From: Parahaliea mediterranea
GTDB lineage: Bacteria > Pseudomonadota > Gammaproteobacteria > Pseudomonadales > Halieaceae
Assembly (NCBI RefSeq): GCF_003402235.1
Contig: NZ_QEWO01000002.1
Coordinates: 806,001-870,000 of the forward strand
Direction of reading: 5' to 3'
DNA: 64,000 bases
Positions 1 through 64,000 of the stretch are shown piece by piece. Every line of letters begins with the position of its first letter. Within the stretch, counting starts at the first letter, position 1. The notes below the pieces were generated by a model. That model was not told where the DNA came from and searched no databases. It saw nothing but the letters and a program-made list of their open reading frames with translations. Both the position numbers and the translations under genes were made by a program.

Positions 1-251
1 GTTTTCATGACGTAGTCAGTCACATCCCGGAACATGTTCTTCTCGACCGCCTCGCTGGTGAAGGCCGAAATGGCGATGGGCACATCCTGCAGGTTCTGCT
101 CCCGCTGCTGGGCCGTAACAACAATCTCTTCGATTTGGGCCATGGCTGAAGGGGCGATAATCCCCGAGGCGATTGCGACATTGGCAGCCAGTACAGTGCG
201 AAGTGCGGCAACGCTCCGGCGCGATGCGGCCGGCTTATTGGTGGTATCCAA
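1..251 (-). CDS. TonB-dependent receptor, N-terminal part (cut by window edge)
   Basis: Outer-membrane receptor fragment read leftward off the window. The translated start has a hydrophobic signal region (LAANVAIASGIIAPSAMA) followed by QIEEIVVTAQQREQNLQDV, the usual start of the plug domain (TonB box region) in this receptor family. I chose a TTG start at 251 because GGGAGAG lies about 5 bases upstream of it. An in-frame ATG at 284 would add 11 residues but has no comparable ribosome site. The substrate cannot be read from this fragment; the rest lies outside the window. Confidence 0.85.
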   Translation of the reverse strand, partial: MDTTNKPAASRRSVAALRTVLAANVAIASGIIAPSAMAQIEEIVVTAQQREQNLQDVPIAISAFTSEAVEKNMFRDVTDYVMK

Positions 252-284
252 AATATCTCTCCCGTTTGTGATTTTCAGTGACAT

Positions 285-775
285 GCGTGTCAAGCGGCGC
301 CAATGCGCAGTACTGAATCGTTGATTATTTTTTGACGTATGCGTCCCACATTGCCAAAACACTTAGACGGGAAAGTGCCTGCCAGAGCCTCTGTTGTGGG
401 TATCGCCAGTGCCAGAACAGCCCGGGGCAAGAAATGTCTCATGCTGGCATGCTCCTACTTCTTCGTCAGGTGTTTCCGCTGCACCCGACTCTTAGACGGG
501 CAGGTTGCAGGGACGACAGATTCATTCGACAAGATTGCACCCATTGTTTCAATAACAGCAAAAGCTACTGTTTGTTGCTTCTGCCGCAAACTAAATCACT
601 GGGTTGACGAGACCACGCAATCCGCCGGGAACGGCAAAAATGGGGCATATCAAGCGACAAGCCCGCTGCAAACAGCAGCGCTTGCAGGGGAGAAAACGAC
701 ACGGGCGGATTGGCAGCAGCCCCCAACGCACCAGTGGGCCAGGTCGGTCCTGCCCAATACGAAAAGGGGAAGAAA
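285..775. other. Non-coding gap between TonB receptor and LysR gene
   Basis: About 490 bases without a convincing gene; the short reading frames here have no family resemblance or good start sites. It should hold the promoter of the leftward receptor gene. It contains a strong stem-loop at 658-684 (CAAGC/GCTGC pairing with GCAGC/GCTTG, two-base bulge, 5-base loop, no T-run) and a 10-base direct repeat CTTAGACGGG at 362-371 and 491-500. I recognise no RNA family. Confidence 0.5.
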
Positions 776-1690
776 TCAGGTTTCGACGGCTTCCTCGGCG
801 GCCTTGAGGAAACCTTCAAGGCTCAGCAGCAGGCGGTAGGCACCGATCGGTAATTGCCGCCCCACCCGCGTAATCAGGCTGGTCTTGGTGGAATTAAGAA
901 TCGAATTGTCCGTGTCCAGGGCATACAGCGCGCCCGACAGCAGTTCCTCATGCACCACCAACTCCGGCAGAATGGAGATGCCGCGCCCGGACTTTACAAA
1001 GTCCATCAGCAAGGTCAGGGAATTGGTTTGCAGGGACGCTTCGAGAAAGGCGCCATCTTCCTGCTCCGCCGCGTGAATGAGCTGGCGAATACGATAGCCC
1101 TCGTCGGCAAGCCCGATGCTTTCCGATGCAATATCCCGCAGGTTGACCCGCTGCCGCTGGCTGAGCGCATGGCTGCGATTGACAATAACCTTCAGGGGCT
1201 GGGGAATCACCAGCCGGGCCCTCACTTTGGGCTCGCGGGGAATATCAAAAATCAGCCCCATGTGGGCCTCGTCCTCACGCACCCGCTCCACCACACGGGT
1301 GGTGTTGCCCACCTGCACCTGCACCTCCATGCCAGGGTAGCGCTGCATGAAGTCATCCAGCAGGTCGCTGAACGACTGGGTGACGAAGGCTTCGCCCACC
1401 GCCAGCGATATCTTGCCGGTGCGGATGCTCTTCATCTCCTTGATCCGCGACAGAAAAGCCTCTTCCTGGGAGAGCTTTTCCCGGTAGTACTGACAGGCGG
1501 CCTCTCCGGCCTCAGTGAGGCGAATGCGACGACGCCCCTTCTCAATCAACGCCAGCCCCAGTTCCTGTTCCAGTTCAGAGATCTGGCGACTGACTGATGA
1601 GGTGGCCACATCGAGCTTTTCACTCGCGGCGCGCATGGTCCCGAGTTGGGCCGATTCAAACAGGTAGCGCAAGCGCACGTCACTGGGCAT
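776..1690 (-). CDS. LysR-family transcriptional regulator
   Basis: 304-residue LysR-type regulator. An N-terminal winged helix-turn-helix (residues about 5-65, containing GTMRAASEKLDVATSSVSRQ) is followed by a periplasmic-binding-protein-like effector domain. I start at the ATG at 1690, since MPSDVRLRYLFESAQ matches where LysR proteins normally begin; the longer upstream frame is low complexity and atypical. It is divergent from the DapA/dehydrogenase operon that begins at 2014, the classic arrangement for a LysR activator of the neighbouring catabolic operon. Its inducer is unknown. Confidence 0.88.
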   Translation of the reverse strand: MPSDVRLRYLFESAQLGTMRAASEKLDVATSSVSRQISELEQELGLALIEKGRRRIRLTEAGEAACQYYREKLSQEEAFLSRIKEMKSIRTGKISLAVGEAFVTQSFSDLLDDFMQRYPGMEVQVQVGNTTRVVERVREDEAHMGLIFDIPREPKVRARLVIPQPLKVIVNRSHALSQRQRVNLRDIASESIGLADEGYRIRQLIHAAEQEDGAFLEASLQTNSLTLLMDFVKSGRGISILPELVVHEELLSGALYALDTDNSILNSTKTSLITRVGRQLPIGAYRLLLSLEGFLKAAEEAVET

Positions 1691-2013
1691 GGCGGGTAAC
1701 CTTTGGCAGCGGTGTGGTAGAGCAGGCCTTGGCAATCGCTCCACAAGCGCGCCGGCAGCCGTCACAGAGCCTCGCCTGCCGCTACCTCAGGCCATTGTTT
1801 GCCTTTCAGGCAACAAAAATCACAGTCTATTGTTATTGAATGAAAAATACTATCGATTACCTTGGCGCGGTATCAGGCAGCCGACCCTTTCGGCTGACAG
1901 AGACACCGCGCCTGTCCTTTAGGAACTGCTGGCAGTCTGGCCGCCATCAACCGGACCGCTGCAATGAATCACGGGTGGGCGCCTATCCCTAACCCCTGGG
2001 CTGGAGACCCCGC
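1691..2013. promoter_or_regulatory. Divergent control region of LysR gene and dapA-like operon
   Basis: 323 bases between two divergent starts. An AT-rich patch at about 1809-1860 contains TATTGTTATTGAATGA, an imperfect dyad of the T-N11-A kind bound by LysR proteins. No clear sigma-70 promoter could be chosen. The last 60 bases before 2014 are GC-rich and hold only a weak GGAGA-type ribosome site (CTGGAGACC). Confidence 0.4.
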
Positions 2014-2937
2014 ATGGATCGAAATTCGGTTGACTGGCGCGGCTATATTCCCGCGTTGACCACCCCCTTTACCGCCGACGGCGCCTTTGACATCGAGGCT
2101 ACCCGGCAACTGCACCGCTGGGTCTACGACAACGGCGTCCACGGCTTCATCATCATGGGCACCCAGGGCGAATGGTTCAGCATGAGTACCGAGGAAAAGC
2201 ACGCACTGATGCATGTGGCCGGGGACCAGTTTGCCGGCAAGCTCACCCTCATTGCGGGGTGCAGTGCCTACACGGCAACAGAGGTCTTGCAGAATATCGA
2301 AGTCGCGCGCGCCGCCGGCATGGACGGGGTGTTGCTCACCGCGCCGCCCTATATAATGCCTACCGAAGAGGAAATTTATCGCTTTTTCGAAGAGGTCAGC
2401 GACAACAGTGCCCTGCCGATTTGCGTTTACAACTGGCCCCCGGGTACGCATGTCGACCTGTCGCTACCCCTGCTGACCCGACTTGCGGACCTGGACAAAG
2501 TGGTGGCCATCAAAAATTCAACCCCCAACCTTCGCCACTTTATGGACGTTTTCTTTACCCTCAAGGATAAAGTCCGCGTTTTCGGTATCCCCATGAACGA
2601 GTTGGGCATTACCCTCACGCAGCACCACAATGCCGACGGCACCATGGGCGCGGGTGCCGTTCTGGGGCCCGACCAACCCGGGTTTTTCAACGCCATCTGG
2701 GAAGGTGACATTCAGCGCGCGCGACAGTTGGGGCAGCGTGACAGCACCATCATGAAGGACTGGTTCACCCCCGGCCTCACCGGCCGCTTTGGCTCCGCCC
2801 AGTCGATCTTTAAGGAGGCGCTGAACCAGCTCGGGCAACCCGGGGGTCATCCCAGGCGCCCGATTCTGCCGCTGGACGACAGTGGCGTGGAGAAGGTGCG
2901 CGCGACCCTCGACAAACTGGGCCTGCTCGCCAGCTGA
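2014..2937 (+). CDS. DapA-family (dihydrodipicolinate synthase-like) lyase/deaminase
   Basis: 307-residue class I aldolase-fold enzyme. The Schiff-base lysine is K167 (VVAIKNST), the relay tyrosine Y139 (CVYNWPPGT), and the substrate-carboxylate loop reads GTQGE (49-53) instead of the GTTGE of true DapA, so lysine biosynthesis is unlikely. Members of this superfamily next to HcnABC-like dehydrogenases include 1-pyrroline-4-hydroxy-2-carboxylate deaminase of hydroxyproline catabolism. The gene leads an operon: its TGA overlaps the next ATG (TGATG at 2935-2939). The exact substrate (hydroxyproline-derived, opine or other 2-oxo acid) is inferred, not shown. Confidence 0.82.
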   Translation: MDRNSVDWRGYIPALTTPFTADGAFDIEATRQLHRWVYDNGVHGFIIMGTQGEWFSMSTEEKHALMHVAGDQFAGKLTLIAGCSAYTATEVLQNIEVARAAGMDGVLLTAPPYIMPTEEEIYRFFEEVSDNSALPICVYNWPPGTHVDLSLPLLTRLADLDKVVAIKNSTPNLRHFMDVFFTLKDKVRVFGIPMNELGITLTQHHNADGTMGAGAVLGPDQPGFFNAIWEGDIQRARQLGQRDSTIMKDWFTPGLTGRFGSAQSIFKEALNQLGQPGGHPRRPILPLDDSGVEKVRATLDKLGLLAS

Positions 2938-4121
2938 TGCACTACGATGCCCTGGTGATTGGCGGAGGGCTGGCAGGCTGCGCCACTGCCTGCTACCTCG
3001 CCGAAGCGGGGCTTTCTGTGGCGCTGCTGGAGCGCGGTGAAATCAACCGTGGCGCTTCCGGCCAGAACGCGGGGTCCCTGCACTTCCAGCTTGAGCACCG
3101 GCTGATCCACCACGCCGATGCGCTCGCAGACGAGCTGCAACACTATGTCGCCCTGACACAGGTAGCCATAGACCACTGGCGCGGCATCGAGGCCGAACTG
3201 GAAAGCCCGCTTGAACTGGCCATGCATGGGGGGCTCATGCTGGCTGAAACAGACGAAGATATTGGGCTTCTGGAGCGCAAGGCCGCCATCGAACAGGCAC
3301 AGGGACTGGAAGTCACCCTGCTGGACGCGGCTCAAACCCAGGCCCGCGCGCCCTACCTCAGCCCGGCCGTGCGCGCCGCCCTTTACTGCCCCCACGAAGG
3401 CCACTGCAACCCAAGGCTCCTGACCCCCGCCTACGCGCGCAAGGCAAAGCGCCTTGGCGCGAGTATCGTCACCCACTGCGCGGTAACCGAGACCCGCCGC
3501 CAGGGCAACCGCTGGCGGGTTCGCGGCGCTTTGGGCAGCGGGGAGGTTTGCGAATGGACGTCTGATGTCCTGGTCAATGCGGCAGGCGCCTGGGCCATGG
3601 ACCTTGGCCGCATGGCGAATCTGCACCTGCCAGTCTTTCCGGTGGGCCTGCTGATGAACGTGACCGAGCGCACCGCGCTGTTCATACACCACCTGATCCA
3701 GCATGTGGGGCGCAGGCTGTCCATGAAGCAGGTGGACGATGGTAACGTCCTGATCGGCGGCGGCTGGTCGGCACGCCTGCCGCAACAGCATGGACAGTGG
3801 CTGCCGGGGCGCCCCCAGGTTGACATGGCGGCCCTGCGCGCCAACCTGCGCACCGCCCTCGCCGTGGCTCCTGGCATTGAATCGCTGCGGGTGCTGCGCA
3901 GCTGGACAGGCACCACTGGCATCACCCCGGACCAGCTGCCCCTGATTGGAGCTGTTTCGCGCGCGCCGGGCTACTATGTTGCCGCCGGCGGCTCCGGCTT
4001 CACCTACGGCCCCACCTACGCCCGGCTGCTGTCGGAGCTGATCACCCGTGGGGAAGCCTCCCATTCACTGGCGCCCTACTCACCAGATCGCTTTGCACAC
4101 ATGAACATGTTTATGGGATAG
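2937..4121 (+). CDS. FAD-dependent amine/amino-acid dehydrogenase, catalytic (DadA-like) subunit
   Basis: 394 residues of the glycine/D-amino-acid oxidase (DAO) family. It has an N-terminal Rossmann FAD motif (VIGGGLAGCATACYLAEAG, residues about 6-24) and C-terminal GTTGITPDQLPLIG and GGSGFTYGPTYA segments that close the FAD site. With the next two genes it forms the set seen in heterotrimeric D-hydroxyproline dehydrogenase, octopine/nopaline oxidase and hydrogen cyanide synthase (HcnC-like subunit). It would oxidise a secondary or primary amine carbon to an imine. Start overlaps the preceding stop (TGATG), so translation is probably coupled. Confidence 0.85.
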   Translation: MHYDALVIGGGLAGCATACYLAEAGLSVALLERGEINRGASGQNAGSLHFQLEHRLIHHADALADELQHYVALTQVAIDHWRGIEAELESPLELAMHGGLMLAETDEDIGLLERKAAIEQAQGLEVTLLDAAQTQARAPYLSPAVRAALYCPHEGHCNPRLLTPAYARKAKRLGASIVTHCAVTETRRQGNRWRVRGALGSGEVCEWTSDVLVNAAGAWAMDLGRMANLHLPVFPVGLLMNVTERTALFIHHLIQHVGRRLSMKQVDDGNVLIGGGWSARLPQQHGQWLPGRPQVDMAALRANLRTALAVAPGIESLRVLRSWTGTTGITPDQLPLIGAVSRAPGYYVAAGGSGFTYGPTYARLLSELITRGEASHSLAPYSPDRFAHMNMFMG

Positions 4122-4123
4122 CC

Positions 4124-4453
4124 ATGGCCAGACGAATTGAACAGGGCGTGCAAAGAGGCGAACCGGTCGAACTGATCGTTGACGGCGGGCCTGTCATTGC
4201 CCGCGAGGGAGAAACCCTGGCCAGCGTATTGTTGCTGCAGGGTTGTAGCGCGTTTTACCGGACCCACAACGGCCAGCCCCGGGCACCCTTCTGCAACATG
4301 GGCACCTGCTTCGAATGCCGGGTGCAGATTGAAGGGCGCGGCTGGGTGCTTGCCTGCCAGAGCCCGGTCGAGGCGCACATGCAGGTACACACCGGCCGAC
4401 AGCTGCCCTGCCTCAATGCCGATGCAAGGAAGGCAGACAAGCATGCGCACTGA
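4124..4453 (+). CDS. Small [2Fe-2S] subunit of the amine dehydrogenase (HcnA/OoxA-like)
   Basis: 109 residues. Cysteines C57, C62, C65 and C78 (FCNMGTCFECRV...ACQS) match the ferredoxin-like [2Fe-2S] ligand spacing of the gamma/HcnA-type subunits. It would carry electrons between the two flavin subunits encoded on either side. It starts 2 bases after the preceding stop, and its 3' end overlaps the next gene by 11 bases, so all three subunits look translationally coupled. Confidence 0.87.
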   Translation: MARRIEQGVQRGEPVELIVDGGPVIAREGETLASVLLLQGCSAFYRTHNGQPRAPFCNMGTCFECRVQIEGRGWVLACQSPVEAHMQVHTGRQLPCLNADARKADKHAH

Positions 4454-5864
4454 CCTGGCCATTGTCGGCGCCGGTCCGGCGGGTATGGCGGCGGCCCGCA
4501 TCGCCGCCAGCCACGGCCTGGCGGTAACGGTCATCGACGAGCAGGCCCGTGCGGGCGGGCAGATTCTGCGCCAGCCACCGCAAGCCTTTCGCGTTGACCG
4601 CTGGCTGACCGATCGCATCTATAGCCCCCAGCAGCAGCTGCTGCGCCAGAGCACGGAACTCACCAACGTGCGCTGGCTACAGGCCACCACGGTACTGGGC
4701 GCCGACCTTGTCGCCGAGGGTGTTCGACTGCAACTAAACGGAGCAGGCGGCACCTGTGAACTGACCGCAGACCGTCTGCTGATCGCCACTGGCTGTCATG
4801 ACATGCCGGTCAGTTTCCCGGGCAGCACGCTGCCGGGGGTTATGGCCACCGGCGGTATTCAGGCTTTTATCAAGAGCCAGCAAATAGTGCCGGGGGAACG
4901 TTTTCTGTTTAGCGGTAGCCATCCCCTGCAATTGATCGTGGCGGACCAGGTGCTGCAGGCCGGCGGCGACGTGGCCGCGGTGCTGTTTTCACAACCGCCT
5001 TCGGTTATCGGCCAGGCCCTGCGCCACAGCCCGGCGCTGTTGCCCCACCCCGGAAAGATCCTGTACTTCAGCCGCGCCTGCGCCCGCCTGTTGCGCCGTG
5101 GAGTGCCCGTTCGCTTCGGTCAGGTGGCCAGCTGCGCGCGAGGCGATGGCCGCTTGCAGAGTGTCGAAATCACTGCCAGCAAAACGCTGCAAAACGGCGC
5201 CCCATCCCGCCCCGTCGATAGTATTGACTGCGACCGTCTCGGCATCGGGTTTGGCTTTCTGGCCAACAGCCAACTCGCCAGCCAGCTCGGCGCTAGCGGC
5301 CACTGGTCGGATACCGCTGGCGGCTGGGTCGCGGAGGTGGATGCCTGGATGCGCAGCTCGCTGCCTGGTGTGTACGTTGCCGGCGAGACAACCGGCATTG
5401 GCGGCGCCGATGTCGCCCAGCGCGAGGGCGAGCTGGCCGGGCTGGCCGCCGCCTTGGATGCTGGTGTGCTGCCAGTTGATGCGGCGAACAACCAGGCCCG
5501 GCCCACACGCCGTGCCCTGCGCTCACTGTATCGCTTTGCCGACCTGCTCAGCCGTCTGTCGCACCCGGGAGCAGACCTGCTGCGCGGGCTAATGACACCG
5601 GATAGCACCCTGTGCAAATGTGAGGAGGTCAGCGTTGGCGACGTTACCACCGCCCTCAAGAACAACCCCTTCGCCACCGACATCAATGCGCTCAAGCTGC
5701 TGTCACGCTGCGGCATGGGCCTGTGCCAGGGCCGGTACTGCCAATACCAGTTGCGCAGCCTGCTGGCAGAACACCGGGGCGAAGCGGTCTTTCAATCGCG
5801 CTTCCCCATCAAGCCTGTATCGATTGGGGAGCTGGTATCCGGCACCAGCGACCAGATTCACTGA
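4443..5864 (+). CDS. FAD/NAD(P)-binding subunit with BFD-type [2Fe-2S] domain (HcnB/OoxA-like)
   Basis: 473 residues. N-terminal FAD motif IVGAGPAGMAAARIAASHG, a second nucleotide-binding region, then a C-terminal bacterioferritin-associated-ferredoxin-like cluster with the cysteines of LCKCEEVSVGDV and SRCGMGLCQGRYCQ. This is the alpha subunit type of heterotrimeric D-hydroxyproline/opine dehydrogenases. I start at the ATG at 4443, which begins exactly at the FAD motif; the same frame is open upstream but there it only shadows the preceding gene. Cyanide synthesis is unlikely because a DapA-type enzyme leads the operon. Confidence 0.86.
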   Translation: MRTDLAIVGAGPAGMAAARIAASHGLAVTVIDEQARAGGQILRQPPQAFRVDRWLTDRIYSPQQQLLRQSTELTNVRWLQATTVLGADLVAEGVRLQLNGAGGTCELTADRLLIATGCHDMPVSFPGSTLPGVMATGGIQAFIKSQQIVPGERFLFSGSHPLQLIVADQVLQAGGDVAAVLFSQPPSVIGQALRHSPALLPHPGKILYFSRACARLLRRGVPVRFGQVASCARGDGRLQSVEITASKTLQNGAPSRPVDSIDCDRLGIGFGFLANSQLASQLGASGHWSDTAGGWVAEVDAWMRSSLPGVYVAGETTGIGGADVAQREGELAGLAAALDAGVLPVDAANNQARPTRRALRSLYRFADLLSRLSHPGADLLRGLMTPDSTLCKCEEVSVGDVTTALKNNPFATDINALKLLSRCGMGLCQGRYCQYQLRSLLAEHRGEAVFQSRFPIKPVSIGELVSGTSDQIH

Positions 5865-6349
5865 TTGCGGGGATTCTGCCTATCGGCAGCTGACGCAGAA
5901 TCGGCAGCGCTGAGTTTATCCGTCAACTCTTCCAGCAATTCGTAGAGCAGTTCCAGCTTGCCATAGCCAAATACCTCGGTAATGTGCTCGTAACGGGCTT
6001 CGGATTGCACGGCCATCATCTTCACCAACTCCGCGCCACTGTCACTCAGGCGAATCATGGAACGGCGCTGGTCGGTCTCGGAGGAACGACGCAGGATCAG
6101 CTCGCGCTTGAGCAGGTGCTGGACAATACGCGACAGGCTCGGCATGAGCAGATAGCACTGTTCGGCCAATACCGTCATCTCTACCTCCGGCGCCTGGCCC
6201 TCCCGGGCATCAAACAGCGCGCGCAAAACACGCCACTGCTGGGGGGACAGGTCGTGCTCACGCAGGTGGGGGATGAACTTCTTCATGACTGCCTCCCGCG
6301 CCTTGAGCAGGGACATCGGCAGCGATCGCCTAAACGCACGCATGGGCAT
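5858..6349 (-). CDS. hpaR: HpaR, MarR-family repressor of homoprotocatechuate genes
   Basis: 163 residues. The N-terminal stretch MRAFRRSLPMSLLKAREAVM and the HLREHDLSPQQWRVLRALFD region match the HpaR/HpcR branch of MarR repressors, which respond to homoprotocatechuate or hydroxyphenylacetates. The winged helix includes LAEQCYLLMPSLSRIVQHLL. I start at 6349, where the stop of the upstream fumarylacetoacetase-like gene and this ATG share a base (TGATG), with GAGGAG five bases before; 6343 is a possible alternative. Its likely operators are the paired TTAAC-CGTTAT dyads at 7261 and 7378. The last 7 bases overlap the end of the convergent dehydrogenase gene. Confidence 0.9.
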   Translation of the reverse strand: MPMRAFRRSLPMSLLKAREAVMKKFIPHLREHDLSPQQWRVLRALFDAREGQAPEVEMTVLAEQCYLLMPSLSRIVQHLLKRELILRRSSETDQRRSMIRLSDSGAELVKMMAVQSEARYEHITEVFGYGKLELLYELLEELTDKLSAADSASAADRQNPRNQ

Positions 6350-7209
6350 CAAAGCTCCTCGTCGGCAACGCCGTTGCAAAGCGTCCCCACGCCCTGCACC
6401 TCCACTTCCACCTCGTCACCGGGCACCAGATACCGGGGTGGATCAAAGCGTGCCCCCGCGCCGTTGGGGGTGCCCGTGGCGATCACATCACCCGGTTTCA
6501 ACGCGCAAAAGGTGGAAAGGTACTCAATGATGAAATCCATGGGAAACATCATACTGGCGGTGGTGTCATCCTGGCGCACCTCGCCATTAACGCGGGTTGT
6601 GACGCGCATGTCCCGCAAGGCTTCTGGGGTGAATTCGTCGGCGCTCACCAGCCAGGGGCCCATGGCACCCGAGCGATCGAAGTTCTTGCCCTGGGTGACG
6701 TTGAACTTGGCATGGCGCACCCAGTCGCGCAGTGTGCCCTCGTTCATGATGGTCAGGCCGGCGATATGCTCAAAGGCCCGCTCACGCGGAATGCGCCGCC
6801 CGCCCTTGCCAATCACCACAACGATCTCGCCCTCGTAATCGAGCTGCCGGGATTCTGGCGGGCGAATCAGGGGCTCCCCGTGGCCGGTGAATGAGTCGGG
6901 AAAGCGGATAAACACACTGGGCTTAGTGGGGGCGTCGCTACCGTCTTTGTACTCGGCGTTGCGGTTGGCGTAGTTAACGCCAATGCACAGGATCTTTTCC
7001 GGCGCAGCAATGGGCGGCAGCCAGGTTACCTTCTGCAGGGAAAGCGTCGGCAGCCCTTCTAAGGCCACCGAGGCAAGCGCGTTCTGCTCGATTGCGCACT
7101 TCAGGCTGGGCGCTATGTGCGCAAGATCCACAAGCCGGTCTTCGCCAGCCTCATGGATCACCGCCCCCCAGGACTCCTGGCCTGCACGGCAGTAAGTTGC
7201 TAACCGCAT
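6349..7209 (-). CDS. hpaG: Fumarylacetoacetate hydrolase-family decarboxylase/isomerase (HpaG-like)
   Basis: 286-residue single-domain FAH-fold protein, with a short N-terminal domain, KILCIGVNYANRNAEY at the start of the catalytic core, and the metal-binding acidic cluster DYEGEIVVVIGKGG. In the homoprotocatechuate pathway this fold decarboxylates 5-carboxymethyl-2-oxo-hex-3-ene-1,6-dioate. The E. coli HpaG is a fused two-domain protein; here only one copy is present, so whether it does decarboxylation, isomerisation or both is open. Divergent from hpaE and co-transcribed with hpaR. Confidence 0.82.
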   Translation of the reverse strand: MRLATYCRAGQESWGAVIHEAGEDRLVDLAHIAPSLKCAIEQNALASVALEGLPTLSLQKVTWLPPIAAPEKILCIGVNYANRNAEYKDGSDAPTKPSVFIRFPDSFTGHGEPLIRPPESRQLDYEGEIVVVIGKGGRRIPRERAFEHIAGLTIMNEGTLRDWVRHAKFNVTQGKNFDRSGAMGPWLVSADEFTPEALRDMRVTTRVNGEVRQDDTTASMMFPMDFIIEYLSTFCALKPGDVIATGTPNGAGARFDPPRYLVPGDEVEVEVQGVGTLCNGVADEEL

Positions 7210-7258
7210 TTCTCCTCCTTTGGCACCCTATCGACATGCTTCAGAAACACCACAATAT

Positions 7259-7274
7259 AGTTAACTCGTTATCT
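7259..7274. promoter_or_regulatory. Probable HpaR operator 1
   Basis: Dyad AGTTAAC-TC-GTTATCT (one mismatch per arm) in the AT-rich 206-base region between hpaG and hpaE. Its core TTAACTCGTTAT recurs with one change near the hpaE start, as expected for a dimeric MarR-type repressor encoded next door. Confidence 0.5.
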
Positions 7275-7312
7275 TATCAACCCGCAGAGAACGAAAGTGT
7301 CGGCGCATATCA

Positions 7313-7327
7313 CTGGTTATTATCCAG
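7313..7327. promoter_or_regulatory. Palindrome in hpaG-hpaE control region
   Basis: CTGGTTATTATCCAG, an odd-length dyad with seven-base arms and one mismatch per arm, lying midway between the two related TTAAC-CGTTAT dyads. It could be an activator (HpaA) or repressor site, or chance in an AT-rich stretch. Confidence 0.3.
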
Positions 7328-7377
7328 ATTTTCCGAAATACCATCACAAAATCACCTAAGGGCTGGCCAACTATTAT

Positions 7378-7389
7378 TTAACGCGTTAT
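7378..7389. promoter_or_regulatory. Probable HpaR operator 2
   Basis: TTAACGCGTTAT; the inner ten bases TAACGCGTTA are a perfect palindrome. It differs from operator 1 at a single position and lies 26 bases before the hpaE start, where a bound repressor would block transcription or early elongation. Confidence 0.5.
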
Positions 7390-7415
7390 ATTTATTGCTC
7401 TACGGAGGAACCGCC

Positions 7416-8939
7416 ATGTCCGATTTGACGCACAACCTGTCTCGCGCCCAAGCCTACCTGCAGCGCTTCCGCGACAAACCGACCACGCACTACATCAACG
7501 GCGCCTGGACGCCTGCGAGTGGCGACACCTTCGACAACCTGACACCGGTCGACAACAGCAGCCTTGGCAAAGTCGCCGCCGGAACTGCCGATGACATCGA
7601 CGCTGCATGCGCAGCGGCCGAACAGGCCTTCCCGGCGTGGCGGGACCTCAGCGGCCAAGAGCGCAAGCAATGCCTGCACCGGTTTGCAGACCTTCTGGTG
7701 GAGCGCGCGGATGAAATCGCCCTGGTTGAAAGCATGGATTGCGGACAGCCCCTGCGTTTCATGAAGCAGGCGGCAGTTCGCGGGGCTGCAAACTTTCGCT
7801 TCTTTGCCGACAAAGCCCCGGAGGCTCGCAACGGCCAGGCCCTCTATCAGCCAGAGCACTCCAACCTGACCCTGCGCACCCCTATTGGCCCCGTGGGCGT
7901 TATCACGCCCTGGAATACGCCCTTCATGCTGGCTACCTGGAAGATCGCGCCGGCGCTTGCCGCTGGCTGTACAGTCGTGCACAAGCCGGCAGAATTCAGC
8001 CCCCTTACGGCGGCCATTCTGGCCGAAGCCAGCGAGCAGGCACTGCCGCCGGGGGTATGGAACATGGTCAACGGCTTTGGCGAAAGCGCGGGCAAGCGCC
8101 TAACCGAACACCCCGCCATTCGCGCCATCGCTTTTGTTGGTGAGTCAGTTACCGGCTCGCACATCATGGCTCAGGGTGCACCCACCCTGAAGCGAATGCA
8201 CTTCGAACTGGGCGGCAAGAACCCGGTGATCGTGTTTGACGACGCCGATTTCGATCGGGCGCTGGATGCGGTGGTCTTTATGTTGTACAGCCTCAATGGC
8301 CAGCGCTGCACTTCAAGTAGCCGATTGCTGGTGCAATCCGGCATACGGGACCGGTTTATCGCGGCCCTTAAGGCCCGGGTACAGAACCTCAATGTGGGCC
8401 ACCCTCTGGACCCCGCCACCGAAGTGGGCCCGCTGATCCACAGCAGTCATTACCAGAAGGTACTGGACTACATGGCCATTGCACGTGAAGAGGGTGCGCA
8501 CATCGCGGTGGGCGGCCACCCGTTCGAGGGCGACAACATCAGCCGCGACGGCAATTATGTACAGCCCACGCTGTTCACCGGTGCGCGCAATGACATGCGC
8601 ATTGCCAGGGAGGAGATTTTCGGCCCCGTGCTGACGGTACTGAGTTTTGACACGGAAGATGAGGCCATCACCATCGCCAACGACAGCCCCTACGGCCTGG
8701 CCGCCTACGCCTGGACGGGCGATCAGGGCCGCGCCATGCGGCTGGCCCACGCCATCGACACCGGCATGCTGTGGATCAACTCAGAAAACAACCGCAATCT
8801 TCCATCGCCGTTCGGCGGCGTCAAAATGAGCGGCGTCGGCCGGGATGGTGGCGATTACAGCTTCGACTTCTACATGGAAACAAAAAACGTCTGCCTGGCG
8901 CACGGCACCCACAAGGTGCCAGAGCTCGGCAAACACTGA
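7416..8939 (+). CDS. hpaE: HpaE, 5-carboxymethyl-2-hydroxymuconate semialdehyde dehydrogenase
   Basis: 507-residue NAD-dependent aldehyde dehydrogenase. Catalytic C298 (NGQRCTSSSRL), general base E264 (HFELGGKNP), N167 (TPWNTPF) and K190 (VVHKPAE) are all in place. It oxidises the ring-cleavage product of HpaD. I start at the ATG at 7416, seven bases after GGAGG; the longer frame upstream runs through the AT-rich control region and is not coding. First gene of the rightward hpa operon. Confidence 0.92.
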   Translation: MSDLTHNLSRAQAYLQRFRDKPTTHYINGAWTPASGDTFDNLTPVDNSSLGKVAAGTADDIDAACAAAEQAFPAWRDLSGQERKQCLHRFADLLVERADEIALVESMDCGQPLRFMKQAAVRGAANFRFFADKAPEARNGQALYQPEHSNLTLRTPIGPVGVITPWNTPFMLATWKIAPALAAGCTVVHKPAEFSPLTAAILAEASEQALPPGVWNMVNGFGESAGKRLTEHPAIRAIAFVGESVTGSHIMAQGAPTLKRMHFELGGKNPVIVFDDADFDRALDAVVFMLYSLNGQRCTSSSRLLVQSGIRDRFIAALKARVQNLNVGHPLDPATEVGPLIHSSHYQKVLDYMAIAREEGAHIAVGGHPFEGDNISRDGNYVQPTLFTGARNDMRIAREEIFGPVLTVLSFDTEDEAITIANDSPYGLAAYAWTGDQGRAMRLAHAIDTGMLWINSENNRNLPSPFGGVKMSGVGRDGGDYSFDFYMETKNVCLAHGTHKVPELGKH

Positions 8940-8960
8940 TCGCAGCGACAGGACCATCCC

Positions 8961-9350
8961 ATGCATTTTGTGCTCGAATACTCCGACAATGTCGAACCCG
9001 ACACCCTGGCACCCCAGGTTCTGTTCGCCGCACTGCACGACTGTGCCGTAGCGACCGGATTGTTCCCGCTCAAGGGTATTCGTAGCCGCGCCTACGCCTG
9101 CCACGACTATCGCCTGGCGGATGGCAATCCGGCGCACCGTTTTGTCCATCTCACGGCCCTGATTGGCAGCGGCCGTAGCGATGAGGAAAAGGAAGCGGCG
9201 GCACGCGCCCTCTACGCCGTGTATGAGCGTCATTTCGACGGCTGCTTCGATAGCGGCGGTATGGCACTGTCGTTTGAGATGAAGGAGTTGGCACCCGCAC
9301 TCAAGTACAACAGAAACAACATTGACCAGCACCTGGAGGCGGCGTCGTGA
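8961..9350 (+). CDS. hpaF: HpaF, 5-carboxymethyl-2-hydroxymuconate isomerase lacking the N-terminal proline
   Basis: 129-residue tautomerase-superfamily protein, usual length for HpaF, with the family segments ATGLFPLKGIRSRAY, HLTALIGSGR and LSFEMKELAP. Family members normally begin Met-Pro-His-Phe, and after Met removal Pro1 is the catalytic base. Here the sequence reads Met-His-Phe with no proline codon and no alternative upstream start in frame. That is either a genuine loss of Pro1 or a three-base deletion or sequence error. Operon position between hpaE and hpaH supports the assignment. Confidence 0.88.
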   Translation: MHFVLEYSDNVEPDTLAPQVLFAALHDCAVATGLFPLKGIRSRAYACHDYRLADGNPAHRFVHLTALIGSGRSDEEKEAAARALYAVYERHFDGCFDSGGMALSFEMKELAPALKYNRNNIDQHLEAAS

Positions 9351-10156
9351 CAACTCTCAGCCAGCCGCAGATAGAGGCTGCGGCTGCCGAACTGCTCACT
9401 GCCGAGCACGAGCGGGTGCAGATTGCCGCACTCACCCGGCGCTATCCGGCGATGGATATGGAAGACGCCTACGCCGTCCAGTCGGCCTGGGTGCAGCGCA
9501 AGATCGCTGGCGGAGATGATGTCATTGGCTACAAGATTGGCCTGACATCCCGGGTAATGCAGCGCGCCATGAAAATAGACACGCCGGACTTCGGTGTATT
9601 GTTGCAGTCGATGTGGTTTGCCAACCGCAGCCGCATCGCTCATGCCGACTTCACCGACCCACGCATTGAAGTGGAACTCGCTTTTGTCCTCAAAGAGCGC
9701 CTGTCTGGTGACAACCTCTGCATCGACGACGTACTGGATGCCACCGACTACGTTGTGCCGGCGCTGGAACTGATTGCGGCGCGCAGTTACCGGGTCGATC
9801 CGGCCGGCGGCTACACGCGCACGGTGATGGACACCATCGCCGACAATGCAGCCAATGCCGGCATCATCGTCGGCGAACAGCATTTTGCGCCGCGGGCCAT
9901 TGACCTGCGCTGGAGCGGCGCCATTCTCTATCGCAATGGCGTCATCGAGGAAACCGGACTGGCCGCCGCAGTGCTCGACCACCCGGCGAACGGCATCTGC
10001 TGGCTCGCCCGACGCCTCGCCCCGCACGGCATTGCCCTGGAGCCAGGTCAGATTCTGCTGTCGGGCTCATTCACCGCCCCCATCACGGTGCAACCCGGCG
10101 ACACTGTGTGGGCCGATTACGGCCCCCTGGGCGACATTCGCTGCCAGTTCACCTGA
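9347..10156 (+). CDS. hpaH: HpaH, 2-oxo-hept-4-ene-1,7-dioate hydratase
   Basis: 269 residues of the MhpD/HpaH hydratase family (FAH-like fold). It shows [40 protein letters not shown] and the C-terminal [15 protein letters not shown] segment typical of 2-hydroxypenta-2,4-dienoate-type hydratases. It adds water to the decarboxylated intermediate using a divalent metal. GTG start at 9347 overlapping the hpaF stop (GTGA), so translation is coupled. Confidence 0.92.
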
Positions 10157-10170
10157 CAACAGGAGGCGGT

Positions 10171-10983
10171 ATGCAAACGCCACGCAACACCTTCAAACAG
10201 GCCCTGCGCCACGGGCACCAGCAATACGGCTTCTGGCTGGGGCTGTGCAACCCGTTGTCAGCGGAGTTGTGCGGGCTGATCGGCTACGACTGGCTGTTGA
10301 TCGATGCCGAGCACGCACCCAATGACCTGACCGCCCTGCACGGGCAGTTACTGGCCATAGAGAACACCCCCTCGCAGGCCGTTGTACGCCTGGTTGACGG
10401 CAATCCGTCTCTTATCAAGCAGGTGCTTGACCTGGGCGCTCAGACCCTGCTGGTGCCAATGGTGGAAACGGCAGAGCAGGCAAAAGAACTGGTTGGCGCC
10501 ATGCACTATCCGCCAAACGGACGGCGCGGCGTGGGTACGGCGCTTGCCCGGGCCGCGCGCTGGAATCAGGTAGAAGGCTATTTTGCCGACGCTAACGAAC
10601 AGATGTGCCTGCTGGTCCAGGTCGAGACCGTTACCGCGCTTGCAAACCTCGACGACATTCTGGCTGTGGACGGCGTGGACGGGGTGTTCGTCGGACCGGC
10701 GGACCTCGCGGCCTCGATGGGCCACCTCGGCAACCCCGCCCACCCCGACGTGAAGGCAGCCGTGACACAGGCACTGCAGCGTATCCGCGCCGCTGGCAAG
10801 GCGGCCGGCACGCTAGCCACCCAGCGCGAGCTGGCCCGGCAGTACGAGCGCTGCGGCGCCCAGTTTGTCGCCCTGGGCGTCGACACCCAGGTACTGGCCA
10901 ATACTGCCAGGGAACTGCTCATCAGGCACACCAGTGGCGGTGGCGAATCCTCACAGGGCGAACAAGGCAACGGCGCCTACTGA
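10171..10983 (+). CDS. hpaI: HpaI, 4-hydroxy-2-oxo-heptane-1,7-dioate aldolase
   Basis: 270-residue class II (metal-dependent) aldolase that cleaves the pathway product to pyruvate and succinate semialdehyde. The family residues are present: H48 in [10 protein letters not shown]73 in VVRLVDGN, E152 in [10 protein letters not shown] and D178 in FVGPADLA. Start chosen at 10171, directly after AGGAGGCGGT. Confidence 0.93.
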
Positions 10984-10988
10984 TCCCG

Positions 10989-11918
10989 ATGATGGCCACC
11001 GCAGCACATCCCAGCCCCGAGTGGATACCCAATATCAACCTTGGCGAGGACTACGACCAGCGCTACACCGACGCCATCATTCACTATGATGCCCTGGACA
11101 ATCTGGCCGGCTTTTTCGGGCGCGATATGCCCGTACACCGACACGCGCAGTTTCTGCAGATCCACTACATTGAGCAAGGCGCGGTTCGTTTTCATATCGA
11201 CGACAAACTCTATGAAACCTGCGGCCCGGCCTTGTTCCTAACGCCGCCGGCCACCCCCCACTCCTTTTGCACCGAAGCCAACGCAGGTGGCCATGTGCTC
11301 ACCGTGCACCAGTCGATGGTGTGGCGCCTGCTGCGGGAAGGGCAGCAGCGGCAGGCCAACCTGCCCCTTGACCAGGGGGTGTGCCTGACGGCGCCTACTG
11401 CGGGCCACACCGGATTGGCCTTGTGGCGTCACCTGCAAACTGTTTTGCAGCAACTAGGCGAGGAATGGCAGAACAGCCATCCGGGCAAAGCCATGGCGCT
11501 GGAATACCTGGTCGGCCTGCTGTTGCTGCAGATTGCGCGACTGAGTCGCCAGTGCGCACACAGCACCGCCGTCCCCGGCGACGACCTGAAGCACTTTCAC
11601 CGCTTCAGCAAACAAGTAGAGCTCCACTTTCGCCAGCACTGGCGCCTTAGTCACTACGCGCAGGCAATGGGCCTGTCAGAAAGTCGACTCAACCAGGTGT
11701 GCCAGCGGGTATCGAACAGCACACCCAAGAAGATCGTTCACGAACGCCTTTTGCAAGAGGCCAAGCGCATGCTGATATTCGGCACTCATTCGATCAATGG
11801 CATTGCCTACGAACTGGGATTTAGCGACCCGGGCTACCTGTCGCGCTTCTTTAAAAGTCAGGTGGGCTTGAGCCCGCTGGCCTACCGAAGGCTGCAACAG
11901 CGCAGCAGCACACGATGA
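10989..11918 (+). CDS. hpaA: HpaA-like AraC-family regulator of 4-hydroxyphenylacetate genes
   Basis: 309 residues. An N-terminal cupin sensor (about 40-110, with PVHRHAQFLQIHYIEQGAV) is followed by a C-terminal double helix-turn-helix AraC domain ending ELGFSDPGYLSRFFKSQVG. It matches HpaA, which in enterics activates the hydroxylase genes hpaBC in response to 4-hydroxyphenylacetate. Here it sits in the meta-cleavage operon six bases after hpaI, yet hpaBC is absent from the window, so its target may be the hpaD/Rieske unit or genes elsewhere. Two adjacent ATG codons (10989 and 10992) are both possible starts. Confidence 0.88.
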   Translation: MMATAAHPSPEWIPNINLGEDYDQRYTDAIIHYDALDNLAGFFGRDMPVHRHAQFLQIHYIEQGAVRFHIDDKLYETCGPALFLTPPATPHSFCTEANAGGHVLTVHQSMVWRLLREGQQRQANLPLDQGVCLTAPTAGHTGLALWRHLQTVLQQLGEEWQNSHPGKAMALEYLVGLLLLQIARLSRQCAHSTAVPGDDLKHFHRFSKQVELHFRQHWRLSHYAQAMGLSESRLNQVCQRVSNSTPKKIVHERLLQEAKRMLIFGTHSINGIAYELGFSDPGYLSRFFKSQVGLSPLAYRRLQQRSSTR

Positions 11919-12018
11919 AAGTCCTGTTTTTAACGATTTTTTTGCATTTTAATATCCTGCTTGCCGCCGGATACTGACGCAATCAATAAGCACAAGCCGG
12001 TTTCACGGAGTACCGATC
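11919..12018. promoter_or_regulatory. Short gap before hpaD, possible internal promoter
   Basis: 100 bases, AT-rich at 11926-11955, with TTTTTAACGATTTTTTTGC, which carries one half (TTAACG) of the dyad proposed as the HpaR operator. Spacing before hpaD is wider than elsewhere in the operon, so a second promoter is possible. Confidence 0.35.
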
Positions 12019-12945
12019 ATGGGCACAGTCGCACTGGCCGCAAAAGTTACCCACGTACCCTCCATGTACCTGTCTGAACTCGACGGACCGACCAAAGACT
12101 GTCGCAAGGCAGCCATTGAGGGGCACCAACTTATCAGCCAGCGTTGCCGCGAATTGGGTGTGGATACCCTGGTGGTCTTTGATACCCACTGGCTGGTGAA
12201 CTCCGCCTACCACATCAACTGCCGGGAACGTGCCCACGGCACCTACACCAGCAATGAACTACCGCACTTTATCAATAACATGGACTTTGACGTACGCGGC
12301 AACCCCCTGCTCGGAGAAATACTCGCCCGGGAGTGCAACGCCCAGGGGGTGGAAACACTGGCCCATGTAAACACCACGCTGGACCCGGAGTACGGCACGC
12401 TGGTGCCGATGCGCTATATGAACCCGGATCAGCACTTCAAGGCGATTTCGGTCTCGGCCCTGTGCACGGTCCACTACCTCAACGACAGCGCCCGACTCGG
12501 CTGGGCTATGCGCGAGGCCGTGGAAAAACACTACGACGGCACGGTGGCCTTTCTCGCCAGCGGCTCCCTGTCACACCGCTTCGCCCAGAATGGCATGGCC
12601 CCGGATTACCTCAACCGCGTGTGGAGTCCGTTCCTCGAGCACCTCGACCACAATATGCTCGAACTCTGGCAGCAGGGCGACTGGACTACGTTCTGTGCCA
12701 TGCTGCCGGAATACGCCGCCAAGGGGCACGGCGAAGGTTTCATGCACGACACGGCCATGCTGCTGGGTGTGCTGGGCTGGTCCGACTATGACCAGCCAGC
12801 GGAAATTGTCACGCCCTACTTTGGCAGTTCGGGTACCGGACAGGTCAACGCCATTTTTGCGGTGACACCCCAATCCGGTGCGGCCGTACCGGCACCACAG
12901 GCGTCGCGCACCGCCGCCATGACCTATGGCGACAGTCGCCTGTAA
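12019..12945 (+). CDS. hpaD: HpaD, 3,4-dihydroxyphenylacetate 2,3-dioxygenase
   Basis: 308-residue class III (LigB-type) extradiol dioxygenase, the ring-cleaving enzyme for homoprotocatechuate. Probable Fe(II)-site histidines are H12 (KVTHVPSMYL) and H57 (VVFDTHWLV), with FLASGSLSHRFAQNG later in the core. Length and sequence agree with HpaD/HpcB rather than with protocatechuate LigB. Its product is the HpaE substrate. Confidence 0.93.
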   Translation: MGTVALAAKVTHVPSMYLSELDGPTKDCRKAAIEGHQLISQRCRELGVDTLVVFDTHWLVNSAYHINCRERAHGTYTSNELPHFINNMDFDVRGNPLLGEILARECNAQGVETLAHVNTTLDPEYGTLVPMRYMNPDQHFKAISVSALCTVHYLNDSARLGWAMREAVEKHYDGTVAFLASGSLSHRFAQNGMAPDYLNRVWSPFLEHLDHNMLELWQQGDWTTFCAMLPEYAAKGHGEGFMHDTAMLLGVLGWSDYDQPAEIVTPYFGSSGTGQVNAIFAVTPQSGAAVPAPQASRTAAMTYGDSRL

Positions 12946-12991
12946 GCGCGTCGCAGCACCTTTTCGAACGACCCGATACAAGAGGCCCAAC

Positions 12992-14089
12992 GTGAATATC
13001 GAGAGAACCTTTGTTGAGAACCTGTGGTATGCCGCAGCCTGGGAATGGGAGGTTGCCGAGGCGGACAACAAACTCGCCAGAACCATCTGCGACGTACCCC
13101 TGGTGTTCTACAAGTCAGAAAGCCAGGGTTATGTTGCGCTGGACAACCGCTGCTGCCACCGCTCTGCCCCCCTGTCACTAGGGCGCGTTGAGGGCAACTG
13201 CCTGCGCTGCATGTATCACGGCCTACTGTTCAACCCGGCGGGTGAGGTCATCGAAATCCCCGGGCAGGAGCACATTGGCAACAACATGAAGGTGCGCAGC
13301 TACCCGGTGTGCGCCAAAGGCGGCATGCTGTGGATCTGGATGGGCGATGCACAAAAGGCTGATGAGGGCGATATCCACGATTTCGCGCCACTGAGCCAGC
13401 CCGAGAAGTGGCGCGGCTTCGACCGCGGCGACTACCTGCACTACGACGCCAACTGGCTGCTCATCGTGGATAACCTGGCCGACTTCTCCCACGTTGCCTT
13501 CGTACACGCCAACACCCTGGGTGGTTCCGAAGCCTACGCCTACGACACCCACGCCGAAGATCTTGAGAAACTCGACAATGGTTTCAGTGTGGTTCGCTGG
13601 CACCGAAACAGTGGCCCGCCGCCCTTTCACCGCAAGGTGATTCCCGCACAGGAACACGACGTCAACCTTGACCGCTGCAACGCCATGGCGATGTACTTGC
13701 CCGGCGTATTCCTGATGGAGACCCTGTTTGAGCCGGTCGGGGAAAACGCCGGCCTGGGCCAGCGGCGCGAATACCGCAACTGCCAGTTCATGACACCGGA
13801 GACGCGCAATACCACGCATTTTTTCTGGGACTACCTGCACGGCTACGACCTGGACAACCCGGCCATTGCTGAATCCCTCAAGGAGTCCTTGATGGAAGGC
13901 TTTATGGAAGACAAGGTATTCATTGAGGCTCAGCAAAAACTGCTGGAAAAAAGCCCGGACTTTGTACCGAAATCGTTCACTGCCGACCGCGCCTTCTCCC
14001 ACTTCCGCAATCGCTGGAAGGCGCGCCTGGAAGAAGAGGACACTATCGCCCCGCTAGCCTTCAGGGACAACCCCCGGCGGATTCTCTAG
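12992..14089 (+). CDS. Rieske non-heme iron oxygenase (VanA-like)
   Basis: 365 residues with a GTG start at 12992; the frame is open to 12926, but the conserved sequence begins at NIERTFVENLWYAAAW. Rieske ligands are C54/H56 and C73/H76 (RCCHRSAP...CMYHG). Mononuclear iron ligands are H167 and H172 (NLADFSHVAFVHANTLG). The relatives are aromatic-ether demethylases such as vanillate demethylase oxygenase. Directly downstream of hpaD, it may make 3,4-dihydroxyphenylacetate from homovanillate or a related methoxy compound. No dedicated reductase is adjacent. Substrate is inferred. Confidence 0.85.
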   Translation: MNIERTFVENLWYAAAWEWEVAEADNKLARTICDVPLVFYKSESQGYVALDNRCCHRSAPLSLGRVEGNCLRCMYHGLLFNPAGEVIEIPGQEHIGNNMKVRSYPVCAKGGMLWIWMGDAQKADEGDIHDFAPLSQPEKWRGFDRGDYLHYDANWLLIVDNLADFSHVAFVHANTLGGSEAYAYDTHAEDLEKLDNGFSVVRWHRNSGPPPFHRKVIPAQEHDVNLDRCNAMAMYLPGVFLMETLFEPVGENAGLGQRREYRNCQFMTPETRNTTHFFWDYLHGYDLDNPAIAESLKESLMEGFMEDKVFIEAQQKLLEKSPDFVPKSFTADRAFSHFRNRWKARLEEEDTIAPLAFRDNPRRIL

Positions 14090-14104
14090 CGGCGCGAAAC
14101 GGGC

Positions 14105-15685
14105 CTATTGCGCCTGGTTATCTGCCACCTGCAGGGTCGGGCGCTTGGCCAGCCATTCGGTACGTTGGACATAGGCGCGAGCAAAAGACAGTACCCTGGC
14201 ATCGGCGCCAAAGGGCCCGATTACCTGCACCCCCATGGGCCTGCCGCTTTCATCAAACCCTGCCGGGAGGTTCACCACGGGGCAGCCAGAGAGGGTGCCA
14301 CCGATAACCACCTCCATCCAACGGTGATAGGTGTCCATCTTCACCTCACCTATCGCTTTCGGCCAGTGCAAGCCTGCGTCAAACGGAAATACCTGTGCTG
14401 TTGGCAGCACCAGGAAATCATAGCGCTGGAATAACGTAAGCAGGGCACGGTACCAGTCGCTGCGGGCGACACCGGCGGCAGCCACATCGGCCGCATCGAG
14501 TCTCAGACCGTTCTCTATCTCCCAGACCAGTTCGGGCTTCATTTGCGCACGCTTGTCTGGCTGGGCATACAGCGGCCCTGAGCCACCGGCAATTGCCCAC
14601 TGCCGAAGGGTCAACCAGCAACGCCACAAGCGATCCATATCGTAGTCCGGCGCAGCATCCTCCACGGCAATGCCGTAGGGTTCGACGCCGGCCAGCGCGC
14701 GTCTGCACAGGCTGAGCAGGCCGGCTTCCATCGGCAGGTAACCGTTGTAGTCGCCCAGCCAGCCGAGGCGCAGCGCCGAAAATTCGGCGTCCGTCATCGG
14801 CGGAGCACCGCTGAAGGAGTCGCGTAAACTCAGGGGAGCGCGGCTGTCGGCACCAGCCAGAGTGCCAAGAAGCTGTACCACATCGTCCACATCGCGGCCC
14901 ATGGGGCCTTCGTAACCCAACTGCTGCAGAAACAGGTCGCCCCCCACATGAGGCACACGCCCCTGGGTGGGACGAAAGCCAATCACATTGTTAAATGCAG
15001 CAGGATTGCGCAGCGACCCCATCATATCGCTGCCATCGGCCACCGGCAGCATGCGTGTCGCCAGGCCCACAGCAGCGCCGCCACTGCTACCGCCGGCTGC
15101 CAGGCTCGGCCGATAAGCATTGCGCGTCACACCGTAGACAGGGTTATAGGTTTGCGAGCCCAGCCCGTACTCCGGCACATTGGTCTTGCCGATGAAAATA
15201 GCGCCTGCCGAGCGCATTCGCGCAGTAATCAGGCTGTCCTTGGCGGCAATACGGTCACGGAACAGTGGGGAGCCCCCGCTACTGACCATGCCGGCTACAT
15301 CGGAGAGGTCTTTGACCGCATGGGGCATGCCGTGCATCCACCCGCGGTAGTGACCGCGGGCCAGGTCCCGGTCGGCGGCATCTGCCAGGCGCAGCAGTTC
15401 GGCGCCATCTGGCATGGCAACGATGGCGTTGTACAGCGGGTTGTAACGCTCGATACGCGCCAGGTAGGCCGACATGACCTCACGACAACTGACCGATTGC
15501 GCGCGGATGGCCGCAGAGAGCACCAGAGCGCTCATGTCGCAGATATCCGACGGCAACTGGCTCTGGGAAGCCGCGCCTGCCCCCAGGGCCGGGTGCAGCG
15601 CTGCCATACCCACGGCTGCCACGGAGGCACCCAACAAACGACGGCGGCTCAGCCCGCCACCTGATGTTCTCTGTGTCTCGTGCAT
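14105..15685 (-). CDS. Tat-exported amidase (amidase-signature family)
   Basis: 526 residues. N-terminal twin-arginine signal (LSRRRLLGASVAAVGMAAL) predicts periplasmic export. The Ser-cisSer-Lys triad is K125 (HAVKDLSD), S200 (AGGSSGGAA) and S224 (MMGSLRNPAAF). The usual GTDTGGS loop is GSDMMGS here. It hydrolyses a carboxamide of unknown identity. Last gene of the leftward run that begins with the HDAC-like gene; 27 bases separate it from the DmpA-type gene. Convergent with the Rieske gene. Confidence 0.87.
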   Translation of the reverse strand: MHETQRTSGGGLSRRRLLGASVAAVGMAALHPALGAGAASQSQLPSDICDMSALVLSAAIRAQSVSCREVMSAYLARIERYNPLYNAIVAMPDGAELLRLADAADRDLARGHYRGWMHGMPHAVKDLSDVAGMVSSGGSPLFRDRIAAKDSLITARMRSAGAIFIGKTNVPEYGLGSQTYNPVYGVTRNAYRPSLAAGGSSGGAAVGLATRMLPVADGSDMMGSLRNPAAFNNVIGFRPTQGRVPHVGGDLFLQQLGYEGPMGRDVDDVVQLLGTLAGADSRAPLSLRDSFSGAPPMTDAEFSALRLGWLGDYNGYLPMEAGLLSLCRRALAGVEPYGIAVEDAAPDYDMDRLWRCWLTLRQWAIAGGSGPLYAQPDKRAQMKPELVWEIENGLRLDAADVAAAGVARSDWYRALLTLFQRYDFLVLPTAQVFPFDAGLHWPKAIGEVKMDTYHRWMEVVIGGTLSGCPVVNLPAGFDESGRPMGVQVIGPFGADARVLSFARAYVQRTEWLAKRPTLQVADNQAQ

Positions 15686-15712
15686 AGTAGCGAATCCGTT
15701 CCAAGGGGTGGC

Positions 15713-16828
15713 TTATTCCACAAGCCGATGATAGCGGCGCAGGATTGTGCGCAGAGCGTCATGATCCAGCGCTTGGAGAATCTGGCCTGGTGGCTTGAAG
15801 GTGGGAACGGACTGCGCCGCCACCATCGCGTTCAGCACGGACTCTTCCACTGCTTGGACAGCTGCTTCGTGAATTACATCGCAGTGCGCATCGTTGATGC
15901 ACTCCAGCGCGAACGAGCGCGGTTGCTCTGCACCCAGCGCAGGCATATGAATGTCATTCGCGGTTGAGAACGCCAACATGAGGTCGCCCGAAAAATGGCC
16001 GCCGTAAGTGCCGGTTCTGGCGATACCCAAGGCGCCACGCTTGGCGAGGCGCTTTAACTGCGTTGGCAACATGGGAATATCGGTGGCTATGATCGCAATG
16101 ATCGATCCGGTTTCGTGCCCGGTTGCGCCTGAGATAATCGCGTTTTCGCTCAAGTGCTGGCCGACCGGAACACCAGCGACAGTGAACTCAGGCCGCAATC
16201 CGAAGTTCGACTGCACAAAGGCCGCAACGGTGTACGACGTGCCCTGAATATCGATCACCCGGGAGCTGGTGCCGCTGCCGCCTTTGAATTCATAGGTCTG
16301 CATTCCGGTACCGCCACCCACGTTGCCCTCCTCCACGCGGCCTGTGGTGGCGTTGTCCAGCGCCTCGATGACATGCTGCTCAGTGATATGCTGCGCACAG
16401 ATATCATTGAGCAGGCCGTCATAGGTTTCTGCGATAACCGGCATCGCCCAGCTGTGGTATTCACGGTAATGTTCCCGGTACTGCCGTACCATCCAGGCTA
16501 CGGTAGCATGATGGGCAACACCCACGGAGTGGCTGTTGGTCAGGCAAATGGGGCTGGCGAAGTAACCCGCATCATCGATCCAGTGGGTACCGGTCATCTC
16601 GCCGTTGCCGTTCAGGTCAAACTGGCCAGCCCAAACTGGCCGCGGCTGTTCGCCGCGCCCCCGTGGAAGAATCGCCGTAACCCCCGTACACGCGGGGCCG
16701 GCATTGCCGGCAGCCGCGCGAATAACGGTGCTATAGCCCACCTCCACGCCCGCCACATCAGTAATCGCATTCCATTTGCCAGTGTTCCCAGCCAGGGGTA
16801 TACCCAATGCGCGTGCTCTTACTGTCAT
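15713..16828 (-). CDS. DmpA/BapA-type P1 (S58) aminopeptidase
   Basis: 371-residue N-terminal-nucleophile peptidase. The family motif is TGSIIAIIATD, where self-cleavage between G241 and S242 would free the catalytic serine, close to Gly249/Ser250 of DmpA. VGGGTGMQTYEFKGGSGTSS is also typical. DmpA and BapA release N-terminal D-amino acids, beta-amino acids or glycine from amides and peptides. No signal peptide is seen, so it is probably cytoplasmic. Between the MFS carrier and the amidase, it suggests import followed by amide cleavage. Confidence 0.88.
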   Translation of the reverse strand: MTVRARALGIPLAGNTGKWNAITDVAGVEVGYSTVIRAAAGNAGPACTGVTAILPRGRGEQPRPVWAGQFDLNGNGEMTGTHWIDDAGYFASPICLTNSHSVGVAHHATVAWMVRQYREHYREYHSWAMPVIAETYDGLLNDICAQHITEQHVIEALDNATTGRVEEGNVGGGTGMQTYEFKGGSGTSSRVIDIQGTSYTVAAFVQSNFGLRPEFTVAGVPVGQHLSENAIISGATGHETGSIIAIIATDIPMLPTQLKRLAKRGALGIARTGTYGGHFSGDLMLAFSTANDIHMPALGAEQPRSFALECINDAHCDVIHEAAVQAVEESVLNAMVAAQSVPTFKPPGQILQALDHDALRTILRRYHRLVE

Positions 16829-16876
16829 GGCTGTCCTCTACAGATGGTTGTCAGGTCGTACATGTTAGAAACGACG

Positions 16877-18037
16877 CTAGCAGGCGACGGTGGCAGGCCG
16901 GCTGGTGCCCCGTTGCCAGGCAATTACAAACAACAACAGGCTACCCACAATCCCGACGATCGCCAGTATGAGTACCGATTGGTAACTTTCCCGGGTGACA
17001 TACAGCGCTGCAATCAAGGGGCCCGCCGCGGCGCCAAATCCGTGGAACGCCGGTGCAACCGCAACGCCCCTGCCACTGTCATCTACCCTCTGCACCGCTG
17101 CGTACTGGAAGGTCAGGCAAAAATTCCAACTGAAGTTATACAGTGCCAGCGCCACCATATAGGCTGGACCGGTGAGGCTCATCGACAACAGAGCAATCGA
17201 ACCAAGCATGATCACCGACCCAAGTGTCAACGGCACGATCTGGCCAAAGCGATCGTCACACCAGGATCCAGCCAGTGCACCGGGTATTCCAAAACTGACA
17301 CCCACGGCCAGGCTCAGGCCGATAAAATCCGGCGCCAGCCCGGCTGCCGAGCCCATGCGCTCAATAAACGCCCACACCGCCCCAACATTAAAAAAGAACA
17401 TGAAGCAGCCCAATAAAGCCAGCACCGCCGGCACGCGAAGCAATGGCCCATGCCGCACCCGTTGCGGCGACAACAGGCCTCGCGGCGGTAGCAGGGCTGA
17501 CAGAAAAAGGCCCACCACATCCAGCACCAGCAGCAGAACCAGCACTGCGGCAAAACCGTGAGCCTCGGTAAATGCCGGTAACAGCAGCATTCCCACGACC
17601 TGAAAGCTCACCTGGGCCGCCACCGAAAAACCAAAGTAGCGCGCCGCTTTGGGCTCATCTGCCAGTACTGTCAGCGCGATGGAGTACGCCGCGCCGCCGC
17701 CAAGCCCGGTGAGCAAAAGCAACACTGTCAGGACATCGGCGCGGGATGTGAAAAGGCAGCCAATATGGCCAGCGAGTATCAGCAGTACTGAAACCAGTGT
17801 GGCCCTGCGCCAGTTCACAAGGCGAATCCACAACAGCGCGACAGCGGAACTTACTGCAGCCCCCCCCATCACCGCTGTTGCAAGCAGGCCCACCCTGGCT
17901 TCGCTGAGTTGGAAATCCGCCGCTGCAGCCGCAACAAGCAGCGGTAGGATAAGGAATCCCCCCGTAGCAATGAAGCTCAGAAGGATGGCTGCAACAATCG
18001 ACGAACGAGAGTCATATCGATCATGTGTCACGGCCAT
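16877..18037 (-). CDS. Major facilitator superfamily transporter
   Basis: 386 residues with about 12 predicted hydrophobic segments (first: SIVAAILLSFIATGGFLIL). The start at 18037 gives a normal MFS N-terminus and overlaps the end of the NTF2-like gene by 17 bases; the open frame to 18085 adds polar residues with no good site. It resembles the carrier at 30770-31960 (both carry LYNF[SA]WN near the last third), so the two may be paralogues for related substrates. The cargo is probably the amide substrate of the flanking hydrolases (inference). Confidence 0.82.
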   Translation of the reverse strand: MAVTHDRYDSRSSIVAAILLSFIATGGFLILPLLVAAAAADFQLSEARVGLLATAVMGGAAVSSAVALLWIRLVNWRRATLVSVLLILAGHIGCLFTSRADVLTVLLLLTGLGGGAAYSIALTVLADEPKAARYFGFSVAAQVSFQVVGMLLLPAFTEAHGFAAVLVLLLVLDVVGLFLSALLPPRGLLSPQRVRHGPLLRVPAVLALLGCFMFFFNVGAVWAFIERMGSAAGLAPDFIGLSLAVGVSFGIPGALAGSWCDDRFGQIVPLTLGSVIMLGSIALLSMSLTGPAYMVALALYNFSWNFCLTFQYAAVQRVDDSGRGVAVAPAFHGFGAAAGPLIAALYVTRESYQSVLILAIVGIVGSLLLFVIAWQRGTSRPATVAC

Positions 18038-18419
18038 TCTCCGGCGCTGATTCAAACAGCTTTGCGGTGATGTACCACTGGCCATCCTCCAGCATCAGGT
18101 GGAAGTGGTTGATAAAATTCATGCCGAGATAGCCCTGCTCGTGCAGTTCCACGGTGCCAATACGGTCGCTCACGATGACCGCCTTGATCGTCGCCTCATA
18201 GGGAAGCCCGGTTGTCTGTGGCGCTGGATTCTGCGCCACTGCATCAAAAAATGGCTCCGGCGTACCCAATATCTCTGCCCCGCCCAGAAAGCCGCTCATC
18301 GAAGCCTCGTCGTGGAATAGGGCGCGCAGGGCCATCGTGTCACCACTGCGACAGGCCTTTACATAGGACTCAATAACCGCCCTCACGGCCAGCGCCTGTT
18401 CTTGATCCTTGCGTGACAT
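18021..18419 (-). CDS. NTF2-like (lumazine-binding domain) protein
   Basis: 132 residues, alpha+beta barrel of the SnoaL/NTF2-like type (AVRAVIESYVKACRSGDTMALRALFHDEA at the front, FINHFHLMLEDGQWYITAKLF at the end, split here by sequence not shown). Start at 18419 because GGGGAG lies upstream and the family begins at this point. Such proteins are small enzymes or ligand-binding accessory proteins; no activity can be assigned. It lies in the amide-hydrolase operon. Confidence 0.75.
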   Translation of the reverse strand: MSRKDQEQALAVRAVIESYVKACRSGDTMALRALFHDEASMSGFLGGAEILGTPEPFFDAVAQNPAPQTTGLPYEATIKAVIVSDRIGTVELHEQGYLGMNFINHFHLMLEDGQWYITAKLFESAPENGRDT

Positions 18420-18462
18420 AGCCGCACTCTCCCCGTTTGACCAGATCAGTTTGACACTCATG

Positions 18463-19578
18463 CTAAGCCAGGGCCGCCAACAAAGCCTCTGCCTTTGTGA
18501 TCGCGTCGGACTGGTGCGGCTGCAGCGCTTGGCCGCCCAGCGCCGCATGCATCTCCAGGAAAGGGTCCTGCGTTCCGGTGCGAACTCCACTCAGTGCCTC
18601 CATTACTGCCAGGCCGAAGAATGGTACTGTCCAGGTGTTGTACCCACCTTCATGGCACATCAGCAGACGGCCATCGCAATGGCGATCAGCCGCGGCAAGC
18701 AGCATTTCGGTCAGCTGCCGGTAACCGTCGCTGTGCATTTGCATGCGCCCCAAAGGGTCATAAGCTCCCGCATCAAAACCGGAAGGCACAATAATCAACT
18801 GGGGCTTATAGGCATCAAGCGCCGGAATTACCACGCGCTCCCATGCTGCCTCATAGGCACCCACACCGGAACCCGCAGGCAGAGGCACGTTGAGGTTGAA
18901 ACCCACCCCCGCACCCGTGCCGCGCTCGTGTAAATGGCCCGAGTCCGGTGGAAAGCAATTGTCCTGGTGCACCGATATTGTGAGCGCCCGCGGGTCGCTG
19001 TAGAAGGCGCTTTGCGTCCCGTTACCATGGTGAACATCCCAGTCGACCAGGGCGATACGCTCCAGTCCGTAGTGCTCAAGCGCGTGAAAGCCGGCTATAG
19101 CAGCATTGCCGAGGAGACAGAAGCCCATGCCCATATCGGCCAGCGCGTGATGGCCCGGAGGGCGTACCAGAGCGTAGGCATTATCCACGCTGCCTTCCAT
19201 GATCGCTTCGAGCGCCGCCAGTACTCCCCCGGCGGACAACAGCGCTATCTCGTAGCTGCCCCGGCCCATTGGCGTGAAGATACCCGCATCACCGCCGTGT
19301 TCACCGCTCAGGGCTTTAAGCTTGTCGAGATACCCCGCCGTGTGAAAACGAAGAATTTCTGCTTCTGTAGCCTCCCGCGGTGCAATCGGGTGCAGTAGCG
19401 GGGTCAGCCCGGCGACCTCGAGAAGATTACGAAACCGGCGCTTGGTTTCGGGGTTTTCCGCGTGGGTATCTGGTTGGACGGGGTTGCCGTAGGGCATCGG
19501 CCCGGCGTAGTTACCAGTGTTATGCCACAAGTACAGTTCATGGGCGACAAAACCGGTACGGGTGGGGCGAGAAGTCAT
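18463..19578 (-). CDS. Class II histone-deacetylase-like amidohydrolase (acetylpolyamine/acyl-amine deacetylase type)
   Basis: 371-residue arginase/deacetylase-fold zinc enzyme. Zinc ligands D181, H183 (VDWDVHHGNGT) and D269 (PSGFDAGAYDP); catalytic histidine pair H143-H144 (RPPGHHALAD); the tyrosine of CHEGGYN near residue 314. Bacterial members remove acetyl or other acyl groups from amines, including acetylpolyamines. It heads the leftward run HDAC, NTF2-like, MFS, DmpA, amidase. The true acyl amine is unknown; N-acylated aromatic amines would fit the surroundings. Confidence 0.88.
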   Translation of the reverse strand: MTSRPTRTGFVAHELYLWHNTGNYAGPMPYGNPVQPDTHAENPETKRRFRNLLEVAGLTPLLHPIAPREATEAEILRFHTAGYLDKLKALSGEHGGDAGIFTPMGRGSYEIALLSAGGVLAALEAIMEGSVDNAYALVRPPGHHALADMGMGFCLLGNAAIAGFHALEHYGLERIALVDWDVHHGNGTQSAFYSDPRALTISVHQDNCFPPDSGHLHERGTGAGVGFNLNVPLPAGSGVGAYEAAWERVVIPALDAYKPQLIIVPSGFDAGAYDPLGRMQMHSDGYRQLTEMLLAAADRHCDGRLLMCHEGGYNTWTVPFFGLAVMEALSGVRTGTQDPFLEMHAALGGQALQPHQSDAITKAEALLAALA

Positions 19579-19621
19579 GACGTGTTCGCTCCTTCATCAT
19601 GCGCACAAAGCTGGGTATTGG

Positions 19622-19648
19622 TAAAAAAGAGCCCGGAAGCCCGGGCCC
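19622..19648 (-). terminator. Rho-independent terminator after TonB receptor gene
   Basis: Read on the minus strand: stem GCCCGG / CCGGGC with a four-base GCTT loop (19646-19631), followed by CTTTTTT. It lies about 27 bases past the TonB receptor stop and separates that gene from the HDAC-led operon. Confidence 0.8.
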
Positions 19649-19675
19649 AAGCAGGTTGAGCAGTAGAGGGTATTG

Positions 19676-22120
19676 TCACTGCCCAAGGAAATAGCTGAGG
19701 GTTACACCGTAGGTACGCGGCATACCGTAGCTGCGAACGTAGGGTCCGTTACCACCGGTATAGGCTGCGGGATAGTAGTCCTCATCCGTCAGGTTGCGCG
19801 TCCACAGCAAGGCACGCCAGCGACCATCAGCAGAACCAATACCCACGCGCGCGTTGAAGACGGTGTAATCCTCTGTGGCACGTTGCGGCGTAGGGCCACC
19901 GGTGGTGTCATCGGTAAAACTGACGTCTGCCGCCACCTCCATGCTCAACGCATCGCCGACGGGCCACTCATAGCTAACCAATGCCGTATAGGACCACTCT
20001 GGCGCCTGCGGCAGTTCAATCCCCGAAACATCGCGGGTCACTGTCACTGGCCAGGCACTCGCATCCGGGTCAACCGCATTCCATTCGGTCACTTCCGTAT
20101 CCAGCCAGGCAATCCCTGCGCTCAACGACAGCCCATCCATCGGCAGCCATTGCAAATCCAGTTCCGCGCCGAAGATTTCTGACTCAGGCACGTTGGTCAA
20201 GCCAGAGATATTGCCGACAAACGTCACCGCTGTATCGGTTTCCTGCTTGTCTTCGTAGTCATAGAAGAAGGTAGCCGCATTCAGTTGCATAGCTCCATCA
20301 AGCAGGGTCGTTTTGGCACCCAACTCATAGGAAGTCAGCACTTCCTCGTCATAGGGCTTGAGTTGCTGGGTTGTATTGGAGTTTGCGCCGTTAAATCCAC
20401 CAGATTTGAAGCCGTTGGAAATGGTGCCGTACAACAGAATGTCGTCATTCAAGGCATAGTCCAGACCGATCTTGCCCATCCAGCGCTTGGTGTCGATGGT
20501 ATCCTCAAAGACCTGGAAGGCGTCGTTAACCTGCGCGGTGCCAATCAGGTTGAAGATGTAATCGGGTGAATCGGGGTTGTCGTTGATCGTGCCGCAATCG
20601 CCCGCCCCCAGCGTGGAGCCAAACTGAGCATTGAGGAAATTGCCCAGCGAACCATCTTCCGCCACAAAGGTGCAGCCGGCCCACTCACGCTCTTCTTCGG
20701 TATAGCGGGCGCCCAATGTCAAACGCCACTTCTCCGTCAGCATCCATTCAACATGACCGAAAACCGCAGCCGACTCGGTCTCCTGTTTGTACTTCGTATC
20801 AAGTTCCAGAATCGGGGTGGCGGCGAACTGTGCAACTCCCCAGGGAATGGAGCCCTGCCCAAACACAGAGTCAGCCATGAAGTAATGATAGTACTCTTCC
20901 ATCTCATCGTGAGAGTAGTACAGGCCGGCAATCCAGCTCACCTCGCCGGTGTCACCTGAAATCCGCAGTTCCTGGGAGAATACGTCCAGGTCAGTGGTGT
21001 TAATGTTGCTGGAGTCGGTGAAGAATCCGCCGTCCCAGTCATTGGACTCGGTGCGCTCAAACTCGTCATAACCGGTAATGGAGGTGACAGTCATATCACC
21101 AATGTCCCAGTTTATCCTTGCCATGAAGCCGGTAAGTTCGTTGTCGCGCTGGGGCCTAAGATCAAACGTCTTGCCAGTGATGGGACTGGTGTAGCTATTG
21201 GTCCAGTCGGCAGCTTCTGCGTCATCGGTGGAGTACCAGGGCGGCGTCTCGCCAAAATGATCGCCACCTGGCAGGCGGTACTCGTCCAAGGGTGAATAGG
21301 GGTTGTTGAACTCACCCAGCCCAATCTCATTGCCGTTATAGGGGGAATTGGCGCGATTCTCCGACTTATCTTGTACGTAATGCGCGCTCAGAAGAATGCT
21401 CACGTTATCCGTCGCATCGATATTGATGGTGCCCCGCGCTGCGGTGGCGTCCTTCTCGCCCAATTCGTCATCGCGCGAAAGGCTCTCCTGCCAGCCCTCA
21501 CCAGACTGTGTGGTTTTGAAAGCCAGCCGGCCCTGCACGAGGTCACTACCGCCTGACACGAAGCCTTCAAGATCAAAGGTTTCGTAGCTGCCATAACTGC
21601 CTATGACCCCGGCCTCAAACTCGCGCGTGGGCTTATTGCTGATGAAGTTGATCTGCCCGGCCGTGGTGTTGCGACCGTACAGGTCTCCCTGTGGTCCCTT
21701 GAGCACCTCAACCCGGGCCGTATCGAATACCAGGCCTCGGGTCATAACCGTGTAGGGCATAGCGACTTCGTCAAAGTAGATACCGACGGTGGAAGACGCC
21801 GCCGTTGAATAGTCCTGAAAACCAACCCCACGAATGGTGTACAGAGGAACACCTGTCGCGGCAGTTTCATTCACCGTGAGACCCGGTGTCATCATCGCGA
21901 TATCTTCCGCAGTCAGAACACCAAAATCCTGCAGTTGCTGGCCGGTAAAGGCATTGATTGTGATACCCACATCGTTGGCGCCCTGCTCACGCTTTTGCGC
22001 AGTAACCACCACTTCTTCAATCTGGGCGGCAAGTGCCGACTGCGCGGGCGCCAGCAGGGACACCGCGAGTGCGCCCCATAGTGCGGAACGCATTTTGTCG
22101 TACTGGATGGGACTGTTCAT
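19676..22120 (-). CDS. TonB-dependent outer-membrane receptor
   Basis: 814 residues. Signal peptide (LWGALAVSLLAPAQSALA), TonB box/plug start QIEEVVVTAQKREQGANDV, plug motifs RVEVLKGPQGDLYGRNTTAGQIN, and a C-terminal beta-barrel ending in YGVTLSYFLGQ with a terminal aromatic-rich strand. It would import a scarce organic compound across the outer membrane. Same strand as, and 57 bases after, the YtcJ-like amidohydrolase, and upstream of the amide-hydrolase operon, so its cargo is probably an amide or conjugate used there (inference). Confidence 0.93.
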   Translation of the reverse strand: MNSPIQYDKMRSALWGALAVSLLAPAQSALAAQIEEVVVTAQKREQGANDVGITINAFTGQQLQDFGVLTAEDIAMMTPGLTVNETAATGVPLYTIRGVGFQDYSTAASSTVGIYFDEVAMPYTVMTRGLVFDTARVEVLKGPQGDLYGRNTTAGQINFISNKPTREFEAGVIGSYGSYETFDLEGFVSGGSDLVQGRLAFKTTQSGEGWQESLSRDDELGEKDATAARGTINIDATDNVSILLSAHYVQDKSENRANSPYNGNEIGLGEFNNPYSPLDEYRLPGGDHFGETPPWYSTDDAEAADWTNSYTSPITGKTFDLRPQRDNELTGFMARINWDIGDMTVTSITGYDEFERTESNDWDGGFFTDSSNINTTDLDVFSQELRISGDTGEVSWIAGLYYSHDEMEEYYHYFMADSVFGQGSIPWGVAQFAATPILELDTKYKQETESAAVFGHVEWMLTEKWRLTLGARYTEEEREWAGCTFVAEDGSLGNFLNAQFGSTLGAGDCGTINDNPDSPDYIFNLIGTAQVNDAFQVFEDTIDTKRWMGKIGLDYALNDDILLYGTISNGFKSGGFNGANSNTTQQLKPYDEEVLTSYELGAKTTLLDGAMQLNAATFFYDYEDKQETDTAVTFVGNISGLTNVPESEIFGAELDLQWLPMDGLSLSAGIAWLDTEVTEWNAVDPDASAWPVTVTRDVSGIELPQAPEWSYTALVSYEWPVGDALSMEVAADVSFTDDTTGGPTPQRATEDYTVFNARVGIGSADGRWRALLWTRNLTDEDYYPAAYTGGNGPYVRSYGMPRTYGVTLSYFLGQ

Positions 22121-22177
22121 CGTTTGTAACCCCTCAATAGCTATATTATTGCTTTGAATGTATGCAAGGCAGCGGAC

Positions 22178-23935
22178 TCAGCGGCCGCTCGCCTCTCCCG
22201 GATAGACCGTTTTTCCCTGAAAAACCGTTTGCAGTACCTCAACATCGCTGATCTTCTCCGGCGCAATGTCGAACAGGTTTTGCCGAATCACCACGAAATC
22301 TGCGGATTTTCCCACCTGAAGTGATCCGGCACGGTCGCTCAACCGCAGCGCGCGTGCATTCTCGACGGTGTAGATTGCGATCGCTTGCTCGAGGGAAATT
22401 GCCTCCTCCGGCCACAGTGATCCGGCCGCGCTGCCCTCGGGGTTACGGCGCGTCACCATGGCCTCCAGGCCCAGCCAGGGGTCGATAGTCTCCACCGCCG
22501 CGGGCCAGTCAGAACCGGCAAGCACCGGTGCACCGGCTTTGAGCAGGCTCCTGATGGGGAAGTAATGCTCACCACGGGGGCCAACAGCGCTGATGACCGA
22601 ATCAATAATGGGTGAAGGGTTCCAGATATAGGGCGACAGGTCGGCCACCGCATTGAGACTGGCAAATCGCGGGATATCGCTCGGGTCGATAAATCCGGCA
22701 TGGGCCAGTTCGTGGCGCAATCCGCTATCGCCGTTTTTGGCACGCGCCGCTGCGATAGCATCCAGGGCTACGCGTACGGAGCGGTCTCCTGCCGTATGGA
22801 TTTTTACTGTAAAGCCACGCTTGTCGAACTCAATCAGGTCTTCTGTCAGCTGATTGGGCGACAGGTGAAGTGGTCCGCGTGTACGGTCGGCCCCGGGCGA
22901 CTCTGCGGTATACGGCTCGAGCATGGCAGCGGTGCGCGATGGGGTTGGCACGCCGTCCATGAAGATCTTGATAAACCGGGTGTCGACATTCCCGGAACGA
23001 TACTGGTCGCGAAGTCTCGGGTACTCGTCATAATCCAGGGCAGACTTGCGGCTGCCGTAAGGGGTCAGAATCGACAGGGCCATGTGCGCATTCAACTCGC
23101 CCTGCTTATCCAGCGTCTGAAAGGCTTGCAACACAGACTCAGGCGCCATGGCGCTTTTCATGGCGGTAATACCAAAGCGATTGGCGATACTGACTGACTT
23201 TCGGGCGCCGTCCAAACTCTGCTCAAGGGTCCAGTCCGGCAGTTTCGCCTCGGCCATCTGCGAGGCGCCTTCCAGCAGCAAGCCGTTTGGCTCTCGGCTT
23301 CCTGCAAGACGCAGGATAGTGCCATCTTCAGGGTCGGGCGTCGTTGCGGTAATACCTACCAACTCCAGTGCCTTGCTGTTCAACCAGGAGTTGTGGCCGC
23401 TATCGTCGCTCAGTATCACCGCAGCATCGCCAGACACCTCGTCCAGCAGCTTTTTAGGCGATGGGATACTAAACCGATCAAAGAATCCGCTGTCCCACTG
23501 CCCTCCTCGAATCCACACCCCACCGGGGGTCTTCGCCACACAATCTGCCACCGTGTCAGCAACATCCTGTGGTGTCGCGCTGAAAGGAAAATTGCACTCG
23601 AACAGCGTTTTTATGCCGCCTTTTAACGGATGTACATGTGCATCAATGAGGCCGGGCAGCACCATCGCGCCGCCGAGATCTCTGATCTGTGTAGCAGAAC
23701 CCTGAAGCGCCAGGACGTCGTCGGATTTTCCAATCGCCACAATACGCCCATCGCTAACGGCCATAGCCTCTGCCCAGGGCTGTTCAGCATCCAGCGTATA
23801 AAACCGCGCGTTGGTGTAGATGGTGCCGACAGCCTCTTTTGTGTAGATGGTGCCGACAGTCTCTGATGCCAGGACGGGCAATGTGCTGGAAGTAGTCAGC
23901 GCAATGGCAAGAGAAAGGCGCTGTGCGAGTTTCAT
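22178..23935 (-). CDS. Exported YtcJ-like amidohydrolase
   Basis: 585 residues with a Sec signal peptide (LSLAIALTTSSTLPVLASE). Amidohydrolase-3 family: metal-binding HVHPLKGG, a mid-domain TVKIHTAGDRSV and the C-terminal AGSDWPAAV metal/aspartate motif, plus the terminal small beta domain. These enzymes hydrolyse amide, ester or formyl bonds. At the signal/mature border nine codons are duplicated (ETVGTIYTK / EAVGTIYTN, DNA repeat 23814-23867). Probably first gene of a unit with the TonB receptor downstream. Confidence 0.87.
   Translation of the reverse strand: MKLAQRLSLAIALTTSSTLPVLASETVGTIYTKEAVGTIYTNARFYTLDAEQPWAEAMAVSDGRIVAIGKSDDVLALQGSATQIRDLGGAMVLPGLIDAHVHPLKGGIKTLFECNFPFSATPQDVADTVADCVAKTPGGVWIRGGQWDSGFFDRFSIPSPKKLLDEVSGDAAVILSDDSGHNSWLNSKALELVGITATTPDPEDGTILRLAGSREPNGLLLEGASQMAEAKLPDWTLEQSLDGARKSVSIANRFGITAMKSAMAPESVLQAFQTLDKQGELNAHMALSILTPYGSRKSALDYDEYPRLRDQYRSGNVDTRFIKIFMDGVPTPSRTAAMLEPYTAESPGADRTRGPLHLSPNQLTEDLIEFDKRGFTVKIHTAGDRSVRVALDAIAAARAKNGDSGLRHELAHAGFIDPSDIPRFASLNAVADLSPYIWNPSPIIDSVISAVGPRGEHYFPIRSLLKAGAPVLAGSDWPAAVETIDPWLGLEAMVTRRNPEGSAAGSLWPEEAISLEQAIAIYTVENARALRLSDRAGSLQVGKSADFVVIRQNLFDIAPEKISDVEVLQTVFQGKTVYPGEASGR
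23814..23867. repeat. Tandem 27-base duplication inside the amidohydrolase gene
   Basis: Two adjacent 27-base units (23814-23840 and 23841-23867), differing at a few positions. Both start GTGTAGATGGTGCCGACAG. The repeat is in frame and duplicates nine residues just after the signal peptide, so it lengthens the mature N-terminus without breaking the protein. Confidence 0.85.
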
Positions 23936-24160
23936 CGTTGTTATCTCCCTGATATTTTTCTTGTTCAGCGTTTACAGGGGATACTAAACCTCTGGGGCAG
24001 GTAGACTATTGACAAAGCGGGCCATTCTGTTGACCGCGTGACGGGTTTCTGGGGCCAATATCGGGCATGGGCGCACAGCATGGGTGCAGTGGTACGAGGG
24101 CGCACAACCAAGGCACCCCAAGCAGGACAAAGCGGTCAATAGATGGGTGAGCGGCCGTAT

Positions 24161-25246
24161 CTAGGAAGATCGCAGAAGTGTTGCAGCATGTTCCCGATAG
24201 GACTGGGGTGTCTGGCCTACCCAACTCCTGAAAGCGCGGCTGAAAGCGCTGAGCTCCGAGTACCCGAGTTCGAATGCAATTTCCGATAACGGCATACTGG
24301 TTTGACTAAGGTAGTACTTGGCGCGCTTTTCTCGCGCCATTTTTTTTACTTCCTGAAAGCTGTAACCTTCGTCAGCCAGGCGTCGGCGCAGGGTGCGGGG
24401 TGACATGGTCAGGCGCTCTGCAATACGCTCAAGTGTGACAGCCTCGTCTGTGCCGGCACGTATGAGTTCACGGCACAGGATGTCAACAATACCCTGCCCC
24501 GAATGCTTGGAGCCAAAATACGTACGCAATGCCTGTGTGAGTACCTCGTGCAGCAGGGCGTGGCTCGTATAGAACCGCTCATGCAGGTAGGCACTGTCAA
24601 ATCGCAAACAATTTTCGCTGGATCCGAACTTAACCGGAGCTTTAAAAAAACGCTCAAGCACTTCGCGGTTTTGCGCATCTACATGCTTGAACTGAACATC
24701 CGCAATCGGCATAGGCTGGCGTGTCGCGTTGTTCAGCGCCTGCACGAGAAAGCTGGAAAGATATTCATTCAGTTGACGCGTATCCACCTCTGAAGGAGCC
24801 AGCAGTCGATGTGAAAATTCAGCGCGACGGCTGTCGAAATCAAAGCGGGTTTCAATGGAGGTATCGACAAACCGGTCATAGCGACACAAGCAGCGAATGC
24901 CCTCGGCGACATTGGGTGCTGAAACGACAGCGAGTATCAGAAGACTCGACGCCTCATAGTGATAGTTGCGCGCCATATCCAGGCCGATCGACGGATTGTC
25001 GCTGTATTGCGCCGCTTTGTTAAGCAGTTCGCATACCGTCCTTACCGGCAATGGCTGATCGAATTCATCACAATGCTCAGCATCAAGGCCGCATTCGGTG
25101 AACAGCCTCGAAGGATCAATACCACGATCCATCAGGTGGTCACGAACATAGGTCACAAAGCGCGGTGACAGCGTTGGCTCTAGCTGCCCACTACCGGAGA
25201 CAAACGACAACGGGTTATCGGCAGTTGGCACGGGCCCGGAAATCAT
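24161..25246 (-). CDS. AraC-family regulator with N-terminal arabinose-binding-like domain (OruR/ArgR-type)
   Basis: 361 residues. The large N-terminal ligand domain (about 30-215) is of the PF12625 type found in OruR-like regulators. The C-terminal AraC helix-turn-helix pair contains LERIAERLTMSPRTLRRRLADEG and LSEIAFELGYSELSAFSRAFRSW. It lies 40 bases after the last cytochrome gene of the amine dehydrogenase operon on the same strand, and before the amidohydrolase, so either could be its target. Confidence 0.85.
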   Translation of the reverse strand: MISGPVPTADNPLSFVSGSGQLEPTLSPRFVTYVRDHLMDRGIDPSRLFTECGLDAEHCDEFDQPLPVRTVCELLNKAAQYSDNPSIGLDMARNYHYEASSLLILAVVSAPNVAEGIRCLCRYDRFVDTSIETRFDFDSRRAEFSHRLLAPSEVDTRQLNEYLSSFLVQALNNATRQPMPIADVQFKHVDAQNREVLERFFKAPVKFGSSENCLRFDSAYLHERFYTSHALLHEVLTQALRTYFGSKHSGQGIVDILCRELIRAGTDEAVTLERIAERLTMSPRTLRRRLADEGYSFQEVKKMAREKRAKYYLSQTSMPLSEIAFELGYSELSAFSRAFRSWVGQTPQSYREHAATLLRSS

Positions 25247-25286
25247 TGGCTGCGCGCCTCGCTGTCCTGTACCCGCTGGATATTCA

Positions 25287-25853
25287 TCACTCAGGAACGA
25301 GTTGGCTATAGTAGGCGGCGAGCGCTTTGAAATCGTCGTTGCCCAGACGCGACAGCGCCGCCTGCATCAACGGATGCACACGCTTGCTGGATTTATAGGC
25401 TTTTAGCTGCTGCTCCAAATAGGCGGCGTGCTGGCCTGCAAGTATCGGCCAATTCTGCGCCACCGGTTCACCGCGCATACCGTGGCAAGCAGAACAATAA
25501 CCCGCCAGGCCCTGACCGCGCTCAACCAATGCGGGGTCACCGCTTGCTGATGTCGTCAGGGGCAACTTGGCATAGTAGTCGGCAAGTTGCTGAATATCTT
25601 CGTCCGACAGCTCTTTGACAAAGGGCATCATGGCTTCGTTTTCCCGCGTGCCGTCGCGAAATGCCGTTATCTGGTCCGCCAGATACGCCGCGTGCTGGCC
25701 GGCGAGATTGGGCCATTGCGCACTGGCTGATTGCCCCTGCTGCCCATGGCACGCAACACAGCTTTGGGCCGGCCCAGGCGCTTCGGCTATCGCTGTACCG
25801 CTCGCCACAGTCAGCACCGTGGCTGCCAGTACTCGATAAACCCTGTTTTTCAT
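25287..25853 (-). CDS. Di-heme cytochrome c4-like protein
   Basis: 188 residues with a Sec signal peptide (cleavage near residue 23) and two heme sites: C32-x-x-C35-H36 (SCVACHGQQG) and C120-x-x-C123-H124 (YCSACHGMRG), each followed by a duplicated NLAGQHAAYL-type domain as in cytochrome c4. Periplasmic electron carrier. It overlaps the preceding monoheme cytochrome by ATGA in the amine dehydrogenase operon, so it probably takes electrons onward to the terminal oxidase. Confidence 0.9.
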   Translation of the reverse strand: MKNRVYRVLAATVLTVASGTAIAEAPGPAQSCVACHGQQGQSASAQWPNLAGQHAAYLADQITAFRDGTRENEAMMPFVKELSDEDIQQLADYYAKLPLTTSASGDPALVERGQGLAGYCSACHGMRGEPVAQNWPILAGQHAAYLEQQLKAYKSSKRVHPLMQAALSRLGNDDFKALAAYYSQLVPE

Positions 25854-26287
25854 TGCTTTCTCCCTGTCGCACCGGTCAACGCTTGTAGTAGCTCGGCGCG
25901 GTATTTGTCGACTTCGTTGAGCGGTTGCTGGCGCAGCTCGCTCACCTCAGCACTTGAATAGGGCTGGAACTCGCCCGTAACGCTATCACCGGCAAATTCG
26001 CGCACCATCCAGTTAAGAACAGACGCAAGGCGCTTGTCGTTTAACGCCGATGTTGCCGAACCGGGTACGCGAACCAGGTACTCACGCCCAGCCTTGCTCT
26101 GCAGGAATACGCCCACCTCGTTCTTCATCCGCGGGACCGAATCCGCGCCGCTACCGTCGGGTGTATGACAGCCCTGGCAATGCAACTGATAATCAAACTG
26201 TGCCTGTTGGTATTCGCGATCGTCAGCGGCAGCCGACGACAGTACCGCGCCGCTCAACAGCGCTAGCACCAGTCCACTGCGGGTCAT
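25850..26287 (-). CDS. Periplasmic monoheme c-type cytochrome of the amine dehydrogenase operon
   Basis: 145 residues, signal peptide then one heme site C37-x-x-C40-H41 (HCQGCHTPDGSG). The ATG at 26287 overlaps the stop of aauA (ATGA), so the two are co-translated; the frame upstream of it is only the shadow of aauA. In Alcaligenes faecalis the gene after aauA also encodes a small periplasmic monoheme cytochrome (known). It is the likely direct electron acceptor of the TTQ enzyme here (inference). Confidence 0.85.
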   Translation of the reverse strand: MTRSGLVLALLSGAVLSSAAADDREYQQAQFDYQLHCQGCHTPDGSGADSVPRMKNEVGVFLQSKAGREYLVRVPGSATSALNDKRLASVLNWMVREFAGDSVTGEFQPYSSAEVSELRQQPLNEVDKYRAELLQALTGATGRKQ

Positions 26288-26805
26288 GACTCTTCCAGGG
26301 CCACTCCCACCACGATGGCGGTGGAACAGTGATAGGCCGCGCTGGTGGTGCCAAGGCACCAGTTGATGTCATTGGTTTTGTCTGGGCGATAGGGTGGGCG
26401 GTCTCCCTCATCGCGCTGGCAAAGACAGGCACCACAGGACGATTTACCGCAGCAATCGTTGTAGGAAATCACATAGTTGCGCCCATCGGCCGGATTGAGG
26501 CAGGTGCCAATCCATGTCACCGGCGACATTTCCGTGCCTGGTGGGCAGGTGTTGGCGCTGCCGCCACAGCAACTGCAAAGAAAACCGTCAATGGCACAGT
26601 AACGCCAGTAGTCACAACTGCTCGGGTCGCCCTCTTCCTGCGGTTGGCCGGCTCCTTGCGCGGCACTGGCGCGTGCTACTGGCAGCAGCGGAATGCTGGC
26701 GGTACCGACCAGAAACCCACCAAGCCCCTTGAGCAATCCGCGACGGGAGCTGCGTTGGGCGAGATCACGACTGCCCTGTTCGATCCATCGGTCGAGAAAC
26801 TTCAT
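26284..26805 (-). CDS. aauA: Aralkylamine dehydrogenase light chain (TTQ subunit)
   Basis: 173 residues. Twin-arginine leader (SSRRGLLKGLGG) then a cysteine-rich mature chain. By alignment from memory the two tryptophans that form tryptophan tryptophylquinone are W98 (SPVTWIGTC) and W149 (NDINWCLG). The supporting aspartates are D73 (CAIDG) and D117 (SYNDCC), and Y158 is present. Fourteen mature cysteines, including the extra pair in CSCC and KSSCGACLC, follow the aromatic amine enzyme rather than the 12-cysteine methylamine enzyme. The residue matching the catalytic threonine after HC is serine (S161). Start overlaps aauD (ATGA). Confidence 0.92.
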   Translation of the reverse strand: MKFLDRWIEQGSRDLAQRSSRRGLLKGLGGFLVGTASIPLLPVARASAAQGAGQPQEEGDPSSCDYWRYCAIDGFLCSCCGGSANTCPPGTEMSPVTWIGTCLNPADGRNYVISYNDCCGKSSCGACLCQRDEGDRPPYRPDKTNDINWCLGTTSAAYHCSTAIVVGVALEES

Positions 26806-27422
26806 GCCTTGTCCGCCTCCACGTATTGCACGCCACTGCGCTTGTTCATGTAATCCTGAATCGATGCGACTTTCAGCTCTTTGGCCTCAAACAGGCTGTC
26901 GAGGTGTTCGCGGGAGTTGATGATGCCCATGGAAGCGATCACCCCGTGCTCGTCAATCAGTACACCAAAAGGCAACTTGGACACGCCGTAGGTTTTACCC
27001 AGCCGTTCCGATACCACGTAGGGAAACGCATCCAGCCCCTTGCGCGCAATGTATCCACGATGGTCATACTCATCGCCGTCACTGGCGAGAATCACTTCAA
27101 GCCATTCGCGCTCAGCGCGCGCCGCGGACTTCAGCGCAGGTGCAAGCTCGTTGCAGATGGGGCAGTCCGGCGACATGAAGAACAGCAGCCGCGAGCGGCC
27201 CGATCCTTTGCCGCCAACAACCAGGGCGCGCCCATCCAGGTCACTCACACTGATCTCCGGCGCATCAGCACCTACCGACAATTGCTGGTTCAACATCAGG
27301 GCACCAGCGGGTGCAACACGCTCGTAGAGCACACCGATTTGCCGCGCCAGGGCGAGGTTTACCAGCACCATGGCCAGAAAGCCTATCCAGAGCACAACAT
27401 TGGATACGATTAACCAATCCAT
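26802..27422 (-). CDS. aauD: AauD/MauD, thioredoxin-like maturation protein for the TTQ subunit
   Basis: 206 residues. N-terminal membrane anchor (about 4-24), then a thioredoxin-like domain with the disulfide motif C87-P-I-C90 (SPDCPICNELAP). MauD-type proteins are needed to fold the disulfide-rich light chain in the periplasm. Gene order B-E-D-A matches the known aau and mau clusters. Overlaps aauA by four bases. Confidence 0.92.
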   Translation of the reverse strand: MDWLIVSNVVLWIGFLAMVLVNLALARQIGVLYERVAPAGALMLNQQLSVGADAPEISVSDLDGRALVVGGKGSGRSRLLFFMSPDCPICNELAPALKSAARAEREWLEVILASDGDEYDHRGYIARKGLDAFPYVVSERLGKTYGVSKLPFGVLIDEHGVIASMGIINSREHLDSLFEAKELKVASIQDYMNKRSGVQYVEADKA

Positions 27423-27425
27423 TCC

Positions 27426-27950
27426 TTACATTCCTCTCGACATACGTTGTGCGTTGCTGATCAACTGCTCACAACACAGATACATTACAATCAGGAACCC
27501 CGCCACCGACAATGCCAGCAGTCCCGTCAGCACGGGCCCCAGGGGCCCCGGCACCCACTGCACCGCCATCAGGCTCAGCATTGCGCACAGCACGTTGCGT
27601 AGGATCAGCAGGGGATCCAGCGCGACATCGGACGCCGGTCCAGCACAACCGCAGCGCTGATCCCGCCGCCCCGAAACAATCTGCACCAGCATCAGCAGGG
27701 CATAGGCCAACAGTATGCCCGCGCAGGCGCCCAATGCCGGCGCGCGCGTCGCGGGCAACAGCAACAGCAGGACTATGCCACCCTCGAACAGCGCCAGCGC
27801 ATAGACCAAAACCCTGACGTGAGCGAGCCCTGGAAAATATCCGGCAATCAGCTCGCCGTAAAAGGATGGGGCTCGAAATTTGTGCCAGGACGAGAGCCCC
27901 ATCAGCCAGACCAGAAAGCCGGTAATACCAAAAACAAGGATGTCAGGCAT
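27426..27950 (-). CDS. aauE: AauE/MauE, membrane protein for light-chain maturation
   Basis: 174 residues with four to five hydrophobic segments; a MauE-family (DoxX/DsbD-like) membrane protein. Cysteines in RRDQRCGCAGPAS and near the C-terminus (YLCCEQLI) could relay reducing equivalents to AauD, which is the proposed role of the family. It sits 3 bases before aauD and 9 bases after aauB. Confidence 0.87.
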   Translation of the reverse strand: MPDILVFGITGFLVWLMGLSSWHKFRAPSFYGELIAGYFPGLAHVRVLVYALALFEGGIVLLLLLPATRAPALGACAGILLAYALLMLVQIVSGRRDQRCGCAGPASDVALDPLLILRNVLCAMLSLMAVQWVPGPLGPVLTGLLALSVAGFLIVMYLCCEQLISNAQRMSRGM

Positions 27951-27959
27951 GACGTGGGC

Positions 27960-29156
27960 CTACTTTGCGCCGTAGAGCATCAGGGGCGTTTCCTGGCCAA
28001 GGCCCGTGAGGGTCTTGAGGTAATCGCCGCTCTGCCCATCGTAGAGCTCTACCGCCATCGTTACCGGGTTAGTGACCAGCAGTTTGGGTTGCTTGCCACG
28101 GCTTACTGCAATCGACAGTCCCCACTCCTGCAGTGGGATACGCAGCACGCGGGACTTTTTCTTCGGGTCGTACACCCAGACCTCCGAGCCGCCTCCGTTT
28201 TGGCTACCGTCTTTCGCATCCGGGTGCATCAGCACATAAAAGCGGCCGAGGTCATCTTCATCGATAATGCCAATACCACCCGGCGCCCAGCCTTCGGCAC
28301 GCTCTGTCTCGGGCACCAGATTCCAGGCCTCGCCCACCTTTGCCTGGGCCCCGCTGAAATCGACCGGCCACACCATGCCGTCGATGCTTGGGAACCAGGC
28401 ACGATCGCCCATGACCGCGGGGCGCTCAAAGATGGGATTGTCATCGGAGCTGAAAAAAGACGCTGTACGTACCTGCTTGTCGATGCTGCCGTCAGCCTTC
28501 AGGGTGGTGGACAGAAAACGACCATCAGCACACAGCGCGCTGAACCCCCGGGTGGCGGTCGGGTAGACAAAGGTGCAACCCGGCGTGGCCACTTCGCTGA
28601 TGATTTCCCGGGTATCAAGGTCAATGATGGTGGCTGAAGAGGCCGGGCTGAAGTTGGCAACGGCAAGCCACTTGCCCTTGTTCAGCAGCAGCAGTGCCTC
28701 ACGCCCGGGCATGCCCATGAAGCGTTTTTTACCGGGCAGGAACACCTCGCCTACCGGGCTGAGTGTTTTCTGGTCCCAGATCGTGAGGTAATCGCGGCGC
28801 TCGCCCCGGGTTCCACGGCTGTGAAAGGTCTCGGTGGCGTAGATTTCGCCGCGCTCGCTGGACTGCAGGATATTGCCAATCAGCGACACATTGAATGTGC
28901 CCTGAATCTGCTCGGCCACGGTGTCTTGCGCCGTATCAACAACAATCACTTTGCCATCGGACATGTGAAAGAACGCCGCATCATGCAGCAGAAACCAGCT
29001 TTCGGGATACTGCTGTGGCAGGGTTTCCACGATGCCAATGGGCTCGATGGGCAGCGGCGGCGGGCGCGACTCAGTCTGTGCGCTGGCTGCACCAGCAGTT
29101 GCCACGGCAAGCACCGCTGCGGCGCAGATCCGCCTTGTCAATGCAGGGTAGGTCAT
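27960..29156 (-). CDS. aauB: Aralkylamine dehydrogenase heavy chain
   Basis: 398 residues, signal peptide (ICAAAVLAVATAGAASA), then a seven-bladed propeller-like chain of the amine dehydrogenase heavy-subunit family (WFLLHDAAFFHMSDGKVIVVD near the front in two parts; GGGSEVWVYDPKKKSRVLRI near the end). It binds no cofactor itself and scaffolds the TTQ light chain in an alpha2beta2 enzyme. Start at 29156 is preceded by AAGGAA; the longer open frame to 29318 covers the tail of the upstream aldehyde dehydrogenase gene and is not coding. Confidence 0.9.
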   Translation of the reverse strand: MTYPALTRRICAAAVLAVATAGAASAQTESRPPPLPIEPIGIVETLPQQYPESWFLLHDAAFFHMSDGKVIVVDTAQDTVAEQIQGTFNVSLIGNILQSSERGEIYATETFHSRGTRGERRDYLTIWDQKTLSPVGEVFLPGKKRFMGMPGREALLLLNKGKWLAVANFSPASSATIIDLDTREIISEVATPGCTFVYPTATRGFSALCADGRFLSTTLKADGSIDKQVRTASFFSSDDNPIFERPAVMGDRAWFPSIDGMVWPVDFSGAQAKVGEAWNLVPETERAEGWAPGGIGIIDEDDLGRFYVLMHPDAKDGSQNGGGSEVWVYDPKKKSRVLRIPLQEWGLSIAVSRGKQPKLLVTNPVTMAVELYDGQSGDYLKTLTGLGQETPLMLYGAK

Positions 29157-29211
29157 AATGAATTCCTTGTTTTTCTTACCGAGTATAGTTTTCTGCAAGA
29201 AAAGCACCAAC

Positions 29212-30633
29212 TTACACCTTACTGACCTGAAGGGTCTGGATACTGGTGTACTCCTCAAGTCCGTAGCGGCCAAACTCCACCCCAAAGCCAGACTCCTTAA
29301 CCCCACCAAAGGGCGCATCAGGCTGGATCATCGCGTGATTGTTGACCCAGGCGGTGCCGCACTCCAGGCGCGATGCCAACCGGGTGGCGGCCTCGATATC
29401 ACTCGACCAGACCGAACCGCCCAGCCCGTTGGTGCTGTCGTTGGCCCGGCGCAGGGCATCCTCGACATCAGAGAATTTCAACACCGGCAGAATGGGACCA
29501 AAGGGCTCTTCGCGCACCAGGCGGGTGCCTTCGTCGATATCCGCTACGATGGTGACAGGAAAGAAGTACCCCGGCCCTGGCAGGGGCTCACCCCCGGTGA
29601 GAATGCGAGCGCCGCTGGCCTTGGCGTCCGCCGCTATGGCGCAAACCTTGTCGAACTGGGGTTTGTTCTGCACCGGTCCGAAGTCCACCTCGCCGTCACC
29701 GGGGCCCGTTTTTACGCTGGCCGCAATGCCGGCCAATGCCTGGCACAATTCATCGTACACCGCCTCATGCACGTAAAGTCGCTTCAGGGCCGCACAGGTC
29801 TGGCCATTGTTGATCAGCGCAGTGGCGAATATCTTGGGTGCAACCGCGGCCACATCCACATCGGGCAGCACAATGGCCGCATCGTTCCCGCCCAACTCCA
29901 GGGTAAGGCGCTTTAAATTGCCGGATGCGCCCTGCATGATTTTTTTGCCTGTTGGTGTAGAGCCGGTAAAGACAATTTTGTCGATACCCGGGTGACTGGT
30001 CATTGCCGCACCCAGGCTGCCGTCACCTGTAACAATATTGAATACCCCGGGCGGCAGAAGCTCATTGATGATCTCGGCGGCGCGCAGCGTGGTGAGCGGC
30101 GTAAACTCAGAGGGTTTGATCACCACGGTATTGCCGCTGCGCAAGGCCGGCATGGTGTGCCAGATGGCAATCAGCAGAGGGTAGTTCCAGGGGGTAATGG
30201 AAGCCACCACACCCAGGGGCTTGCGATGCACCTCAATGCGCGCTTCGTCGTTGTCCTGAATAATATCAACAGGCAGTGTCAGGTCCGCCGTGGCGTGACA
30301 CCAGGCAACGGTGCCCCCCATTTCGAACTGTGCGCCCAGCCCGGCAAAGCCACCCATTGGCTTGCCCTGCTCCTGCACCAGCAACTGGGCCAGTTCGTCG
30401 GCGTGGCTCGCCAGCGCGGCGCCGATGGCATGGACCCGTTCAGCGCGCGCGCTATCGGACATGTCGCGCCAGGCGGGAAAGGCCTGACGTGCGGCATCTA
30501 CGGCCGCGTCAAGGTGTCCGGAGGTTGCCTGAGGGCACTGGGCGATAACGGTTTCAGTGGCGGGGTTGAGGACGGGAAAGTGCTCGTCGGCACTCACCTT
30601 TTCCCCATTAATGATCATCTGATACTCAGACAT
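29212..30633 (-). CDS. Aldehyde dehydrogenase, probably arylacetaldehyde-oxidising
   Basis: 473-residue NAD(P)-dependent aldehyde dehydrogenase with catalytic C280 (NNGQTCAALKR), E246 (TLELGGND), N150 (TPWNYPL) and K173 (VIKPSEF). It leads the operon, 55 bases before aauB. Its natural substrate is therefore likely the arylacetaldehyde released by the amine dehydrogenase, giving phenylacetate or hydroxyphenylacetates for the paa and hpa routes. That substrate is inferred from position; the sequence alone only gives the superfamily. Confidence 0.88.
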   Translation of the reverse strand: MSEYQMIINGEKVSADEHFPVLNPATETVIAQCPQATSGHLDAAVDAARQAFPAWRDMSDSARAERVHAIGAALASHADELAQLLVQEQGKPMGGFAGLGAQFEMGGTVAWCHATADLTLPVDIIQDNDEARIEVHRKPLGVVASITPWNYPLLIAIWHTMPALRSGNTVVIKPSEFTPLTTLRAAEIINELLPPGVFNIVTGDGSLGAAMTSHPGIDKIVFTGSTPTGKKIMQGASGNLKRLTLELGGNDAAIVLPDVDVAAVAPKIFATALINNGQTCAALKRLYVHEAVYDELCQALAGIAASVKTGPGDGEVDFGPVQNKPQFDKVCAIAADAKASGARILTGGEPLPGPGYFFPVTIVADIDEGTRLVREEPFGPILPVLKFSDVEDALRRANDSTNGLGGSVWSSDIEAATRLASRLECGTAWVNNHAMIQPDAPFGGVKESGFGVEFGRYGLEEYTSIQTLQVSKV

Positions 30634-30769
30634 GACTCACCTCAGATTAAAATTATGTGACACAGCGGTGTAAGCCTGCATTGAATCAGGTCACCGCGGG
30701 ACTGTCTTGTCTCTGAGGGTAACTGGCGCTTGTCTCAATGCGCACGCCAGCACCGGCGGAAATGCAACT
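30634..30769. promoter_or_regulatory. Gap holding the promoter of the amine dehydrogenase operon
   Basis: 136 bases between the stop of an MFS gene and the start of the leftward aldehyde dehydrogenase/aau operon. Read leftward it ends in a ribosome site (CTGAGGTGAG) shortly before the start. No sharply conserved promoter boxes or dyads were found. Confidence 0.3.
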
Positions 30770-31960
30770 TCAGGCGGTTGCGCTGGCGCTGCGGTGCAGG
30801 CGCCGCCAGTGGTCCAGCAAGGGCACGAGAATCAACAGGTAAGAAGCAACAAACAGACCGATACCGGCAAGAACGACAGCGCGATAACCGCCCACCGGCA
30901 ACAGGGAGGCAGCAAAGGCAGGCCCGACTGACAGCCCCAGCATCTGGGCAGCAACAGCATAGGACACCACCCGCCCTTTGCGGTCAAAACTGGCCATTGC
31001 GCCCAACAGGAAGGGATGGGTCATATTCCAGGCGAAGTTATAAAGGCACACGGTTACCGCATAGGCCACAGCACTGAAGGGGCCAAGTAGCCAGAGCAGT
31101 GTCAGCGCCCCGCCCAGGATACCCACCGCCAGAGGCCAGGCCCGGCCATACCGGTTACCCAGCACAGCAGCCACCAACGCCCCTGCGATGCCCAGGAACT
31201 GGGACAGCATGAGCCCGTTGGCAACTGCCTGCTCCTGCAAGCCGGCATTCATGCCAATCAGGAAAAGATAGGCCCAGATCACCCCCTGGGCGAAGAAATA
31301 GGTAAACATGGCGCCGATAGCCAGGCCCCGGCCGGTGGCGGGCAAGTCTACCGCGTCGGCCTCCACCACGCAGTGCTCGCCCAGGGTCGCAGGCACCACG
31401 CGCACAAACAACAGGCCGCTGGCGCCGAATAGAGCGAAACAGACAATCAGGCCCTCAACCCCAATGGCGGCAATCAGCTCGGGCATGACCCACAGACCCA
31501 GCGCACCGTAGGTGAGCACCCCCATGATCAAAAAGCCAAAGTTCCTGTCGGGTTTGTCAGTCAAACCGACTTGGGTAAAGGTCAGCGACACAAGCCCGCC
31601 GGAACCCAGCCCGGCCAGAAAACGGCAAGCGGTAAACAGCCAGGGCTCGGTTGTCAGCAGGGACAGCAGGTTGCCAAGAACAAACAGGATGATGGATGCG
31701 ACTGTAACGCGGTATGCCGGGGTACGATGGCCACTCAATGCCAGCGCTACGGTGGTGAGCGCTATGCCCCACATCTCTGCCGAGGCAACGTAACCAACCT
31801 GTTGCTCTGTCAGGCCAAAGCCGGAAACCAACCCCTGCACAAACCCCGGCTGGACAATAAACACCGCGGCTCCAATGGTGCTAAGGTAAATAACGCCAAA
31901 CAGGGCCGCCGCACTGTTGATGTCCAGCCCCCGGCCGGTTTTATTATTTATCGGCATCAT
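30770..31960 (-). CDS. Major facilitator superfamily transporter
   Basis: 396 residues with about 12 membrane segments (first: NSAAALFGVIYLSTIGAAVF). Resembles the MFS carrier at 16877-18037 in length and in the shared LYNFAWN segment. Lies upstream of the aldehyde dehydrogenase/aau operon and divergent from the LuxR-type regulator; a role in uptake of amines or their acid products is plausible but unproven. Two ATG codons in tandem at 31960 and 31957. Confidence 0.82.
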   Translation of the reverse strand: MMPINNKTGRGLDINSAAALFGVIYLSTIGAAVFIVQPGFVQGLVSGFGLTEQQVGYVASAEMWGIALTTVALALSGHRTPAYRVTVASIILFVLGNLLSLLTTEPWLFTACRFLAGLGSGGLVSLTFTQVGLTDKPDRNFGFLIMGVLTYGALGLWVMPELIAAIGVEGLIVCFALFGASGLLFVRVVPATLGEHCVVEADAVDLPATGRGLAIGAMFTYFFAQGVIWAYLFLIGMNAGLQEQAVANGLMLSQFLGIAGALVAAVLGNRYGRAWPLAVGILGGALTLLWLLGPFSAVAYAVTVCLYNFAWNMTHPFLLGAMASFDRKGRVVSYAVAAQMLGLSVGPAFAASLLPVGGYRAVVLAGIGLFVASYLLILVPLLDHWRRLHRSASATA

Positions 31961-32030
31961 GCTGTGCCCAAGCTGTTATGCGATCTGGCATTATGCAGAG
32001 ATTGTTCCTGCCACCCCATCCGCCATAAGT

Positions 32031-32744
32031 ATGATAACTGCGCCTCCTATCCAATTCCCCAACCGTTTCCAGCAAGAGAGCCTCAACCTGATTGAGCGCC
32101 TGCTGCCGGTAGACTCGTCTGGCTTTTACCTTGTGGGGGCCGACATGCGCCACAGCGGCGTTGTCCTGCACAATATCTCCGCCGATGCCGAGCGCCGCTA
32201 CACCCAGCGCTACCAATTCAGCGATCCGCTACACCCCCGCCATTTCCACCAGAGTGAAGTCTGCCTGGTGAATATCGACGAGGTAGTGGAGGAATCTGAA
32301 CTGCTGCAGTCGGATTACTACCGTTCGTTCATGGCGCCCCTTGGGCACCGGCATGTGACTGATATGTATTTTCGTCGTGATGGTGACGTGGTCGCCATCA
32401 TGACTTTGCTGCGCACCGTCCGCTCTGGCCCTTTTCGTCCCGATGAGCTGGCCATACTGCGGTCACTGCAGCCGTTTCTTCAGTACTCTTTGAACGCCAC
32501 CTATGTCCCGGCCCGGCAAAGCCAGCGTAGCGCGATGCAGGCGCGCTACGGTTTGACAGACCGGGAACTGGATGTGGTCGAACAGGTGGTCAGTGGCGCC
32601 AGCAACAAGCGCATCGCCCAGGAACTGTCACTCAGCCTCGCCACCGTAAAAACACATTTGCAGCACATTTTCTACAAAATGAAGGTTTCCTCACGCACGG
32701 AGATGAGCGCTCGTATCCTGGGCGACCTGGATGCGGATGCCTGA
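32031..32744 (+). CDS. LuxR-type helix-turn-helix regulator
   Basis: 237 residues. N-terminal sensor-like region without a clear phosphoacceptor domain, then a C-terminal LuxR helix-turn-helix (about 165-225) containing YGLTDRELDVVEQVVSG and LSLATVKTHLQHIFYKM. Start chosen at the ATG at 32031, since the frame upstream overlaps the divergent MFS gene. It is followed after 92 bases by the SDR/phospho-lyase/kinase operon, its likely target. Confidence 0.8.
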   Translation: MITAPPIQFPNRFQQESLNLIERLLPVDSSGFYLVGADMRHSGVVLHNISADAERRYTQRYQFSDPLHPRHFHQSEVCLVNIDEVVEESELLQSDYYRSFMAPLGHRHVTDMYFRRDGDVVAIMTLLRTVRSGPFRPDELAILRSLQPFLQYSLNATYVPARQSQRSAMQARYGLTDRELDVVEQVVSGASNKRIAQELSLSLATVKTHLQHIFYKMKVSSRTEMSARILGDLDADA

Positions 32745-32836
32745 GACACCGGTATACACGCGGTAATACTTTCGGCGGATACACAGCCTGTCGTAAATAC
32801 TCTAGCGTTACACCAACCGTAACGAGGAGAACCGGC

Positions 32837-33634
32837 ATGCTGGGAAAACTGGAAGGGAAAGTCGCGATTGTTACCGGAGCGGGCCAGGGCATTGGCGAAG
32901 GTATCGCCCGCGTATTCGCCGCTGCGGGCGCAAAGGTTATCGTAGCCACCCGCTCTGCCGGCAACGGCCAGGAAACCGTGGATGCAATTCGCGCCGATAG
33001 TGGGGAAGCGACGCTGGTACAGTGCGACGTCGGTTCCCGCCAGGCGGTAAAGGATCTGGTCGCAGCCACACTCGACACCTACGGCACCGTCGATATTGCC
33101 ATTCACAACGCCGCCGTATATCCACTGCACTATATCGAGGATCTGTCCGACGAGGTGCTGGACCAGACCCTCAACGTGAACATGAAGGCCGGTGTATGGC
33201 TGACCCAGTACTGCCTGCCGGAGTTTCGAAAGAAGCGCTGGGGACGGATCATTTTCACCTCGTCGGTGACAGGCCCCACCGTCGCCATGCCGGGCACCTC
33301 TCACTACGCAATGTCCAAAGGAGGCATGAACGGCTTCATCCGCACTGCCGCGCTGGAATACGCGCGCGAGGGTATCACCGTGAACGGCGTAGAACCGGGT
33401 TACATCCTGACCAAAGCAATGTCTGCGCTGGGTGACGAGGACGAACTGAAGGCGATGGCAGCCTGCATCCCCGCCGGCCACCTTGGCAACCCCGACGATA
33501 TCGCCAATACCATGCTGTTCCTTGCCGCCGAGGAGGCCGGCTATATTACTGGCCAGACCATCATCGTTGATGGCGGCTCCACGCTACCTGAGAGCCAGGT
33601 GGTGATGGATGGCTTCTACGAACAGCGCGGCTAA
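32837..33634 (+). CDS. Short-chain dehydrogenase/reductase
   Basis: 265-residue classical SDR: cofactor motif TGAGQGIG (13-20), NAA at about 91-93, catalytic S143 (FTSSVTG), Y157 and K161 (YAMSK). Start preceded by AACGAGGAGAAC. First gene of a three-gene operon with the PLP enzyme and kinase (19-base gap to the next). It might oxidise the benzylic hydroxyl of an amino alcohol or reduce an aldehyde; neither can be told from sequence. Confidence 0.85.
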   Translation: MLGKLEGKVAIVTGAGQGIGEGIARVFAAAGAKVIVATRSAGNGQETVDAIRADSGEATLVQCDVGSRQAVKDLVAATLDTYGTVDIAIHNAAVYPLHYIEDLSDEVLDQTLNVNMKAGVWLTQYCLPEFRKKRWGRIIFTSSVTGPTVAMPGTSHYAMSKGGMNGFIRTAALEYAREGITVNGVEPGYILTKAMSALGDEDELKAMAACIPAGHLGNPDDIANTMLFLAAEEAGYITGQTIIVDGGSTLPESQVVMDGFYEQRG

Positions 33635-33653
33635 CTTGGCAAAGGAAATTCGC

Positions 33654-34961
33654 ATGAACCACCCATCCACTTCCAATCTGCTGCAACGCCGCTACCGCGT
33701 CCTCGGCAGCCACTCTCCGCTGTTTTACGAAGAGCCACTGCAACTGGTGCGCGGTGAAGACGTCTGGGTCTACGACGCGGATGGCAAACGCTACCTCGAC
33801 ACGTACAACAACGTTCCCCACGTCGGGCACTGCCATCCGCATGTTGTGCAAGCCATCAGCCAGCAGGCGGGCACCCTCAATACCCACACCCGGTATCTGC
33901 ACGAGAACGTGGTGAACTATGCGGAACGCCTACTGGCCAAATTCGCCCCCTCACTCAGCATGGCCATGTTCGCCTGCACCGGCAGCGAAGCCAACGAAGT
34001 AGCCCTGCGCATGGCACGCCACGCTACCGGCAAGCAGGGCATTATCGTCACCGACTTCGCCTACCACGGCAACACTGCTGCAGTCGCCGAACTAGGCACC
34101 GGGTTCATGCCGGAAGCGCAGAACTCCCAGCGCGTGGTCAGCTTCCCTATTCCAGACACCTACCGGACGCCGGATGGGCTGAGCGGCGAAGCCCTGGCCA
34201 ATCACTATCTGCAGGCAGTGCAGCGGGCTATCGACACCCTTGAAGCACGTGGCCTGGGCGTGGCGGGCATTCTTATCTGCCCGGACTTTGCCAACGAGGG
34301 CCTGGTGTATGAACCCGACGGCTTTATCGCGCGTGCGGTAGCACAGGTGCGCCAGGCTGGTGGCCTGTATATTGCCGATGAGGTACAGGGCGGATTTGGC
34401 AGAACCGGCCGCTACTGGTGGTCCCATGAGTGGGCCGGCGTGACGCCGGATATTGTTACCCTGGGCAAGCCGATGGGCAATGGCCATCCCATTTCCGGCG
34501 TGATAGCCAGCGAATCGTTGATTGAATCCTTCGGAGAATGGGGACTGTATTTCAATACCTTCGCCGGCAACCCCGTGTCCTGTGCGGCGGCATCAGCCGT
34601 GCTCGACGTGCTGGAGAACGAAAACCTGCTGCAAAATGCGGTCGAAACCGGCGCATATATCGCGGCCGGGCTGCGCGAACTGCAGTCCCGACATGAACTC
34701 ATTGGCGATGTTCGCGACAAGGGGCTGTTCTTTGGTGTGGAACTGGTCCGGGACCGCGACACCAAAGCAGCCGCCGAAACAGAGGCGCGCGATCTGGTCA
34801 ACGCCATGAAGCAGGCCGGCGTCCTGATCAGCAGCATTGGCAAGCAGAACCAGATTCTGAAGCTCCGGCCCCCGATGAGCTTCCGGCGGGAACACGCCGA
34901 CCTCCTGCTGGAGCGACTCGACGCTTGCCTGCATCAGGTGACGGAGGCGCGCCGTGGCTGA
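33654..34961 (+). CDS. Class III PLP enzyme resembling ethanolamine-phosphate/hydroxylysine-phosphate phospho-lyase
   Basis: 435 residues. PLP lysine K272 (VTLGKPMGNGHP), D242 (YIADEVQGG) and the phosphate-binding GSEAN at 110-114. The segments YLDTYNNVPHVGHCHPHVV and LNTHTRYLHENVV closely follow the AGXT2L (ETNPPL/PHYKPL) branch rather than ordinary transaminases. Those enzymes eliminate phosphate and ammonia from O-phosphorylated 1,2-amino alcohols, giving aldehydes. The next gene, overlapping by 8 bases, is an APH-family kinase, which fits a kinase/phospho-lyase pair. A plain omega-transaminase remains possible. Confidence 0.82.
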   Translation: MNHPSTSNLLQRRYRVLGSHSPLFYEEPLQLVRGEDVWVYDADGKRYLDTYNNVPHVGHCHPHVVQAISQQAGTLNTHTRYLHENVVNYAERLLAKFAPSLSMAMFACTGSEANEVALRMARHATGKQGIIVTDFAYHGNTAAVAELGTGFMPEAQNSQRVVSFPIPDTYRTPDGLSGEALANHYLQAVQRAIDTLEARGLGVAGILICPDFANEGLVYEPDGFIARAVAQVRQAGGLYIADEVQGGFGRTGRYWWSHEWAGVTPDIVTLGKPMGNGHPISGVIASESLIESFGEWGLYFNTFAGNPVSCAAASAVLDVLENENLLQNAVETGAYIAAGLRELQSRHELIGDVRDKGLFFGVELVRDRDTKAAAETEARDLVNAMKQAGVLISSIGKQNQILKLRPPMSFRREHADLLLERLDACLHQVTEARRG

Positions 34962-35985
34962 TTTCGATACCCTGAGCGCCGCTGAACAAACAGCTCGACT
35001 CACCAATCTCGCACAATCAGCGCTGCCCTTGTGGGGGTTGGCGGCGAGCGAACTGCATCTCATCAAGTTTCGCGAGAACGCCGTTTTTCGTGTGTCCGCC
35101 CCCGGCGGGGAGAAATACGCACTACGCATCCATCGCCACGCCTACCACAGCGATGAGGCACTGCGCTCGGAACTGCAATGGATCGCGGCCCTTGATGCCG
35201 GAGGCATTCGCGTGCCGTCGATCATCCCCACCAACGATGGCAGGCTGTTTGCTCATGCGCAGTCCAACGATGTGCCCGGTGAACGCCAGATCGATCTCTT
35301 TGAGTGGGTGGAAGGCAAGCAGCTTGGCGCTGTTGAAGTCGGGCTCGACCCTGGCCAGTCCATCGCCCATGTCTACGGTACCATCGGCGAGCTGGCCGCC
35401 AGGCTTCACACCCAGGCGCTGGCCTGGCAACCGCCAGACGGCTTCCGCCGGCACGCCTGGGATGCCGACGCACTGGCGGGCGACAATCCCCTGTGGGGAA
35501 GATTCTGGGACTTGGCAGCGCTGACGCCCTCGCAACGGTCGCTGCTGCTTGAGGCAAAGGATCGCGTTTACCGCGGCCTCAAGGAGTATCAGGCAGACCC
35601 AGAAAATTCCAACCGCTACAGCATGATTCACGCCGACTTTGTGGCAGAAAATCTGCTGGTTAACGGTAGCGATGTACGCTTGATTGATTTTGACGATGCC
35701 GGGTTTGGCTGGCACTTGTTCGAGTTGGCAACGGCCCTGTATTTTGAGCGTGGCGAGCCCCACTTCAACGAGGCTTACAGGGCTCTCATCGCCGGCTATC
35801 GCAGCGAATGCCACCTGCCGGACACACAGCTGGTGCACATGCCGCTTTTCTTTGCTGCACGCAGCTTCACCTACCTGGGCTGGGTACACACACGCCCCGA
35901 AACAGAAACGGCACGCAACCTGACGCCAGCGTTGATTGAGATGTCCTGCGAGGCAGTCAACGACTATTTCAGCGCCAGCCAGTAA
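34954..35985 (+). CDS. APH/choline-kinase-family phosphotransferase (probable amino-alcohol kinase)
   Basis: 343 residues of the aminoglycoside phosphotransferase fold. Brenner-type catalytic loop H226-A-D228-F-V-A-E-N233 (IHADFVAENLLV) and metal-binding D245-F-D247 (LIDFDDAG). GTG start at 34954 overlaps the phospho-lyase stop. Human hydroxylysine kinase (an APH-fold enzyme) works with an AGXT2L-type phospho-lyase (known), so this gene probably phosphorylates the hydroxyl of an amino alcohol to create the lyase substrate. Candidates are ethanolamine-like or aryl-ethanolamine compounds. Confidence 0.83.
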   Translation: MADFDTLSAAEQTARLTNLAQSALPLWGLAASELHLIKFRENAVFRVSAPGGEKYALRIHRHAYHSDEALRSELQWIAALDAGGIRVPSIIPTNDGRLFAHAQSNDVPGERQIDLFEWVEGKQLGAVEVGLDPGQSIAHVYGTIGELAARLHTQALAWQPPDGFRRHAWDADALAGDNPLWGRFWDLAALTPSQRSLLLEAKDRVYRGLKEYQADPENSNRYSMIHADFVAENLLVNGSDVRLIDFDDAGFGWHLFELATALYFERGEPHFNEAYRALIAGYRSECHLPDTQLVHMPLFFAARSFTYLGWVHTRPETETARNLTPALIEMSCEAVNDYFSASQ

Positions 35986-36024
35986 CCCCCGGCGCAGCTC
36001 GGTTTAGTTTCCAAACGCTGAAGC

Positions 36025-36057
36025 AAAAAACGCCGCGGCTCATGCCGCGGCGCTTTT
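36025..36057. terminator. Bidirectional terminator
   Basis: Nine-base perfect stem CGCCGCGGC / GCCGCGGCG with TCAT loop (36031-36052), flanked by AAAAAA on the left and CTTTTGG on the right. It serves the rightward kinase gene and the convergent TonB receptor gene. Confidence 0.85.
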
Positions 36058-36088
36058 GGTGGTTGTGTTCGCCCCTGTGGTGCCTGGG

Positions 36089-38362
36089 TTAAAAGCTGTA
36101 GCGCGCAGACACGCCCGCCCAACGCGGCTTGCCGTAGGCCTGCTGGTTAAAGCCGAAGGAGCCCGTGAAGTCGAAGGTGTACACAAGGTACTCCTCATCG
36201 GTCACGTTATTAACAAAGGCAGAGAATATCCAGGCGTCACTCGGGCTCGCCCACTCCAGGCGCAGGTTAGTCAGCGAATAGCCATCCTCCCGTGCGATGT
36301 CGGGGTTCTGGATATCAAAATACGTCTCACCTTGGTAAGAATAGGTTGCCAGCGCCGACATGGTGCCGTCCATAAAGCCCCAGGCGTAACGTGCGGAGCC
36401 ATTGAATGACCAATCCGGCGCCGATACTGCGGTACGATCGCGCAGCACCCCGGCACCGTCGGGAACATCTTCCACCGTGGTGTCGAGATAGGAAACACCG
36501 AGCGCAAGGTCCAGCCCCTCTATCGGTGCTGCGGTGAGCTCCAGTTCACCCCCCCAGTATTCGCCATCGGTGTTAAAGATAACCTGGTTGAGCAGTTCGA
36601 AGCGGAAGGTCTGCAGGTCCGAGTAGTCGTAGTAGAACGCCGCACCATTCAGGCGCACCATCCCGCCGGCGAGGTCGCTCTTAAAACCGATCTCGTAGGC
36701 ATCAAGCACTTCTTCGTCATAGGGGACGGTCTCTGGCACATTACTGGCGAAAATGAAGGTCTCGTCCAGGAAGCCGGTGTTAAAGCCGGCTGATTTGGTG
36801 CCGCGCGAATAGCTGGCGTAAACCAGCAGGTCATCGGTGGGGCGCCAGTCGAGTTCCAGCTTGCCGGTGACACTGGATTCATCATGCTTGGCCAGGCTGC
36901 CGACGGTATCGGTGCTGAAAAAGAAGGTACTGTCAGGCAGTGGGCGAGTTGGCGTCAGTGGGAGGTTGCCTGCCGCCGTCTCCGCGGCAAATATGCCGGA
37001 CCGGTCGAAGCCCTGGTAGTCCAGCTCCTTCTCTTCCGAGCTGTAACGCAGCCCTGCGATAATGCTCCACTGGTCACTGATGGCGTATTCATATTGCCCA
37101 AACACCGACCAGGACTCGGTCTCCTGGGTCATATCCGTATCCAGGAAAACGAAGTCCAAACCCAGCGCATCCAACGTGTAGTTGGCGGTGACCTCGTTGT
37201 CAAAGTAATAGATGCCGGTAACCCACTGGCTGCGATCATCGCCACCGGACAACCGGAGCTCCTGGGTAAACTGATCCGTTTCAGCGGGGAAGCTGGGCGC
37301 TAACGGCACCGGGCCCGCATCGGTATCCTCTTCCTGGGTCCGCTCGACGGTCTGGTAGGCAGTGATCGAGGTCAGCAACAGGTCATCGTTGAGCTGCCAG
37401 TTGGCGGTAGCTGCGCCACCTTCGGTTTTCACATAGACCCGCCCTTCCCGGTCGTAATCCCCCGCCCACGGGTCACCGTCGGTATCCTTGTAGCCGAAGA
37501 CATTACAACCAGGGCAAGTGCCCCAGAAGTCCTCGTTACCGGGCAGCGCAACCGAGGTAAACCCGTCGGCACCAATCTTGGTTGACTGGTGCTGCCAGGC
37601 CCCCACTTCGGCATCGTTCTTGCCGTAATTGGCCGACAGCAGCAGGTCAAACGTATCGCTGGGCACCCACTTCAACTGGCCCCGGGCAGCCCGGGACTCC
37701 AGGCCATTGTAATCGCGGCCAATACGGTTTTTGACGTAGGGATCATAGTCGTGTGTCGCCACCGAGAGGCGGCCCATCAGGGTGTCACTCAAGGCTCCGC
37801 CAATCGCACCCTCAAACTTGACCTGGCTTTCCTCACCAAGGGTCAAATCGGCGTAGCCATTGAATTCGTCGGAAGGTTGCTCAGACAAAAAGTGAACCAG
37901 GCCACCGGTGGTATTGCGCCCGAACAGTGTTCCCTGTGGCCCGCGCAGTACTTCTACGCGCTGCAGGTCGAACAACTGGAAGGACAGCCCCGCCATTGCC
38001 CCGCGGTACACTTCGTCCATGTACACGGCGACGGGGTTTTCATTGGCGTCAGTAAAATCATTGAGGCCAACGCCGCGCAGGAAGAAGTTGGTCTGGCTGC
38101 CCTCGGCGTTCGGTGTGGTGTAGTTCAGTCCTGGGGTCATGGTCACTACATCGGTGCTTGTGACCATGCCCAGCTCTCGCATGCTTTCACCGGTAAAGGC
38201 AGTAACAGACACCCCGATATCCTGCATGCTCTGCTGCCGCTTCTGCGCGGTAACCACCACTTCTTCCAGTTGCTGGGCAAGCCCTGGTGCGCAAGTAAAC
38301 AGCGCCAGGCTGACCGCTGCGCCGATGCGGCATTTGGGGATTCCGGATTTATCGTTCTTCAT
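36089..38362 (-). CDS. TonB-dependent outer-membrane receptor
   Basis: 757 residues. Signal peptide (AVSLALFTCAPGLAQ), QLEEVVVTAQKRQQSMQDI plug start, RVEVLRGPQGTLFGRNTTGG plug motif, and a barrel ending in WAGVSARYSF with the terminal phenylalanine typical of outer-membrane proteins. Start at 38362 is placed seven bases after GAGGG; upstream ATG codons exist but lack a site. Convergent to the kinase operon and next to a FeaR-like regulator; cargo unknown, plausibly an aromatic amine conjugate. Confidence 0.92.
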   Translation of the reverse strand: MKNDKSGIPKCRIGAAVSLALFTCAPGLAQQLEEVVVTAQKRQQSMQDIGVSVTAFTGESMRELGMVTSTDVVTMTPGLNYTTPNAEGSQTNFFLRGVGLNDFTDANENPVAVYMDEVYRGAMAGLSFQLFDLQRVEVLRGPQGTLFGRNTTGGLVHFLSEQPSDEFNGYADLTLGEESQVKFEGAIGGALSDTLMGRLSVATHDYDPYVKNRIGRDYNGLESRAARGQLKWVPSDTFDLLLSANYGKNDAEVGAWQHQSTKIGADGFTSVALPGNEDFWGTCPGCNVFGYKDTDGDPWAGDYDREGRVYVKTEGGAATANWQLNDDLLLTSITAYQTVERTQEEDTDAGPVPLAPSFPAETDQFTQELRLSGGDDRSQWVTGIYYFDNEVTANYTLDALGLDFVFLDTDMTQETESWSVFGQYEYAISDQWSIIAGLRYSSEEKELDYQGFDRSGIFAAETAAGNLPLTPTRPLPDSTFFFSTDTVGSLAKHDESSVTGKLELDWRPTDDLLVYASYSRGTKSAGFNTGFLDETFIFASNVPETVPYDEEVLDAYEIGFKSDLAGGMVRLNGAAFYYDYSDLQTFRFELLNQVIFNTDGEYWGGELELTAAPIEGLDLALGVSYLDTTVEDVPDGAGVLRDRTAVSAPDWSFNGSARYAWGFMDGTMSALATYSYQGETYFDIQNPDIAREDGYSLTNLRLEWASPSDAWIFSAFVNNVTDEEYLVYTFDFTGSFGFNQQAYGKPRWAGVSARYSF

Positions 38363-38543
38363 GGGACTACCCTCTGTCATTGTATTGTTATCGACACCAA
38401 GCATACCGACGACACAATACCGCCTGCCTCGCCGTCGCTGCACTGGTGAATATCGTTAACCCTACAACCTTACTGCGCCACGGGAGTTGTCTCTGCGCGC
38501 AAACCCAGATTGGCTCAGGGAGAATGAGGTCCCGGAGGCTGCG
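38363..38543. promoter_or_regulatory. Upstream region of the TonB receptor gene
   Basis: 181 bases between the receptor start and the stop of the AraC gene. It contains an inverted repeat with seven-base arms, GTATTGT at 38382-38388 and ACAATAC at 38414-38420, spaced 25 bases apart. This may be a regulator site; no promoter boxes are certain. Confidence 0.35.
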
Positions 38544-39500
38544 CTACTCGGCCCCGAGTGCACGCCGGTAGCGGGCGGGGGAATCCCCGAAGGCGCGCTT
38601 GAAGGCCCGGCTGAAATGGGCCGGATCCTTGAAACCGAAGCGGTAGGCAATGTCTGCTATGGAATACCGGTGATAGGAGGCATTACTGAATGCCTGGCGC
38701 GAGGCATCCAGGCGCATCCCAAGAATGTAGCGAGAGACGGACACCCCTTCATCAGCGAATAACAAATGGAGATAGCGCGTGGAGATGCCCAGCGACTGAG
38801 CGACCCAACCCGGCCCCAGGCGCTCGTCATGCAGATGTGAGCGAATGAACTGTTTGATCCGGTGCAGATGTTCGCATTTCACACCGCTATCCAGGCGATC
38901 CCGCCGCTCCGACTCCTCGCTGTGTGTCAATGTAGTAGCAAGCAGGTCAATCACGTTGGCTTCCAGCCGTTGAGCCAGCACACCGTCCATATCATCCAGC
39001 CGACTGACAATGGATGTCACAAACTGGGAAAACAGGCCGTTTGCCCCGACCCTGGCGTCCCTGCGCACTCCAAGATGCCGCTCGGGATGATGCAGGCAGT
39101 CCTCCATCAACGGCTGGGGTACCGACAACACCACCTGGGAATAATCAGAGGGAAAGTGTAATTCGTAGGGCTCGGAACTCAGGCAAAGCGTAAAGTCACC
39201 AGGGCGCAGGTGCGCTTCGCGCCCCCGGTGGCAAATCAGGCTTTCCCCCTCTACCTGCACCTTGACCAGATACTGGGTGCTGGACACACGGCCAATGTGG
39301 CTGCGCCGGCGGTACACATCCAGAGGCGTACTGCGTACGGCGGCAAAACCCAGTTCACCAAACTGCCGGCGCTCAATCGCACCACGAAAGCCTCCACGAC
39401 TGTCGCGCGGGGTCTCGCAGTCCATGGGAAAGAACAGTTCACTCACCTGCGTGTCGAACTGATCAAAGCCCTGTATCTCGACCTCCATCAGACTACCCAT
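38544..39500 (-). CDS. AraC-family regulator, FeaR-like
   Basis: 318 residues. An N-terminal AraC-binding-like domain (as in FeaR, the activator of tyramine oxidase and phenylacetaldehyde dehydrogenase genes in E. coli) is followed by a C-terminal helix-turn-helix pair with LGPGWVAQSLGISTRYLHLLF and YSIADIAYRFGFKDPAHFSRAF. I start at 39500 with GAGGAGG 11 bases upstream; 39488 is possible. It is the last gene in line with the paa operon, 78 bases after the symporter, and next to a TonB receptor promoter. Confidence 0.83.
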   Translation of the reverse strand: MGSLMEVEIQGFDQFDTQVSELFFPMDCETPRDSRGGFRGAIERRQFGELGFAAVRSTPLDVYRRRSHIGRVSSTQYLVKVQVEGESLICHRGREAHLRPGDFTLCLSSEPYELHFPSDYSQVVLSVPQPLMEDCLHHPERHLGVRRDARVGANGLFSQFVTSIVSRLDDMDGVLAQRLEANVIDLLATTLTHSEESERRDRLDSGVKCEHLHRIKQFIRSHLHDERLGPGWVAQSLGISTRYLHLLFADEGVSVSRYILGMRLDASRQAFSNASYHRYSIADIAYRFGFKDPAHFSRAFKRAFGDSPARYRRALGAE

Positions 39501-39578
39501 CGCAACTGCGGCCTCCTCACCGAATTGCCCTGACGCCGCTGCAGGTACCACCAAGTGAACGCCTGCAGCGCCATAAAG

Positions 39579-41276
39579 TCAAACTGTCCGTTGCGCTGAG
39601 CGCGCCGCCCCTGCAGGCGGTGCGTTACCAAACTCCGACCGCAGCAGCAGGGCAGGATAGTTCCCGCGATCCCTGTCAGCCCGGCTGGAGCGGTCAGTGA
39701 CAGAGAACAACCAGCAGGCGGCCAGCGCCATTGGCAGGGTAAACAGGGCAGGATAATCGTAGGGAAACAGCGCCTGCTCAAAGCCCAGCACCGATACCCA
39801 GACCTGCGGGCCAATGACAATCAACACCACCGACGACACCAGGCCCAGCAGGGCACCAATGATTGCACCGCGGGTTGTGAAACCCGCCCAAAACAGGGAG
39901 AGAAACAGCACCGGGAAATTCACCGACGCCGATACCACCATGGGCATTGCCGCTATAAAGGCGACGTTTTCGTCCTGGAACAGAATGCCAAGCACCACAG
40001 CGATGGCGCCAATGGTCAACGTGCTAATTCGGGTCAGTTGCAATTCCTTTGCCGGGTCGGGCTCACCCTTGCACAGCACCTCGGCATAGAGGTCATGGGA
40101 AATCGCCGCGGCCCCGGATACCGTCAACCCCGCCACCACCGCAAGGATTGTGGCAAAGGTGACCGCCGACATGAAGCCGGTGAGCATGTCGCCGCCAACG
40201 GCGGTGGCCAGGTGGATGGATGCCATGTTGCTGCCACCGATGATCCCGCCGTCTGCGTCAAAGAAACGGGGGTTGCCATAGAGCAACATGACGGTGCCAA
40301 AGCCGATAACCAACAGCGCAATGTAGAAGTACCCGATAAATACCGAGGCGTAGAATGCGGACATCTTCGCCTGGTGCATATCCGGTACGGTATACAAGCG
40401 CATCAATACATGCGGCAGGGCCAGCGTGCCAAACAGCATCGACACCAGCGTCGTGGTGACCTGCAGCGGATCCTTGAACAACAGCCCCGGGCGAAGGATG
40501 GCATCGCCCGACGGGTGCGCCGCCGAAGCCTGTACCAGCAACTCATCTAAGCTGTAGCCCACGTTGTGTAGCACCAGAACGGCACAGATAGTAACCCCGG
40601 TAAGCAGCAGCACCGCTTTCACAATCTGCACCCAGGTCGTGGCCAGCATGCCGCCAAAAGCGACATAGGCCAGCACCAGAGCGCTGATAGCGATCACCGC
40701 CACTTCGTAGGGCAAGCCAAACAGCAGCTGGATCAGCTTACCGGCGCCAACCATTTGGGCTATCAAGTACAGAATCACCACAATCAGGGTGCCGAATACC
40801 GTCACCAGGCGGATCGGTGTGCGTTCCAGGCGCTCGGAAACCACGTCAATGAAGGTGAAGCGGCCGAGATTGCGCACCCGCCGCGCCAGCAGGAACAGCA
40901 TCAACGGCCAGGCTGAAAAGGCACCCAAGGCCAGCACCAAACCGTCGAAGCCGCCGAGGAAAATCAGCCCCGTAATGCCCAAAAACGATGCGGCAGACAT
41001 AAAGTCGCCGGCTATGGCCGCGCCATTCTGCAGGCCACTGATCTGGCCACCTGCATTGTAAAAATCGTGACTGCTGCGGGTGCGGTTGGCCGCCCACCAG
41101 GTAATAAACAGCGTCACCAAAACAAACAGCAGGAACATGCCAATGGCGACAGGATTGAGTGTGTGGCGGGCCGCCCCACCGTCGGGCGCAGGCGCGGCGG
41201 CAAGCGGAGCGCTGGCCAGCAAGAACCCCGTGGTCGCCGGAAACGCACGGAAAAGGCGATAGAGAAGTGAGCGCAT
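39579..41276 (-). CDS. Sodium:solute symporter of the ActP/PaaL (phenylacetate permease) type
   Basis: 565 residues, about 13 membrane segments, SSSF family. The segments FYNAGGQISGLQNGAAIAGD and MSAASFLGITGLIFLGGFDG are typical of cation/acetate symporters (ActP). Its four-base distance from a DUF485 gene is the standard partner arrangement. Within a phenylacetate operon the substrate is most likely phenylacetate or a related aryl acid, as for PaaL/PhaJ-type permeases in pseudomonads (inference from context). Confidence 0.87.
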   Translation of the reverse strand: MRSLLYRLFRAFPATTGFLLASAPLAAAPAPDGGAARHTLNPVAIGMFLLFVLVTLFITWWAANRTRSSHDFYNAGGQISGLQNGAAIAGDFMSAASFLGITGLIFLGGFDGLVLALGAFSAWPLMLFLLARRVRNLGRFTFIDVVSERLERTPIRLVTVFGTLIVVILYLIAQMVGAGKLIQLLFGLPYEVAVIAISALVLAYVAFGGMLATTWVQIVKAVLLLTGVTICAVLVLHNVGYSLDELLVQASAAHPSGDAILRPGLLFKDPLQVTTTLVSMLFGTLALPHVLMRLYTVPDMHQAKMSAFYASVFIGYFYIALLVIGFGTVMLLYGNPRFFDADGGIIGGSNMASIHLATAVGGDMLTGFMSAVTFATILAVVAGLTVSGAAAISHDLYAEVLCKGEPDPAKELQLTRISTLTIGAIAVVLGILFQDENVAFIAAMPMVVSASVNFPVLFLSLFWAGFTTRGAIIGALLGLVSSVVLIVIGPQVWVSVLGFEQALFPYDYPALFTLPMALAACWLFSVTDRSSRADRDRGNYPALLLRSEFGNAPPAGAARSAQRTV

Positions 41277-41280
41277 TTTC

Positions 41281-41523
41281 CTAGCCCTCCCGCCGATAGA
41301 GCCACAGGAACGCCAGTTCCAGCGCCAGGAAGAACAGGATGAGAAACACGAACATCAGCAGCGACCCGGTGATGTGGCTGCCGGGCAGGGCGCGAGTCAG
41401 GAAGGCCCCCGCGCCAGTCCAGTTGAGGACAAAGGCAAAATACGACAGCAGAATGATGACCGAGAACACCATTCTGCGCCGGGTGCGGCGCCGGACCAGC
41501 GCAAGTTTACCTTCCGTTTCCAT
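41281..41523 (-). CDS. DUF485 small membrane protein
   Basis: 80 residues with two membrane helices (VIILLSYFAFVLNW and LLMFVFLILFFLALELAFLW). DUF485 proteins are nearly always encoded immediately before ActP-like symporters, as here, and are thought to be accessory subunits; no enzymatic function is known. Confidence 0.88.
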   Translation of the reverse strand: METEGKLALVRRRTRRRMVFSVIILLSYFAFVLNWTGAGAFLTRALPGSHITGSLLMFVFLILFFLALELAFLWLYRREG

Positions 41524-41529
41524 GGCCCC

Positions 41530-41889
41530 TCACAGGTAGTTATTCTTTGGATGGCAGGTCGCGCAACTGTGCACCGGCCCGGAAGCCTCGCCCTTGTCCC
41601 GCGCCGCCAGATGGCAATCGCGACAGAAAGCGTGGAAGCGGGTTTCGATATCCATCACCACCTCCGGCGACGATTTGTGACACTGCAGGCAACTGCCACC
41701 GCCGGAACCGTCAACGAAGTTATGGTGGCACTGGGTGCAGGAGGTGGCAATATGATCAGCATGATCAAACGCCAGGGGCCACAGGGGTTGTGAAGGCAGC
41801 ACCGCCCGATGCCACCGGTGGGCCAGCGCCAGCACACAGGCCAGCAGGACGGCCGCCAAGGCCAGGCCGTAGATGCGAAGCACATTCAC
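41530..41889 (-). CDS. Membrane-anchored tetraheme cytochrome c (c3-like)
   Basis: 119 residues. N-terminal membrane helix (about 5-23), then four CxxCH heme sites: C51-C54-H55, C67-C70-H71, C89-C92-H93 and C109-C112-H113. Additional histidines (H43, H46, H56, H86) could be distal ligands, as in small bis-His c3/c7 cytochromes. I use the GTG at 41889, which overlaps the stop of the b-heme gene (GTGA); a longer frame reaches 41919. The two together look like a quinol/cytochrome electron transfer module inside the paa operon. Confidence 0.82.
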   Translation of the reverse strand: MNVLRIYGLALAAVLLACVLALAHRWHRAVLPSQPLWPLAFDHADHIATSCTQCHHNFVDGSGGGSCLQCHKSSPEVVMDIETRFHAFCRDCHLAARDKGEASGPVHSCATCHPKNNYL

Positions 41890-42599
41890 TCCACAGCCTG
41901 CCCGGGCAGGCTCCACCAAAGCACGAGACTGCAGGTAAATACAAAGACATAAAGACCCACCAGCTCAGTCCGCCCAAAACGGGCGTCGGGCGCGAGCAGC
42001 GGGCTGGGCAGACGCAACTCTACGGACAGGCAGTAGGCTAGCGTCAGCAGCCCGCCCGCCGCCAGCAGCAACGCGCGTGGCAATGCCGGCAGCAGCAGCG
42101 CGGCCCACACCGCATGGTACAGCCCGGCGAGCAGACCCAGGAGGGCCAGCACGCCGTGCAGCCAGCGCCAGGAGGGCAGGCCGCCGGGAAAAGCCCGGCG
42201 CAGCCGCTGCCCGGACAATAGCGCCAACAGTAGCAACGCCACCGTGGCCAGCAGGGCGGCCAGCATCGGCCCCGGTGCCCGGGGATGCAGGTAGGAAAGC
42301 ACCTGCTCCTCTGCGACCAGGCTGAGTACCATATGGGCCGCTACCAGAGCCAATGCCAGGTAACCCAGTTGCCGGTGCAGTTCGCGGGTAAGCAGCGCTC
42401 CGGCACGCTGGGCCAGCGGGCGCAGGACGAAGGGCAGCGCGAGGAAGCCGAGGGCCAGATAGCCCAGCAGCATGGCCAGCCCCTGTACCGGCTCGGCAGC
42501 GGCCAGCCGTTCGGCCGCCAGCGCCAGCCCGACGGGAATCAGGGCCAGGCCGTAGCACAGGACGAGTAATCCCCAACGGACAGCGCCACGCCGCTTCAT
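41886..42599 (-). CDS. Di-heme b-type membrane protein (ferric-reductase-like domain)
   Basis: 237 residues with about six membrane helices. Two histidine pairs spaced 14 residues apart on separate helices (H75/H89 and H148/H162) fit two stacked bis-His b hemes, as in ferric reductase/MsrQ and cytochrome b families. Start overlaps the EthD stop (ATGA), and its stop overlaps the tetraheme cytochrome start. I see no flavin or NAD domain, so it must exchange electrons with quinone or with its cytochrome partner. Confidence 0.72.
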   Translation of the reverse strand: MKRRGAVRWGLLVLCYGLALIPVGLALAAERLAAAEPVQGLAMLLGYLALGFLALPFVLRPLAQRAGALLTRELHRQLGYLALALVAAHMVLSLVAEEQVLSYLHPRAPGPMLAALLATVALLLLALLSGQRLRRAFPGGLPSWRWLHGVLALLGLLAGLYHAVWAALLLPALPRALLLAAGGLLTLAYCLSVELRLPSPLLAPDARFGRTELVGLYVFVFTCSLVLWWSLPGQAVE

Positions 42600-42916
42600 T
42601 CAAGCTTGAGACGCACTTCAGAGAAGCTCATTCTCGGGGTGACATCGGTGTAATTGGGCACGTCGGCGCCAATCTCCTTGCCGGCGGCGGCCAGCCCGGC
42701 TTTCAGCTGGTCGATATCCTCGAACAGGATATCCACACTCGCCCACAGCAAATCTTCTCCTCCGGGTGCCTTGCCCGCACCCAGGTGTAGCACGGTTCCA
42801 ACGTGGCCAAAATCGGCCAGCAGGCGCTCACAAAGCGGTATGTGTGAATCGCGGTAATAATCCATGTCGAACTTGCTGCCTTCGGTGCGCGGATACTCAA
42901 CTCTCATGCCGTACAT
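42596..42916 (-). CDS. EthD-family protein
   Basis: 106 residues of the EthD dimeric alpha+beta barrel family (MRVEYPRTEGSKFDMDYYRDSHIPL with the conserved YYRDSHIPL part). EthD proteins are small catabolic accessory factors of uncertain activity. It lies 15 bases after paaE and overlaps the next gene. AGGAA stands nine bases before the start. Its presence in a phenylacetate operon is uncommon to my knowledge. Confidence 0.8.
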   Translation of the reverse strand: MYGMRVEYPRTEGSKFDMDYYRDSHIPLCERLLADFGHVGTVLHLGAGKAPGGEDLLWASVDILFEDIDQLKAGLAAAGKEIGADVPNYTDVTPRMSFSEVRLKLE

Positions 42917-42931
42917 AATCGTTATTTCCTG

Positions 42932-44023
42932 TTATTTCTGGTCAAAATCAACAATCACCCGATCAGATATCGGGTGGGCCTGGCAGGTCAGGATAAGGCC
43001 CGCTTCAAGTTCACCGGGCTCCAGGGCATGGGTGATGTCCATGTCCACTTCACCTTCAATCAGCCGGGCCTTGCAGGTGGAGCATACGCCCCCTTTGCAG
43101 GAATACGGCAAATCGAGACCATGACTGATGCCAGCGTCCAGCACATTTTCACCGTCCGCAGTGAGGTCGAAGGTGCTGGATCGCCCGTCCATCACCACTG
43201 TCACCTCACTGACTTTGCCGGCAAAGGCCTGGGCGCGCGCGTGGTGCTTTTCGACAATTTCACGGGCGTCGTCTGCAGAGGCAGCAAACAGTTCGTAGTG
43301 AATGTTCGATTCGGCAACCCCGACGCCGCGCAGGCCACGGGACACTTCAGAAATCATCGACTCGGGGCCACAGATAAAATAGTGGTCGAAGCTGTCGAGG
43401 CTAATCAGCTGCCGGTTGAGCTCGGCCCCTTTGCGATTGTTCAACCTGCCGTTCAGGATATCCGCCCCCTGGTCCTCCCGACTGAGAATGTTGATCCATT
43501 GAAAGCGGGTCAGGTAGCGGTTCTTCAGGAAGCTGAGTGTCTCCCTGAACATAATGGTATTGGTGCGCTGATTCCCGTAGAGCAGAGTAACCGAAGCCTC
43601 GGGCTCGACTTCCAGGATCGACTTGATGTTCGATACCACCGGCGTAATGCCGCTACCAGAGGCGATAAACAGGTATTTGCGCCCCGCAGCCGGATCCAGC
43701 GGCACAAAAAAGCTGCCCTGGGGCGGCATCACATCAATACTGTCGCCGGCCTGCAGGCTGTCGTTGATGAAGTTGGAGAAAACGCCACCATCCACCCGTT
43801 TCACCGCCACTTGCAGCTGACGATCGTTAACCCCGGAACAAATCGAGTAGGACCGACGCAGCTCAGCCTCCCCTACCGTGGCGCGCAGGGTCAGATATTG
43901 GCCAGGGTCGTGGCGAAAGGTGTCCTGCAAAGGGCCGGGAATATCAAAGCTCAAGCGCACCGCATAATCGGTCTCTGGCTCTACACGGCCTACCGTCAGG
44001 CTATGAAACTGAACGTCGTTCAT
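42932..44023 (-). CDS. paaE: PaaE, reductase subunit of phenylacetyl-CoA epoxidase
   Basis: 363 residues: FAD-binding domain (RRSYSICSG), NAD(P)H domain (YLFIASGSGITPVVSNIKSI) and a C-terminal plant-type [2Fe-2S] ferredoxin domain with the CKGGVCSTCKARL cysteines and a later cysteine in LTCQAHP. It feeds electrons to the PaaABCD di-iron epoxidase. Confidence 0.95.
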   Translation of the reverse strand: MNDVQFHSLTVGRVEPETDYAVRLSFDIPGPLQDTFRHDPGQYLTLRATVGEAELRRSYSICSGVNDRQLQVAVKRVDGGVFSNFINDSLQAGDSIDVMPPQGSFFVPLDPAAGRKYLFIASGSGITPVVSNIKSILEVEPEASVTLLYGNQRTNTIMFRETLSFLKNRYLTRFQWINILSREDQGADILNGRLNNRKGAELNRQLISLDSFDHYFICGPESMISEVSRGLRGVGVAESNIHYELFAASADDAREIVEKHHARAQAFAGKVSEVTVVMDGRSSTFDLTADGENVLDAGISHGLDLPYSCKGGVCSTCKARLIEGEVDMDITHALEPGELEAGLILTCQAHPISDRVIVDFDQK

Positions 44024-44031
44024 GGCGACTC

Positions 44032-44583
44032 CTAGAAACTCTTGAAATAATCAAATGGCTCGCGACAGTCCAGGCACTGAAACAGCGCCTTGCAGGCGGT
44101 GGAACCGAATTCGCTGATAGAACGGACCTCGACACTGCCACAGTGGGGGCAGGCCGGGTCTGAGCGCACATCCCCGGCGACGGGTGCCGCAATACCATAG
44201 GCTTGCAGGCGGGCCCGGGCGTCGTCGTCCATCCAGGTGCTGGACCAGGCGGGAGAGAGCTGCGTGAGCACACGATGTTGCCCGTAGCCAGCGGTGGTTA
44301 ACGCCGTAGCTATTTCCTCGCGAATCACGTCCATGGCCGGGCACCCTGAATAGGTGGGGGTAATGGTGACTACAACCGTCTCCCCTTCGCGCTCAATGTT
44401 CTGCAACACCCCCAGCTCCCAGATACTGATCACCGGGATTTCCGGGTCTTTCACTGCGTCCAGAACACACCAGAGCTCCGGATGCGACGACTGGGCACGG
44501 CGTTGCCGGCGCTCGTACTCCTCATGCGGCAGCAGCGGTATAGTGGAACCAGAAACACAGGGCTGCGTATTCACCATTGGCAT
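44032..44583 (-). CDS. paaD: PaaD, phenylacetyl-CoA epoxidase assembly subunit
   Basis: 183 residues. N-terminal MIP18/DUF59-like domain (LDAVKDPEIPVISIWELGVL) and a C-terminal zinc-ribbon-like part with CPHCGS and FQCLDCREPF. PaaD is needed for activity of the epoxidase, probably through iron or cluster assembly. The 5' end overlaps paaC by 13 bases; 44577 is an alternative start. Confidence 0.93.
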   Translation of the reverse strand: MPMVNTQPCVSGSTIPLLPHEEYERRQRRAQSSHPELWCVLDAVKDPEIPVISIWELGVLQNIEREGETVVVTITPTYSGCPAMDVIREEIATALTTAGYGQHRVLTQLSPAWSSTWMDDDARARLQAYGIAAPVAGDVRSDPACPHCGSVEVRSISEFGSTACKALFQCLDCREPFDYFKSF

Positions 44584-45335
44584 CCGGGATAAGCGCGCTG
44601 TACAAACTGCAGGTCACTCAGCAGGTGACCAAGGTGCTCGGTGTGATACCCGGTCCGGCCGCCAACCACTTCCCAGCCACCGCTGGGAACAGTCACAGCG
44701 GTTTCACTGAAGACGCTGTGGACCGCTGCCTGCCAGGGGGCTTGCAGCGCAGCCCGGTCGACAGCAATACCCAACTCATACAAAGCCGTTTCCAGCTCAT
44801 CCATCAGGAAGAGCTCTGGCGTATAGCCCCAGAGGTCATCCAGTGCATTCTGCAGCCGGCGCTGTGACTCTTCGGTGCCATCGCCCAACCTCAGCATCCA
44901 CTCACGGCTGCGCCGCTGGTGGTAGCGCGATTCCTTGATCGCCTTGCCTGCAATGGCCGCCAGCTCGCTATCCGACGAGCGCCCGAGCTGATCAAGAAAC
45001 AGCAGGGAGTGTTCATCGAGCAGATACTGGCGCACCATGGTGAAAGCGAAGTCACCACGCGGCAGCTCATTGATTAACAGGTTGGTGAACTCGCGGCAGT
45101 CCCGCTGGTAAGCCAGGGTGTCTTCGGTGCATTCGCCACCACGCAGTTGGGCTGCGTAACCGAGGAACATGCGGGCGCGGCCGATGTAATCCAGCGCCAC
45201 GTTGGTCAGCGCCAGATCCTCTTCCATGAACGGCCCGCGACTGCACCACTCAGACAGCCGGTGGCCCAGAATCAGGGCGTCGTCACCCAGGCGTACCGCA
45301 TAGTCCGCAGTTGCCTGTGTCAGATCGTTGTCCAT
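44571..45335 (-). CDS. paaC: PaaC, structural subunit of phenylacetyl-CoA epoxidase
   Basis: 254 residues of the ferritin-like PaaC family (DDALILGHRLSEWCSRGPFM; ESRYHQRRSREWMLRLGDG). Forms the heterodimeric core with PaaA. Start at 45335 (MDNDLTQ) gives the family N-terminus; the frame further upstream overlaps the gap to paaB. Confidence 0.94.
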   Translation of the reverse strand: MDNDLTQATADYAVRLGDDALILGHRLSEWCSRGPFMEEDLALTNVALDYIGRARMFLGYAAQLRGGECTEDTLAYQRDCREFTNLLINELPRGDFAFTMVRQYLLDEHSLLFLDQLGRSSDSELAAIAGKAIKESRYHQRRSREWMLRLGDGTEESQRRLQNALDDLWGYTPELFLMDELETALYELGIAVDRAALQAPWQAAVHSVFSETAVTVPSGGWEVVGGRTGYHTEHLGHLLSDLQFVQRAYPGCQW

Positions 45336-45348
45336 CGTCGGCCTCGCC

Positions 45349-45633
45349 TCACATATTGTTGACTTTGTCCGGCAACTGGTAATGCGTTGCATGCCGGTAG
45401 GGTTTGTCATCGAGCGGGTCGTAGAAGCTCTCGCAGTCGCTCTCCTGGGAGGCGTGAATGTCAGACGAATTCACTATCCAGATGCTGACCCCCTCACTGC
45501 GCCGGGTGTAGAGATCGCGGGCGTATTCCATGGCCTGCTCGGCATCTTCGGCATGCAGGCTGCCCACGTGTTTGTGATCCAGCCCACGACGCGACCGGAT
45601 AAACACTTCGTACAATTTCATATGATGTGACAT
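45349..45633 (-). CDS. paaB: PaaB, small subunit of phenylacetyl-CoA epoxidase
   Basis: 94 residues, family length. VFIRSRRGLDHKHVGSLHA and DIHASQESDCESFYDPLDDK regions match PaaB, which bridges the PaaAC units. Nine bases after paaA. Confidence 0.95.
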   Translation of the reverse strand: MSHHMKLYEVFIRSRRGLDHKHVGSLHAEDAEQAMEYARDLYTRRSEGVSIWIVNSSDIHASQESDCESFYDPLDDKPYRHATHYQLPDKVNNM

Positions 45634-45642
45634 GTCTACTTC

Positions 45643-46605
45643 CTAGGCTGCGCGATTGGCACGCTGTTGTTTTTTGGCTTCGTGGGCGGCAATCGCATCA
45701 CGCACCCAGGCGCCCTCCTCGTGGGCGCTGATGTGATGCTCCAGTCGCTGACGATTACAGGGGCCGCTGCCGTTGATCACCCGGTTAAACTCCTTCCAGT
45801 CGATCTCACCGAAGTCGTAATGCCCACGTTCTTCATTCCACTTGAGGTCGGGGTCAGGCAGGCTGATGCCGATCACTTCGGCCTGTTCCACGGTCTGGTC
45901 AACAAATTTCTGCCGCAGTTCGTCGTTGCTCTGCCGCTTGATCTTCCAGGTCATGGACTGGGCGGAGTGGGCGGACTCGGCGTCGTGGGGGCCGAACATC
46001 ATCAGCGACGGCCACCAGAAGCGATTCACGGCATCCTGTGCCATCTCGCGCTGTGCGGCGCTGCCCTGCATGAGGGTCATCATGATGTGGTAGCCCTGGC
46101 GTTGGTGAAAACTCTCCTCCTTGCAGATACGCACCATACCGCGGGCGTAGGGGCCGTAGGAGGTGCGCTGCAGTGACACCTGGTTCACGATGGCCGCGCC
46201 ATCCACCAGCCAGCCGATCGCGCCAATATCGGCCCAGGTCAGCGAAGGGTAATTGAAAATGGAGGCGTACTTGGCGGCACCGGAATGCAGGGCCTGAATC
46301 AACTCTTCCCTGCTGATACCGAGGGTTTCGGCCGCACTGTAGAGATACAGTCCATGGCCACACTCATCCTGCACTTTGGCCAGCAATACGGCCTTGCGGT
46401 GCAGCGTTGGCGCGCGGGTGATCCAGTTGCCCTCGGGCTGCATGCCAATCACTTCAGAGTGAGCATGCTGGGAAATCTGCCGAATCAGGTTCTGGCGGTA
46501 CTTCTGTGGCATCCAGTCCCGGGGTTCGATCTTTTCCTCGGCGTCAATTCTCGCCTGAAAATCCGCATTCAATTGTGCTTCCGTCTGCAAGCTGTCGTTG
46601 GTCAT
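45643..46605 (-). CDS. paaA: PaaA, catalytic di-iron subunit of phenylacetyl-CoA epoxidase
   Basis: 320 residues, ferritin-like di-iron fold. Metal-ligand regions include [20 protein letters not shown] and [15 protein letters not shown] (Glu/His ligands). It makes the 1,2-epoxide of phenylacetyl-CoA. Start at 46605 preceded by GGAGAGAGG. Confidence 0.96.
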
Positions 46606-46618
46606 AACCTCTCTCCTG

Positions 46619-47824
46619 TCAGACACGTTCAATGATCATTGCGATGCCCTGCCCCACACCGATACACATCGTGCACAAGGCATAGCGGGCGCCGCTGCGG
46701 TGCAGTTCGTACATGGCGGTGGTCACCAGTCGCGCACCGCTCATGCCCAGCGGGTGCCCCAGTGCAATGGCCCCGCCATTGGGATTGACGTGACCGGCAT
46801 CGTCCGGCAAACCGAGCTCACGGGTGACCGCCAGGCCCTGGGCGGCAAACGCCTCGTTCAGCTCGATGATATCCATGTCGCCGAGGGTCAAGCCGGTTTG
46901 CTGCAGCACCTTGCGCACCGCCCCGACCGGGCCGTAGCCCATGATGCGTGGCGCCAGGCCACTGGTGGCCATGCCCACCACGCGGGCCCGGGGCGTCAGG
47001 CCGTGCTGCTGTGCGGCAGCTTCTGAAGCCAGCAACAGCGCACAGGCGCCATCGTTGACGCCCGAGGCGTTGCCCGCAGTCACCGAGCCGTCCTGCCGAA
47101 AGGGGGTACCCAGGCGGCTCAATGCCTCCAGCGTGGTGTCCGCGCGCGGATGTTCATCGGCATCGACCACTACAGGATCGCCCTTGCGCTGGGGGATGGA
47201 GACCGCGGTGATTTCCTCCGCCAACCGCCCCGCCTCGATCGCCGCAGCAGCGCGCTGCTGGCTGCGCAGGGCAAAGGCATCCTGGGCCTCGCGCTCAATG
47301 CCGAACTCGGCGGCCACGTTCTCAGCCGTTTCGGGCATCGAGTCAATGCCATACTGCGCCTTGAGCAGTTTGTTGACGAAACGCCAGCCGATGGTCGTAT
47401 CGTAAATCTGGGCATCGCGGCTGAAGGCGGTCGACGCCTTGGGCATGACGAAGGGCGCCCGCGACATCGACTCGACACCACCGGCCAGGGCCAGCTGCAC
47501 CTCGCCGGCGCGGATCGCACGCGCCGCCGTGCCCACCGCGTCCATGCCGGAACCGCACAGGCGGTTGACGGTAACCCCGGGCACATCGACGGGCAGGCCC
47601 GCCAGCAGGGATGACATCCGCGCGACGTTGCGGTTGTCCTCCCCGGCCTGATTGGCACAGCCGTACCAGACGTCATCGACCCGGGACCAGTCCACACTGC
47701 CATTGCGGGCCATCAGGGCGGCCAGTGGCACCGCGCCGAGGTCGTCGGCGCGCACCGCCGACAGCGCGCCACCGTAGCGCCCGATGGGCGTGCGGATGGC
47801 ATCACAAATAAAAGCGTCATTCAT
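46619..47824 (-). CDS. paaJ: PaaJ, 3-oxoadipyl-CoA/3-oxo-5,6-dehydrosuberyl-CoA thiolase
   Basis: 401-residue thiolase. Nucleophile C90 ([11 protein letters not shown]), [10 protein letters not shown] histidine region and the second catalytic cysteine in [10 protein letters not shown]. It performs two thiolytic steps of the phenylacetate route. Its start overlaps paaI (ATGA). Confidence 0.95.
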
Positions 47825-48270
47825 TTCAGGGAATCTCCATTCTCGGGGTCGACCAGATTGCCACCGATACGGTGGGCATTGCCACGGAAGACCGCCAGCG
47901 TCTTGCCATCCTGGTTGCGAACCTCGACGTCATACAGCCCGGTGCGGTGCCCCTGGTGAACCTGTTTGGCCACAGCCGTCAGTGTGTCGCCCAGTTTGCC
48001 TGGCGCCAGAAATTCGATCCGTGCGCCCGAGGCCACCGTGCTGTGGTTCTCGCTGTTGCAGGCGAAGGCGAACGCACTGTCGGCGAGCGTAAACAGAAAG
48101 CCACCGTGGCAGAGCTGGTGGCCGTTCAGCATGTCCTCCCTGACCGTCATAGACAGTTCGGCCCGCCCCGGGGACACCGCGTCGATGCGCATGCCCACGG
48201 CCTGGGAAGCCCGGTCGCCCGACCACATCGCACCGGCGGCAGCTTCTGCCAGTTGTTGCGGTGCCAGCAT
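47821..48270 (-). CDS. paaI: PaaI, hotdog-fold acyl-CoA thioesterase
   Basis: 149 residues. Hotdog-fold core NGHQLCHGGFLFTLADSAFAF with the catalytic aspartate in LADSAF. PaaI rescues CoA from dead-end phenylacetyl-CoA products. It lies 2 bases after paaG and overlaps paaJ. Confidence 0.94.
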   Translation of the reverse strand: MLAPQQLAEAAAGAMWSGDRASQAVGMRIDAVSPGRAELSMTVREDMLNGHQLCHGGFLFTLADSAFAFACNSENHSTVASGARIEFLAPGKLGDTLTAVAKQVHQGHRTGLYDVEVRNQDGKTLAVFRGNAHRIGGNLVDPENGDSLK

Positions 48271-48272
48271 GG

Positions 48273-49064
48273 CTATTCTCCCCGGTACACCGGCTGGCGC
48301 TTGTCCAGAAAGGCTTTGACCCCCTCCTGATAATCGTGCGTCTTGCCGGCGGCGCGCATCAGCTCCTTTTCCAGCTCAAGCTGCTGGTCCAGGGAGTTGG
48401 TGGCAGATGCTGCCAGGGCCTGCTTGGAATAGGCGAACCCTCGGGTCGGCTGGGTAGCCAGCTGGCGGGCGAGGCCGAGTGCGGTCTCCATCAGTTCGGC
48501 GTCATCGACAACCTGCCAGATCATGCCCCAGCGCTCGGCCTGCTCGGCGGAGACTTTGGGGCCCAGCATGGCCAGGCCCCGGGCCCGCGCCATGCCAACC
48601 AGGCGCGGCAGAATCCAGGTGCCGCCAGAATCCGGGATCAGGCCGAGTTTGCAGAACGATTCGATAAAACTTGCCGAGCGGGCGGCAATCACAATGTCGC
48701 AGGCCAGCGCAATATTGGCCCCGGCGCCAGCGGCGACACCGTTGACGGCACAGATCACCGGCTTTTCCATCCCCGTTAACAGGCGAATCAACGGGTTGTA
48801 GTTTTTCTCCACCGAATCGCCGAGATCAGGCATCGCCTCACCGGGCGCCACGGCGCGATCATTCAGATCCTGCCCAGCGCAAAAACCACGGCCGTTTCCG
48901 GTGAGTAAGACCGCACGCACCTGCTTATCTTCTGCGGCGATGGTAAGGGCGCTGCGCACTTCCTGGTGCATCTCGGTGGTAAAACTGTTCAGCGCATCCG
49001 GACGGTTCAGGGTTAGGGTTGCTACGCCCGCATCAATGCTGAATGCTATGTTGCTATAGGACAT
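48273..49064 (-). CDS. paaG: PaaG, ring-1,2-epoxyphenylacetyl-CoA isomerase
   Basis: 263-residue crotonase-fold enzyme. Oxyanion segments GRGFCAGQDLND and NGVAAGAGANIALACD, catalytic aspartate region KLGLIPDSGGTWILPRLVG. PaaG turns the epoxide into oxepin-CoA, the substrate of the neighbouring PaaZ. No second crotonase (PaaF) is present in this operon. Confidence 0.92.
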   Translation of the reverse strand: MSYSNIAFSIDAGVATLTLNRPDALNSFTTEMHQEVRSALTIAAEDKQVRAVLLTGNGRGFCAGQDLNDRAVAPGEAMPDLGDSVEKNYNPLIRLLTGMEKPVICAVNGVAAGAGANIALACDIVIAARSASFIESFCKLGLIPDSGGTWILPRLVGMARARGLAMLGPKVSAEQAERWGMIWQVVDDAELMETALGLARQLATQPTRGFAYSKQALAASATNSLDQQLELEKELMRAAGKTHDYQEGVKAFLDKRQPVYRGE

Positions 49065-49096
49065 ATTCAGTTCCTTATCACTGGTTGCACAGGACG

Positions 49097-51133
49097 TCAG
49101 TCTTCCCGACGCTCCACCAGCGTCATGATGTCGTAGACGGCAACCAGCTGTTCTTCCTGGTTGGTGACTTCAATGGCCCATACCACGACGCCATTGGGTT
49201 TCTCGTCGCCGCGCTTGGCCTTCTTGATCTTGTTCTTTACCGTGAGCTTGACGCGAATCGTATCCCCCGGCGCCACCGGCTCCACGAACCGCAGGTTCTC
49301 CAGACCATAGTTGGCAATTACCGGGCCCGGTGACGGCTCCACAAACATGCCGGCTGCGGCCGATATCACGAAGTAGCCATGAGCTACGCGCTTGCCAAAG
49401 AAGGAGTCGCGGGCGGCAATTTCGTCGAAATGCGCGTAGAAGTGATCGCCACTAATACAGCCGAAATTGACGATGTCCGCCTCGGTCACGGTACGCCGGT
49501 GAGTGACCAGCGTTTCGCCCACCTGCAGATCCTCGAAATACTTCTTGAACGGGTGTACCGCGTCGCTATAGACCCGCGCGCCGGGGTGGTACTCGGAGGT
49601 AATAGCCATCAGCGTTGACGGCGAGCCCTGCACAGCAGTGCGCTGCATATAGTGCTTGACGGCGCGCAGGCCGCCCAGCTCTTCGCCGCCCCCTGCGCGC
49701 CCGGGGCCACCGTGCACCAGCGGCGCCAGGGGGGAGCCGTGGCCGGTCGACTCGCCGGCACAATCGCGATTCAGCACCAGCATGCGGCCGTGCCAGGGGG
49801 CAGTGGCAAGGATGACCTCACGCGCCTCGCGATCATCATGGGTAAACAGGGATCCCACCAGACTGCCTTTGCCAAGACGGGCAATTGCCACTGCGTCGGC
49901 AAGACTGTCGTAAGGCATGACCGTGCTCACAGGGCCAAAGGCTTCTACTTCGTGAACAAGGTGCTTTTGCAAAGGCGCATCGCAGTACAGCAGCGTCGGC
50001 GGGTAGAAAGCGCCGCCGCTGTTGTCGGTGCCGGTAAGCGGCAGGTTGTCATCACGGTGAATCAGCTCGCACTCCTGCAAGAGCCGCTCCACTTTCGCCC
50101 GAACATCCTCCGCCTGGTCACGACCGACCAGCGACCCCATGCGAACGCCTTCGGCATCGGGGTGCCCTACAACCAACTTGCCAATCCGCGCCTTCAGCGC
50201 CTCCGTAACGGCCGGCACCTGCGCACGAGGCACAATAACGCGGCGGATGGCGGTGCACTTCTGCCCCGCTTTCACCGACATTTCGCGCACCACTTCCTTG
50301 ATAAAAAGATCAAACTCCGGGTCATCTGCCTGTACAGACTCACCAAGAATCGCGCAATTGAGCGAATCGGCCTCCATCGTAAACGGGATCGATTTGGCAA
50401 CAATATTCGGGTGTGCGCGCAGCTTTTGCCCGGTGCTGGCCGAGCCGGTAAAGGTCACCACATCCTGCTCGTCCAGTTGATCAAGAAGGTCACCGGCAGA
50501 GCCACAGATAAGCTGTATCGCACCCTCGGGGAAGAAGCCGCCGTCAATGATCTCCCGAACAACGGCCTGAGTGAGGAAGGCACCCGGCGTAGCCGGCTTA
50601 ACGATCACCGGCATGCCCGCCGCAAGACTGGGCGCAATTTTCTCCAGCATGCCCCAGCAGGGAAAATTGAAAGCGTTGATGTGGACCGAAACCCCCGCCT
50701 TGGGTGTCAGGATATGCCGCCCAATAAAGCTGCCCTGTTTGGACAGGCGCTCAACATCACCTTCCACCATAACAACGTCATTCGGCATTTCCCGCGTCAC
50801 CAGGCTTGCATAGGTGAATACCGTGCCTATTCCACCCTCAATGTCGACCCAGCCATCGGCACGGGTTGCCCCGGTTTTCGAAGACAGGGCATAGAAAGCT
50901 TCTTTCTTGGCCATCAAATGCTTGGCCATGGCCTTCAGGGCCGCTGCGCGGTCGTGAAAAGTCATTGCACGCAATGCCGGGCCGCCCACTTCACGGCCAT
51001 GACGCACCGCAGCGCCAAAATCTATGCCGTCACTGGACACCTGGCACACCCGCTCGCCGCCCACGGCATCGCGCACGGTAACGCCCTCGCCTTTTCCTGC
51101 TTGCCATTGCCCGGCTACGTAGCTCTCTAGCAT
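49097..51133 (-). CDS. paaZ: PaaZ, oxepin-CoA hydrolase / semialdehyde dehydrogenase fusion
   Basis: 678 residues in two parts. An N-terminal aldehyde dehydrogenase (about 1-515) carries the [14 protein letters not shown] cysteine region. A C-terminal MaoC-type hydratase (about 535-678, with [21 protein letters not shown] and [15 protein letters not shown]) opens the oxepin ring. Full-length fusion of the usual size, so both steps are predicted active. Confidence 0.95.
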
Positions 51134-51189
51134 GATCTGGTTACTCCTGTTTCTGTGCGAATACTGGTTGGCGGTTGTTTCTGTGGATA

Positions 51190-52485
51190 TCAGCGCTTGT
51201 CGACCACGCGCTTTGCCTTGCCCTCGGAGCGCGGAATGGCGCCAGGCTCGTGTGCTGTCACCACAGCGGATACACCAATCATTGACTTCACCCGGTGCTG
51301 CAGGGTCTTCTGTGACGCCTGCATGGCTTCCGGTGAGCTGGGGGCGGCCATTTCCACATGGACGGCGAGCGCGTCCAGGTGTCCCTGCTTGCTGACTTCA
51401 AGGTAGTAGTGAGGCGCCAGTCCCTCTACCGCCAGCACTTGTTCTTCAATCTGTGACGGAAAGACGTTGACGCCGCGAATGATCAGCATGTCATCGGAAC
51501 GCCCGGTGATCTTGGCCATCCGGCGCATGGTGCGACTTGTGCCCGGCAACAGGCGCGTGAGATCGCGCGTGCGGTAGCGAATCACCGGCATGGCCCGCTT
51601 GGTTAGGCTGGTGAAGACCAACTCCCCTTCCTCGCCGTCGGGCAGCACCTCGCCGGTCTCGGGATCGATGATCTCCGGGTAGAAGTGATCTTCCCAGATG
51701 GTCGGGCCGTCCTTGCTTTCAATACATTCCTGCGCCACACCCGGGCCCATGACCTCGGACAGGCCATAGATATCGATGGCATCGATACCCAGGCGCTGTT
51801 CCACTTCCCGGCGCATGGCATCGGTCCAGGGCTCGGCGCCAAAAATGCCGGCGCGCAGTGCCAGAGTTGATGCATCCACACCCTGGCGCTCCATTTCATC
51901 GGCCAGGTTCATCATATAGGACGGCGTGACCATGATGATGTCCGGGTCAAAATCGCGAATCAGCTGCACCTGCTTCTCGGTTTGACCGCCAGACATGGGA
52001 ACAACGGTGCACCCCAATCGCTCGGCACCATAGTGCGCCCCAAGCCCACCAGTGAACAGACCGTAACCGTAAGCAACATGCACCATATCGCCAGCGCGGC
52101 CGCCCGCGGCGCGAATGGAACGCGCCACCACGTCGGCCCAGACATCAATGTCTTCTTTGGTATAGCCCACCACGGTTGGCTTGCCGGTGGTTCCACTTGA
52201 CGCGTGGATGCGAACCACGTCTTCACGCGGCACTGCGAACAAACCAAAAGGATAGTTGTCGCGCAGGTCCTGCTTGGTGGTGAACGGGAAGCGTGACAGA
52301 TCCTCGAGACTGCCAAGGTCATCGGGCGTGACACCGTGGGCATCAAATCGGGCGCGATACACCGGTGAATTGGCGTAGACATGTCGCAACGTGCTGCGCA
52401 GGCGCTCAAGCTGCAATGCGCGCAGCTCATCGATACTGGCTCGCTCAATCGCATGCAATGGTTCGGTACAGGGTGCTGAGCGCAT
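51190..52485 (-). CDS. paaK: PaaK, phenylacetate-CoA ligase
   Basis: 431 residues, ANL-family adenylating enzyme. P-loop [10 protein letters not shown] (95-104), [15 protein letters not shown], core [10 protein letters not shown] and C-terminal [10 protein letters not shown]. Activates phenylacetate to the CoA thioester, the first step of the route. The control region 52486-52704 lies upstream. Confidence 0.95.
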
Positions 52486-52704
52486 TGAAAAACTCCGGCT
52501 TTCTCGATTATGTGAATTATAGGTGGCAAGAATATAATACCCTTTTTATTTATTTTCCAATTTTTTTGTATCATATTTGACCTGGCGTTATCGCCAGCGC
52601 AGAAACACACAGGCAGCAGTGCCCGTGGCGCCAACCGCACCGTGCGATGAAAAAGTCAGGGGAGGATACGGGGCGCAGGGCGGGTGGCTGCAGCCCCGGG
52701 AGGA
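52486..52704. promoter_or_regulatory. Control region upstream of paaK
   Basis: 219 bases between paaY and paaK. A strongly AT-rich stretch at about 52500-52580 contains, on the minus strand, TATAAT at 52521-52516 and TATTAT at 52539-52534 as candidate -10 boxes, but neither has a good -35 at 17 bases. PaaX would be expected to act here; I could not identify its box with confidence. Confidence 0.4.
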
Positions 52705-53304
52705 TTACTTGCGGCTTTGGTACAGCGGCTGCACATCACTGACCTTGATGCGGGCGCGCCCCTCTTCCACCTCAGACAGGGGTTGGGTGGGTGTAAGCGT
52801 GGCCATACTGCGGCGGGCCAGCGCCTGGTACTCGGCCGTACCGCGGGACTTCCAGGCCAACTCGTCATCACTGACCTGGCGCAGCAGCTTTGCCGGACTA
52901 CCGACCAGCATTGAGCGCTCTGCGCACTCGAACCGGGCCTTAACAAAGGCGCAGGCAGCAACTATCGATTCGGCGCCTATCACAGCGCCATCCATGACCA
53001 CAGCATTCATGCCGACCAGGCTGTTGCGACCGATACGGCAGCCGTGCAGCACCGCGCCATGACCAATGTGGCCGTTCTCTTCCACCACGGTATCAGTGCC
53101 GGGAAATCCGTGCATGACACAGGTATCTTGCAGGTTGGCGCCGCCCTCAAGGATGAGACGGCCAAAATCCCCACGCATTACCGCATGCGGCCCAACGTAA
53201 CAGCCTGGCCCGACAATGGCGTCGCCAATCAGGACTGCCGTCTCATGGACATAGGCTGTGGGATCAACAACAGGGGTAATTCCGTCGATACGGTAAACTG
53301 GCAT
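52705..53304 (-). CDS. paaY: PaaY, left-handed beta-helix thioesterase/gamma-carbonic-anhydrase-like protein
   Basis: 199 residues of hexapeptide-repeat fold ([31 protein letters not shown]) with the histidines that bind metal in this family. PaaY supports the pathway by removing inhibitory CoA esters. Start at 53304 (MPVYRIDG) is the family start; the open frame to 53424 crosses the AT-rich paaX promoter. Confidence 0.9.
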
Positions 53305-53448
53305 GGCGCACCTCTTCTGAACAGGATTGATCCTGAGTATAGTAGTCGCAATTTTATGACACAATTTTCTTATTACTTTTCGATATTTAGTAGTGTATAT
53401 ATGAATCAACCCGGCCTCGGACATGCCGCACAGGCGATCATCTAGCTC
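53305..53448. promoter_or_regulatory. Divergent paaY-paaX control region
   Basis: 144 bases, AT-rich at 53330-53405. No clear dyad; TATATATGAATCA at about 53395-53407 resembles a half-site of the TGAATCA kind but was not matched convincingly in the paaK promoter. Confidence 0.35.
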
Positions 53449-54381
53449 ATGTCATCACCCAGAGTCATTTCTGATTTACTAAATGCCTTTCGTGAGCGCC
53501 GGCCTATCCGCGGCCGTTCATTGATCATCACCCTCTTCGGCGACGCAATTTCACAACACGGCGGCTCGGTATGGCTGGGCAGTCTCATTGATTCCCTGGC
53601 CCCCTTCGGGCTCAGTGAGCGCCTGGTTCGCACATCGTCGTATCGCCTGCTGCAGGAGAACTGGCTCACATCCCGCCAGGTCGGCCGCCGCAGTTACTAC
53701 AGCCTGTCGGAAACCGGACTGCGCCAGTACCAGCGTGCCGCACGCCGCATCTACGCTGCGTCACGCCCGCGCTGGGACGGCCAGTGGATTCTGGTCCTGC
53801 CTTCGTTCCTGGTCGATGAGGAGCGCGAAGCCCTGCGTCGGCAATTGCGCTGGGAGGGTTACGCGGCCCTGTCTACCGGGGTGCTGGGCCACCCAGGTGG
53901 CCAGCGTCACGCCCTTGACGAAACCCTGCAGGAACTCGGTGTCGCCGACAAAGTGGTCGTCATGAACGCCCATACCGAGGACGCCGCCTCACAGTCGGCT
54001 CTGCGTGAACTAGCGAAGGATTGCTGGAAAATTGACGGACTGGAAGAGCGCTATCGGAGTTTTCTGGCTACTTTCCGCCCTGTCCTCCAGGCAGTGGAAC
54101 GAACGAAATCCCTGCCCCCCGAACAGTGCTTCCAGGTCCGCACCCTGGCCATCCATGAATACCGCAGGATTCTCTTGAACGATACAGACCTGCCACAGGA
54201 ACTGTTGCCCGGGGAGTGGGCCGGCAATGCAGCGCGGAATCTTGTATCCAATCTGTACCGGGCAACTTTTGCGGGTGCAGAAGACTACCTTGAAAGCCAT
54301 ATGGTAACCGCGGAGGGGCCCTTGCCGCCCGTCGACCAGGGCTTTTTCGACCGCTTCGGCGGCCTACAGAAAAAGACATAA
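53449..54381 (+). CDS. paaX: PaaX, phenylacetyl-CoA-responsive repressor
   Basis: 310 residues. N-terminal winged helix ([40 protein letters not shown]) and the PaaX-like C-terminal domain. Known PaaX proteins repress paa genes until phenylacetyl-CoA binds. Divergent from the paa operon. Confidence 0.95.
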
Positions 54382-54459
54382 GTTCGGCATTGCCGCAGCA
54401 ACATCATGCCCACGCCCGGCTATGCACATGCCTCGCCGCAACCCAAACAGGGAGAGAAA

Positions 54460-56079
54460 ATGTTACAGAATCGACTGAATATATACGGGCTGATTCGGTG
54501 GAACTGGCAGCCGCTTGGACACCTCGCCTTGTTCGCCACTGCACTGCTTCCCGCACTGGCTTCCGCGGCACCGGTAACCAGGCCCAACATTCTCTACATC
54601 ATCAGCGACAACCAACCATCGGCTCTGCTGGGCGCCTACGGCAATCCCGATGTTAAAACCCCGAACCTGGACACACTCGCCGCCCAGGGCATGCGTTTTG
54701 ACGGCCTGTTCGCCGTCAACGGCATGTGCTCCCCCACCCGCGCCACCATCATGACAGGCCTTATGCCCTCCCAGCATGGCGTGCACAACTGGCTGGAAGA
54801 TCACCAGATGGACAACTGGCCGGCTGACTGGAACGCCATCAACGAGTTTCGTACCCTGCCGCGCACTTTGCGCGACGCCGGGTACCAGACGGGCCTGATC
54901 GGGAAGTGGCACCTCGGCCAGCCCCGGCAGCGGCCATCGGGCATAGACCACTGGGTCACCTTCTCGGTGGGCCACACAGTGGACTTCTGGGACAACAAGG
55001 TAATCGACAACGGCAGGGAGTACGCCGTTCAAGGGCAGCACATCGTGGATTTTTTCACCGACAAAGCCGTGGATTATCTGGACAAAGTAGACGGTGAAGA
55101 GCCGTTCTTCCTGATGGTGACCTACGATGGCCCCTACTTAAACCCGCCGACCAACATGGGGCCTGCCCGCAACCGTTTCTATGAACAGTACCGCGACCAG
55201 CCCCTGGCCTCCTTTCCCGTCGAAAGAATCAACGAGGAGATACTCAAACAGATCTCGGGCCCTGACCCAGGCAGTGACTACCACACCGCAGAGGAGGTTA
55301 AAAACCACTTCCAGTACAACTACGTGCGGATGAATGCCGACCCGGCCACACGCGCCAACATCGCTTCCCAGAACACTCTGGTGGATGATGGTGTCGGCCG
55401 CCTACTGGACGCCCTGGATCGCAACCACCTCGACGAAAACACCATCGTCATATACACCACTGACCAGGGAAACTTTTACGGCCAACACGGCTTCTGGGGA
55501 CACGCAATGACCCCTTTTCCTGCGCGTCCCTACGATGTCGTCATGAATATTCCTCTCATCATCCGCCATCCAGACAAGATTCCTGCTGGGTCGGAGAACC
55601 GGGACTTGATCGGCCAGTATGACCTTGCACCAACAATCATCGAACTGGCTGGCATCAACAATATCAATCTGGAAAACAGCCCCGGGAAGAGTTTCGCGGA
55701 ACTGACACGCAAGGCATCCAGCAAAGCCCCGTGGAGAGACGCGATATTTTTTGAACAGGAAGAAACCCGTGCCATCCGGACCCGGGATTACGCCTACTGG
55801 AAACGCCTCGACGGCACCGGCCATCACTCTCTATTCGATCTTAAGAAAGATCCCGAACAATTGAACGATGTCTTCGGCGACCCTGAGTACGAGAAGATCT
55901 CGCAGCAACTCGATCACCAACTGGACGCTTTCTTCAGGCAGTACAGCACCGCCGAATACGACCTGTGGAAAGGTGGAACAGTCAAGGGTTCCGTACCACG
56001 CCCGTGGGTCTATCGCGAACTCTATGGCGATGACTGGCGACCGACTACCGAGGCCAAGCCCGCGTTCTACAAGCAATAG
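54460..56079 (+). CDS. Exported sulfatase (formylglycine type)
   Basis: 539 residues with a hydrophobic N-terminal signal region (LALFATALLPALASA). Alkaline-phosphatase-fold sulfatase with the maturation motif C90-S-P-T-R (NGMCSPTRATIMTG), where C90 would become formylglycine, the metal site YIISDNQP and KWHLGQPR. Start at 54460 is placed five bases after GGGAGAG. It lies 78 bases after paaX, so it may be read with it. Aryl sulfates, such as tyramine or dopamine sulfate, would suit the region, but the substrate cannot be read from sequence. No formylglycine-generating enzyme is in the window. Confidence 0.9.
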   Translation: MLQNRLNIYGLIRWNWQPLGHLALFATALLPALASAAPVTRPNILYIISDNQPSALLGAYGNPDVKTPNLDTLAAQGMRFDGLFAVNGMCSPTRATIMTGLMPSQHGVHNWLEDHQMDNWPADWNAINEFRTLPRTLRDAGYQTGLIGKWHLGQPRQRPSGIDHWVTFSVGHTVDFWDNKVIDNGREYAVQGQHIVDFFTDKAVDYLDKVDGEEPFFLMVTYDGPYLNPPTNMGPARNRFYEQYRDQPLASFPVERINEEILKQISGPDPGSDYHTAEEVKNHFQYNYVRMNADPATRANIASQNTLVDDGVGRLLDALDRNHLDENTIVIYTTDQGNFYGQHGFWGHAMTPFPARPYDVVMNIPLIIRHPDKIPAGSENRDLIGQYDLAPTIIELAGINNINLENSPGKSFAELTRKASSKAPWRDAIFFEQEETRAIRTRDYAYWKRLDGTGHHSLFDLKKDPEQLNDVFGDPEYEKISQQLDHQLDAFFRQYSTAEYDLWKGGTVKGSVPRPWVYRELYGDDWRPTTEAKPAFYKQ

Positions 56080-56118
56080 TCGGAGTCGTCCGGATACGCC
56101 GGAGCTGGTAATCCAGGC

Positions 56119-57576
56119 CTATTCCTGCCCGGTCCACTGCGGCGCAATTAGCCGGCGCTTTCCATCAGCGGTAAGCGCCACCCCCGGTTCGTCCAGTGCT
56201 TCCCGGTCCCACAACTCGCAGGTAACCTGCTTGTGCTTCTGGTCGAGCCCTTCGCAGTAGTTGCTGTACCGGCACACCGTCACCGCGGGACCGTAACCCG
56301 TGCGAACTTTCTCAAACCAGTCGGGGTCTGCAAGCGCCTGTCGCGCAAAGCCAATGATGTCGGCCTGGTCAGATACGAGAATGTCCTCTGCAGCGGAAAA
56401 GCCGTAAATTCCCCCTGCCACGACGACCGGCACCGGCAATTGATGCGCCCTGAGGGTTTCACGAATACGGGCAACGGGCGCTATGTTGCGGCCGAAGGGC
56501 CCCTGCTGATCAGAAATATAACCTGGCATGCACTCGTAGCCGCTTTGCCCGGTATAGGGATAGGCAGCCCACCCCACCTTGGGCTGCTTGGCGTCATCGA
56601 ACTTGCCACCGCGGGATAGCGACAGGAAGTCCATGCCGGCCTCTGCGAAGCAGCGGGCAAAATAGCAGGCGTCAGCCAGCCGATTGCCACCGTCAATAAT
56701 TTCGTCACTCAGAAAACGACAGCCCACGGCAAAGCCCTCGCCCGTGGCTGCGCGCACTGCGTGATACACCTCCAGCGGCAACCTGACACGATTCTCCGGT
56801 GCCCCCCCATAGCCGTCATCCCGTGTGTTTGTGGCCGAGAGGAATGACGCCATGGTGTAGGCGTGAGCATAGTGCAGTTCGACGCCGTCAAACCCGGCTT
56901 GTTCGGCCCGCCGGGCCGCATTGGCGAATAGCTCGGGCAGGGTTTGGGGCAATTGTGCAATACCCTTGATGTGGGTATCGGTTACTCGCTCACGATAGCC
57001 CATTTGCATGTCTTCCCACTCTTTTGGAGTGAGGGTTGCTTCCAGAGCCTCGGGTTCCAGTGCCAGCAAGGCTTCGCGGACCGCCTCTTCGCTGGCCCCG
57101 GGCATATCCAGCGCTTGCCGGTGGTGATCACCGACCGGTAAAAAACGGCGCAGGAACTTCTCCGGGTCCGGACGGCGCCGAATGGGCAGAAAATCGATTA
57201 TCTGGATGAGCAGGCGGGTCTGGCCGTCACTGGCTTCGCGGACCACATCCACCAGCTTTTTCAGCCCGGGAATATAGCGATCACTGCCAATGCGCAGCAG
57301 CGGGCCGCTGGGAATATCGCGAATACCGGTGGCTTCCACCACAATCGCGCCGGGCTTGCCCCGGGCAAAGCGCTCGTACCATTGCAGTACATCGGCCGTC
57401 ACCTCCCCCTCTTCATTGGAGCGCCAGGGCACCATGGCGGGCACCCATGTGCGCTGCGTCAGCACGAGCGGGCCCACCTGCACGGGGGAAAACAGGCGAC
57501 TGGCGGCCGCCTCAGTGGCACTGGGCCAGTCATCCTCAACAGCGGTGTACTTGATGCGTTCGGGCGGCTTCCACAT
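56119..57576 (-). CDS. Old-yellow-enzyme-family NADH:flavin oxidoreductase
   Basis: 485 residues, FMN TIM barrel. Catalytic-site residues lie in FDGVELHYAHAYTMASFLS and TNTRDDGYGG, and phosphate binding in VVVAGGIYGF. A C-terminal tail with several cysteines (VTVCRYSNYCEGLDQKHKQV) is longer than in simple OYE enzymes, but no iron-sulfur domain of the dienoyl-CoA reductase type is clear. Its promoter carries the same dyad as the divergent MarR/monooxygenase promoter, so it is probably in that regulon. Confidence 0.82.
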   Translation of the reverse strand: MWKPPERIKYTAVEDDWPSATEAAASRLFSPVQVGPLVLTQRTWVPAMVPWRSNEEGEVTADVLQWYERFARGKPGAIVVEATGIRDIPSGPLLRIGSDRYIPGLKKLVDVVREASDGQTRLLIQIIDFLPIRRRPDPEKFLRRFLPVGDHHRQALDMPGASEEAVREALLALEPEALEATLTPKEWEDMQMGYRERVTDTHIKGIAQLPQTLPELFANAARRAEQAGFDGVELHYAHAYTMASFLSATNTRDDGYGGAPENRVRLPLEVYHAVRAATGEGFAVGCRFLSDEIIDGGNRLADACYFARCFAEAGMDFLSLSRGGKFDDAKQPKVGWAAYPYTGQSGYECMPGYISDQQGPFGRNIAPVARIRETLRAHQLPVPVVVAGGIYGFSAAEDILVSDQADIIGFARQALADPDWFEKVRTGYGPAVTVCRYSNYCEGLDQKHKQVTCELWDREALDEPGVALTADGKRRLIAPQWTGQE

Positions 57577-57607
57577 GGTGTGCTCCAGCGCGGGTCAGGG
57601 CACAACA

Positions 57608-57621
57608 TTTTAAACTTAAAA
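57608..57621. promoter_or_regulatory. Probable MarR operator, site A (upstream of OYE gene)
   Basis: TTTTAAACTTAAAA: perfect six-base arms TTTTAA/TTAAAA around AC, 32 bases before the leftward OYE gene. The same 14-base pattern occurs twice between the MarR gene and the monooxygenase gene. Confidence 0.6.
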
Positions 57622-57673
57622 TATTTTGCCCTGCAAGGGCTGGCGCCAGGGGAGCCCCACCGCTCCGGTAGCG

Positions 57674-58153
57674 CTACAGGCCTTCCTTGACGCGGCTGAG
57701 CAAGCCCATCAATTGATCGACTTCTTTCGCTTTCAAATGCCCCAGCATGCCAATCACCCACTGCTCGTGCTGGTCTGCCATCTCAGAGAACGCCCTGGCA
57801 CCCTTGGCGGTGAGACGCACCACCACGGTACGCCGGTTACCTGGCAGCGGGCTGCGCGACACCAGTCCCTCGTTCACCAGTTGAGTGGCGATACCTGACA
57901 CGTTACCGCCAGACACCATCATGCGCCGGGACAACTCCCCCATGGTAAGGCCATCAGGAGCCCTTTCGAGTTGCGCCATGAAGTCAAAGCGCGGCAAGGT
58001 GGTATCAAAGGTTTCACGTAGCGCTGTTCGAAGCCGCGACTCTATCAGGCTGGAGCAGGTAAGCAGGCGCAGCCAGAGCTTGATCGAATGGTGGTCATCC
58101 TCATGCAAGCGCGTTTCGTGGTCGAGACTGGAAAGGGGCTGGGTATCTGTCAT
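57674..58153 (-). CDS. MarR-family regulator of the aryl-CoA cluster
   Basis: 159 residues; winged helix-turn-helix with LTMGELSRRMMVSGGNVSGI as recognition region and the wing in LPGNRRTVVVRLTAKG. MarR relatives control 2-aminobenzoyl-CoA and other CoA-linked aromatic clusters by sensing the aryl-CoA. Divergent from the monooxygenase/reductase gene; the repeated TTTTAA dyads flanking it are its likely operators. Confidence 0.86.
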   Translation of the reverse strand: MTDTQPLSSLDHETRLHEDDHHSIKLWLRLLTCSSLIESRLRTALRETFDTTLPRFDFMAQLERAPDGLTMGELSRRMMVSGGNVSGIATQLVNEGLVSRSPLPGNRRTVVVRLTAKGARAFSEMADQHEQWVIGMLGHLKAKEVDQLMGLLSRVKEGL

Positions 58154-58169
58154 GGTCTGATATTTAATA

Positions 58170-58183
58170 TTTTAAACATAAAA
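58170..58183. promoter_or_regulatory. Probable MarR operator, site B
   Basis: TTTTAAACATAAAA, one base different from site A, 17 bases upstream of the MarR gene start; fits autoregulation. Confidence 0.6.
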
Positions 58184-58207
58184 TGTTTGCGCTATACTCG
58201 TGCCAAG

Positions 58208-58221
58208 TTTTAAGCTTAAAC
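58208..58221. promoter_or_regulatory. Probable MarR operator, site C
   Basis: TTTTAAGCTTAAAC, containing the perfect 12-base palindrome TTTAAGCTTAAA at 58209-58220. It lies 38 bases from site B, centre to centre, between the divergent starts, and would control the monooxygenase operon. Confidence 0.6.
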
Positions 58222-58279
58222 TAATACTGGCACTCTGGCGACCGCTCGCGGCGCATCTGCAAATTACAGAGGATTACCC

Positions 58280-60603
<2,324 letters not shown>

Positions 60604-60607
<4 letters not shown>

Positions 60608-61362
60608 AACACGCCCTGATCACCGGTGCCGGCAGCGGTATTGGCGCGGCAATAGCCCGCACCCTGTCTGCTGAAGGCTACGCAGTCAGCTTGCTCGGGC
60701 GTCGCTCACAGCCCCTGCAGGCCACGCGAGACACACTGACGGCCAACAGCCGCACCTGCATCGTCACCTGCGACGTTACCGATGCCAATAGCGTTGCGCA
60801 GGCCTTTAGCGAGGCCAGCCAGGCGCTGGGCCCTGTGGAAGCCCTCATCAATTGCGCGGGAGCTGCACCCACCACACCGTTTCACAAACTGGATGCCGCG
60901 GGCTGGCGTCAGGTGATGGCCGTCAACCTGGATGGTGTGTTCAACTGCTGCGCGCAGGTGGTGCCAGGCATGCGTGAACGGGGCAGCGGCCGCATCATCA
61001 ACATCGCCAGTACGGCATCGCTCAAGGGCTACGCCTATGTCAGCGCCTACTGTGCGGCAAAACACGGGGTGCTTGGGCTCACCCGTGCGCTGGCGCTGGA
61101 GCTTGCCGACAAGGGTGTCACCATCAACGCCGTGTGCCCGGGCTATACCGATACCGACATTATCCGCGACGCCGTGGCCAATATTGTCAGCAAGACCGGT
61201 CGCAGCGAATCCGAGGCACTGGCCACGTTCACCCGCACCAATCCCCAGGGCCGCCTGATCGAGCCGGAGGAAGTTGCTGACACCGTGAGCTGGCTGTGTT
61301 CACCCAAAGCCCGCTCCATCACCGGCCAGGCCATTTCAGTCAGCGGCGGGGAAACCGTTTAA
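60604..61362 (+). CDS. Short-chain dehydrogenase (3-hydroxyacyl-CoA dehydrogenase-like)
   Basis: 252 residues: TGAGSGIG (7-14), N83-C-A-G, S136 region, Y149 and K153 (YCAAK). GTG start overlaps the monooxygenase stop (GTGA), so it is tightly coupled. Most likely oxidises the alicyclic or open-chain hydroxyacyl-CoA formed after ring hydroxylation and reduction. Confidence 0.85.
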
Positions 61363-61444
61363 AGTGAAGCGTCAGATGCGCTGCCATTCACGGCTTATCG
61401 TGGCCGCTTGACGCGCTTCGTAATTACCAGCACAGGACAATCAC

Positions 61445-62257
61445 ATGCACAGTTCACCCATGGCAAACTACCAGGCAACCCACTTCCTGTGGCAGGCCGA
61501 GGGCGGCATTGCCACCATCACCCTGAACCGTCCGGAACGCAAAAACCCCCTCACCTTCGAATCCTACGCAGAACTGCGCGACCTGTTTCGCGCGCTGGTG
61601 TATGCCGATGACATTCACGCAGTGGTCATCCGCGGTGCTGGTGGCAATTTCTGCTCGGGCGGCGATGTCCATGAAATCATCGGGCCGCTGACCGGCATGG
61701 ACATGAAGGAACTGCTGGCCTTTACTCGCATGACCGGCGATCTGGTCAAAGCCATGCGCGCCTGTCCGCAACCCGTCATCAGCGCGGTGGAAGGCATCTG
61801 CGCTGGCGCCGGCGCCATTATCGCGATGAGCTCCGATCTGCGCTACGCCGCACCGGACGCCAAAGTTGCCTTCCTTTTCAATCGCGTCGGCCTGGCCGGC
61901 TGCGATATGGGCGCCTGTACCATCCTGCCGCGCATCATCGGGCAGGGCCGCGCCAGTGAACTGCTGTTCTTCGGCCGCGCCATGCAGGCTGAGGAAGGCG
62001 AGCGCTGGGGCTTCTTCAACGGCGTCAGTGACGACCCAGCCACTGCAGCCCAACAAGCCGCCGAGCGGCTGGTCGCCGGCCCCACCTTTGCCAATGGGGT
62101 CACCAAGAATCAATTACACCACCAATGGAACATGTCGGTGGACCAGGCCATCGAGGCCGAGGCACAGGCCCAGGCGATCTGCATGCAGGGCAAGGACTTC
62201 GAGCGCGCCTACCAGGCCTTTGTCAATAAACAGAAACCGGTATTTCAAGGCGACTAG
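61445..62257 (+). CDS. Enoyl-CoA hydratase/isomerase (crotonase family)
   Basis: 270 residues. Oxyanion-hole segments [18 protein letters not shown] and [16 protein letters not shown], later [19 protein letters not shown]. Where catalytic glutamates stand in ordinary hydratases, this region reads GLAGCDMG with an aspartate, so it may be an isomerase or hydrolase rather than a hydratase. Start at 61445 with ACAGGACA upstream; 61463 is possible. Confidence 0.83.
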
Positions 62258-62268
62258 GAGAGCACGCC

Positions 62269-63453
62269 ATGAGTGACAAAGGCTATCTTGATTGGCCCTT
62301 TCTCGACGCGAGTCATCGCGAGTTGGAAGCTGCGGTTGACCGCTGGGCGGCAGAACACCTGCCCTCCCTGACCGTCAACGAACACCACGACCTAGACGGC
62401 ACCTGCATCCATCTTGTGAAAGCCATGGGTGAAGCCGGCATCACCGGCTATGCCGTGCCAGCCAGTGGTGGCGGCACGCTCGATACACTCAGCGTACGCA
62501 GCCTGTGCCTGATCCGGGAAACCCTGGCCCGGCACCACGCCCTGGCGGACTTTGCCTTTGCCATGCAGGGGCTTGGTTCCGGCCCGATTTCCCTGTTTGG
62601 CAGCAGCGCCCAGAAAGAGCGCTTCCTGCCCGATATCGCCGCCGGTCGCAAGCTGTCGGCCTTCGCCCTGTCTGAGCCCGATGCCGGATCCGATGTGGCG
62701 GCCATGGCCTGCACCGCCACCCGCGATGGCGACGACTACATCCTCAACGGCGAGAAGACCTGGATTTCCAACGGCGGCATCGCGGACTTCTACACCGTGT
62801 TCGCTCGCACCGGCGAGGCTCCGGGCGCCAAGGGTATCAGCTGCTTTATCGTCGAAGCCGATGCGCCCGGCTTTGAGATTGCCGAGCGCATCGACCTGGT
62901 GGCCCCCCATCCCCTTGCCACCCTGCGCTTCACCGACTGTCGCGTATCAGCCAGCCAGCGCATTGGCGAAGCCGGCCGCGGCTTTGGCATTGCCATGGGC
63001 ACGCTGGACGTGTTCCGCTCGACGGTTGCTGCCGCGGCCCTGGGCATGGCGCGTCGCGCCCTCGACGAGACCCTGTCACATATCAGCAATCGCAAGGCTT
63101 TCGGGGGCACCCTGGCCGACCTGCAACTGGTACAGGGCAAGGTCGGCGAAATGGCACTGGCCATCGACAGCAGTGCCCTGCTGGTATATCGCTCGGCGTG
63201 GACACGGGACTGCGTTGCCGACCGGGTAACCCGGGAAGCAGCCATGGCCAAGCTGCACGCCACTGAATCTGCCCAGCAGGTGATCGACGCGGCAGTCCAG
63301 CTACACGGTGGACATGGCGTGCGCCGCGGACACATCGTCGAATCGCTGTATCGCGACATTCGCGCCCTGCGTATCTACGAAGGCGCATCCGAAGTGCAGC
63401 AGACCATCATTGCCCGTCAGGCAATGGCGGCCTTTACCGGGAACAACGCATAA
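62269..63453 (+). CDS. Acyl-CoA dehydrogenase
   Basis: 394 residues, FAD acyl-CoA dehydrogenase family: [15 protein letters not shown] and [11 protein letters not shown] flavin regions, [15 protein letters not shown], and [18 protein letters not shown], where the E of YEGASE is at the catalytic-base position in many members. Eleven bases after the crotonase gene, preceded by GGAGAGCAC. Likely desaturates a CoA intermediate of the aryl-CoA route. Confidence 0.88.
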
Positions 63454-63506
63454 GGCACAACAACCCGGCATCGCTAGACGCATTACGGCACCTGGTTTAA
63501 GGTAGC

Positions 63507-63527
63507 GGCGCGGGCCAGCCCCGCGCC
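63507..63527. other. GC-rich hairpin between acyl-CoA dehydrogenase and MaoC genes
   Basis: Perfect eight-base stem GGCGCGGG / CCCGCGCC with a CCAGC loop and no T-run. It may slow transcription or stabilise the upstream message; it is not a classic terminator. Confidence 0.5.
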
Positions 63528-63548
63528 AACCACTACAGGACAGTCGGC

Positions 63549-64000
63549 ATGAAGCGATTCTGGTGCGACTTGCAGTCCGGTGAGGCGTTTACCACCGGAC
63601 AGCTGCAGCTGCGGCGCGAGGATATTCTCGCCTTCGCAGCTGAATTCGACCCCCAACCCTACCACCTCGACAGCGAAGCGGCGGACGCCTCCATTTTCGG
63701 AGGCCTGTGCGCCAGTGGCTGGCAGGTCACCGCCCTGGTCATGCGCCTGCTCACAGACACCCTGCAGGCAGCAGACATTCCCGTCATGGGCATTGAAGCC
63801 GTACCCAACCTGCGCTGGAAGATGCCGGTCATGGTCGATGACACGCTGCACGGCAAGTTCACCGTCACCAGCACCGACGCCGAATCACGCCAACCCGGCT
63901 GCGGACGCGCCCGGGTCGACATCCAGGTCAATAATCAGGATCACAAGCCGGTCGTCGAGCTGAGTGCCGTGCTGCTGATCGCACATGCCGAACAGGGGGT
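63549..64000 (+). CDS. MaoC-like dehydratase (cut by window edge)
   Basis: First 150 residues of a hotdog-fold MaoC protein, with the hydratase motif region FAAEFDPQPYHLDSEAADAS and GGLCASGWQVTALVM. MaoC enzymes hydrate enoyl-CoA intermediates. It continues the aryl-CoA operon after a hairpin-containing gap of 95 bases. Start at the ATG at 63549; the 3' end lies beyond the window. Confidence 0.85.
   Translation, partial: MKRFWCDLQSGEAFTTGQLQLRREDILAFAAEFDPQPYHLDSEAADASIFGGLCASGWQVTALVMRLLTDTLQAADIPVMGIEAVPNLRWKMPVMVDDTLHGKFTVTSTDAESRQPGCGRARVDIQVNNQDHKPVVELSAVLLIAHAEQG

What the first reader, a model, noticed from the sequence alone, without database searches (positions are those of the whole stretch)
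32837..35985. Kinase plus phospho-lyase pair that may open beta-hydroxylated aromatic amines
An AGXT2L-type PLP enzyme overlaps an APH-fold kinase, with an SDR in front. Known eukaryotic pairs of this kind (hydroxylysine kinase with PHYKPL; ETNPPL on phosphoethanolamine) turn 1,2-amino alcohols into aldehydes, ammonia and phosphate. In this island the chemically matching substrates would be octopamine, phenylethanolamine or noradrenaline. Phosphorylation and elimination would give arylacetaldehydes, exactly what the nearby aldehyde dehydrogenase and the paa/hpa routes consume. I know of no described bacterial route of this kind for aryl ethanolamines.
Basis: partly seen in the sequence, partly recalled or inferred. 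Interest (0 to 1): 0.75.

Follow-up and report, generated by a model that had tools for sequence, protein, structure and literature searches.

The report
Bacterial kinase–lyase route for aryl-ethanolamines
A three-gene operon in a marine-type bacterium looks like a way to break down hormone-like aromatic amino alcohols by first adding a phosphate and then expelling it with ammonia, and the same gene pair tends to travel with aromatic-ring degradation genes in other bacteria.

Summary
An SDR (32837-33634), a class III PLP enzyme (start probably 33654, to 34961) and an APH-fold kinase (34954-35985, 8-base overlap) form one likely operon. The PLP enzyme groups with solved phospho-lyases (5g4i, 6tor), not transaminases. 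The nearest solved kinase is a microcompartment aminopropanol kinase, so amino-alcohol kinases of this kind are known in bacteria. In 19 of 80 kinase loci, in differing gene orders, the pair lies by aromatic amine dehydrogenase, phenylacetate (paa), homoprotocatechuate (hpa) or tyramine oxidase genes. Phenylacetyl-CoA epoxidase is in 42 of 49 kinase genomes tried, against 21 of 370 sampled Gammaproteobacteria (samples drawn differently); 6 of the 7 exceptions have HpaE. In 57 relatives, 9 of 9 with a close kinase have both PaaA and an amine dehydrogenase light chain. No biochemistry was possible; the substrate (phenylethanolamine, noradrenaline, octopamine) is inferred. New variant of a known kind.

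The parts
32837..33634 (+). SDR, predicted amino-alcohol/amino-ketone dehydrogenase (inferred: interconverts enantiomers through the aryl aminoketone)
   Evidence: adh_short_C2; nearest solved chains 6ci8/6ci9, E 6e-62; an SDR of 54% or more lies in 33 of 80 loci
33654..34961 (+). class III PLP phospho-lyase, Schiff-base Lys K287 in the numbering of the 450-aa ORF that begins at 33609
   Evidence: 5g4i phospholyase E 2e-124, 6tor E 9e-104, dialkylglycine decarboxylase E 8e-59; tree; lyase-type residues
34954..35985 (+). APH-fold small-molecule kinase, predicted aryl-ethanolamine O-kinase
   Evidence: AlphaFold2 model mean pLDDT 92.6, Foldseek rank 1 = 6ef6 aminopropanol kinase, TM 0.81
31917..32744 (+). 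LuxR-type regulator just upstream (ORF start uncertain), found at 40% or more in 17 of 80 loci
   Evidence: GerE
30770..31960 (-). MFS transporter, divergent; found at 40% or more in 16 of 80 loci
29212..30633 (-). aldehyde dehydrogenase, predicted to oxidise the arylacetaldehyde
   Evidence: Aldedh; none of the 25 NCBIfam families shown of 43 reaches its cut-off; PDB 8yen 451 bits, 4o5h phenylacetaldehyde DH 354 bits; 45% or more in 21 of 80 loci, counting two further reference ALDHs
25287..29318 (-). TTQ amine dehydrogenase cluster (heavy chain, MauE, thioredoxin-like, light chain, small ORF, cytochrome c), aromatic type
   Evidence: light chain nearest aromatic amine DH; heavy chain aromatic amine DH 188 bits against methylamine DH 106
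42932..54381 (.). phenylacetate (paa) cluster: PaaE, D, C, A, thiolase, hydratase, PaaZ, PaaK, hexapeptide protein (-), PaaX (+)
   Evidence: PaaA over the TIGR02156 cut-off
7485..12945 (+). homoprotocatechuate (hpa) cluster: HpaE, isomerase, HpaH, HpaI, HpaA, HpaD
   Evidence: HpaE, HpaH, HpaA and HpaD over NCBIfam cut-offs, HpaI 364.9 against 368.8; PF02962 isomerase

Best explanation
The operon is a funnel for 2-amino-1-arylethanols (phenylethanolamine, and probably noradrenaline- or octopamine-type amines). The kinase phosphorylates the benzylic hydroxyl; the PLP enzyme eliminates phosphate, and the enamine hydrolyses to arylacetaldehyde and ammonia; a nearby aldehyde dehydrogenase makes the arylacetate; paa takes phenylacetate and hpa takes 3,4-dihydroxyphenylacetate. 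The SDR probably interconverts the enantiomers, or feeds in the matching aminoketone. The aromatic amine dehydrogenase next door would handle the amines without the hydroxyl and give the same aldehydes, which would explain why the two sets keep company. Shown here: gene order, family membership, linkage and co-occurrence. Inferred: every catalytic step and the substrate.
For: PLP enzyme: 47% identical to phospholyase 5g4i, 40% to ethanolamine-phosphate lyase 6tor, 34% to dialkylglycine decarboxylase, 32% and 31% to the two closest own-genome paralogs; inside an 86-row clade with 98% SH-aLRT; N67, N68, R95, W271, G286 and N316 in 86 of 86 lyase-side rows. Kinase: D228, N233 and D245 in 93 of 93 rows compared, with 6ef6 and four long-branch rows left out; nearest fold 6ef6. 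Linkage: amine dehydrogenase light chain in 11 of 80 loci, expected 0.32 by density in kinase genomes, Poisson P 6e-14 if loci were independent, which related ones are not; paa 5, hpa 4, tynA 1, together 19 of 80; gene orders differ, and 25 linked rows of 84 need 17 gains or losses on the kinase tree. Named examples: Mesorhizobium AR07, permease-PLP-kinase-paaX-paaABCDE; Agrobacterium CFBP7129, Rhizobium BT03 and Shinella with hpa; Phyllobacterium with tyramine oxidase. A permease cluster whose one scanned member resembles ethanolamine permease lies before the pair in 6 loci, three of them linked to paa or amine dehydrogenase. Genome content: PaaA in 42 of 49 kinase genomes against 21 of 370; 6 of the 7 without PaaA have HpaE over cut-off; 57 relatives without the own genome: 9 of 9 with PaaA (3 of 48 others, Fisher P 2e-8) and 9 of 9 with MauA (5 of 48, P 2e-7).
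Against: No substrate was measured. 61 of 80 loci show no aromatic gene at my thresholds (some contigs are under 7 kb). Motiliproteus (G469) has the kinase but no PaaA and no HpaE over cut-off. The plasmid locus of Pseudomonas MPC6 lies by choline genes and that of R. pomeroyi shows no hpa within 12 kb. Lyases from an E. coli plasmid and from Chelatococcus fall inside the same PLP clade but sit by GABA and ectoine genes, so the clade is not aromatic throughout. Distant kinases in relatives (G015, G021, G030) do not go with PaaA. The nearest solved kinase has an aliphatic substrate by its title. The own genome has no HpaB (PF03241) and no HgmA, so octopamine would need another hydroxylase. Kinase genomes may simply be large and versatile; the Fisher tests ignore kinship; HpaE has no class-wide baseline here (2 of 14 control genomes are over its cut-off).
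Confidence: 0.7

Rival explanations
1. It is a shell-less version of the aminopropanol route of the Rhodococcus/Mycobacterium microcompartment: aminoacetone and 1-amino-2-propanol (or ethanolamine) are turned into propionaldehyde (acetaldehyde), and the aromatic neighbourhood is incidental.
For: Nearest solved kinase is 6ef6, titled microcompartment-associated aminopropanol kinase; nearest solved SDR 6ci8/6ci9 (that this is the aminopropanol dehydrogenase is recalled); the RMM loci hold phosphotransferase, SDR and aminotransferase and are tied to amino-2-propanol (PMC4207490, passages of section 28).
Against: The window kinase is only 34% identical to 6ef6, which lies on a very long branch; no microcompartment shell domain among 48 window ORFs scanned with Pfam; linkage to paa, hpa and amine dehydrogenase and PaaA in 42 of 49 genomes have no reason under this reading.
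Confidence: 0.15
2. The substrate is an aryl beta-hydroxy amino acid (phenylserine type); elimination gives an arylpyruvate that is then decarboxylated to the arylacetaldehyde.
For: Same vicinal amino-alcohol chemistry; a pyridoxal-dependent decarboxylase is annotated near the pair in Shinella and Ruegeria, and a 43% relative of the Shinella one lies in L058 and L064; it could equally make the amine.
Against: No arylpyruvate decarboxylase was noticed beside the pair in the annotated regions, though none was searched for; the named lyase relative 6tor works on an amine without a carboxylate; the ethanolamine-permease relative fits an amine better.
Confidence: 0.08
3. The PLP enzyme is an ordinary omega-transaminase and the kinase an unrelated APH protein.
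For: Both belong to large superfamilies, and annotation calls them aminotransferase and phosphotransferase or the like in the regions fetched.
Against: Tree and residues place it with phospho-lyases; PLP and kinase less than 200 bases apart in 67 of 69 loci.
Confidence: 0.03

Closest known systems
Rhodococcus/Mycobacterium microcompartment (RMM) amino-alcohol locus (aminopropanol kinase 6ef6; SDR 6ci8/6ci9 by recall)
   Same: Same three kinds of enzyme: SDR, class III or other aminotransferase-type PLP enzyme, APH-fold kinase (PMC4207490 passages)
   Different: No shell domain among the 48 window ORFs scanned; kinase 34% identical and on a distant branch; aromatic catabolic neighbours. PMC4207490 itself considers the PLP enzyme as an aminotransferase acting on aminoacetone, not as a phospho-lyase
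Ethanolamine-phosphate phospho-lyase 6tor (ETNPPL type) and the hydroxylysine kinase/PHYKPL pair (recalled)
   Same: Class III PLP phospho-lyase with the same six tabulated residues; kinase-then-lyase chemistry
   Different: Bacterial operon; predicted aromatic amino-alcohol substrate; 40% identity to 6tor
Phospholyase 5g4i (Arthrobacter aurescens and activity on phosphoethanolamine recalled; the call gives the name PHOSPHOLYASE)
   Same: Closest solved relative, 47%; in the tree it joins Mesorhizobium (paa-linked) and Phyllobacterium (tyramine oxidase-linked) lyases, support 93, on a long branch
   Different: Its own gene neighbours were not seen here; recalled substrate aliphatic
Octopamine dehydratase, EC 4.2.1.87, in Pseudomonas aeruginosa, with homoprotocatechuate meta cleavage (all recalled; one search found no paper)
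   Same: Same net outcome: octopamine to 4-hydroxyphenylacetaldehyde and ammonia
   Different: Described, as I recall, as a single lyase without ATP; no gene known to me; whether that species has this pair was not tested

Membership tests
AGXT2L-type PLP phospho-lyase | class III PLP fold with Schiff-base lysine | tested here: met
   Aminotran_3; K287 in GKPMGN
AGXT2L-type PLP phospho-lyase | groups with characterised phospho-lyases, apart from transaminases | tested here: met
   86-row clade with 5g4i and 6tor at 98 SH-aLRT; dialkylglycine decarboxylase and 6 of 7 own-genome paralogs on the other side. The seventh (ownL006) fell by L130/L033 on long branches, outside the 86-row clade, and the program warned of the join
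AGXT2L-type PLP phospho-lyase | releases phosphate, aldehyde and ammonia from an O-phosphoamine | not testable with these tools
   needs enzyme assay
APH-fold amino-alcohol kinase | APH catalytic residues and fold | tested here: met
   D228, N233, D245, D247 in 93 of 93 rows compared (5 of 98 rows left out); model and Foldseek rank 1 6ef6
APH-fold amino-alcohol kinase | same subfamily as aminopropanol kinase | tested here: inconclusive
   34% identity, very long branch
RMM microcompartment locus | BMC shell protein genes beside the enzymes | tested here: not met
   no shell domain among 48 window ORFs scanned with Pfam; the rest of the genome was not searched
aryl-ethanolamine catabolism (proposed) | linked to and co-occurring with arylacetate degradation | tested here: met
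   with the exceptions named under evidence against
aryl-ethanolamine catabolism (proposed) | growth on aryl-ethanolamines depends on the pair | not testable with these tools
   needs gene deletion and growth test

The most novel reading that the evidence does not exclude
A widespread, so far undescribed ATP-dependent bacterial pathway opens aryl-ethanolamines (phenylethanolamine, octopamine, noradrenaline) by phosphorylation and phospho-elimination; it supplies the missing genes for the old octopamine dehydratase activity (recalled) and means that bacterial phospho-lyases such as 5g4i, known from phosphoethanolamine, may really serve aromatic biogenic amines.
Probability: 0.55. Interest if true: 0.78.

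Novelty: new variant of a known kind. Interest (0 to 1): 0.68.

Why it matters
If true, a gene pair that annotation calls aminotransferase plus phosphotransferase gains a function: degradation of hormone-like aromatic amines. It would tell which bacteria remove octopamine, noradrenaline or phenylethanolamine in seas, soils and on plants, and make an activity without a known gene directly testable with two small enzymes.

Tried and rejected
Transaminase reading: rejected by PDB ranking, tree and residues. Homoserine kinase reading: NCBIfam scores far below cut-offs. Methylamine dehydrogenase reading of the neighbour: the heavy chain scores 188 bits with aromatic and 106 with methylamine dehydrogenase. 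A class-wide co-occurrence test by itself was thin, since only 4 of 370 sampled genomes, own genome included, have the kinase at E 1e-60; I therefore tested genomes of known kinase loci. Comparison with 6ef6: positions nearly fixed in this family but different there include D114, W118, T306, Y307 and G309; without coordinates I cannot say which touch the substrate, so this is not used as evidence.

Papers. Ten searches listed no paper that I could see describing a bacterial kinase/lyase route for aryl-ethanolamines: searches found none; others (1; 4; 12) listed every paper found; others (20 of 84; 15 of 1,072; 40 of 225) showed only the top of the list. Passages read: PMC4207490, PMC8217296 (nothing on the substrate), PMC10537072 (nothing on octopamine breakdown). 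The library lacks most subscription papers.

Rows dropped or chosen before counts. In the 58 relatives, G001 and G049 (E 3e-4 and 5e-4) were not counted as having the kinase; the 10 'close' kinases, own genome included, are those at 49% or more, G017 by a 46-residue fragment at a contig end and G020 by a partial match; G015, G021 and G030 (36-43%) were treated as distant. With those three counted as having it, the figures are 10 of 13 for PaaA and 11 of 13 for MauA. For one search I gave 50 of the 80 loci, chosen mostly for long contigs and named species, not at random; they lie in 49 genomes, some of other classes than the 370. HpaE was searched only in the 7 PaaA-negative genomes, three others and the own genome. 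Thresholds were set by me after a first look; weak heavy-chain-like hits of 32-34% in L067 and L111 were not counted. The 11 plasmid regions were picked by me for variety out of 90 listed hits; 6 of the 11 are linked to paa, hpa or tynA. In one search the rows ownL006, L130 and L033 were left out.
Full report
What is there. Three genes in a row on the + strand: SDR 32837-33634, PLP enzyme (ORF 33609-34961, start most likely 33654) and kinase 34954-35985. Upstream lie a LuxR-type regulator and, divergent, an MFS transporter; then an aldehyde dehydrogenase and the genes of a TTQ amine dehydrogenase. Downstream, after a TonB receptor, an AraC regulator and an SSF symporter, comes a paa cluster. 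At the left end there is an hpa cluster with HpaE, HpaH, HpaA and HpaD over NCBIfam cut-offs and HpaI just below and an isomerase. The amine dehydrogenase is of the aromatic type: heavy chain 188 bits with aromatic against 106 with methylamine dehydrogenase; light chain 161 bits against 155 for one methylamine entry (3c75, whose match takes in the N-terminal part) and 134 or less for the other methylamine entries.

What the enzymes are. The PLP enzyme matches solved phospho-lyases best (5g4i E 2e-124, 6tor E 9e-104, then dialkylglycine decarboxylase E 8e-59). In a tree of 98 rows it lies in an 86-row clade (98 SH-aLRT) that holds 5g4i and 6tor, while dialkylglycine decarboxylase, two second class III enzymes from hpa regions and 6 of 7 own-genome paralogs lie on the other side; the seventh joins two odd rows (L130, L033) on long branches outside the clade, and the program warns of such joins. 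N67, N68, R95, W271, G286 and N316 are the same in 86 of 86 lyase-side rows; in the 9 transaminase-side rows R95 occurs once and the others not at all. The kinase has the APH catalytic residues; its model (mean pLDDT 92.6) matches 6ef6 first, titled microcompartment-associated aminopropanol kinase (TM 0.81, 32% identity). The SDR is nearest to 6ci8/6ci9, which I recall as the aminopropanol dehydrogenase of the same microcompartment. PMC4207490 (passages) describes that locus type as holding a phosphotransferase, an SDR and an aminotransferase, cites work in which an SDR turns amino-2-propanol into aminoacetone, considers an aminotransferase acting on aminoacetone, and takes the RMM2 locus to be for amino alcohol degradation. 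Its reference list gives the L-1-amino-2-propanol dehydrogenase of Rhodococcus erythropolis as promising for double chiral amino alcohols (title seen); that these were pseudoephedrine-like aryl compounds, and that the enzyme is kin to the window SDR, are recalled or inferred.

Linkage. 68 of the 80 have the PLP enzyme within 3.5 kb. In the 69 with both at looser thresholds, 67 are less than 200 bases apart and 67 in the order PLP-kinase. An SDR of 54% or more lies in 33 of 80 loci. Within the loci, at thresholds that I set, amine dehydrogenase genes lie in 11, paa in 5, hpa in 4 and a tyramine oxidase in 1; together 19 of 80. Taking the density of amine dehydrogenase light chains in 49 kinase genomes (59 in 252 Mb), chance gives 0.32 in the 1.35 Mb of loci, against 11 seen; related loci, such as three of Woeseia type, are not independent. 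Gene orders differ, and on the kinase tree 25 linked of 84 rows in loci of 10 kb or more need 17 gains or losses; the 84 rows include the window and plasmid regions that I had picked, and a link beyond the end of a locus counts as absent.

Named plasmid examples. Mesorhizobium AR07: permease, PLP, kinase, paaX, pcaF, paaABCDE, paaZ, with paaK after them on the other strand. Phyllobacterium: aldehyde dehydrogenase, tyramine oxidase, a TetR regulator on the other strand, permease, PLP, kinase, SDR. Agrobacterium CFBP7129, Rhizobium BT03 and Shinella PSBB067: PLP and kinase within some kilobases of hpaE, hpaD, hpaH and hpaI. Ruegeria AD91A: hpaD, hpaE, hpaR, then transporter, aldehyde dehydrogenase, PLP, kinase. 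Without such a link: Pseudomonas MPC6, Sphingobium TomTYG74 (near protocatechuate genes), R. pomeroyi, and two regions found with the PLP query, an E. coli plasmid and Chelatococcus, with GABA and ectoine neighbours. In six loci (three of Sphingomonas or Rhizorhabdus, three of Pseudomonas) a permease of one cluster ends about 1.3 kb before the kinase, with the PLP gene next to the kinase; the one scanned, L115, scores 341 bits on the ethanolamine permease model, below its cut-off of 382. An ethanolamine-like head and an arylacetate tail is what one would expect of an aryl-ethanolamine.

Genome content. PaaA (TIGR02156) is over cut-off in 42 of 49 genomes of the 50 loci that I gave, against 21 of 370 in an even sample of the class, in which the 4 kinase genomes, the own one among them, are all PaaA-positive. 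The two samples were drawn differently and the first includes other classes, so the contrast is not a clean test. Of the 7 PaaA-negative genomes 6 have HpaE over cut-off; Motiliproteus does not. MauA is in 33 of 49. A better controlled test uses 58 relatives of 49 genera: close kinases in 10, PaaA in 13 and MauA in 15, all 10 having both. Without the own genome: 9 of 9 against 3 of 48 for PaaA (Fisher P 2e-8) and 9 of 9 against 5 of 48 for MauA (P 2e-7). Two genera supply two of these nine genomes each, and the test ignores kinship. Distant kinases (G015, G021, G030) do not follow: none has PaaA, one has MauA.

How it most likely works. Kinase: ATP plus 2-amino-1-arylethanol gives the benzylic phosphate. 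Lyase: external aldimine, loss of phosphate, enamine, then arylacetaldehyde and ammonia. Aldehyde dehydrogenase: arylacetate. Ring routes: paa for phenylacetate, hpa for 3,4-dihydroxyphenylacetate. The SDR, not always present, would rescue the other enantiomer or the aminoketone. In this genome phenylethanolamine fits paa and noradrenaline-type amines fit hpa; octopamine would need a ring hydroxylase other than HpaB, which was not found, and HgmA was not found either. A Rieske oxygenase of the VanA type beside hpaD (12926-14089) could serve methoxylated amines; that is a guess. All catalytic steps are inference from family and context.

Against what is known. The chemistry is known (phospho-lyases 5g4i and 6tor; bacterial aminopropanol kinase 6ef6). 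The aromatic use is what appears new. A recalled activity, octopamine dehydratase EC 4.2.1.87 of P. aeruginosa, has the same net outcome; I found no paper on it in the library and did not test that species. Ten searches listed nothing that I could see on a bacterial kinase/lyase route for aryl-ethanolamines, but three of them showed only the top of long lists and most subscription papers are not held.

Verdict. Observation confirmed; interpretation supported by independent genomic evidence, with the substrate unproven. New variant of a known kind.

Noticed in passing
L099, L102, L107, L109, L112: A well-supported kinase subclade without the PLP enzyme within 3.5 kb; it sits by an amidase instead. 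Its partner reaction is unknown.
   Followed up: partly
L033:949-3504 (G030): Kinase and a distant class III PLP domain read in one open frame, a fused version.
   Followed up: no
L059 (Cobetia crustatorum): Two kinase/PLP pairs in tandem around a LuxR gene.
   Followed up: no
window 12926-14089: Rieske oxygenase of the vanillate O-demethylase type beside hpaD; may take methoxy groups off the ring.
   Followed up: no
window 2014-5864: DHDPS-family, DAO-family and Pyr_redox/BFD genes in a row, resembling a hydroxyproline degradation cluster (families; the likeness is recalled).
   Followed up: no
window 58280-63453: FAD_binding_3/old yellow enzyme fusion with SDR, hydratase and acyl-CoA dehydrogenase, like the 2-aminobenzoyl-CoA monooxygenase type (recalled); relatives of the block lie some 5 kb upstream of the operon in L030 and L046.
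   Followed up: partly
L027 (G034) 7153-11653: MFS, PLP and SDR genes each split between two frames in a one-contig genome: sequencing errors or decay.
   Followed up: no
L133, L134, L137, L138: In Rhizobiales and Ruegeria a second class III PLP gene, a Tm-1-like ATP-binding protein and, in three of the four, a HAD hydrolase recur near the pair.
   Followed up: no
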